From contig JABHWG010000058.1 in assembly GCA_018657885.1 (NCBI GenBank), positions 1 through 38,667 of the forward strand: a DNA stretch of 38,667 bases, given 5' to 3'. Within the stretch, counting starts at the first letter, position 1, and every line of letters starts with the position of its first letter. Under the pieces are notes generated by a model. The model did not search any database and was not told the origin of the DNA. It saw only the letters and a list, made by a program, of their open reading frames with translations. Positions 1 through 38,667 of the stretch are shown piece after piece. Origin of the DNA: Pelagibacteraceae bacterium. Its GTDB lineage: Bacteria > Pseudomonadota > Alphaproteobacteria > HIMB59 > GCA-002718135. Position numbers and translations under genes: made by a program.

Positions 1-1266
1 AATGAGTTAGGTCTTTCACTTAAGGACTTAACATTAGAAAGTAATAAAAGAATTCTGTCAGATGTTATGGAAGTTTTGAGCAACGAAATGTTTGAAGATT
101 TAGATATTACAAATCAGGAAACAGCTGAATTTATTAGCTCTAATCCAAATATTGCAAAGGCTTTACTTACTTTAAATGATGCACATAAATCTTTTAAAGA
201 TGATATGCAAAATAGATTAGAGTCTATGGACATTAATTCAACAGTAGTGGATAGCCCTAGTCGTTTACCTGTAGAAATTGTTTCAGACTTTTTACAAACT
301 AACAAAAATTATTTTGACAATATTGAACTTGCATCTGTAATAATAAGAAAAAAAGTTGGATTAGATATTGGTCATAATATTGGATCAGGTCTAAAACTTA
401 CCAACTACCTAAAATCAAAACATGATATTGATGTTGAGATTATTCCAGCAAGTGAAGAATTAAAATCAGTTCGTAAGTTTGATAAAAAAAATAAAAAGTT
501 ACAATTATCTGAAATGCTAACTTACACATCAAGAAATTTTCATTTAGCATACCAATTAGCATTCTTAGAATCAGAAGATATTATTGACAGTATTATCCAT
601 GAAAATAAAATTGAATCTGAAGAAGTATTACCACTTTTAAAAATATCACTTTTAAACTATTTTGCCTCAGCTATGTTGATGCCATATGATAACTTTTTAG
701 AAAATGCCAAAAAAAACAAATATGATATTGAAATTTTAATGCACCATTTTGCTTGTAGTTTTGAACAGGTTACGCATAGATTAACTAATTTACAAAAACC
801 AGGCAATGAAGGGGTGCCATTTCATTTTTTAAAAACTGATATAGCTGGAAATGTTTCTAAAAGATTTTCACTCTCAGGTATACATATCCCTCGACATGGA
901 GGCTCTTGTCCAAGATGGAATGTTTATATAGCTTTTCTTAATCCAGGAAGAATTCATCCTCAAATTTCAAGAATGCCAGATGGAAAAATTTATTTTTGCA
1001 TAGCAAGAGCTTTTGAAAAAGGAATCGAAAAACATGGAATGCCAAGAAGTTTTGTATCAATTGGACTTGGTTGTGATGTTAAATATGCAAAAGAACTTAT
1101 TTACTCTGAAGGAATAGATATAAATAATAAGCAATTACAAACTCCTATCGGTGTATCTTGTAGAATTTGTCCTAGGATTGAGTGTCAACAAAGAGCATTC
1201 CCGCCTTTAGATAAGGAATTGAAGTTAGATCTTAACTATCGAGGTACTTCCCCTTATGTCACTTGA
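1..1266 (+). CDS. ScfR/RamB-type short-chain fatty acyl-CoA transcriptional regulator, 5' end cut by window edge
   Basis: Frame is open from base 1 (NELGLSLKDLTLESNKRILSDVMEVL...), so the ORF-track ATG at 67 is probably internal. IrrE-like region plus Cys-rich C-terminus GVSCRICPRIECQQRAFPPL typical of the family. Confidence 0.75.
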   Translation, partial: NELGLSLKDLTLESNKRILSDVMEVLSNEMFEDLDITNQETAEFISSNPNIAKALLTLNDAHKSFKDDMQNRLESMDINSTVVDSPSRLPVEIVSDFLQTNKNYFDNIELASVIIRKKVGLDIGHNIGSGLKLTNYLKSKHDIDVEIIPASEELKSVRKFDKKNKKLQLSEMLTYTSRNFHLAYQLAFLESEDIIDSIIHENKIESEEVLPLLKISLLNYFASAMLMPYDNFLENAKKNKYDIEILMHHFACSFEQVTHRLTNLQKPGNEGVPFHFLKTDIAGNVSKRFSLSGIHIPRHGGSCPRWNVYIAFLNPGRIHPQISRMPDGKIYFCIARAFEKGIEKHGMPRSFVSIGLGCDVKYAKELIYSEGIDINNKQLQTPIGVSCRICPRIECQQRAFPPLDKELKLDLNYRGTSPYVT

Positions 1267-1277
1267 TAAAAATTAAT

Positions 1278-2213
1278 TTAAATTTTATATTTTTTTAATA
1301 AATTTTGTAAATCAATTAAAAAATTATCTCGTGAGTTTGCTAAACTATTTATAGATTTGTTTTTTGATTGATTTTTTGTACCATTAATAATTTTGTTTTT
1401 TAAACTTTTAGTTAGAATTGGTGCCTTTAATTTTGTCCATGGTAGTTTTAATGCTGGTCCAAATTGCTCAAGCATATGTTTCATGCCCATTTCACCTCCA
1501 GCTAAATGAAATGTTAAAAAAGTACCCATTAATGACCATCTTAATCCAGGCCCATATATTATAGCATCATCTAAATCTTGTGTTGATGCATATCCTTCAT
1601 TAATTATATGTAGGGATTCCCTCCACATAGATTCTTGCAAACGATCAGATAAATAACCTGGCAATTCTTTTTTTAAAACAAGGGTTTTCATTCCAATATT
1701 ACGATAAAAATTTTTTGCTTTTGAGATTATTTTTAAATCTGTTTTTTCCCCAGGAACTAACTCAACTAAAGGTAAAAGGTAAACTGGATTAAAGGGGTGG
1801 GCAATAATTACCCTTTTTGGATTTATACATTTTGCTTGAATTTTTGTTGGTAGAAGTCCAGAAGAACTTGAAGCTATGATAGTATTTTTTTTTGCATACA
1901 AAGAAATTTCTTTGATAATTTTAGTTTTTAAAATTTCATTTTCAGGTGCATTTTCTTGAATTAAATCTACATCTTTTACTGCTTCTTCTAAACTTTTACA
2001 AAATTCTAATTGTGATTTTATATCTATTTTATTTTTATAAAATTTTTTTAAAATTGGATTTACTCTTTTAATTTCGTTTAAAAGAAATTTTTTTTGCTTA
2101 ATATTAGGATCATAAATTTTAATTTTTTTTTTATTAAATAAAAATCTTATAATCCAACCAGCACCAATAACACCAGTTCCTATAACTGCAATTTTTTCAA
2201 TTGAAGATGCCAC
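1278..2213 (-). CDS. lcdH: 3-hydroxyacyl-CoA dehydrogenase family, likely L-carnitine dehydrogenase
   Basis: N-terminal Rossmann IAVIGTGVIGAGWIIRF; HPFNPVYLLPLVELVPG; adjacent to BKACE and thioesterase genes. Confidence 0.8.
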   Translation of the reverse strand: MASSIEKIAVIGTGVIGAGWIIRFLFNKKKIKIYDPNIKQKKFLLNEIKRVNPILKKFYKNKIDIKSQLEFCKSLEEAVKDVDLIQENAPENEILKTKIIKEISLYAKKNTIIASSSSGLLPTKIQAKCINPKRVIIAHPFNPVYLLPLVELVPGEKTDLKIISKAKNFYRNIGMKTLVLKKELPGYLSDRLQESMWRESLHIINEGYASTQDLDDAIIYGPGLRWSLMGTFLTFHLAGGEMGMKHMLEQFGPALKLPWTKLKAPILTKSLKNKIINGTKNQSKNKSINSLANSRDNFLIDLQNLLKKYKI

Positions 2214-2219
2214 TGATTA

Positions 2220-3110
2220 TTAAAAATGTTTTTTAAGTTTTAATTTATCCCTTGCCTCTTGAGGGTTTAATATTTTTGCCCCTAAGTCATTTATAATTCT
2301 TGCAGATTTTTCAACTAATTGTGCATTTGAGGCTAAAACTCCTTTTTCTAAATATAAATTATCTTCAAGTCCAACTCTTACGTTGCCACCAAGTATAACG
2401 GATTGAGCAACCATAGGCATTTGATGTCTTCCTATGCCAAAACCTGCCCAATTAGCTTCTTGAGGTATCATATCTGCCATCACTTTCATAGAAGCGGTTG
2501 ATGCTGGAGCACCCCATGGAATTCCAAGGCAAATTTGATATAGAGGGGGTGTATCAATTAATCCTTCTTTATATAATTGATTAGCAAACCATAAATGACC
2601 CATTTCAAATGCTTCCATTTCTGGTTTAATTCCTAAATCTTGCATTTTTTTTGCTGCAGCTCTTAATTGTACTGGAGTATGGATAAAGGTCATATTGGAG
2701 TCACCAAAATTTAATGAACCACAATCTAATGTGCATATTTCTGGTAACAATTCTTCTATGTGTTCTAATCTGTCTAGAGCATGAATCATGTCGGTGTTTG
2801 GTCCAACTGGATTCAGAGGATCTTTATCTTCTCCAACTTCAAAATCTCCACCCATTCCTGTGGTAAAGTTAATTATTACGTCAGTCTCTGATGAACGAAT
2901 TCTATCTGCCACTTCCTTATAATATTCTAATTTTCTACTTGGTTTTCCATCTCGCTCTCTTACATGTATATGAGCAACAGCTGCACCTGCCTTAGCAGCA
3001 TTAATTGATGCTTCTGCAATTTGTTTTGGTGTGACAGGGAGATCAGGATGTTTACTAACACTATCCCCAGACCCAGTTACAGCACAGCTAATAATAACTT
3101 CATTATTCAT
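2220..3110 (-). CDS. BKACE family (DUF849) 3-keto acid cleavage enzyme, likely 3-dehydrocarnitine cleavage
   Basis: Family motifs [70 protein letters not shown]; context with carnitine dehydrogenase. Confidence 0.85.
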
Positions 3111-3153
3111 TTTTCTTCAAAAATGGTGTATCTCAGTTATAGGAAATTAACAA

Positions 3154-3621
3154 GTGTCTATATATTTAAAAACAGGAAAAGTTTTACCAGAGTGGACTGA
3201 CTATAATGGTCACATGAATTTGGCATTTTACATTCATTTATTTGATTCATCTTGGGAAGTTTTGTTAGAAAAGTTTAATATTGGAGAGGATTCAGCAAAA
3301 AATGAAAAAAGAACAACTTTTGCTGTTGAGTCTCACACCACATATGACATGGAAGTAAAGGTTGGTGATGAAGTTGACATGAATTTAATTTTTTTAGATT
3401 TTGATAAAAAAAGATTAGTTTACAAACTAGAAATGATTCATAAAAAAGAAAAATACCTTGCCTCAACAACTGAAGTTTGTTCACTATATGTTGATTTAAG
3501 TACTCGAAAAGTTACTGAGTTTGAAGATAATAAAAAAGATTTAATTCAGTCCTTTATTAATTCTAATAAAAAAAATTTTAATTCAGATAATTTACATCTT
3601 ATTAATAAATTAAAAAAATAA
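3154..3621 (+). CDS. Hotdog-fold thioesterase, likely betainyl-CoA thioesterase
   Basis: GTG start; VLPEWTDYNGHMNLAFYIHLFD; divergent partner of the BKACE/lcdH operon. Confidence 0.75.
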   Translation: MSIYLKTGKVLPEWTDYNGHMNLAFYIHLFDSSWEVLLEKFNIGEDSAKNEKRTTFAVESHTTYDMEVKVGDEVDMNLIFLDFDKKRLVYKLEMIHKKEKYLASTTEVCSLYVDLSTRKVTEFEDNKKDLIQSFINSNKKNFNSDNLHLINKLKK

Positions 3622-4191
3622 TTAAAGACCAAGATAAACGTTTTTGTGCGGATCTCTATTAAAAATTCTATGAACCATCGGTACAAATTCTTCTAACTTA
3701 ATAGTTTCATAATTTGGATCAAAAGAGTTTTGGTCATAAGTATCACAAAAATTTAAAGTAGCTTCAAAGAAGGGGTGATCAATATATTTATCTCTCAAGT
3801 TTCTGTCCTGACCATAATGGTGATTGTAATAATAAGATTGAAATAATCCATGTTTTTGGATAATCCAGTGGGTTTTTTCAGAAACAAATGGTCTTAAAAC
3901 AGCCGCAGATATATCAGAGTGATTTAAAGGAGCGATTTCATCACCAATATCATGAAGAAGAGAAGCAACAATCATTTCTTCATCTGCATTATCTCGCAAT
4001 GCTCTTGAAGCGGCTTGTAAGGAATGTTCTAATCTAGAAACTTGATAACCACCTAATGATGAGTCAAGATTTTTTAAGATACGGATTACTCTTTCTGCAG
4101 TACCTTCAATATATTTATCCTCAAATTTAGCTAAAAGATCATAATCTTCTTTATCACCATCTTTCATTTCAACAAATTTTACTTTTTCCAT
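3622..4191 (-). CDS. HD-domain protein, candidate PhnZ/TmpB-like diiron oxygenase
   Basis: LEHSLQ, LLHDIGD, LNHSD, IQKHGLFQSYYYNHHYG and FCDTYDQ supply H...HD...H...H...D in the order used by PhnZ/TmpB/MIOX-type HD oxygenases. Confidence 0.6.
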   Translation of the reverse strand: MEKVKFVEMKDGDKEDYDLLAKFEDKYIEGTAERVIRILKNLDSSLGGYQVSRLEHSLQAASRALRDNADEEMIVASLLHDIGDEIAPLNHSDISAAVLRPFVSEKTHWIIQKHGLFQSYYYNHHYGQDRNLRDKYIDHPFFEATLNFCDTYDQNSFDPNYETIKLEEFVPMVHRIFNRDPHKNVYLGL

Positions 4192-4192
4192 C

Positions 4193-4642
4193 TTAAATCT
4201 CTAAATAATAATTATGATATTCTCTATCTCTTTTATAATCAAGTTCTTCATATAAAGACTGTGCTTTTTTATTATTAATAGCAGTAGACAATTCAACTAT
4301 TTTAATTCTTTTTTTTACCGCATAATCTTTAGCTTTTAACATCAGATTCCTACCAATCCCCAATCTTCTATATTTTTTATAAACATAAAGGTCGTATAAA
4401 ATTAATTTTTTATTAATATTTAATGAATCAAAAGTTTCGTATAATTGAACAAAGCCAGCTCCCTCTAATGTTTTAGAATAACAAATAAAAATAGTTGATT
4501 CATTATTTAATATTCTTTGTTTGATAAAATTAGTGGAAGCCTTTAGATTTGGTTTATATTTATAAAATTGTCTATATAAATCAAATAAAAACCCAACGTC
4601 TTTTATATGTTTGGAAGTTGCTTTTATAACTTTAGTATTCAT
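4193..4642 (-). CDS. GNAT family N-acetyltransferase
   Basis: LYVYKKYRRLGIGRNLMLKAKDYA acetyl-CoA loop; NNKKAQSLYEELDY. Start moved to ATG at 4642, which overlaps the MFS stop (ATGA). Confidence 0.8.
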   Translation of the reverse strand: MNTKVIKATSKHIKDVGFLFDLYRQFYKYKPNLKASTNFIKQRILNNESTIFICYSKTLEGAGFVQLYETFDSLNINKKLILYDLYVYKKYRRLGIGRNLMLKAKDYAVKKRIKIVELSTAINNKKAQSLYEELDYKRDREYHNYYLEI

Positions 4643-5817
4643 TTTTTTTGAAAGAACGATCTTATTATGCCAAATACTATACAAATAATTATAAAACTTG
4701 ACAAAGTATAAATAAAACCAGAGTTCCCATATATATTCATATTAAACCCAACTATAATTGGGCCAAAATACTCTCCTAATTCATAAATAATTATAAAAAG
4801 TGATGTAGCAAAAGCTATATCAGTCACATTTATTCTTTCTCCTAAATAAGCGAGTGTTACAGTATAAAGGCTGGTAGATGCAAATCCACTTATCATTAAA
4901 GCAAAAATAATTAAATAGGCATTTGAATTAGAAAAGTTTAACAATACTAACCAAAAGATATGAGAGAATAAAAGTATAAAAATAATTATTCTTTTATTAA
5001 AATTATCAGACAAGGCTCCTATAAAAGGCTGGCATACTACACCAAATATTCCACCTATAAATATATACAAACCAATTTGTTTATCTGTAAATAAATCATT
5101 TATCATAAAGGCAGGAAACAAAGCTAAAAAAGAAGAATCTTCTATACCTGCACAAAATATAGCAAAAAATACAAAAGGAGATATTGAAAGAATTGATAAT
5201 TTCATTCTAGAAGATTGTTCTGGAATAACAACTTGGTTAACAAATTTCTTTATACTTATTAGACTTATGATTTTTAATCCTACTAGTAACATGCATACTA
5301 TTAAAGATATCCTGCTAGATGTTCCAAATATAGCAACAATTAGAGGACCAAGTGCCAATCCGGTTGTTATAGATGAGTTGTAGATACCTATAGATTTACC
5401 TCTGTTAGAATTATTAGATACAATATTAACCCAGGTATCCATTGTCATCCATGTTAAGCCACCCATAATACCTAATATAAAAAACCAAAATGATAAATTT
5501 ATTGGATTAAAAAACTCTAACATTAATATGATGCATAATCCTTGTGTTGCAGTTGATATAAAAATTATTTTATAAAAGCCAAATTTTTTTAAAAGCTTAG
5601 TTACAAAAAATCCTGAGAATATCAGTCCTAATGGACCAAAAGATGCCACTAAACCAATTAAAAATTCTGAATAACCTGTATATTTTTGAAGTATTACTAA
5701 TACAGTGTAAAAATAGCTAATTATTATTCCTGTAAAAAAAGCAACTAAAGATAAATATTTAATACTTGGATTAACAATATTAAAGTTTAAATAGTTTTTT
5801 AAACTATTTAGAATCAT
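4639..5817 (-). CDS. MFS transporter
   Basis: 392 aa, about 12 hydrophobic segments; GALSDNFNKR loop; ATGA overlap with upstream aminotransferase gene. Confidence 0.85.
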   Translation of the reverse strand: MILNSLKNYLNFNIVNPSIKYLSLVAFFTGIIISYFYTVLVILQKYTGYSEFLIGLVASFGPLGLIFSGFFVTKLLKKFGFYKIIFISTATQGLCIILMLEFFNPINLSFWFFILGIMGGLTWMTMDTWVNIVSNNSNRGKSIGIYNSSITTGLALGPLIVAIFGTSSRISLIVCMLLVGLKIISLISIKKFVNQVVIPEQSSRMKLSILSISPFVFFAIFCAGIEDSSFLALFPAFMINDLFTDKQIGLYIFIGGIFGVVCQPFIGALSDNFNKRIIIFILLFSHIFWLVLLNFSNSNAYLIIFALMISGFASTSLYTVTLAYLGERINVTDIAFATSLFIIIYELGEYFGPIIVGFNMNIYGNSGFIYTLSSFIIICIVFGIIRSFFQKK

Positions 5818-7196
5818 TTAGTTTGAGACCAGAGCCCCTCGGTTTTTAATTGGTCAATTGTGTTTGAAATTGCTTGATATAATTTTTCTGTAAGCTCATT
5901 AATTTGCTCTTTATTTATAATCAGAGCGGGTGAAAGTACACATATGTTATAGAGAGGTCTAATTATGAGACCCAATTTAATTGACTCTTCATCAATTCTA
6001 GATCCTATTGCTTGATCTAAAACTAGCGCTTCCTTGCTGTCTTTATTAATTACACATTCTATACCAGCCATAAGACCCTTGCCTCGTATATCTCCTACTA
6101 TTGGCAGGTCATATAATGAATTAAGTTTTTTAAAAAAATAAGGTTCAATTTCTTTTACATGTTCTAAAATTTTATCCCTTTTAAGAATTTCTATATTTTT
6201 TAGGGCTGCCGCACAACAGGCTGGATGACCAGAGTAAGTATATCCATGAAAAAACAAAGATGAGTCATTTTTTAAATCAGCAATTAACTTATTTGAAAAC
6301 AAAACTGCCCCTAATGGCAAATATCCTGAGGTAATCCCTTTGGCACAAGTAATAATATCTGGCACAACACCAAAAATTTCTTCTGAAGAGAAGAAATGAC
6401 CAAGTCGACCAAATCCTGTAACTACTTCATCAGCAATAAATATTATTTCATTTTTTTTACACACATCATAAATTTTTTTAAAATATCCATCAGGTGGCAC
6501 TATACATCCTCCAGATGCAAGAACAGGTTCAGCAATAAAAGCTGCAACATTTTCAGAGCCTAGTTCTTCAATTTTTTGTTCAAATTCTTTTACTAGTTCT
6601 TCACAAAAATCTTCAACAGTTTGATCTTTTTTTCTTCTATAGGGTAAGGGAGAACTTAAATGATGGATAAAATTTTTTTCAAAATCAAAATTATTTCTCT
6701 CTCTGTCTTTACCAGTAATTGATCCAGTTAAATAGGTGCTGCCATGGTAGGCTTTATCCCTTGTAATAATATGCTTTTTATTAGGCCTTCCTAATATATT
6801 ATTATAAAACATTATAAACCTTAATGCTGTTTCATTAGCTGTTGATCCATCAGATGTAAAAAAAACTGTATTTAAATCTCCTGGAGAAAGATCTGATAAT
6901 ACTGAAGCTAATTCTGCAGAAACTTCAGTTGATTCAGAAAATGGACTACAATAATCCATTTTTTCAATCTGATTCTTAATTGCTTCAGCAATTTCTTTAT
7001 TTCCATGACCAATATTGTTACACCACATACCACCTGGTCCATCGATGAATTTATTTCCATTTTCATCGTATAAATAAATATTATCTGATTTAGTTATTAA
7101 TTTTCTATTGTAAGTACCTCTACTATTAAAATCTTCATAAGGATGAAGTACTAGTTTGTCTTTTTCGTAAATTTCAGAGATATAATCATTTTTCAT
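5814..7196 (-). CDS. Class III PLP aminotransferase (omega-amino acid/putrescine-pyruvate type)
   Basis: FIDGPGGMWCNNIGHGN, FIADEVVTGFGRLGHFF, DIITCAKGITSGYLPLGA (PLP lysine). Confidence 0.85.
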   Translation of the reverse strand: MKNDYISEIYEKDKLVLHPYEDFNSRGTYNRKLITKSDNIYLYDENGNKFIDGPGGMWCNNIGHGNKEIAEAIKNQIEKMDYCSPFSESTEVSAELASVLSDLSPGDLNTVFFTSDGSTANETALRFIMFYNNILGRPNKKHIITRDKAYHGSTYLTGSITGKDRERNNFDFEKNFIHHLSSPLPYRRKKDQTVEDFCEELVKEFEQKIEELGSENVAAFIAEPVLASGGCIVPPDGYFKKIYDVCKKNEIIFIADEVVTGFGRLGHFFSSEEIFGVVPDIITCAKGITSGYLPLGAVLFSNKLIADLKNDSSLFFHGYTYSGHPACCAAALKNIEILKRDKILEHVKEIEPYFFKKLNSLYDLPIVGDIRGKGLMAGIECVINKDSKEALVLDQAIGSRIDEESIKLGLIIRPLYNICVLSPALIINKEQINELTEKLYQAISNTIDQLKTEGLWSQTK

Positions 7197-7218
7197 TGTA
7201 AAAATATAGTATCATTCG

Positions 7219-7234
7219 CTGAATATGCATTCAA
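7219..7234. promoter_or_regulatory. Putative BetI-like operator, promoter of aminotransferase-MFS-GNAT-HD operon
   Basis: CTGAATATGCATTCAA; its reverse complement (TTCATTGAATGCATATTCA) nearly matches the 26527 site (TTCATTGAATGCTTATTCA). Confidence 0.6.
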
Positions 7235-7253
7235 TGAAAATTAAATATTTTTA

Positions 7254-8030
7254 TTAGTTATCTTGCCATTTAGGATCAGTTTTTTTTACAAATGAAGACG
7301 CACCTTCTTTTAAATCCTGACTTCCATAGACTTTTTTAACAGTTTCCAATGATCTTAAGATTTTAAATGAAGGGATCTCCTTTTCATTCTCTGTTTCACG
7401 CAAAACTTCTTTAATTGAAGAGTAAATTAAATTAGGTCCATTTGAAATTTTTTCTGCTACTTCCCAAGCTCTTTTTAATAAATTATCTTTATTAACAATT
7501 TCATTAATCAAACCCCAATGCTTAGCTTCTTTAGTGTCCATCCATCTTCCAGTCATTAAAAACTCTACAGCTACGTGATAAGGAATTCTCCTCCTTAATT
7601 TAATTGTAGCTGCATCTGCAACGACTCCTACATTAATTTCAGGTAAAGCAAATGTTGCATGCTCAGATGCTATAATAATATCTGCTGAAATCATTATTTC
7701 AAAACCACCACCACAAGCAATACCATTTACGGCAGCAATAATAGGTTTATTCATTTTTGGTAATTCTTGTAATCCTCCAAACCCTCCAACTCCATAATCA
7801 GCGTCTGCAGCTTCCCCCTCATTAACGGCTTTTAAATCCCATCCTGCTGAAAAAAATTTTTCTCCAGCTCCAGTTATAATTGCTACTTTGAGATCAGGAT
7901 TATCTCTAAAGTCAGAAAATATGTCACCTAATATTATGCTTGTCTTAGCATCGATAGCATTAGCTTTTGGACGATCAATAGTGATTTCTAAGATTGAACC
8001 TTCAATTTTTGTTTTAACTGGTTTATCCAT
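7254..8030 (-). CDS. Enoyl-CoA hydratase/isomerase, likely crotonobetainyl-CoA hydratase (CaiD-like)
   Basis: IDRPKANAIDAKTS, ITGAGEKFFSAGWDLKAVNEG, NGIACGGGFEIMISADIIIASEHATFALPEI. Confidence 0.8.
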   Translation of the reverse strand: MDKPVKTKIEGSILEITIDRPKANAIDAKTSIILGDIFSDFRDNPDLKVAIITGAGEKFFSAGWDLKAVNEGEAADADYGVGGFGGLQELPKMNKPIIAAVNGIACGGGFEIMISADIIIASEHATFALPEINVGVVADAATIKLRRRIPYHVAVEFLMTGRWMDTKEAKHWGLINEIVNKDNLLKRAWEVAEKISNGPNLIYSSIKEVLRETENEKEIPSFKILRSLETVKKVYGSQDLKEGASSFVKKTDPKWQDN

Positions 8031-10070
8031 CTAATTTTTAAAATAATGTATTAATGCATCAGCGGCAAATACACCTTTTCCTTTTTCACATATTATTAAT
8101 GGATTTATATCAACTTCTGAAATATTATTTGAATTTTTTTCAGCAAAATTTGCTAATTTTAATATAATATTTATTAAAGAGTCTACATCGCCTCCTTTTT
8201 TTCCTCTAAAACCAAATAATATTTTACTAAATTTTAGTTTTTTTATCTCTTCTAATATTATTTTTTTATTTAAAGGTAAAAGGAGTGTAGTTATTTCATT
8301 AAATAATTCTGTATATATGCCTCCTGCTCCTATAATTAATGTAGGCCCAAACTGACTATCATTCTTTATTCCGATTATTATTTCAAAAACTTTATCCGTT
8401 ATCATTTTTTCAATAAGTATCTTATTTTTAAATTTATTTGTTTTTTTCTTTAATTCTTTTTCACTATTTATATTTGTGACTACACCATCAATCTCAGTTT
8501 TATGAAAAATCGTATTTGAATTTATTTTTGCAACTAAAGGAAATCCAATTTTTTTATAATCACTCAAAATATCATTCTTATTTGTAATTAAAGATTTTGG
8601 TATCGGTATTTTATATTTTTTTAAGATTAATTTTGATTCATATTCTGAAAAGATCATTGTTTTCGTTTCATGATTATTTATTTTTTGTGAAATTTTTATA
8701 TCAAAACAATTTCTCCATGCCTTAGCTATCTTAATTGAATTGCTTATTGCTATTAAGCTTTCTGACATACCCTGAAGAGGTACAATTCCTGATTTAAAGC
8801 ATCTTTCTCTTAAATATTTTGGAAGAGTATCTGAAAGTGAAGAAATGATTACCCCATTCTTTTTTATTTTTGATGATTTGATAAACTTATTAACTATAGC
8901 ATCCCATTCTTCAGTGTCACAATCTTCTATATTTGGAAAATCTAACATTAATGCATTTAATCCAAAATTTGTTTTAAACATTAATTTAAATGTTTTTTCT
9001 AATTCACTAGGATCATTCCAATTGTATGTTTGTAAATCAAAAGGGTTTGAAATTATAACACTTGGATGGTTAACTTTTTTTAAATTTTTTCTAATTTTTG
9101 GAGTTATTTTACCAAAGTTTAATGATAATTTTTCAGCCACGTCTCCTATCATAGCCATATCACCACCAGAAGGTCCCATGATTGCAATTTTGTCATTATT
9201 TATCGCTCCATGAGTATGAAATAATTTTAAACTCTCACATAATTCACCTAAAGTATTGCATCTCGCCACACCCATTCTATTAAATATAGAATCATAAATA
9301 TCTTCTTTTCCACTAAGTGCTCCAGTATGTGTTAAAATTGTTTTAGAAGCGATTTTAGACCTACCTACTTTTACTATTGCTATAGGTATTTTTTTAACTC
9401 TAGATTTTTTAAAAACTTTTATTAATTTTTCTGCGTCAGTAAAACTTTCTGCATATATTCCAATAGCAGTTACTCTACTATCATCTAGAGCATAATTAAT
9501 TGTATCCTCTATAGTTATTTGTGCCTGATTACCTAAGGAAAGTATATATCCAATTGGCAAAGATCTATTATTAAAACTGATTGTATTACCTATAGTTCCA
9601 CTTTGACATATAATAGCAACACCCTTGTTTGTAGGTTTGCCTGCTACTTGATCAGACCAAACAGATACTCTATCTAAATAATTTATAAATCCGTAACAAT
9701 TAGGTCCAAGAAAGGGCATCTTACCAGCGTTGATTATTAATTGTTTGGTCTTTTCACTTCCTTTTTTAGAATTTAGTTCAGAAAATCTAGAAGCTAAACA
9801 AACAGTACCACCAACACCTATATCAGAAATATCTTTAATTAATTTTATAGTTAAATCACTAGATACCGCTAGATAAACACAATCTGGCACTTCAGGAAGG
9901 TCTTTGATGCTTTTGTAATATTTTTTTTTATTTGAACTTTTTCTTGATGGATTAATATGCCAAACTTTACCATTAAAACCAATAGTCTTATTTCCCTCAA
10001 AAACAAAGTCAGCCCAATAGCCGCCAATTATTGCGAGACTTTTTGGTCTAAAAAGTTTTTTTAGATTCAA
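8031..10070 (-). CDS. Acetate-CoA ligase (ADP-forming)-type acyl-CoA synthetase, fused alpha/beta
   Basis: N-terminal CoA-binding domain RPKSLAIIGG, GPNCYGFIN, CQSGTIGNTI, LTHTGALSGKEDIYD; C-terminal ATP-grasp YKIPIPKSLITNKND...GFPLVAKI. Confidence 0.8.
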   Translation of the reverse strand: MNLKKLFRPKSLAIIGGYWADFVFEGNKTIGFNGKVWHINPSRKSSNKKKYYKSIKDLPEVPDCVYLAVSSDLTIKLIKDISDIGVGGTVCLASRFSELNSKKGSEKTKQLIINAGKMPFLGPNCYGFINYLDRVSVWSDQVAGKPTNKGVAIICQSGTIGNTISFNNRSLPIGYILSLGNQAQITIEDTINYALDDSRVTAIGIYAESFTDAEKLIKVFKKSRVKKIPIAIVKVGRSKIASKTILTHTGALSGKEDIYDSIFNRMGVARCNTLGELCESLKLFHTHGAINNDKIAIMGPSGGDMAMIGDVAEKLSLNFGKITPKIRKNLKKVNHPSVIISNPFDLQTYNWNDPSELEKTFKLMFKTNFGLNALMLDFPNIEDCDTEEWDAIVNKFIKSSKIKKNGVIISSLSDTLPKYLRERCFKSGIVPLQGMSESLIAISNSIKIAKAWRNCFDIKISQKINNHETKTMIFSEYESKLILKKYKIPIPKSLITNKNDILSDYKKIGFPLVAKINSNTIFHKTEIDGVVTNINSEKELKKKTNKFKNKILIEKMITDKVFEIIIGIKNDSQFGPTLIIGAGGIYTELFNEITTLLLPLNKKIILEEIKKLKFSKILFGFRGKKGGDVDSLINIILKLANFAEKNSNNISEVDINPLIICEKGKGVFAADALIHYFKN

Positions 10071-10073
10071 AGA

Positions 10074-11225
10074 TTATGCTCCAAGTGGTCTTAAAAGTGA
10101 ACGTGAAATAATATGTCTTTGAATTTCACTTGTGCCTTCCCAAATTCTTTCTATTCTTGCATCTCTCCATATTCTTTCAAGAGGTATATCTGACATTAAG
10201 CCCATACCACCACAAATTTGAATAGCTTCATCAGAAACTTTTCCAAGCATTTCTGTACAGAATAATTTTGTCATTGCTGCATCTTGAGAGGAGAGGGTTC
10301 TCTGATCAATTTTCCACGCTGATTCAAGAAGCATTAAGTTTGCTGCTCTTATATTTGTTGCCATATCTGCTAACTTAAATGAAACTCCTTGAAATTTACC
10401 AATTACTTTTCCAAATTGTTTTCTATTAGCGGACCAATCAAGAGCAATATCAAATGCTCGCTCAGCTCTTGAAACAGAAGTTGCCGCAACTGTTAATCGA
10501 GTTGCTTCTAACCAAACATTCATCAATTCAAAACCTTTATCTTTTTCGCCTAAAATATTTTTTGCGGGGATTCTACAATCATTAAAATGTATAATGTTAT
10601 TTACATACCCTCTATGGGAAACACAGTCATAGCCCTTCGCAACTTCAACACCTTTTTGATGGAGATCAACTAAAAAACAAGATAATAAATTTCTTCCTTG
10701 TTCACCTGTTCCAGTTGAGGCAAATAAAACAACAAAATCAGAAATGTGTGCGTTTGAAATAAAATGTTTTGTTCCATTAATAACCCAATCATCACCATCT
10801 TTTTTTGCATTAGTTTTCATTCCTCTAAGATCAGATCCTGCTTCAGGTTCTGTCATTGCAATACAGTCTTTTCTTTCACCTGTTATTGTTGGTTTTAAAT
10901 ATTCATCTATTAGTTCATCTTTACAAGCCATTAAAATATTTTGAGGTCTCCATGCTATTTCCGCTAAAGCTAAAGATGCAAAACCTAATTCTTTTTCAAC
11001 CAGTGTTAAATCAAACGCATTTAATCCGCCACCACCAAAATCTGTTGGCATGTTACAAGAATATAAACCTACTTCGATACTTTTCTTTTTAATTTCGTTG
11101 TAAAGTTCTTTTGGTAATTCATTTGTCTTTTCAAGATGTTCCTCGTGTTGAAGAAGTTCATTTTTAACAAATGATTTAGTTGTTTCAATGAGTAATGTTT
11201 GTTCTTCTGATAAATTAAAATCCAT
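10074..11225 (-). CDS. Acyl-CoA dehydrogenase, candidate gamma-butyrobetainyl-CoA dehydrogenase
   Basis: CIAMTEPEAGSDLRGMKTNA, RKQFGKVIGKFQGVSFKLADM, ICGGMGLMSDIPLERIWRDARIERIWEGTSEIQRHII. Confidence 0.85.
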   Translation of the reverse strand: MDFNLSEEQTLLIETTKSFVKNELLQHEEHLEKTNELPKELYNEIKKKSIEVGLYSCNMPTDFGGGGLNAFDLTLVEKELGFASLALAEIAWRPQNILMACKDELIDEYLKPTITGERKDCIAMTEPEAGSDLRGMKTNAKKDGDDWVINGTKHFISNAHISDFVVLFASTGTGEQGRNLLSCFLVDLHQKGVEVAKGYDCVSHRGYVNNIIHFNDCRIPAKNILGEKDKGFELMNVWLEATRLTVAATSVSRAERAFDIALDWSANRKQFGKVIGKFQGVSFKLADMATNIRAANLMLLESAWKIDQRTLSSQDAAMTKLFCTEMLGKVSDEAIQICGGMGLMSDIPLERIWRDARIERIWEGTSEIQRHIISRSLLRPLGA

Positions 11226-11229
11226 AATT

Positions 11230-12417
11230 TTATATATATGCTGGTATAGCGTTTTTCCTGTTATTATTAAAAAATTGTTTTTTTACTACTTCGCATTCAG
11301 CCCAAATCTTTTTATATTCAAGTTCTTCTGGGTGATAAATTTCTGCATACACTTTAGATCCTAACTTCATATGATTACTGTCTACATATCCCATAGCAAT
11401 ATTTGACTTTAGTGTTGGCGACCATATAGCTGCAGTAACGATTCCAATTTCTTTTTTATTGCTATCATACAGTACTGAACCATTTGCAGGTTTATCACCT
11501 TGAATATCTAAACCTACAAGTTTTTTATTTAATTTAGAGTTTTTTATTTTTTTTAAAGCTTTTTTTCCTGTGAAATAATTTTTTTCCAAATTTACTAACC
11601 AACTAAGACCTAACTCATATGGATTTTTCATTCTATTTGTTCTTAATGCTTGTTCAGCTGACATGAAATCCGCATTTGGCTGTATAAAACCAGCTTCAAT
11701 TCTTACCATATCAAGGGAATTCATACCTGCTGGTAATACTTTATAATCTCTATTAAATTTAAATAATGAGTCCCATACATTGAGAGCATCAGCAGGGTTA
11801 CACCAAATTTCATAACCTAGATCTCCAGAGAATCCAGTTCTAGAAATTAATACATCTGATTTATTTATTTTATAGTTCCCAAATTTAAATGGTTGTAAAT
11901 TTTCAATATCAGTTACTTTTAGTAAATTTAATATTTTACATGATAAAGGGCCTTGAAAAGCTAAAGCAGCAATTGTTTCAGTTATATCTTGAATTTTAAC
12001 ATTAAATCCAGTTGCAGTATCTGTAAACCAATTAAGATTTCTTTCTGCACACATAATTTTTAGATGATCTTCTTTCAAACAAAAAACAGTACCATCATCA
12101 ATAACATTACCGTCTTCATTACACCAAATGATATACATAATTTGATTAGGTTGAATTTTGGATACATCTCTTGTTACTAGCTTGTTTACAAACTCACGAG
12201 CTTGAACTCCTTTTATGTCATATTTATGCATTGGAGTAATATCAATAACGCCTGCTGTATTACGCATTGAGGTGTATTCTAATTCAGTACTGGAATACTC
12301 TTTAGCTATTTTATAACCAGCCCAACGATACCAATCATTATTGTAACAAGCTTCTAAAGTTCTTTCATGAAATGGTGTTTCTAAAAGAGGTTTTTTATAT
12401 GATAAATTTTTATTCAT
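11230..12417 (-). CDS. GcvT-like (aminomethyltransferase/THF-dependent demethylase family) protein
   Basis: GVIDITPMHKYDIKG, LVTRDVSKIQPNQIMYIIWCNEDGNVIDDG, ISRTGFSGDLGYEIWCNP, LPAGMNSLDMVRIEAGF. Confidence 0.8.
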   Translation of the reverse strand: MNKNLSYKKPLLETPFHERTLEACYNNDWYRWAGYKIAKEYSSTELEYTSMRNTAGVIDITPMHKYDIKGVQAREFVNKLVTRDVSKIQPNQIMYIIWCNEDGNVIDDGTVFCLKEDHLKIMCAERNLNWFTDTATGFNVKIQDITETIAALAFQGPLSCKILNLLKVTDIENLQPFKFGNYKINKSDVLISRTGFSGDLGYEIWCNPADALNVWDSLFKFNRDYKVLPAGMNSLDMVRIEAGFIQPNADFMSAEQALRTNRMKNPYELGLSWLVNLEKNYFTGKKALKKIKNSKLNKKLVGLDIQGDKPANGSVLYDSNKKEIGIVTAAIWSPTLKSNIAMGYVDSNHMKLGSKVYAEIYHPEELEYKKIWAECEVVKKQFFNNNRKNAIPAYI

Positions 12418-13883
12418 TATTTTTTCAAAAGTTGTTTAGAGGCATTAATAGCATTTATTCCAGTTATCCCTCCACCTGGATGAGTTCCTGCCCCACAAAT
12501 GTATAAACCATTAATAGGAGTTTCATATTGAGCTGATCCATAAAATGGTCTTATTATCAGTAATTGATCTATTTCCATATCTCCATGATGCCAATGTCCA
12601 CCTGAAGTATTATATTTCTTTTCCATTTCATTAGGTGTGTCAATTTCAAACTTAATAAGCTCATTATTATCAATGAAATTATTTAATATTAATTGAATAT
12701 TAGATTCAATTTCTTTTTTATCATGTGATCCATTTTTTAGATAAGGGATATAATACAAATTAGCTGAAATGTTTTTATTATCTATATAGAACTCTAAACA
12801 TGGTTTTTTTGAATAATTATTGTACTTATTATTATTAAATGCGTGCTCAATATACTTAATGTTGGGAGCATAGATAAATTTACTACCTATATATTTTTCG
12901 TCTAAATTTTTAATTTTAATAATATTTTTAAATTCTATTTTAACTTTTGCAACATTACCCTTGGATCTAAAATTTGTAACTCTTCTAATTAAGTCAGTAT
13001 CTAGCCTATCAGCTCCTATTAAATTTAAATATGTAGTCTTAGGATCAAGAGTAGAAATAATAGTTGAAGATTCAATTATATTTTGGTCATTCATTTCAAT
13101 ACCAGTCACTGTTTCATTATTGATTAACAATTTCTTAACTTCAGAAGACTTTAAAAATTCAACACCTCTATCATGGCAGCTTTGTTCAATTGAGCTAATT
13201 ATTTGCTCAGTATCTAAATTATTATTTCTAAATATTGATCCATTAATCGCATTTGAATAAAGTAAGGTTAATATGGAGCCAGGTGATCTTGGTCCAAGAT
13301 TAGAACCTAGCACAGCTTCGTTGCATAAAATCCCCATTAGATTATCATTGGTTAAGTTGTCCTCTAAGTCATCTGCTATATTTAAACCAATAACTCTTAA
13401 TAATTCTCTCATATTTTTTTTGCCAAGTTTTCTAACTTTCCAACCCATTGAAATTAGTTGCCATAAATCAGATTTATTCCCTGACTTAACTCTTGGTGGG
13501 GTATTAAACATGAATGAAGATAAGGTTTTAGCAAATAAGTTATATTTTTTAACAAGTTTTAGAAAACTATTCTGATCTTCTAAGCTGGCTTCACATTCAT
13601 TAAATTTTATGGAGTTATTTTCATCTATTTCTAAAACAGTATGGTTAAAGCTATCATTCAAACTAGTTACAAAAGTCCTTTTTTTCCTTGCGTTAATTTT
13701 TAAACCAAGTTGATCAATAACTTTTTTACTTAAGCTACTACTTGAATCAGCATATAGTGCTAATCCTCCTACCTTTTCATTTTTTTCAACTACTAAAACT
13801 TTTTTACCTGATTTTGATAGGTAAGAAGCTGCTGATAAACCATTTGGTCCAGCTCCAATAATAATGATATCAAAGTTTTTCAT
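12417..13883 (-). CDS. Phytoene desaturase-like (PYROXD2-type) FAD oxidoreductase, copy 2
   Basis: FDIIIIGAGPNGLSAASYLSKSGKKVLVVEKN; C-terminal LYICGAGTHPGGGITGINAINAS. Confidence 0.8.
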   Translation of the reverse strand: MKNFDIIIIGAGPNGLSAASYLSKSGKKVLVVEKNEKVGGLALYADSSSSLSKKVIDQLGLKINARKKRTFVTSLNDSFNHTVLEIDENNSIKFNECEASLEDQNSFLKLVKKYNLFAKTLSSFMFNTPPRVKSGNKSDLWQLISMGWKVRKLGKKNMRELLRVIGLNIADDLEDNLTNDNLMGILCNEAVLGSNLGPRSPGSILTLLYSNAINGSIFRNNNLDTEQIISSIEQSCHDRGVEFLKSSEVKKLLINNETVTGIEMNDQNIIESSTIISTLDPKTTYLNLIGADRLDTDLIRRVTNFRSKGNVAKVKIEFKNIIKIKNLDEKYIGSKFIYAPNIKYIEHAFNNNKYNNYSKKPCLEFYIDNKNISANLYYIPYLKNGSHDKKEIESNIQLILNNFIDNNELIKFEIDTPNEMEKKYNTSGGHWHHGDMEIDQLLIIRPFYGSAQYETPINGLYICGAGTHPGGGITGINAINASKQLLKK

Positions 13884-15508
13884 ATATAGTGTGTGTTTAT
13901 TTGTTTTCTAAGATCTATTAGTATTTCTCTAGCTGCATTTGCTCCAGGCGCACCCATTACACCACCTCCAGGATGAGTACTTGATCCACACATATAAAGG
14001 TTTTTGATAGGTGTTTTATATTGAGCATACCCTGGTATAGGTCTGTTAAACATCAGTTGATCCATAGTTAATTCACCTTGAAAAATATTACCTTCCGTTA
14101 ATCCTACTTCTTGCTCTAATTCTTTTGGCGTTCTTATTTCAGCATGGTTAATAATATCATTAAAATTTGTTGAATAGCTTCCAATCCTATTCATAACATG
14201 CTCGCCAAATTCTAATTTTTTGTCTTCTGTCCATCCTCCATTAGCTAAGTTGTAAGGAACGTATTGTACAAATACAGACATATAATGTTTTCCTTGGGGA
14301 GCCATAGTGGGATCATTGATACTGGGAATACACATATCTACATAAGGTAAAGAGGACCACCTACAATCCTTCCAATCATCATATGCACCTTCCATCTCTT
14401 CAATGCTTTGTGTAATATGTAAGTCACCAGTTCCAGCTGGATCTCCTTCAGGAATACTTTTCCAAATTGGTAGATCGTCTAAAGCGATATTTAATTTTCC
14501 TGATGAACCTCTAATTTTAAAATTTTTAACTGCATTGTAAAAATCTTCAGGCAATTCTTTTTTTTCAACCACTTTAAGAAAAGTTCTTTTTACATCTAGA
14601 TTGGAAACAATTTTATTTGCGTAAATTTCATCTCCATTTTCTAAAACTATTCCATAACTTTTATTATTTTTAATTAAAATTTCAGTAACAGGGGAGCCAG
14701 CTTTTATCTCACCATCACTTGCTTTTAGTGAAGCTGCCATTGCTTTTGTAATAGATCCCATTCCACCTCTTGAGTATCCCCAAGCTCCAACTGTGCCATC
14801 AACCTCACCCATATAATGATGCAATAGGACATAAGCAGAGCCAGGAGAGTAGGGTCCTAATGCAGTGCCTATAATTGCAGAACCAGCAAGATGTGCTTTT
14901 ACAATATCAGATTCAAAATATTCCTCTAAATAATCCCGTACACTCATTGTCCAAAAACGAATGGTATCGTAAATCTCTTTTTCTCCTAAGCCTCCTAGTT
15001 CGTCCTTTGCTGCAAAAAATTTTGCAAAATCTAATAATCCCATTATATCTTTAGGTGCAAATGACGTAGGATCCGGAGGAGTCATTTTTAAGAGAGGTTT
15101 AATTATTTTACATTGCCTCATAACATCTTTACCAAACCTATCATAAGCTTCTGCATCTTTTTTTGAAAATTGAGCAATTGAACGGTAAGTTAAGTCATGG
15201 TCATTATAATGAGCGTAGTATCTTCCATCATCAAGCATTGACGCGCTTCCTTCATAAGGAATAATTTGAAGTCCATATTTTGATAATTCAAGATCTCTAA
15301 AAATCTCGGGACGTAATAAGCTGCATACATACGAGCAATTGGAATATGTCCATCCAGGATGTATTTCACGACTGACAGCTGCTCCACCGACATAGCTTTG
15401 TTTTTCTATAACTACTACTTTTAGGCCAGCTTTTGCCAAATAACACGCTGTGGTTAGCCCATTATGACCACCACCAATTATCGCTACGTCATAAATTGAT
15501 TTTGACAT
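13880..15508 (-). CDS. Phytoene desaturase-like (PYROXD2-type) FAD oxidoreductase, copy 1
   Basis: YDVAIIGGGHNGLTTACYLAKAGLKVVVIEKQSYVGGAA; LYMCGSSTHPGGGVMGAPGANAAREI; ATGA overlap with next gene. Confidence 0.85.
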   Translation of the reverse strand: MSKSIYDVAIIGGGHNGLTTACYLAKAGLKVVVIEKQSYVGGAAVSREIHPGWTYSNCSYVCSLLRPEIFRDLELSKYGLQIIPYEGSASMLDDGRYYAHYNDHDLTYRSIAQFSKKDAEAYDRFGKDVMRQCKIIKPLLKMTPPDPTSFAPKDIMGLLDFAKFFAAKDELGGLGEKEIYDTIRFWTMSVRDYLEEYFESDIVKAHLAGSAIIGTALGPYSPGSAYVLLHHYMGEVDGTVGAWGYSRGGMGSITKAMAASLKASDGEIKAGSPVTEILIKNNKSYGIVLENGDEIYANKIVSNLDVKRTFLKVVEKKELPEDFYNAVKNFKIRGSSGKLNIALDDLPIWKSIPEGDPAGTGDLHITQSIEEMEGAYDDWKDCRWSSLPYVDMCIPSINDPTMAPQGKHYMSVFVQYVPYNLANGGWTEDKKLEFGEHVMNRIGSYSTNFNDIINHAEIRTPKELEQEVGLTEGNIFQGELTMDQLMFNRPIPGYAQYKTPIKNLYMCGSSTHPGGGVMGAPGANAAREILIDLRKQINTHYI

Positions 15509-15527
15509 TTTATTTTCTTATATTTCT

Positions 15528-15543
15528 TTGAATGACCATTCAA
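15528..15543. promoter_or_regulatory. Putative BetI-like operator in divergent FAD oxidoreductase/TetR promoter
   Basis: Perfect 7+2+7 palindrome TTGAATG-AC-CATTCAA in the 63-bp divergent intergenic region next to the TetR gene. Confidence 0.7.
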
Positions 15544-15571
15544 CCAAATTTCTTGTAAAATCAATAAATTT

Positions 15572-16231
15572 ATGAAAAAATATTCTTTTTTTGAATATAA
15601 AATGAATAATAGAAATCAGAGATTAGCAAATAAGAAAAATAGTAATTTAAAACTTATTTCTTCAACAATTAAAAATTTATCAAAAAAAGGTATTAATGAG
15701 TTAACAATGCATGATGTATCAAGCGGAGCAGGGTTATCTCAAGGTATTGTTAATTTTCATTTTAAAAGTAAAGAAATCCTATTAATTGAGACGTTAAAAT
15801 TTATATCAAATGAATATTTAAAATCATTTGATAAATATATTAAAAAATCAGGTAATGATCCAATTATGAAACTAGTAAATATGATTAATAATGATTTTAG
15901 CTCAAAGATTTGCTCACCTGAAAAAATTTCTGTTTGGTTTACTTTTTTAAGTGAAACAAAATTTAAACCTGCTTACCGTCAAATATGTAGAGAAAGAGAT
16001 CTATATTATCAAAATGTTACAGAAGATATATTTGATGAATTAATTAAAATTGAAAAAAACAAATTGTCTAAAAAAAACTTAGCTATTGCTTTCCATGCTT
16101 TAATTATGGGACTATGGCTTAATCAATTAGATGAGCCAATGAAGTACAACAGAAGAGATTCAAAAAAAATTTGTTTAGATTATCTAAAATCACATTTTCC
16201 AAAACAATTTAAAGAAATAAAAAATGTATAG
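15572..16231 (+). CDS. TetR/AcrR regulator, BetI-like
   Basis: HTH INELTMHDVSSGAGLSQGIVNFHFKSKEILLIETL; BetI-like C-terminal segment with RQICRERDLYYQNV. Confidence 0.75.
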   Translation: MKKYSFFEYKMNNRNQRLANKKNSNLKLISSTIKNLSKKGINELTMHDVSSGAGLSQGIVNFHFKSKEILLIETLKFISNEYLKSFDKYIKKSGNDPIMKLVNMINNDFSSKICSPEKISVWFTFLSETKFKPAYRQICRERDLYYQNVTEDIFDELIKIEKNKLSKKNLAIAFHALIMGLWLNQLDEPMKYNRRDSKKICLDYLKSHFPKQFKEIKNV

Positions 16232-17402
16232 TGGAATGACTCCTGAGGCCCTAGAGTGGCAAAAAAAAATAAGAAAATTTGTTAATGATGAACTCATACC
16301 TTGGGAAGTTCATGCTGAAAAAAATGAAGGAGAATTACCAAAAGATATAGGAAAAAAACATCGAGATATTGCAATTTCTTTAGGACTCCCTGGTATGGGA
16401 ATATCAAAAAAAAACGGGGGACTGGGATTAAATATGTTTGAACAAATGATTATTTGGGAACAGTTAGGTCGTGTTACTAATGCTTTGTGTTGGTGTTTTT
16501 CAGAGGCACAAGATTGGATGGAATTAAATTTCAATGATTTTCAAAAAGAGAATTATTTAAAACCGCTTTTAAAAGGAATAAAAAAAGAATGTTATGCAAT
16601 TACTGAAAAAGGTGCGGGCTCTGATGTAGATGGTTCTATAGAGTCTACTGCTGAAAAAAAAGAAAATCAATACATAATAAATGGTGAAAAATGGTATGTG
16701 ACTAGTGCAAATCTTGCCAATTTTTTCTTTTTACAAGCAAAAATTAAATCCGGTCAAAATAAAGACAAACACTCACTTTTTATAATTGATAAAGACACAG
16801 AAGGTATTGAATTAATAGATACTCCTAAATTTAGTCATACTTACGCTCATCATCACAGTATTTATCGTTTTAATAACGTTTCTATCCCCTCTAAAAATAT
16901 AATAGGTAACGAAGGTATAGGAATGGATTATACACATTCTTGGTTTAGACATGAAAGATTGGGAATAGCAGCTAGATGCTGTGGGGCAGCTGAAAGATTG
17001 ATTGATGAAGCAACAGTTTTTGCAAAAGAAAGAGAGTCTTTTGGAGGTAAAATATCGAATTATCAGGCAATACAATTTATGCTTGCAGATTGTGTAAATG
17101 AATTAGCATCAACCAGATTAATGCTTTATGAAATTTGCAAAGCACATGATGCAAAACAAGGTGTTAAAATTTTGCATGGAAAATGTTCTATGGTTAAGTT
17201 AATGGCATCGGAAATGGCTAATAGAGTAGCAGATAGGGCAGTCCAAATTTTTGGAGGTAGGGGCTATATGAGAGAAAATGTTGCTGAAAGATATTATAGG
17301 GAACTGCGAGTAGATCGTATTTGGGAAGGGACGAGTGAAATTCATAGAATAATAATTGCAAATTCTCTTTATAAGAGAGGTTTAAAATCTTTAATTGAAT
17401 AA
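16224..17402 (+). CDS. Acyl-CoA dehydrogenase (second copy)
   Basis: AITEKGAGSDVDGS, IQFMLADCVNELASTRL, IFGGRGYMRENVAERYYRELRVDRIWEGTSEIHRII; overlaps end of TetR gene. Confidence 0.85.
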   Translation: MYSGMTPEALEWQKKIRKFVNDELIPWEVHAEKNEGELPKDIGKKHRDIAISLGLPGMGISKKNGGLGLNMFEQMIIWEQLGRVTNALCWCFSEAQDWMELNFNDFQKENYLKPLLKGIKKECYAITEKGAGSDVDGSIESTAEKKENQYIINGEKWYVTSANLANFFFLQAKIKSGQNKDKHSLFIIDKDTEGIELIDTPKFSHTYAHHHSIYRFNNVSIPSKNIIGNEGIGMDYTHSWFRHERLGIAARCCGAAERLIDEATVFAKERESFGGKISNYQAIQFMLADCVNELASTRLMLYEICKAHDAKQGVKILHGKCSMVKLMASEMANRVADRAVQIFGGRGYMRENVAERYYRELRVDRIWEGTSEIHRIIIANSLYKRGLKSLIE

Positions 17403-17422
17403 ATAGGGAGCTGGAAAAAATT

Positions 17423-18307
17423 ATGATAGGTTTTTGGAGAAAGATTTACGCAAAACATGATAATGTGAAAGCTTATAGTTTATTATCACCAGCTTTAATT
17501 TTAATTATTTTAGCTATGGTCGTACCAATGGCACTAATGTTGAGCTTTAGTATGTTTACTCAAGTTAGCATGATGGAGATTGATTATACTTTTACATTTC
17601 AAAGATATATTGATTTCTTTCAAAAAAGTTTGTTGGTTACACTTCTCATAAAGTCAATTAAAATATCATTTCTTGTAACTCTAATTACACTTATCACGGC
17701 ATATCCAGTTTGCTATTACATCGCTTTTTATGTCAAAAAAAACAAAATGCTGTGGCTTGTTTTGCTCACTTTGCCTTTTTGGACATCTTATTTATTAAGA
17801 GTATTTTCTTGGAAGATTATTCTTGGAACTAAAGGTGTGATAAACTCTTCATTGATCAACGCTGGAATTCTTAGTGAACCTCTTACATTTCTTATGTATT
17901 CTGAGACCGCAGTAGTGATTACTCTAACTCATGCATGGGCAGCATTTGCCTTACTACCTTTATATGTTTCGTTAGAAAAAATTGATTTTTCTTTAATTGA
18001 AGCTGGAAGAGATCTTGGACTCTCTCGACTTGAAGTGTTTTGGAAAATTACATTCCCATTATCGTTACCTGGTGTAATAGGTGCAATATTAATCATATTC
18101 ATTCCAACAGTAGGTGATTATGTGACTCCAGCCTTACTTGGAGGAATTGATGGTCGTATGCTTTCGAATATGATCCAGGCTTACTTTGGAAAAATTAATA
18201 ATATCCCTATGGGTGCTGCATCAGCTACAATTATGCTAACAACTGTTGTACTCATAACAATAATTGTGTCGAATGTAACAAAAAAACTTACTCAACGGTT
18301 AACTTAA
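17423..18307 (+). CDS. potB: ABC transporter permease, PotB-like
   Basis: Pot-type permease; EAGRDLGLSRLEVFWKITFPLSLPGVIGAILIIFIPTVGDYVTPALLGG. Confidence 0.85.
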   Translation: MIGFWRKIYAKHDNVKAYSLLSPALILIILAMVVPMALMLSFSMFTQVSMMEIDYTFTFQRYIDFFQKSLLVTLLIKSIKISFLVTLITLITAYPVCYYIAFYVKKNKMLWLVLLTLPFWTSYLLRVFSWKIILGTKGVINSSLINAGILSEPLTFLMYSETAVVITLTHAWAAFALLPLYVSLEKIDFSLIEAGRDLGLSRLEVFWKITFPLSLPGVIGAILIIFIPTVGDYVTPALLGGIDGRMLSNMIQAYFGKINNIPMGAASATIMLTTVVLITIIVSNVTKKLTQRLT

Positions 18308-18309
18308 AC

Positions 18310-19119
18310 ATGAACGAAAAAAATAGTACATTACTGATTTATACCCTTCTTTATTTTGGGTTTCTATATGTACCAGTTTTATTCTTACCTATATTTAGTT
18401 TTAACGATGCAGATTATATGTCATTCCCTCTCGCTGGATTTACAACGGAGCACTATGAAGAGATGTGGTCAAAAAGAAATTTACATAAAGCTCTATGGGC
18501 GAGTATAAAAGTAGGAGTAGTTGCGAGTGTCGTTAGTACAATAATTGCACTTTTTGCAGCGAAGGCATTTGCTCGATATAAATTTAGAGGAAATAAGATC
18601 TCTTATGGAGCTATTATGATGCCATTTTTGATACCTGAAATTATCTTGGCTGTAGCTATACTTATAATTTGGGTCAATCTTGGATTTAAATTGGGGCTCA
18701 TTCCAGTCACAATTGGCCACACTTTATTTTGCACACCATTTGCAATGTTAATACTTATAGCACGTATTGAAGGTTTTGATTTTTCACTTGAAGAGGCCTC
18801 TAGAGATTTAGGAGAGAATGCGTGGGGAACATTTTTTAGAGTGTCATTTCCATTGTATTTTCCTGGAATAATCGCAGCTCTTCTTCTCAGTTTCATAATT
18901 TCTTTTGATGAATTTATTCTTGCATTCTTTTTAACTGGAAGTGACGCAACGTTACCTATGTATATGTGGGGTCAAATGAGATTTGTTCAGAGGCTACCTC
19001 ATGTATTGGCTTTGGGAGCAGTAATTATTGTGTTCACTACTTTTTTTGTTTTGTTAGCATTCTGGTTAAGAAATGTTGGACAAGAGAAAGCAAAGAAAGA
19101 TATAGGTATAAAATTATGA
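18310..19119 (+). CDS. potC: ABC transporter permease, PotC-like
   Basis: EASRDLGENAWGTFFRVSFPLYFPGIIAALLLSFIISFDEFILAFF. Confidence 0.85.
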   Translation: MNEKNSTLLIYTLLYFGFLYVPVLFLPIFSFNDADYMSFPLAGFTTEHYEEMWSKRNLHKALWASIKVGVVASVVSTIIALFAAKAFARYKFRGNKISYGAIMMPFLIPEIILAVAILIIWVNLGFKLGLIPVTIGHTLFCTPFAMLILIARIEGFDFSLEEASRDLGENAWGTFFRVSFPLYFPGIIAALLLSFIISFDEFILAFFLTGSDATLPMYMWGQMRFVQRLPHVLALGAVIIVFTTFFVLLAFWLRNVGQEKAKKDIGIKL

Positions 19120-20210
19120 ACAATTCATTTATTCAGATCAATAATATCTCAAAACATTTTGTAGATGTAAAAGCAGTTGACGATGTTTCATTTGAGATTA
19201 AAGAAGGTGAATTTTTTTCACTTTTAGGACCCTCTGGATGTGGTAAGACAACATTGTTGAGGCTATTGGCAGGATTTGAATACCCTACTTCTGGCAATCT
19301 ATTAATTGATGGAACAGATATTACTGCATTACCTCCAGACAAAAGACCTACAAATATGGTTTTTCAAAACTATGCAATTTTTCCTCATCTTAATGTAGAA
19401 AAAAATATTAAATTTGGACTAAGAAAACTTGGCTTAAGTAATGATGAGATTGATAAACGAGTTAAGGATATTCTTACATTAGTTAAGCTTAAAGGGTATG
19501 AGGAAAGATTTAGTAATCAACTATCTGGTGGTCAAAGACAGCGTGTCGCTCTTGCAAGAGCTTTAGTAAGACAACCAAAAGTTCTACTATTAGATGAACC
19601 TCTAGGTGCTTTAGATAAAAAATTAAGAGATGAAATGCAATTAGAATTAAGAACTCTTCAAAAAAATATCGGAATTACTTTTATATTTGTTACCCACGAT
19701 CAACAAGAAGCCATAAGTATGTCAGACAGAGTTGCGGTTATGAACGATGGAAAAATTCAACAATTATCTGCACCTAATGAATTGTATAAGAATCCAGAAA
19801 ATATATTTGTAAGTGATTTTATTGGTGAAACGAATTTTCTTAAAGCTGAGACTAACTCAAGTGATGGAGAATTCATCAATGTTTCAATCGAAGAATTGGG
19901 AGAATTTAAAATTAAAAATAATTTAAATATTCCTGCAAATTCTTCAGATGTTGTTTGTACTGTTCGCCCAGAATCAATGATGATCGATAAAGAAAAATCT
20001 GACTGGGATATTTGTCTTGATGCTAAGATTTGTCAGACTTCATATTTAGGAGAAATGACAAGATTTTATGTTGAGGCTAAAGGGATAGACAAGATAATCA
20101 CTGTTTCTTCTCAATATTTTAATAATCAGTCTTTTGATAATAATGAATGTTTTATAAGTATTAGTTTAGAAGATATTTCTATATTAAATAAAAAAAAGCC
20201 TGTCCTCTAA
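19116..20210 (+). CDS. potA: ABC transporter ATPase, PotA-like
   Basis: Walker A LLGPSGCGKTTLLR, signature QLSGGQRQRVALARAL, Walker B VLLLDEPLGALD. Start reset from 18966 to ATG 19116 (ATGA overlap with potC). Confidence 0.88.
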   Translation: MNNSFIQINNISKHFVDVKAVDDVSFEIKEGEFFSLLGPSGCGKTTLLRLLAGFEYPTSGNLLIDGTDITALPPDKRPTNMVFQNYAIFPHLNVEKNIKFGLRKLGLSNDEIDKRVKDILTLVKLKGYEERFSNQLSGGQRQRVALARALVRQPKVLLLDEPLGALDKKLRDEMQLELRTLQKNIGITFIFVTHDQQEAISMSDRVAVMNDGKIQQLSAPNELYKNPENIFVSDFIGETNFLKAETNSSDGEFINVSIEELGEFKIKNNLNIPANSSDVVCTVRPESMMIDKEKSDWDICLDAKICQTSYLGEMTRFYVEAKGIDKIITVSSQYFNNQSFDNNECFISISLEDISILNKKKPVL

Positions 20211-20228
20211 AAGAGAACAGGTTTTTTT
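20190..20228. terminator. Bidirectional Rho-independent terminator between convergent potA and substrate-binding gene
   Basis: aaaaaaa-gCCTGTcCTCT-aaa-AGAGaACAGG-ttttttt: near-perfect stem with one mismatch, A and T tracts on both sides; stem begins inside potA 3' codons. Confidence 0.85.
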
Positions 20229-20247
20229 GAAATAAATAAATTTCTGA

Positions 20248-21336
20248 TTAACCGCCAGCAACCATTTCAGCCCATTGAGCTTCCATGTAGTCAGTTACTT
20301 CGTCTGAAGGCATGACTGAGAACATCCCATTTGAAAGGTGTTTCTCAGGATTCGATGCGACTCCACGCTCAGCTAGTTCATCAGCAGTGATTGTGCTAAA
20401 GCCTTTTCTATTTGAATGACCATAACCCCACTCACTTAGTAAGTAAGCTGAAGTTTCAGCACTAGTAGCTCCATTAATCATAGCATATGCTTTATCAAGG
20501 TCTGCCCCTTTAACAATTGCAAGCCCACAAGCCCACGTCATTGTTCCATTAGCAGGCTGCATCATTTTTGCTCCAGCATTCCAAGCAATTTCATTCCATC
20601 CAAGAGCTACGTCTATTTCTTCGTTACCTAGCGCCTCTATCATTGAGGAAGTATCTCCGAAGAACGCACGTATTTGTCCACTATCTCTCATTTCACGAAA
20701 CTTATTGATGCCTTTATCAATAGCAGCTTTAGTTAATTGATCTTTTTCTCTGATATCAATTCCAAGATGATGCATCATTAAAAATAATGAGTCAGCAGCT
20801 GAGTCTAGTATACCAACTTTACCTTTCACTCTTGGATCTTCCATTAGAGAAAAACTTTCATTGTCAGCGTTCATCCATGGAATTCTATCAGGCATATAAA
20901 ATAAAGTCGTATCACCCCAATCGATTGGTGCAAAATAGTTCTCACCATTAACAATACCGCTAGGTAGGTCTCTGACTTCAGGGAACATATCATTCCAGTT
21001 ATCGATACGAGAAGTGTCTAATGGTTGAAGTACTCCAGCTCTTACCCATCGAGCTATTTCACCTTGGCAAGGCCAAGCTAAATCTACTTCAAAACCAGCT
21101 TTTAATTTTTGTAAACCTTCTTCAGCATCACCAAATATTGAGTATTCAGGTGATCCATGTTCTTCTGCATATGATCCAAATAGTCCATCATCATCATATC
21201 CTCCCCATAGAAAAACACTTCCAGGTTCATCCGCAAAAACCTTTGATGTGGTAAATAATCCGGTTATAAAAACCATCAATATTACTACCCCAAAAGTTTT
21301 TACTAAAAAATTTTTAGTTTCATAGTATTTAAACAT
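20248..21336 (-). CDS. potD: Periplasmic polyamine/quaternary-amine-type ABC substrate-binding protein, PotD-like
   Basis: Signal-like N-terminus; DAEEGLQKLKAGFEVDLAWPCQGEIARWVRAGVLQPLDTSRIDNW, fold signature of PotD/PotF family; convergent with potBCA. Confidence 0.8.
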   Translation of the reverse strand: MFKYYETKNFLVKTFGVVILMVFITGLFTTSKVFADEPGSVFLWGGYDDDGLFGSYAEEHGSPEYSIFGDAEEGLQKLKAGFEVDLAWPCQGEIARWVRAGVLQPLDTSRIDNWNDMFPEVRDLPSGIVNGENYFAPIDWGDTTLFYMPDRIPWMNADNESFSLMEDPRVKGKVGILDSAADSLFLMMHHLGIDIREKDQLTKAAIDKGINKFREMRDSGQIRAFFGDTSSMIEALGNEEIDVALGWNEIAWNAGAKMMQPANGTMTWACGLAIVKGADLDKAYAMINGATSAETSAYLLSEWGYGHSNRKGFSTITADELAERGVASNPEKHLSNGMFSVMPSDEVTDYMEAQWAEMVAGG

Positions 21337-21529
21337 AGTTATTAATCCTTTTTTTTTTTATTAAATTTAGAAAAATTGTACACGTAAGGAAGTATTGGTC
21401 AATATATTAAAGTTCAATTATTTAAGTTTTTCTTCTTATTAGGAAAGCTGAGATATAATGAAGATCCTTAGATATTACTTTATTTTAATTAAATAGACAT
21501 TTTATTAATTTTTTCATATATAAATTTAT

Positions 21530-22915
21530 ATGACCTCTAAAAATAAAAAAGTTTTAATAGCTACAGTTGATGAATTTAATTCTTTTAAAGATAAAAATCC
21601 TCAAATTAAATACATAGATGCTATATTAAGTGATTTGTCAGGAATTATTAGAGGTAAAAGATTGCCAATTGAAGAAGCTCATAAACTTTTTATCACTGGC
21701 GTACAGTTTTGTTATTCGACATTTCTTTTAGATACCTCTGGGTATTGTCCAGATGCAAATGGTAGAGGGATTGCTGATGGTGATCCTGATGCAAATTATT
21801 ATCCTGTATCTAATACATTGAAAATTATGCCTTGGCATAAAGATGAACTAGCTCAAGTGTTAATTACTATTCAGGATGACTCAAGATATGATTCTACTGT
21901 TGACCCAAGAAATTTACTGGCACATGTTTGGGATCGATTTGAAGGTTTGAAATTAAAAATAAAAGTAGCTTTTGAATTAGAATTTTATTTAATCGCTAGA
22001 AGAAAAAACCTTAGTGAAAAACCTATCCCTGCAAGCTCTAAGAGAACTGGAAAACAAAGTGAGGGTACACAAGTTTATAGTATGAGTGATTTAGATGATT
22101 TTTATGAATTTTTAGAAGATGTAAATGAATATTGTAAAATTCAGAATATTCCTGCTTCTACAGCCTCATCTGAATTTGCACCAGGTCAATTTGAAATTAA
22201 CTTAAACTACACTGATAATATTTTAAAAGCAGCTGATGATGCTTCTTTATTAAGAAGGGTTATTAAAGAAACAGCTATTAAACATGAATATGAAGCTACC
22301 TTTTTATCTAAACCTTTTCTTAATGAAGCAGGGAGTGGAATGCATGTACATATAAGTTTATTTGATCAAAATAATGAAAATATATTTTGTGATAAAGATG
22401 GAAATGATTCTAAAGAGCTTTTTTATGCTATTGGAGGCCTACAGAATATAATGTTTGATTCATTTGCATTTTTTGCCTCCAATGAAAATGCATATAGACG
22501 TTTTGAGCCAGATATTTTTGTGCCAGTTAATACATCTTGGGGGCATAATAATAGATCAGTAGCATTTAGAATACCAGTGAGCAATAATAAGGCAAAAAGA
22601 ATTGAGCACCGAGTTGCAGGAGCTGAAGCAAATTCTTATTTAGTTTTAGCATCAATACTTTCTGGAATTGAAGATGGGCTAATTAATAAGCTTAAAGCTT
22701 CGAATCCCAGAGAGGATAATGCTTGTAAAGATCCTGACCCTAGAATGCCAAAAAATATTGATCAAGCTTTATTGATGCTTGAGTCATCTGTTTTAATGAA
22801 AAAATATCTTACTGAAGAATATATAAAAGTATTTGTAGAATTGAAAAGGAAAGAGCAAGATTCTTTCAGAGGAGAAATTTCTGATATTGAATATAAGTGG
22901 TATCTTAATCTTTAG
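21530..22915 (+). CDS. puuA: Gamma-glutamylputrescine synthetase-like (glutamine synthetase family)
   Basis: PQIKYIDAILSDLSGIIRGKRLPI, VAFELEFYLI, EFAPGQFEINL, GSGMHVHISLFD, IEHRVAGAEANSYLVLASILSG. Confidence 0.8.
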   Translation: MTSKNKKVLIATVDEFNSFKDKNPQIKYIDAILSDLSGIIRGKRLPIEEAHKLFITGVQFCYSTFLLDTSGYCPDANGRGIADGDPDANYYPVSNTLKIMPWHKDELAQVLITIQDDSRYDSTVDPRNLLAHVWDRFEGLKLKIKVAFELEFYLIARRKNLSEKPIPASSKRTGKQSEGTQVYSMSDLDDFYEFLEDVNEYCKIQNIPASTASSEFAPGQFEINLNYTDNILKAADDASLLRRVIKETAIKHEYEATFLSKPFLNEAGSGMHVHISLFDQNNENIFCDKDGNDSKELFYAIGGLQNIMFDSFAFFASNENAYRRFEPDIFVPVNTSWGHNNRSVAFRIPVSNNKAKRIEHRVAGAEANSYLVLASILSGIEDGLINKLKASNPREDNACKDPDPRMPKNIDQALLMLESSVLMKKYLTEEYIKVFVELKRKEQDSFRGEISDIEYKWYLNL

Positions 22916-23774
22916 TTTCACCGTTAAGGCTAAGTATCTCTTTATATAGTTCAGGTCTCCTATCTCTAAAAAGCCCCCAATTTCTTCTGAAAAGATGATT
23001 TTCTTCAGTGTCTATTTCAGCCAATATAACTTCCTCTTGATCTTTTGAGGCTTCAGCAATTATTTTACCTGATCGATTACAAATAAAAGATTTTCCATAG
23101 AAACCATTAACTTGACCTTTTACTGATTCTGAACCAATTCTATTAGAGGCAACAACAGGCATTATGTTAGCAGCAGCATGACCTTGCATTACAGTTTGCC
23201 ATGCATCTGAACTATCATAAGTGCTCATGATTTCATCTCCAATAGCTGTAGGATAAAACAAAACCTCCGCACCTTTTAAAGCCATTATTCTCGCAGCTTC
23301 AGGAAACCATTGATCCCAACAAATGCCAATACCAATTTTACCATAAGCTGTGTTCCAAATTTTAAAACCAGTATCACCTGGATTAAAATAATACTTTTCA
23401 AGATATCCAGCGCCATCAGGTATGTGCGATTTTCTGTATTTGCCTAGCACTTTACCATCAGCGTCAATAACTGCTATGGAATTAAAATATGCATTATTAT
23501 CTTTTTCAAAAAAACTAATAGGTAAAACAACTTTATGTTTTTTTGCAACTTCACTCATTTTTTTTATTAAAGAATTATTCTCAAAAGGTTGAGCTAATTT
23601 AAATATTTTCTCATCATATTGGATACAAAAATAAGGAGTTTGAAAGAGCTCTTGTAATAAAATTATATTCGCCCCTTGCTCAGCAGCTTTTTCGATTAAA
23701 TGAATAGATTTTTTTATATTATTTTCTATTTCCCAATCACAACTCATTTGAGTTGCAGCTATTTTAATTTTCAT
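22905..23774 (-). CDS. aguB: N-carbamoylputrescine amidase
   Basis: Nitrilase fold with ILLQELFQTPYFC (Glu), KYRKSHIPDGAGYLEKYYF (Lys), KIGIGICWDQWFPEAARIMALKGAE (Cys); neighbour of aguA. Confidence 0.9.
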   Translation of the reverse strand: MKIKIAATQMSCDWEIENNIKKSIHLIEKAAEQGANIILLQELFQTPYFCIQYDEKIFKLAQPFENNSLIKKMSEVAKKHKVVLPISFFEKDNNAYFNSIAVIDADGKVLGKYRKSHIPDGAGYLEKYYFNPGDTGFKIWNTAYGKIGIGICWDQWFPEAARIMALKGAEVLFYPTAIGDEIMSTYDSSDAWQTVMQGHAAANIMPVVASNRIGSESVKGQVNGFYGKSFICNRSGKIIAEASKDQEEVILAEIDTEENHLFRRNWGLFRDRRPELYKEILSLNGETKD

Positions 23775-23989
23775 TTTTTATTCTCTTTTTCTCTTCTAAG
23801 TAATTATGTAAAGTTATAATTTTTTTTCTTGCATTTGTTTGGAAGAAAGCTAGTATTAGAGAGTTAATAAATGCCATCATAGAAGCTTTAAGTAATTGAA
23901 ATGATATATTTTGAGCTACAGACATATGTTGAAAATAAGTTTCATTATCATCAATGTAGTGCTTTTTTTGATTTTTTAAAAAAATTCAT
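23764..23989 (-). pseudogene. DUF6356-like small protein gene, one-nucleotide frameshift in A7 run (or programmed slippage / sequencing error)
   Basis: Removing one A from the A7 (minus strand, 23963-23969) restores a 74-aa ORF MNFFKKSKKHYIDDNETYFQHMSVAQNISFQLLKASMMAFINSLILAFFQTNARKKIITLHNYLEEKKRIKNEN; family-like ETYFxHM...LH pattern; stop overlaps aguB start by 11 nt. Confidence 0.55.
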
Positions 23990-23991
23990 TT

Positions 23992-25035
23992 CTAAATGCT
24001 TAATGGTTGTTGTTGGGTTATGCAATGAATATTTCCTCCGCCAAGAGAGATGTCTATTCCATTAATTGCTATAACTTTCCTTTTAGGAAAAATTGATTGA
24101 ATAATACTCTGAGCATTTTTATCAGCTTTTTCGTCATCAAAACTAGGCATTACTATTCCATTATTCGCAATATAAAAGTTTATATAAGAGCTTGGTTCAT
24201 CATCATTAGGTATGAGCCTTTTATAAGACATTTCAATTTCTATTATTTCTAAGGGACGATCTTTAGCATTTCGAGATGTTTTTAATATTTCTAAATTTTC
24301 ATTTATCTTTTCATAAAAAGGATCCTGCTTATCATAACATGATAAAGCTAAAACTTTAGATTGATCAACAAAACATGCAATGTTATCAACATGCCCATCA
24401 GTCCCCTCATCAGTACCGTGCTTTAACCAGATAATTTTTTTAATATTCAAATATTTTTTTAAGTTATCTTCTATTTCTTCTTTTGTAAGTTTAGGATTTC
24501 TGTTTTTATTTAATAAACATTGTTCAGTTGTAATTAATGTACTCGCTCCATCTACGTGTATGGATCCACCTTCTAGCACCATTTGTGATTTAAAATATGT
24601 TGCAGAACTTTTATCGATCATAAATTTAGCAATTTTATTATCAGAGTCATGGGGAGAAAATTTTCCCCATCCATTAAACTCCCAATCAACACCTCCTAAT
24701 TTTTTTTGATCATTGATTAAAAATGTAGCGCCAGAATCTCTTGCCCAACAATCATCATTTTGAAATTCATAAATATTTACTGAATTATGCAGAAGTTTTT
24801 TTGCAGTTTCGATATCTTCAGGATGAATAATCATATTTACTTTTTCAAAATTTGATATTGCTTTGGCAACTTCAGCCCATTTGTATCTCCCTTTTTCAAA
24901 ATCAAAATGGGACCAACTTTCAATTTCTTTATATGAATTATCATTTTTAAACTCATGAGGCCATTGCATCCAACAACATTCATGTGGATACCATTCAGGA
25001 GGCATAAAAAAATTATATTGTTGAGGGTAAGACAT
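23992..25035 (-). CDS. aguA: Agmatine deiminase
   Basis: MPPEWYPHECCWMQWPH, NDDCWARDSGATFLI, LEGGSIHVDG, LKHGTDEGTDGHVDNIACF, SLGGGNIHCITQQQP (catalytic Cys). Confidence 0.93.
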   Translation of the reverse strand: MSYPQQYNFFMPPEWYPHECCWMQWPHEFKNDNSYKEIESWSHFDFEKGRYKWAEVAKAISNFEKVNMIIHPEDIETAKKLLHNSVNIYEFQNDDCWARDSGATFLINDQKKLGGVDWEFNGWGKFSPHDSDNKIAKFMIDKSSATYFKSQMVLEGGSIHVDGASTLITTEQCLLNKNRNPKLTKEEIEDNLKKYLNIKKIIWLKHGTDEGTDGHVDNIACFVDQSKVLALSCYDKQDPFYEKINENLEILKTSRNAKDRPLEIIEIEMSYKRLIPNDDEPSSYINFYIANNGIVMPSFDDEKADKNAQSIIQSIFPKRKVIAINGIDISLGGGNIHCITQQQPLSI

Positions 25036-25170
25036 TCAATCAGTTACTTTACAGTTTGTATATTTTGTAAATAAAAAATAACCTTTTTTACCTTTTTTAT
25101 TTGTTAAATCAATACAACCTTCTAAAAAAATGAAGGAATAAAATAAAGTAAAACAAATTATTTTTTATCA

Positions 25171-26508
25171 TTAATTTTTATCTATATACTTGTAATAAGC
25201 TAAGGCCAATCTTAAGTAAAATAATCTTAGTTTTGGAAAAGGAAATTTGCTTGGCAATCCTTTGTAAAGTTTTGATATATTTAAATCTTTACTGTTAGAT
25301 ATGATTAATTTTGCAAGTTCATTACCTGACCACGGCGCTGTATTCACTCCGTTTGCCTGATAACCAAAACTATAATATATTTCATCATCTTCGATTTTCC
25401 CTATTGATGGTGAAAATTTCGTTGTTACTGCAACTAGTCCTCTCCAATGAAAATCAATATTAACATTATTCCAGTTGGGAAAAACCTTTTTCATTTGTTG
25501 CTCCATATTTTTAGATTTTTCTAATGAAGATTTTTCACTACCAATCAAATCTCCTCTTGCTCCAAATAAAAATCTATTATCTTTCAATAACCTATAATAA
25601 AAAAGAAGATTTCTTATGTTCAAAACTGGGTTGTTTGTAATAAAATTATGAGATCTAATTTCTTCAGTTGTAAGTGGCCGTGTAATAATAATATTTGATA
25701 TTACTGGTAAAATCATATTATTAAGTTTTGGAAAGATGTCATCTTTATAAAAACCGTTAGTAGCCATTACAACTTTATTCGCTTTTATAATGCTACCATT
25801 TGAAATTATTGTGAATTTACCTTTAGTTTTTTCAATTTTTGTAACTTTACTTTTTTGAAATATTTTAACCCCAGCATTATTAGCTGCATTCGCTAGTCCT
25901 AATAAGAATTTTAATGGATTAATTGCAAAACCAGGTTTATATGACATAGCTCCATACTGCTCATTGCCACCATGACCTATTTCATTAAATTCTTCTTTGG
26001 AAAAAACCTTTGTTTCAATTCCAAATTCTTTTTTATATGTTTCAGCCTCTTCTTTTATACCTTCAAAATAACTTGGATGAGGAGCAACTTCATAGTTACT
26101 ATCCCCTGTCAAATCACAATCTATATTGTATTCCTTAATCGTATTTTTTGTAAAATTTGAACCTTCAATAGTATTTTGAAAAAATTTTTTCGTTTCATTT
26201 TTTCCATATTTATTAAACATCTTTTTAATAGATATTTTTGCTGGTGGGATGCAGCAGAAGCCAGCATTTCTTCCAGATGAACCCCAACCAATATGACCTG
26301 CCTCAAGTAATACTACATCTTCATTATATTTCTTTGCTAATGACAATGCACATGACAATCCAGTATAACCACCTCCTATTATTACTACATTTGCACTCAT
26401 ATCTTTGTCTAACGTTTTATATCTATCTTTTGTATTTATTGTAGATTCCCAGTAACTATTTACCGGGTTTTCAAAATTATAAATGTCTTTGTGATATAGG
26501 TTAGCCAT
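25171..26508 (-). CDS. FAD-dependent amine oxidase (DadA/PuuB-like)
   Basis: ANVVIIGGGYTGLSCALSLAKKYNEDVVLLEAGHIGWGSSGRNAGFC; C-terminal YYSFGYQANGVNTAPWSGNELAKLI. Confidence 0.8.
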   Translation of the reverse strand: MANLYHKDIYNFENPVNSYWESTINTKDRYKTLDKDMSANVVIIGGGYTGLSCALSLAKKYNEDVVLLEAGHIGWGSSGRNAGFCCIPPAKISIKKMFNKYGKNETKKFFQNTIEGSNFTKNTIKEYNIDCDLTGDSNYEVAPHPSYFEGIKEEAETYKKEFGIETKVFSKEEFNEIGHGGNEQYGAMSYKPGFAINPLKFLLGLANAANNAGVKIFQKSKVTKIEKTKGKFTIISNGSIIKANKVVMATNGFYKDDIFPKLNNMILPVISNIIITRPLTTEEIRSHNFITNNPVLNIRNLLFYYRLLKDNRFLFGARGDLIGSEKSSLEKSKNMEQQMKKVFPNWNNVNIDFHWRGLVAVTTKFSPSIGKIEDDEIYYSFGYQANGVNTAPWSGNELAKLIISNSKDLNISKLYKGLPSKFPFPKLRLFYLRLALAYYKYIDKN

Positions 26509-26526
26509 AATTTAGTATAAATTTCA

Positions 26527-26542
26527 TTGAATGCTTATTCAA
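26527..26542. promoter_or_regulatory. Putative BetI-like operator in divergent PuuB-like/Rieske promoter
   Basis: TTGAATGCTTATTCAA, one position off perfect symmetry, matching the 15528 palindrome at 13 of 14 arm positions. Confidence 0.65.
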
Positions 26543-26561
26543 TCAATATTATATAATAGAT

Positions 26562-27794
26562 ATGAATAATGCTGATTTAAAAAACTTAATTCATAAGCAA
26601 AAGCTTAATTTTTCTCTCGATCAGGAATTTTATATCAATCATGATATCTTTGATTTAGATATTAAAAATATTTTTTCTAAACAGTGGGTTTTTGTAGGTC
26701 ATATTTCAAGAATACCAAACCATGGTGATTATTTTCTTTTTAATATTGGTAAAGAGTCAATAATCATAGTTCGAGATAATGATAATTCAGTGCATGCTCA
26801 CTACAATGTATGTCGTCATCGTGGTTCTAAAATTTGTTTAGAGGATGAAGGTAATTCAAAAGCTCTTATTTGCCCTTATCATGCTTGGACATACAATTTA
26901 GATGGATCTTTAAAGGGAGCAAGACTTATGGGTAAAGATTTTAATAAAAAAGATTGGCATTTGCATAAGTGTAACTCAAAAATATTTGAAGGCTTAATAT
27001 TCATTAATTTATCTGATAATCCAAATGATTTTGAAGAATTCATTGCCCCTACAAAAAAATTTATAGAATTTCATGGTTTATCAGACGCCAAAATTGCTCA
27101 TAGACAGTATTACCCTACAAATGGCAACTGGAAACTTACTCTTGATAATTTTCATGAATGTTATCACTGTCAACCTGCTCACCCAGAGTATTGTCAGGTT
27201 CATGATAAAGATTATATTGTAGCCTATGGTGCTGGAAGTAATACAGGTCCTGCATCAGAAAAATTTGATAACATTTTAGTCAAATGGAATAAAAATGTTG
27301 AAAAAATGGGGCATTTAACAGGTGAATATTATGAAATAGAATTTAATGATTATTCAAGAAGCGCTGAGAGAACGCCATTAAAAGAGGGCATGTTTACAGA
27401 AACTAAATCAGGAAAACCTATCTCCAAATTAATGGGTAAATTTACAGATTATGATAGTGGCTATACATCTGTGGGTACTTCACCATTCAATAGTCTGCTT
27501 ATGTGTAATGATTTTGCGACTCTCTTTACTTTTATTCCAGTATCACCTTTATATACCCAGGTAGAATTAATGTGGTTAGTTCATAAAGATGCTGAAGAAG
27601 GAAGAGATTATAATCTTGAAGAAATGAAATGGATGTGGGATGTAACTACCATTGCAGATAAAAGAATTATAGAAAATAATCAAAAGGGCGTTCTATCAGA
27701 TAAATATGTTCCTGGACCATTATCTCAAATGGAAAAAGGTTTAGAAAAATTTAAGTCTTGGTATTTGAGACATTTAGAAAATAGTATTAGTTAG
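26562..27794 (+). CDS. Rieske-type oxygenase alpha subunit, GbcA/CntA/choline monooxygenase-like
   Basis: Rieske C-R-H-R-G ... CPYHAWTYNLDGSLKGA; mononuclear Fe site DNFHECYHCQPAHPEYC. Confidence 0.85.
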   Translation: MNNADLKNLIHKQKLNFSLDQEFYINHDIFDLDIKNIFSKQWVFVGHISRIPNHGDYFLFNIGKESIIIVRDNDNSVHAHYNVCRHRGSKICLEDEGNSKALICPYHAWTYNLDGSLKGARLMGKDFNKKDWHLHKCNSKIFEGLIFINLSDNPNDFEEFIAPTKKFIEFHGLSDAKIAHRQYYPTNGNWKLTLDNFHECYHCQPAHPEYCQVHDKDYIVAYGAGSNTGPASEKFDNILVKWNKNVEKMGHLTGEYYEIEFNDYSRSAERTPLKEGMFTETKSGKPISKLMGKFTDYDSGYTSVGTSPFNSLLMCNDFATLFTFIPVSPLYTQVELMWLVHKDAEEGRDYNLEEMKWMWDVTTIADKRIIENNQKGVLSDKYVPGPLSQMEKGLEKFKSWYLRHLENSIS

Positions 27795-29155
27795 ACAGTA
27801 AGAAGTAGGTATTCCCTTTCCCAAGAGCTAATTACTTTTAAATATGCCTGATTTTCAGCCCTTCTTATAGCACTTATTGTTCTAATAAATTTTTGATTAA
27901 ATACTTCATTTATTTTTTCATCATTTTCAAATAAAGAGACAGCTTCTTCAACATTTCTAGGCAGCATACTTTTATCTTTTCCAAAAACACTTTTTTTCAT
28001 TTCTGGTGTTGGTTTTAATTTATTTTTAATTCCTAAATATCCAGCAGCTAAATTTGCGGCAAAGACGAGATAGGGATTAGTGTCCGAACCAGATATTCTA
28101 TTCTCAATTCTCATACTATGTTCTTCATTAGATGGTATTCTAAAACCACATGATCTATTACCAAGTCCCCAATATGTGTTTTTTGGAGCATCCCAAGTTG
28201 CAAATAATCTTCTATAAGAGTTAATATTAGGCGCATGGATAGGCATTAATTTTGGTGTATAAATTTGTAATCCAGCAATATAATTTTTCATTATATTTGA
28301 AATTGTACTAGTCTTACTAAAGAAAACATTTTTTTTATTTTTCTTTTTAATTAATGATTGATGAAGATGCAGAGAACTTCCAGGTTGATTTTCCATTGGC
28401 TTTGCCATGAATGTAGCGTAAAGTTTACGTTTTAAAGCCGCTTGTCTTAATGTTCTTTTAAATAAAAATACTTGATCAGCTAACTCTAAAGGATCTCCGT
28501 GTTGGAAATTTATTTCCATTTGGGCAGAACCACTTTCATGATTAATTGTATCTATCTCAATATTTTGTTGCTCGCAAAAGCTATAAACATCTTCAAATAA
28601 GTTATCAAACTCATTAACTGCATCAATACCAAAAGCTTGTTTACCTGTTTCTTCTCTGCCTGATTGACCTATAGGAACTTCTAGAGGATAATCAGGATCA
28701 GGATTAGGTTTAACTAAATAAAACTCAACCTCAGGGGACACTATCGGTTGATACCCTATTTCTTCAAACAATTTTAAAATTTTTTTAAGAGCAGATCTGC
28801 TAGAGTTAATTACATTTGTGCCATTAAGATTAACAGCATCACATATTACTTGTGCAGTTGGATCATCATACCAGGGAACATTTCTTATAGTATTAATATC
28901 TGGTCGTAAAATTACATCAATATCAGTTGGATTATAAACATCTAAAGGAAGTTCTTCATCTTCACCAGCATATCCTCCCGATATTGTTTGAATAAAAACT
29001 GATTGAGGCAGTCTATGACTATCATTATCCAATCCTTGTATAAATTTTTTAGTTGGTAAAATTTTACCTCTTGCAATTCCACCTAAGTCAGGGACTAAGC
29101 ATTCAACTTCTGTAATAGCATTATCAGTGAGCCATTTTTTAAATTTTTCTTTCAT
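27791..29155 (-). CDS. Glutamine synthetase family, gamma-glutamylpolyamine synthetase-like (second copy)
   Basis: VECLVPDLGGIARGKILPTKKF, SPEVEFYLVKP, SGSAQMEINFQHGD, MRIENRISGSDTNPYLVFAANLAAG. Confidence 0.8.
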   Translation of the reverse strand: MKEKFKKWLTDNAITEVECLVPDLGGIARGKILPTKKFIQGLDNDSHRLPQSVFIQTISGGYAGEDEELPLDVYNPTDIDVILRPDINTIRNVPWYDDPTAQVICDAVNLNGTNVINSSRSALKKILKLFEEIGYQPIVSPEVEFYLVKPNPDPDYPLEVPIGQSGREETGKQAFGIDAVNEFDNLFEDVYSFCEQQNIEIDTINHESGSAQMEINFQHGDPLELADQVFLFKRTLRQAALKRKLYATFMAKPMENQPGSSLHLHQSLIKKKNKKNVFFSKTSTISNIMKNYIAGLQIYTPKLMPIHAPNINSYRRLFATWDAPKNTYWGLGNRSCGFRIPSNEEHSMRIENRISGSDTNPYLVFAANLAAGYLGIKNKLKPTPEMKKSVFGKDKSMLPRNVEEAVSLFENDEKINEVFNQKFIRTISAIRRAENQAYLKVISSWEREYLLLTV

Positions 29156-29220
29156 AGATAAATTAATTGAAATCTTATTCTTGTTTAGAGAAATAAATTA
29201 GATAAAAACATATATTTATT

Positions 29221-30543
29221 ATGTTTAACAAAAATAAAACTTATGAACAACATGATAATGAAAAAATAAGTTTTTATAGGAATTCTGTTGAGGATCTAAA
29301 CTCTCAAGATTATTTACTTGCTGATATTAATGTTGATATTTGTGTAATTGGTGGGGGTTTAACTGGAATATCAACTGCGTTAAATCTTAGCAAAAAAGGA
29401 TACTCGGTAGTTTTATGTGAAGCTAGAAAAATAGGTTGGGGTGCTTCTGGACGAAATGGAGGTCAACTTGGTATTGGTATGAGAAAAGATCAATATACAG
29501 TTGAGAAGATGTTGGGTTTGAGTCATGCTAAAGAACTATGGAAATTAGGTCTTGAATCAGTAGATGAGGTAAAAACTTTAATCAAAGAATATAATATTAA
29601 TTGCCATCTTGTTAATGGCATAATGTCTAGTGCATGTTTCCCCAAAGATATTGACGAGTTTAAATTTGAGTTAGAATATATGTCAAAAAATTATAATTCA
29701 GATGGTTATAAATTTTTTAATAGTAGTGAAATTAAAAATGAAATTAATTCCGATACTTATTTAGCTGGATTATTAGATACCTATAGTTACCATTTAAATC
29801 CATTAAAATTAACTATTGGTTTAGCTAAAATACTTCAAAAGTATAAAGTTAGAATTTATGAAGATACGGCAGTTGAAAATATCTTTGAGAAAAAAGACTC
29901 AGTAGAAATTTACACAAAAAAAGGTGTTATAAAATCTAATAAAGTGGTTGTTGCATGTAATGGTTATTTAGATAATTTAATAGGATCCAAAAGAAATAAA
30001 TTTATGCCAATTAATAATTATATTATTGCAACTGAACCATTGGGAGAAGAGAAGGCAAGAGAAATTATTAAAAATAATTACGCTGTCTGCGATACAAGAT
30101 TTATGTTAGATTATTATAGATTTTCTGAAGACTGGAGAATGATATTTGGGGGAGGGGAGACTGTAACTTCTAAATTTGTAAAAGACTCTGGGACTTTAAA
30201 GTTTGTCAGAAAAAGAATGTTAAAAGTTTTTCCTGAGTTAGAAAAATATAAAATAGATTATTCATGGGGTGGATCTTTAGCGATAACTGTTAATAGGCTT
30301 CCTCATTTTGGCACATTAATGAATAATAAATTATTTTATGCTTTTGGATATTCAGGTCACGGTTTAGCCTTGAGTGTTTTAGCAGGTAAATTAATTGCAG
30401 AAAAAATTAATGGTAAAGAAGATCGTTTCAATTTTTTCGCTGATATTAATCACATGTCTATACCTTTTGGAAATTTATTACGCAGATCAATTTATTCAAC
30501 AGCAGTTTTGTATTATAGATTTAGAGATTTTCTTAACGGTTGA
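29221..30543 (+). CDS. puuB: FAD-dependent oxidoreductase, gamma-glutamylputrescine oxidase-like
   Basis: DICVIGGGLTGISTALNLSKKGYSVVLCEARKIGWGASGRNGGQLGIG; LFYAFGYSGHGLALSVLAGKLIAE. Confidence 0.8.
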   Translation: MFNKNKTYEQHDNEKISFYRNSVEDLNSQDYLLADINVDICVIGGGLTGISTALNLSKKGYSVVLCEARKIGWGASGRNGGQLGIGMRKDQYTVEKMLGLSHAKELWKLGLESVDEVKTLIKEYNINCHLVNGIMSSACFPKDIDEFKFELEYMSKNYNSDGYKFFNSSEIKNEINSDTYLAGLLDTYSYHLNPLKLTIGLAKILQKYKVRIYEDTAVENIFEKKDSVEIYTKKGVIKSNKVVVACNGYLDNLIGSKRNKFMPINNYIIATEPLGEEKAREIIKNNYAVCDTRFMLDYYRFSEDWRMIFGGGETVTSKFVKDSGTLKFVRKRMLKVFPELEKYKIDYSWGGSLAITVNRLPHFGTLMNNKLFYAFGYSGHGLALSVLAGKLIAEKINGKEDRFNFFADINHMSIPFGNLLRRSIYSTAVLYYRFRDFLNG

Positions 30544-30544
30544 T

Positions 30545-31954
30545 TTAATCATCAAAAATTTTACCAGGATTTAAAATACTTTTAGGATCAAAAACTTTTT
30601 TTAAATTTTTCATTAAGTCAATTTCATTTGTAGATTTGAATTTTAATAAACTAGTCTTTTTAATTTGCCCTATCCCATGTTCAGCGCTAAAACTACCTCC
30701 AAAATCTTCTACTAAGCTATTTATATAAAAATAAATATTATCTCTTATTTGAATATATGATTCACTTGAAATTGATTGAGGTACAATCATATTAAAATGA
30801 ATATTTCCATCACCAATATGCCCAAATGGATGGAATTGAATGTTCGGCAATATTTTCTTAATATTGTCTTCAGCAACATTAAAGAATTCCTCCATTCTAT
30901 TAAGTGGAATGGAGATATCATTTGTAATAACTTTACTATTTATTTTATAGGCTTCAACTAAGTCATCTCTAAATTTCCATATTTTTTTTTCCTGATCAAT
31001 TGAGTTTGGTATTAAAATATCACTTATATTATCTGATATTAATTTAAACTGATCTTCAAATCTATTGTAAAATTTATTTTTACTTTCATATAAATTAAAA
31101 CGAAACATAATATACCAAGGTAATTCTTTTTTAAAAAAATGTTTTTTTAAATAATTATTTTTTAAACAAATATCGAAAGATAAATTAGGAATTAATTCTG
31201 CACTTTCAAGTTTATCATAAAAGAGATCTCTAATCTGTTTAAATGAATCTATGCTAACCTTTAAATTTTTATAGGCAGCAAAAAAAGTAAAACTATCTGA
31301 TGGTTTAGGATATATTTTTAATAATGCTTTTGAGATTAATCCAAGTGTCCCCTCAGAGTTGCAGATTATAGATTTCAAATCATAACCTGAGTTATTTTTC
31401 TTCATTTTAGATAAAGATGTTAAAATAGACCCATCTCCAGAAACAATCTCAAGCCCAATAACATTATCTTTCATGCTCCCATATTTTAAAGCATTTATGC
31501 CACCTGCATTTGTTGCTATATTTCCGCCAATCATACATGAGCCTGATGATGACAAATCTATTGGAAAATATAAGTTTTCTTTATCAAGACATTCTTTAAG
31601 CTGATTTAAAATTAAACCAGATTCAACTAAAATAGTTAAATTACTTTTATCAATTTCTATAATTTTATTCATTTTATAAAAATTAATTATAATTTCTTTA
31701 TTATTATAAGTTGGAACGGAAGCTCCTGTTAAGCTTGTATTTCCAGCTTGAGGGACAATTTTTATATTTTTTGCAAAGCAATATTTAACTATCTGTTTGA
31801 GGATACTGACATTTTCAGGAAATATTACACATAAACTTTTATTATTATAAAAACCTCTCCAATCTTTATTGTATTTTTCAAGATCATTTTGATTTGTGAT
31901 AATATTTTTTTCACCAACAATTAACTTTAATTGTTCAAATAATTTTTTATTCAT
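30545..31954 (-). CDS. FAD-linked oxidase, D-2-hydroxyacid/D-2-hydroxyglutarate dehydrogenase (GlcD-like)
   Basis: PQAGNTSLTGASVP, GGNIATNAGGINALKYGSMKDNVIGLEIV, HPFGHIGDGNIHFNM, GGSFSAEHGIGQIKK. Confidence 0.85.
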   Translation of the reverse strand: MNKKLFEQLKLIVGEKNIITNQNDLEKYNKDWRGFYNNKSLCVIFPENVSILKQIVKYCFAKNIKIVPQAGNTSLTGASVPTYNNKEIIINFYKMNKIIEIDKSNLTILVESGLILNQLKECLDKENLYFPIDLSSSGSCMIGGNIATNAGGINALKYGSMKDNVIGLEIVSGDGSILTSLSKMKKNNSGYDLKSIICNSEGTLGLISKALLKIYPKPSDSFTFFAAYKNLKVSIDSFKQIRDLFYDKLESAELIPNLSFDICLKNNYLKKHFFKKELPWYIMFRFNLYESKNKFYNRFEDQFKLISDNISDILIPNSIDQEKKIWKFRDDLVEAYKINSKVITNDISIPLNRMEEFFNVAEDNIKKILPNIQFHPFGHIGDGNIHFNMIVPQSISSESYIQIRDNIYFYINSLVEDFGGSFSAEHGIGQIKKTSLLKFKSTNEIDLMKNLKKVFDPKSILNPGKIFDD

Positions 31955-32897
31955 TTTTGTATGAAGCTCGCTTTAATCTGTCATTAATTGTTTCTCCTAA
32001 ACCGCTATTAGGTATAGGGGCTACTGCAATACCACTGCACTCAGAATTATCTAGGATATTTAGATAGTTATAAAAATTATAACTAGCCTCAATTAAGTTT
32101 TCCTCAACACTTAAATTCATATCTTTTATATTTGAAATTAATTGATTTTTTCCAAAATTTAATAAAGCTTCATTTTTTTTTATATAATTTACATTGATTC
32201 TTATTGGTTTATTGGGTGAGTAATGTTTTAATTGATTGCCGGGAGATATTTTAGATTTTTCAATCTCAATAATATAATTAAAAAATTTATTTTTTATTTC
32301 TTCAATGGTAAGACTTCCCAATCTTAAGATCTTACATCCATTATTTGTAGTTTGAATTACTGTTGACTCTAAGCCTAATACTGATGACCCGCCATCTATG
32401 TGAAAAATTTTTTTCAGATTACTGTCTAAATCTGTTATTGAAGTTATAGAAGTTCGTGTTGATATATTTGCACTAGGTGCTGCTAAAGGGAAATCTAATT
32501 TTGATAATAGAGAAAGTGCAATCTCATTGTTTGGAATTCTACAACCAACAAATTTTTGATTATTGGAGGTTAAGAGAGATATTTTTGAGTTTTTTTTCTT
32601 TTCTAAGATTAAAGTTAATGGGCCAGGCCAAAAAGCTTTTGCTAATTCATAATCTTTATCTTTCAGTATAAAGTTCCTTTCAATATCTTCAATATTAGCA
32701 AAATGACATATTAATGGGTTACTAGTCGGCCTTTTTTTTATTTCATAGATAGATTTTATCGCATCTTTATCATTTGCATTTGCCCCAATTCCATACACGG
32801 TTTCTGTAGGAAAAATGACAAGTTGCCCATTAAAAAGTCGTTTTTTTGCTTCATCTAATGTTAATTGATGCATATTTTTTTTTAAAATTTGTTTCAT
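31947..32897 (-). CDS. L-threonylcarbamoyladenylate synthase (Sua5/TsaC)
   Basis: GQLVIFPTETVYGIGANANDKDAIKSIYEIKKRPTSNPL; SPGNQLKHYSPNKP Sua5 C-domain; overlaps downstream oxidase start by 8 nt. Confidence 0.9.
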   Translation of the reverse strand: MKQILKKNMHQLTLDEAKKRLFNGQLVIFPTETVYGIGANANDKDAIKSIYEIKKRPTSNPLICHFANIEDIERNFILKDKDYELAKAFWPGPLTLILEKKKNSKISLLTSNNQKFVGCRIPNNEIALSLLSKLDFPLAAPSANISTRTSITSITDLDSNLKKIFHIDGGSSVLGLESTVIQTTNNGCKILRLGSLTIEEIKNKFFNYIIEIEKSKISPGNQLKHYSPNKPIRINVNYIKKNEALLNFGKNQLISNIKDMNLSVEENLIEASYNFYNYLNILDNSECSGIAVAPIPNSGLGETINDRLKRASYKNE

Positions 32898-32937
32898 ATA
32901 ATACTAAAATTGTTATTATATTAATCATTATTTTATC

Positions 32938-33570
32938 ATGGGTAAAGTTGTAGCATTTTCTAATCAAAAAGGGGGCTCTGGAAAGTCAACTTTGTCAGCA
33001 AATATTGCTGTTTTGTGGAGTAATAGCGGTTATAAAGTTGCAGTCATTGATGCTGATCAACAAAAAAGTCTTACCTTTTGGTTATCAGAAAGAAAAAAAT
33101 ACTATGGTGCTGATGATGTTGGGATAGATGCATATAGTTTTGAAACAAGAAATCTTTCTGAAGAAATAAAGAAAATCAAAAAGAAATATGATTTTATAAT
33201 TATTGATAGTCCTCCAGCAATTACATTTGATACAGTTCAAATTATTAAAGTTTCAAATGGCTTGTTTGTCCCCGTTCAGCCAAGTCCATTAGATCTTATG
33301 GCTACTCTACCATTTCTACAAATTGCTCGAGAAGAAAAAAAGAAACCTCTTATAATTTTAAACAGAGTTATGCCAAGAGCGAAATTAACAGATGCAATGA
33401 TTTTACGATTAAGATATTCTGGAGGTAAAATTGCACGATCTAGAATTTCTAGCAAAGTAATATTTGCTGAAACATTTACAGTTGGAAGAGGAGTTATTGA
33501 TATTAATATCACTTCTGATGCCGCAAAAGAAATTATTAATGTTGGAAATGAAATTTTAAGAAATCTCTAG
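32938..33570 (+). CDS. ParA/MinD family ATPase
   Basis: VVAFSNQKGGSGKSTLSANIAVLWSNSGYKVAVIDADQQKS deviant Walker A; FIIIDSPPAITFDT. Confidence 0.88.
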   Translation: MGKVVAFSNQKGGSGKSTLSANIAVLWSNSGYKVAVIDADQQKSLTFWLSERKKYYGADDVGIDAYSFETRNLSEEIKKIKKKYDFIIIDSPPAITFDTVQIIKVSNGLFVPVQPSPLDLMATLPFLQIAREEKKKPLIILNRVMPRAKLTDAMILRLRYSGGKIARSRISSKVIFAETFTVGRGVIDINITSDAAKEIINVGNEILRNL

Positions 33571-33575
33571 AATTA

Positions 33576-34853
33576 ATGAAAAATATAACAACAGTTATTC
33601 TTGCTGCAGGTAGAAGTACACGTTTTATAGCAAAAAAATCAAAGTTAACTCAAGATTTAGCAGGGCTTCCCATAGTCTCACATGTTTACAATACTGCTAA
33701 AAAAATTTCAGATAAAAATATAGTAGTTGTATGCAATAAAGAAAATCATGAAGAGTTAAAAAAAATTATACCTGAATGTATTTTAGTTATTCAAAACTCT
33801 CAAAAAGGAACTGCTGATGCAATTGAGACAGCTAAGTTATCAATTAAAACTAAAAATTTTATTGTATTATTTGGCGATGTGCCTTTAGTTACTAATTTTT
33901 CAATAAAAAAATTAATTAATGCTTTTAAATTAAATAATATAGCAAGTATGGTTTTATTTAAATCTCCAAAACCAAAAGGTTACGGGAGAGTTATCATTAA
34001 TAATAAAATAATTGAGAAAGTAGTTGAGGAAATTGATACAACAGCATCTGAAAAATTAATTGAATTGTGCAATTCAGGTATAATGATGATTAATAAAGAT
34101 GTTTTTTTTAAAAACATTAAACTTATTAAGAGTCATAAAAAGAAAAAAGAAAAATTTATAACAGATATTTTTAATATTTATTTTAAACAAAAAATACCAT
34201 TTATTTATTCTATTTCAACGGAAGAAGAAATGAGCGGTGTTAATAATTTGTTAGATTTTAATAAAGTAGATATGTTGATGCAAAAAAATTTAGTAAGTAA
34301 ATTTTTAAATAAAGGGGTTCTAATTAAAAGCCCAAAAACTAGTTATTTTAGTTATGATACTAAAATAGAAAAAAAAGTTATTATTGAGGCAAATGTTAAT
34401 GTTAGAAAAAATGTTTTAATTAAGTCAGGCGCTATTATTAAAAATTTTACTGATTTAGAAGGTGTTATAGTAAAAGAAGATTGCTCTATAGGACCTCATG
34501 CAAGGATTAGACCTTTTTCTAAGATTGAAAAAAATTGTAAAATTGGAAATTACGTTGAAGTTAAAAACTCAACCATTGGAAAGAACACGTCAATTAGTCA
34601 CTTAACCTACGTGGGTGATAGCAAGGTTGGAAATAATGTAAATATTGGAGCTGGTTGTGTTACTTGTAATTACGATGGGGTTAAAAAAAATAAAACTATT
34701 ATTGGTAATAATTCGTTTATAGGATCAAATACCTCCTTAATAGCTCCTGTAAAAATTGGCAATAATGTTAAAATTGGTGCTGGAAGCGTAATAAATAAGA
34801 ATATTCCAAGCAATAAACTTGCAATTAGGCGCTCAAAACTTAAAATTTATTAA
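33576..34853 (+). CDS. glmU: Bifunctional UDP-GlcNAc pyrophosphorylase / GlcN-1-P acetyltransferase
   Basis: Nucleotidyltransferase ILAAGRSTRF, left-handed beta-helix hexapeptides, VTCNYDGVKKNKTIIGNNSFIGSNTSLIAPVKIG. Confidence 0.85.
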   Translation: MKNITTVILAAGRSTRFIAKKSKLTQDLAGLPIVSHVYNTAKKISDKNIVVVCNKENHEELKKIIPECILVIQNSQKGTADAIETAKLSIKTKNFIVLFGDVPLVTNFSIKKLINAFKLNNIASMVLFKSPKPKGYGRVIINNKIIEKVVEEIDTTASEKLIELCNSGIMMINKDVFFKNIKLIKSHKKKKEKFITDIFNIYFKQKIPFIYSISTEEEMSGVNNLLDFNKVDMLMQKNLVSKFLNKGVLIKSPKTSYFSYDTKIEKKVIIEANVNVRKNVLIKSGAIIKNFTDLEGVIVKEDCSIGPHARIRPFSKIEKNCKIGNYVEVKNSTIGKNTSISHLTYVGDSKVGNNVNIGAGCVTCNYDGVKKNKTIIGNNSFIGSNTSLIAPVKIGNNVKIGAGSVINKNIPSNKLAIRRSKLKIY

Positions 34854-34922
34854 ATTCTTAACCTTTATTCAATATATTAATCTTGTTTAGAGATTCTATT
34901 GAGTTTATTAGCCTATTTTAAT

Positions 34923-36296
34923 ATGAAATCTCAATGGTCTCCAAATTCATGGCGTTCCAAGCCTGCCAAACATCTACCTATTTATAAGGATAAAAATCTT
35001 TTAAAAAGTTCGTTAGATAAAATTAAAAAATTTCCTCCATTAGTTTTTGCGGGAGAAGCTAGGTCGTTAAAATCGAAACTTGCTGATGTCTCTAACGGTA
35101 AAGCATTTTTACTGCAGGGTGGCGACTGTGCAGAGAGTTTTGCAGATTTCCATCCAGATAATATAAAAAATTCTTTTAAAGTGATTCTGCAAATGGCTGT
35201 TGTATTAACTTTTGGTGCGTCTTGTCCAATTGTAAAAGTTGGAAGAATAGCCGGTCAATTTGCTAAGCCTAGATCATCAGATAAAGAAATAATCAATGGA
35301 GTTGAACTTGAGTCTTACAAAGGTGATATAATAAATGGAATTGACTTTACTGAAATTGAAAGAGTACCTAATCCATTAAGATTGATTCAAGCTTATAATC
35401 AATCAGCTTCTACATTAAATTTATTGAGAGCTTTTTCTCAAGGAGGGTATGCGAATCTAAACCAAGTACACCAATGGAATTTAAATTTTATAGAAGGTGA
35501 AAATGCTAACAAATTTTCTAAGATAGCAGATAGAATTGATGAATGTTTAGGTTTTATGAAAGCATGCGGAATTAATGATAATAATGCAAGACAAATTAAT
35601 GAAACTGAATTTTTTACTAGTCATGAGGCACTCTTATTAGAATATGAAGAAGCTTTAACTAGAATAGATAGTACTTCAGGTAAATGGTATGATGTTTCAG
35701 CTCATATGTTGTGGGTTGGTGACAGAACTCGTCAACTTGATGGAGCGCACATTGAATTTGTAAGAGGTATTGAAAATCCAATTGGAATTAAAGTAGGTCC
35801 TAGCACAAATGAAGATGAACTTGTTAAGATTCTTGATTTTATCAATCCAGAAAACGAAGCAGGAAAAATTACTTTAATTTGTCGAATGGGTGCAGATAAA
35901 ATTGAAAGTCATCTTCCCAAAATTGTTCAAAAAATTATGTTTGAAGGCAAAAAAGTCGTTTGGGCTTGTGATCCAATGCATGGTAATACTATTAAATCCA
36001 ATACAGGATATAAAACTAGACCAGTTAATAATATTTTTTCTGAAATTCAAAAATTCTTTGCAATTCATAGATCTTTAGGTTCATATCCAGGAGGTATTCA
36101 TCTTGAAATGACCGGATCAGATGTTACTGAGTGCATGGGAGGTTTGCAACAAATAACTGATGAAGATCTAAAAAATAGATACCATACTTTTTGTGATCCT
36201 AGGTTAAATGCCTCTCAATCTCTTGAAATAGCTTTCTTAATTTCTGAATATTTAAAAGATGACAAATTTTTATCTTTAAAATCTTCTCAAATTTAA
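34923..36296 (+). CDS. Class II 3-deoxy-7-phosphoheptulonate synthase
   Basis: [76 protein letters not shown] at 34923 preferred over TTG at 34899. Confidence 0.92.
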
Positions 36297-36317
36297 TTTA
36301 AAATATAAATTAATAAT

Positions 36318-37058
36318 ATGAATTCTGATGAAAAAATTAATTATATCTCAAATTGGATAAATGAATATGCTAGCTCACTTAAATTTCAACCTGCAAGTCT
36401 AATTATAGGAGTCTCAGGAGGAATTGATTCTGCTGTAACAAGCACACTCTGTGCCAAAACAGATTTTAAAACTATTGCAATTTCAATGCCAATTAAACAA
36501 AATCCTTCACAACATGACTTAAGTCTAAAACATCTAGAATGGTTAAATGCTAATTTTAATAATATTGAGATTATGACTATTGAACTTGATAAAGTTTTTG
36601 ATACTTTTGAGAATACTATGAAAGATTTTAATAGTAGTTTAGCTTTTGCAAACTCTAGATCTAGATTAAGAATGGTTACTCTTTATCAAATTGCTCAAGC
36701 TAAAAAAGGGATTGTGGTTGGGACTGGAAATAAAGTTGAGGATTTTGGTGTAGGATTTTATACTAAGTATGGTGATGGAGGCGTAGATATCTCCCCAATA
36801 GCTGATTGTACTAAAACTGATGTATGGAATATGGGTAAATCTCTTGGAATTATTAATGAAATAATTGAAGCACTTCCAACTGATGGACTTTGGGATGATA
36901 GCCGTAATGATGAGAGTCAATTAGGTTTAAAGTATGGACAAATTGAGGAAGCAATGGAAAATTCAAATAGTGAATATTTTAAAAAATACTCTGATATAAG
37001 AGATTCAAACATACATAAAATGAAACCAATACCGGTATGTACTTTACCAAAAAAATAA
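36318..37058 (+). CDS. nadE: NH3-dependent NAD+ synthetase
   Basis: IIGVSGGIDSAVTSTLCA ATP-PPase loop; GTGNKVEDFGVGFYTKYGDGGVDISPIADCTKTDV. Confidence 0.9.
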   Translation: MNSDEKINYISNWINEYASSLKFQPASLIIGVSGGIDSAVTSTLCAKTDFKTIAISMPIKQNPSQHDLSLKHLEWLNANFNNIEIMTIELDKVFDTFENTMKDFNSSLAFANSRSRLRMVTLYQIAQAKKGIVVGTGNKVEDFGVGFYTKYGDGGVDISPIADCTKTDVWNMGKSLGIINEIIEALPTDGLWDDSRNDESQLGLKYGQIEEAMENSNSEYFKKYSDIRDSNIHKMKPIPVCTLPKK

Positions 37059-37059
37059 T

Positions 37060-38394
37060 ATGAAATGTAGATTTGCCCCTAGCCCAACCGGTTTATTACA
37101 TGTTGGCAATGCAAGGTCTGCTGTATTAAACTGGGCTTATACTAAAAAAAACAATGGTAAGTTTATTTTAAGAATAGATGATACTGATCAAACTAGATCC
37201 ACTAAAGAATTTGAAAATAAAATTAAAGAAAATCTTTTATGGCTTGGTCTTGACTGGGATGAAACATTTAATCAATCAAATAGAGCAATCAATTATAACT
37301 CAAAAATAGATGATCTTAAATCTATAGGTCGCCTATACCCATGCTTTGAAACAGCAGAAGAATTATCTTTAAAAAAGAAATCCTTGCTGTCTGCAGGTAA
37401 GCCCCCTATTTATGACAGATCTTCATTATTTATGTCAGAAGATGAAATTAACAAAAAAATAAATTCTGGTTTAAATCCTCATTGGAGATTTAAACTTGAT
37501 GAAGGTATTATAAAATGGAATGATTTAATTAAAGGTGAAGTAAAATTTGAAACCAAATATTTAAGTGACCCTATCTTAATAAGAGAAGATGGTTCTCTTC
37601 TTTACCATTTGCCATCTGTCATTGATGATATTGAAGAGAAAATATCACATATAATAAGAGGGGAAGATCATATTTCTAATACCGCTTTCCACATACAAAT
37701 TTTTACTTCTTTAAATTCAGAACCTCCTAAATTTGCCCATCATCCATTTTTAACAGATCAAGAAGGAAAAGGTTTTGGAAAGAGGATAGGGAGTTTATCC
37801 ATTGAGAATTTAAAATCTAATGGATTCGAAGAGATATCAATAATTAATTATTTATTAAATATAGGGTCAAGTGAAGACATCAAGCCAGAAACAGATTTGC
37901 AAAAATTAATTGAAAACTTTGATTTAAAAAATATATCAAGTTCTTCTGCTAAATTTTCTGATACTGTTTTAAAATCTCTTAACTCTGATGTTTTAAAAAA
38001 TTATAGTGTTGAGAAAGTAATTGATAAAATCAGATCAGAAATCAATGGAGTTGACATAGAAAAACTATGGACCTTTTCACAAAATAATATTGTGTTTTTA
38101 AAAGATATAGAAATATGGTTTAAGGCTATTGAGAATATAATTGACCTTAAAGATTATGATATTCCAGAAATATTAATTAACACAGCAATTGAAAATATTC
38201 CTGATGAGCCATTTACATATGACACTTGGGATACTTGGGTTAAATCCATAAGTGTTAAGACGGGATTAAAGGGAAAAAACCTATATATGCCTCTGCGATT
38301 AATTTTAACAGGTAAAGAGAAAGGCCCAGAGTTAAAAAACTTTTTACCATTACTTGATAGGCAGACAATTCTTAATAAATTTGGAAAATTATAG
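37060..38394 (+). CDS. gltX: Glutamate--tRNA ligase
   Basis: RFAPSPTGLLHVGNARSAVLNW (HIGH motif), RIDDTDQTRS, HIIRGEDHISNTAFHIQIF, GKGFGKRIGSLSIENL. Confidence 0.9.
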   Translation: MKCRFAPSPTGLLHVGNARSAVLNWAYTKKNNGKFILRIDDTDQTRSTKEFENKIKENLLWLGLDWDETFNQSNRAINYNSKIDDLKSIGRLYPCFETAEELSLKKKSLLSAGKPPIYDRSSLFMSEDEINKKINSGLNPHWRFKLDEGIIKWNDLIKGEVKFETKYLSDPILIREDGSLLYHLPSVIDDIEEKISHIIRGEDHISNTAFHIQIFTSLNSEPPKFAHHPFLTDQEGKGFGKRIGSLSIENLKSNGFEEISIINYLLNIGSSEDIKPETDLQKLIENFDLKNISSSSAKFSDTVLKSLNSDVLKNYSVEKVIDKIRSEINGVDIEKLWTFSQNNIVFLKDIEIWFKAIENIIDLKDYDIPEILINTAIENIPDEPFTYDTWDTWVKSISVKTGLKGKNLYMPLRLILTGKEKGPELKNFLPLLDRQTILNKFGKL

Positions 38395-38430
38395 AAATAT
38401 TAATATTATTGTCTAATAGCTAATTTAGAT

Positions 38431-38667
38431 ATGAATGATCAAAATAAAATTTATTTATTCGATACTACTTTAAGAGATGGTCAACAAACCACAGGTGTTA
38501 ATTTTTCTGTAAGTGATAAAATGATTATTGCCAAAAATCTTGATGAATTAGGAATTGATTATATTGAAGGTGGTTGGCCTGGAGCAAATCCTACAGACAA
38601 CGATTTTTTTTCAAGAGATTTAAATTTCTCAACTTCTAAATTTACAGCTTTTGGCATGACTAGGAGG
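38431..38667 (+). CDS. cimA: Citramalate synthase / LeuA-family HMGL-like protein, 3' end cut by window edge
   Basis: My translation [66 protein letters not shown]. Confidence 0.85.

Follow-up and report, generated by a model that had tools for sequence, protein, structure and literature searches.

A conserved palindrome and a predicted TetR regulon joining Rieske oxygenase, amine oxidase and agmatine genes in a marine alphaproteobacterium

Are the genes for agmatine breakdown in this Pelagibacteraceae bacterium switched together with a Rieske oxygenase gene that stands back to back with them, and if so by which regulator? The window (the whole 38,667-nucleotide stretch of contig JABHWG010000058.1 analysed here) carries a palindrome at position 26527, in the 53-bp gap between the two divergent transcription units. 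The original prediction called it a BetI-like site through which a quaternary-amine sensor governs both agmatine and quaternary-amine catabolism. The gene layout on either side is as that prediction described it, with the Rieske gene on the plus strand and the oxidase, aguA, small ORF and aguB genes on the minus strand:

26562-27794, plus strand: Rieske oxygenase alpha subunit, Group V type (GbcA/Stc2/CntA-like), CxxC at residues 200/203 (profile and alignment; PMC10952381)
26550-26555, plus strand: TATATA, the predicted -10 box for Rieske transcription, spaced 17 bp from the TTGAAT arm
26527-26542: operator-like palindrome TTGAAT-GCTT-ATTCAA (TTGAATGCTTATTCAA), FAD1/Rieske divergent promoter
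26514-26519, minus strand: TATACT, the predicted -10 box for FAD1 transcription, spaced 17 bp from the TTGAAT arm
25171-26508, minus strand: FAD1, DAO-family amine oxidase, a distant PuuB/AmaA relative (domain and profile matches)
25036-25170, minus strand: small lipoprotein-like ORF in the FAD1-aguA gap, open in L083, L087-L089, L091 and L115
23992-25035, minus strand: aguA, agmatine deiminase (PAD_porph 380 bits; TIGR03380 343 bits, cut-off 381.8)
23775-23991, minus strand: DUF6356 small ORF in the aguA-aguB gap, conserved in relatives (DUF6356 62 bits in the L083 copy)
22905-23774, minus strand: aguB, N-carbamoylputrescine amidase (TIGR03381 442 bits, above the cut-off of 410)

In this assembly both small ORFs carry frameshifts at runs of A, whereas relatives have them open; the frameshifts may be either sequencing error or real loss.

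Operator-like palindromes and their candidate regulator

Exact copies of TTGAAT-N4-ATTCAA (a 16-letter palindrome with 12 letters in its arms) occur twice in the window, at 26527 and 15528 only, against a shuffled mean of 0.03. The 1.63-Mb assembly holds three, the third lacking the G at position 7. By sequence statistics, then, the palindrome at 26527 is real and beyond chance. A position-specific scoring matrix (PSSM) built from the exact sites added a weaker site at 7219, the only one that is a fresh prediction from the matrix, and this site is kept in all seven genomes with the same gene order. The same scan gave no conserved site at GS1, GS2/FAD2 or potD, and a weak TTAAAT..ATTCAA precedes GS1 in a few relatives. 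Two-mismatch sites are at chance level, as are single-mismatch sites genome-wide (18 vs 14 in the control), among which just the 7219 site stood out, by its conservation. An Rfam search returned nothing credible. The genes around the two further palindromes are as follows:

17423-20210, plus strand: potB, potC and potA, encoding a polyamine-type ABC transporter, in the same direction as the TetR gene
16224-17402, plus strand: ACD2, acyl-CoA dehydrogenase, overlapping the end of the TetR gene
15572-16231, plus strand: TetR-family regulator with a BetI-type C-terminal domain, the predicted regulon repressor
15528-15543: operator-like palindrome TTGAAT-GACC-ATTCAA, TetR/CrtO2 divergent promoter
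13880-15508, minus strand: CrtO2, CrtO-like FAD oxidoreductase heading the leftward run from 15528, 72-74% identical to the SAR11 copy
12417-13883, minus strand: CrtO1, second CrtO-like FAD oxidoreductase, in the same run
11230-12417, minus strand: GcvT/DmdA-like aminomethyltransferase in the same run, predicted to act in THF-dependent demethylation
7254-11225, minus strand: ACD1, CoA ligase and CaiD-like hydratase, prolonging the CrtO2-CrtO1-GcvT run
7219-7234: CTGAAT-ATGC-ATTCAA, a weaker palindrome 23 bp ahead of the aminotransferase gene (PSSM match)
5814-7196, minus strand: class III aminotransferase (AT), behind the 7219 site
67-1266: RamB-like protein

The regulator encoded beside the 15528 palindrome matches TetR_N and TetR_C_6, the latter at 42.5 bits (cut-off 27), which gives it a BetI-type C-terminal domain. 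It scores below both BetI models, however (TIGR03384, 89.8 vs 201.3 bits; PRK00767, 84.9 vs 118 bits), and its identity to E. coli BetI is 24%. The palindrome shows the same partial likeness: its arms match the TTGAA/TTCAA arms of TTGGACGTTCAA, the palindrome in the divergent E. coli betI-betT gap, near which amine catabolism genes also lie, but they are spaced by 6 instead of 2. The canonical BetI box (TTGAACGTTCAA) occurs in the window at chance level, and betA, betB and betT were not seen there. We therefore rejected BetI as the identity of this protein and regard it, from its profile scores, as BetI-type. Thus the likeness of the arms stands, the BetI spacing does not, and the proposed quaternary-amine sensor finds no support, nor does the suggestion that agmatine and quaternary amines have a substrate in common.

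Taken together, the sites suggest a simple scheme. The TetR protein would act as a repressor that binds TTGAAT-N4-ATTCAA at three promoters of the island. The first would be its own, with ACD2-potBCA in one direction and CrtO2-CrtO1-GcvT-ACD1-CoA ligase-CaiD in the other, the second that of the aminotransferase at 7219, and the third that of FAD1 and the Rieske gene at 26527. At this third promoter both arms coincide with the predicted -35 boxes of the divergent promoters, so that a bound dimer would shut both. The regulon would serve uptake and oxidative breakdown of cationic amines.

That same coincidence also admits a reading in which the palindrome is no TetR-binding site: the -35 boxes of two back-to-back promoters would simply overlap there, conserved for the sake of transcription alone. 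Indeed, both arms read TTGAAT, and TATA-type -10 boxes (TATANN on the FAD1 side) lie 17 bp off in 22 of 22 related loci; some of the conservation of the 26527 site could stem from its overlap with -35 boxes. We nevertheless hold this reading to be very unlikely: towards the TetR gene, the 15528 site is poorly spaced from a -10 box; aminotransferase promoters, which are not divergent, bear the palindrome too, in both bacterial groups discussed below; and the pattern is rare anywhere in relatives that lack the TetR gene.

Conservation in relatives and in SAR11

The original prediction named conservation of the neighbourhood in related genomes as a check, and the neighbourhood is conserved among carriers of the TetR gene. 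Full-length Rieske orthologues (81-100% identity) are present in 8 of 61 genomes of the same order, and the TetR protein (71-100%) in the same eight. All eight carriers have TTGAATG-N3-ATTCAA at both promoters. The 53 order-relatives without TetR and Rieske genes hold five scattered matches in all, and none has two. A Fisher test on the presence of two or more sites gives 3.4e-10, a value to be read in the light of the relatedness of the eight carriers, which are not independent. Gene order is kept wherever contigs allow, with one rearranged end (G034).

In a wider collection the Rieske-side palindrome is exact in 22 related loci whose Rieske identity is 68-95%; their records are titled uncultured Alphaproteobacteria, MarineAlpha5 bins and one Pelagibacteraceae bin. 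The TetR-side palindrome is found in 13 of 13 related genomes with a 66-100% TetR. Three metagenome-assembled genomes (L098-L100) have the Rieske-side site and no detected TetR gene, their contigs stopping before its expected position. In three loci (L088, L089, L115) an insert of about 2 kb separates the Rieske gene from GS2.

The genome of a Pelagibacteraceae bin, FRAM18_bin072 (L118), encodes a 37% homologue of the TetR protein, and its single TTGAATG-N3-ATTCAA adjoins CrtO2. Among 97 relatives of this genome, 41 have a TetR match. The palindrome preceding CrtO2 is exact in 28 of the 30 SAR11 loci examined and has one mismatch in the other two, and the SAR11 TetR homologues are 36-41% identical to that of the window. 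We read eight SAR11 regions. In these, CrtO2-CrtO1-GcvT-AT-Rieske-FAD1-potBCA forms one same-strand run beside the homologous TetR gene, with potD opposite. A second palindrome lies upstream of the aminotransferase in six of the eight, in the GcvT-AT gap (TTGAACAGCTGTTCAA in four regions, TTGAATAGCTATTCAA in one and TTGAATGAGCGTTCAA in one); the two regions with a short gap have none. This promoter is non-divergent and bears TTGAAC-AGCT-GTTCAA, a symmetric change of both arms, which favours the site of a dimeric protein over a pair of -35 boxes.

Could another regulator bind the operator, for example the RamB-like protein at 67-1266, whose gene flanks the cluster in several relatives as well? 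Three TetR-negative relatives with no palindrome in the locus retain RamB, and the eight SAR11 regions showed no such gene, whereas the palindrome tracks the TetR gene across two orders. We consider binding by such a protein exceedingly improbable. On the evidence of sites and gene order, the Rieske/FAD1, TetR, CrtO/GcvT, AT and Pot genes very likely form one TetR regulon.

Two observations concern SAR11 separately. PotBCA and PotD of the window (17423-21336) share 83-92% identity with their SAR11 counterparts in several regions (L199-L205), where the nearby GcvT and AT are 54-56% identical; other relatives have a different pot type, about 41-70% identical. The pot cassette thus looks as if it had been exchanged between the window lineage and SAR11. 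A second Rieske-type protein at L118:10001-11080 lacks the segment bearing the iron-sulphur ligands, by deletion or assembly error.

Agmatine genes as a lineage-specific addition

Two lines of evidence bear on whether the agmatine genes belong to the predicted regulon. First, in the window the small ORFs close the FAD1-aguA and aguA-aguB gaps, with starts touching stops. Separate promoters for aguA and aguB, which the original prediction had set down as counting against it, were looked for in the sequence and not seen. Second, at most related loci the agu genes lie behind FAD1 and co-directional with it, at gaps that include -1, 3, 5, 9 and 34 bp and reach 176 bp (for aguA itself, -1, 5, 34, 75 or about 130-176 bp). 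FAD1, the lipoprotein-like ORF, aguA, DUF6356 and aguB would thus form one packed operon whose transcription switches agmatine degradation with the Rieske gene. This tight packing makes co-control likely, and co-transcription of FAD1, aguA and aguB is likely in the window, though it is not universal among relatives. In L092, L095 and L099, some 1.9 kb separates FAD1 from aguA, with an ABC exporter-like gene on the same strand between them in L092 and similar gaps in the other two.

It may be argued instead that the regulon comprises the Rieske, FAD1, CrtO/GcvT, AT and Pot genes, and that aguA and aguB are mere neighbours with a promoter of their own. The eight SAR11 regions gave no match to aguA or aguB, and in L100 and L102 opposite-strand genes part aguA from FAD1. 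In addition, three TetR-negative genus relatives (G029, G022, G004) run ramB-carnitine DH-BKACE-4HBT-o3622, then aguA-aguB-potDABC, then GS2-FAD2 at the same locus (L232-L234), with no palindrome in the region examined. The co-directional arrangement at most loci, with the small ORFs of the window type, speaks against mere neighbourhood; moreover, where aguA has been displaced (L100, L102), a paralogue of it still follows FAD1 by 9 bp. We judge independence of the agmatine genes unlikely.

Such a second AguA-type gene lies directly behind FAD1 in G034/L097, L096, L100 and L102. The paralogues (L096:7618-8592, L097:7633-8607, L100:2835-3833, L102:7585-8592) read GGGGPGCIT rather than GGGNIHCIT at the catalytic-cysteine motif, a change that suggests a different deiminase substrate. 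The AguA of the window is full-length and has GGGNIHCIT, yet stays below the TIGR03380 cut-off.

The TetR-negative genus relatives offer a further comparison. Their AguA and AguB are 34-35% and 47-55% identical to those of the window, and a similar agu-pot order recurs in three genomes from the other family of the order. In TetR-bearing genomes a regulon block of about 22 kb occupies the slot of aguA-aguB-potDABC. AguB-type genes have at least a weak match in 57 of the 61 order genomes, which indicates that agmatine use is independent of the TetR regulon. From these distributions the agmatine genes appear to be a lineage-specific addition, the regulon core being common to SAR11 and aguA/aguB having joined only in this, probably AEGEAN-169/HIMB59-type, lineage.

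In sites, conservation, gene order and promoter spacing the proposed regulatory link is real, and it is wider than originally proposed: one palindrome covers the promoters of the Rieske gene and of FAD1-aguA-aguB and also marks those of the TetR, CrtO/GcvT and aminotransferase genes. The agmatine part of the link is confined to one lineage. We think it probable that the TetR protein represses from the palindromes at all three promoters, with the agmatine genes co-switched with the Rieske gene and a regulon core common to SAR11.

Comparison with known systems

In SAR11 bacteria, functions for carbon oxidation are reported often to be free of transcriptional regulation, and PotD ranks among the most abundant proteins (PMC8437039). 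The predicted TetR-operator pair, which two orders have kept together with potBCA, a Rieske oxygenase and genes for folate-type demethylation, offers a concrete, testable regulon. In two groups of bacteria abundant in the ocean, its palindrome lies in the control regions of a single set of genes for uptake and breakdown of cationic nitrogen compounds. In the parts consulted, PMC8437039 does not describe a TetR/CrtO/GcvT/Rieske regulon, and no published description was found in the literature consulted on homarine, carnitine/butyrobetaine, SAR11 regulation and BetI regulons. SAR11_1303/1304 (PMC3160333), considered as a published counterpart, are described beside a glycine betaine transporter, and we do not equate them with the present genes.

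The Rieske protein has its Rieske and Ring_hydroxyl_A domains in a single alpha subunit, like the Group V oxygenases GbcA, Stc2 and CntA. Its C200/C203 pair (motif ECYHC) is invariant in eight orthologues, and a CxxC pair by the mononuclear iron site is a feature of some Group V members (PMC10952381). The nearest solved chain is Stc2-type (3vca, 279 bits), and a quaternary ammonium substrate is putative here. Unlike that group's GbcA, it scores 341.8 bits against a GbcA equivalog cut-off of 670, and an NAD_binding_1-type reductase domain (PF00175) had no match in the 84%-complete window genome. In several Bacteroidota a Rieske orthologue (62-67%) has a pair of CrtO-like genes and one GcvT-like gene next to it, which supports a role in demethylation with the oxygenase acting alongside CrtO/GcvT; the Bacteroidota checked have neither the TetR gene nor the palindrome. 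We infer that the Rieske and CrtO/GcvT proteins jointly demethylate their substrate.

The Puu gamma-glutamylation pathway of E. coli (puuA/puuB) offers a second comparison. GS1 is 38% identical to PuuA, FAD2 (at 29221) 37% to PuuB, and a polyamine-type transporter lies alongside. Differences are that FAD1 and GS2 are only 29% identical to PuuB and PuuA, respectively, that GS1, GS2 and FAD2 have no operator, and that the regulator is of TetR type and not PuuR. The "PuuB-like" oxidase next to the Rieske gene is so only distantly, the name fitting FAD2 better.

In polyamine use, the window resembles SAR11 (PMC8437039) in its PotABCD-type uptake, and in SAR11 the pot genes lie within the regulon run. 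Since they stand beside methylated-amine genes, the substrates of Pot may exceed plain polyamines. It is conceivable, though rather improbable, that the regulon degrades N-methylated or quaternary polyamines, with Pot for uptake, Rieske and CrtO/GcvT for demethylation, FAD1, AguA-type deiminases and AT taking the amine or guanidino end, and one TetR protein governing both SAR11 and AEGEAN-169/HIMB59 types.

For agmatine, PMC8437039 assigns the SAR11 activity to agmatinase (speB). The window instead follows the AguA-AguB route in having both enzymes adjacent and AguB above its cut-off, and departs from it in that their genes follow an amine-oxidase gene and a palindrome of TetR type that they share with a Rieske oxygenase.
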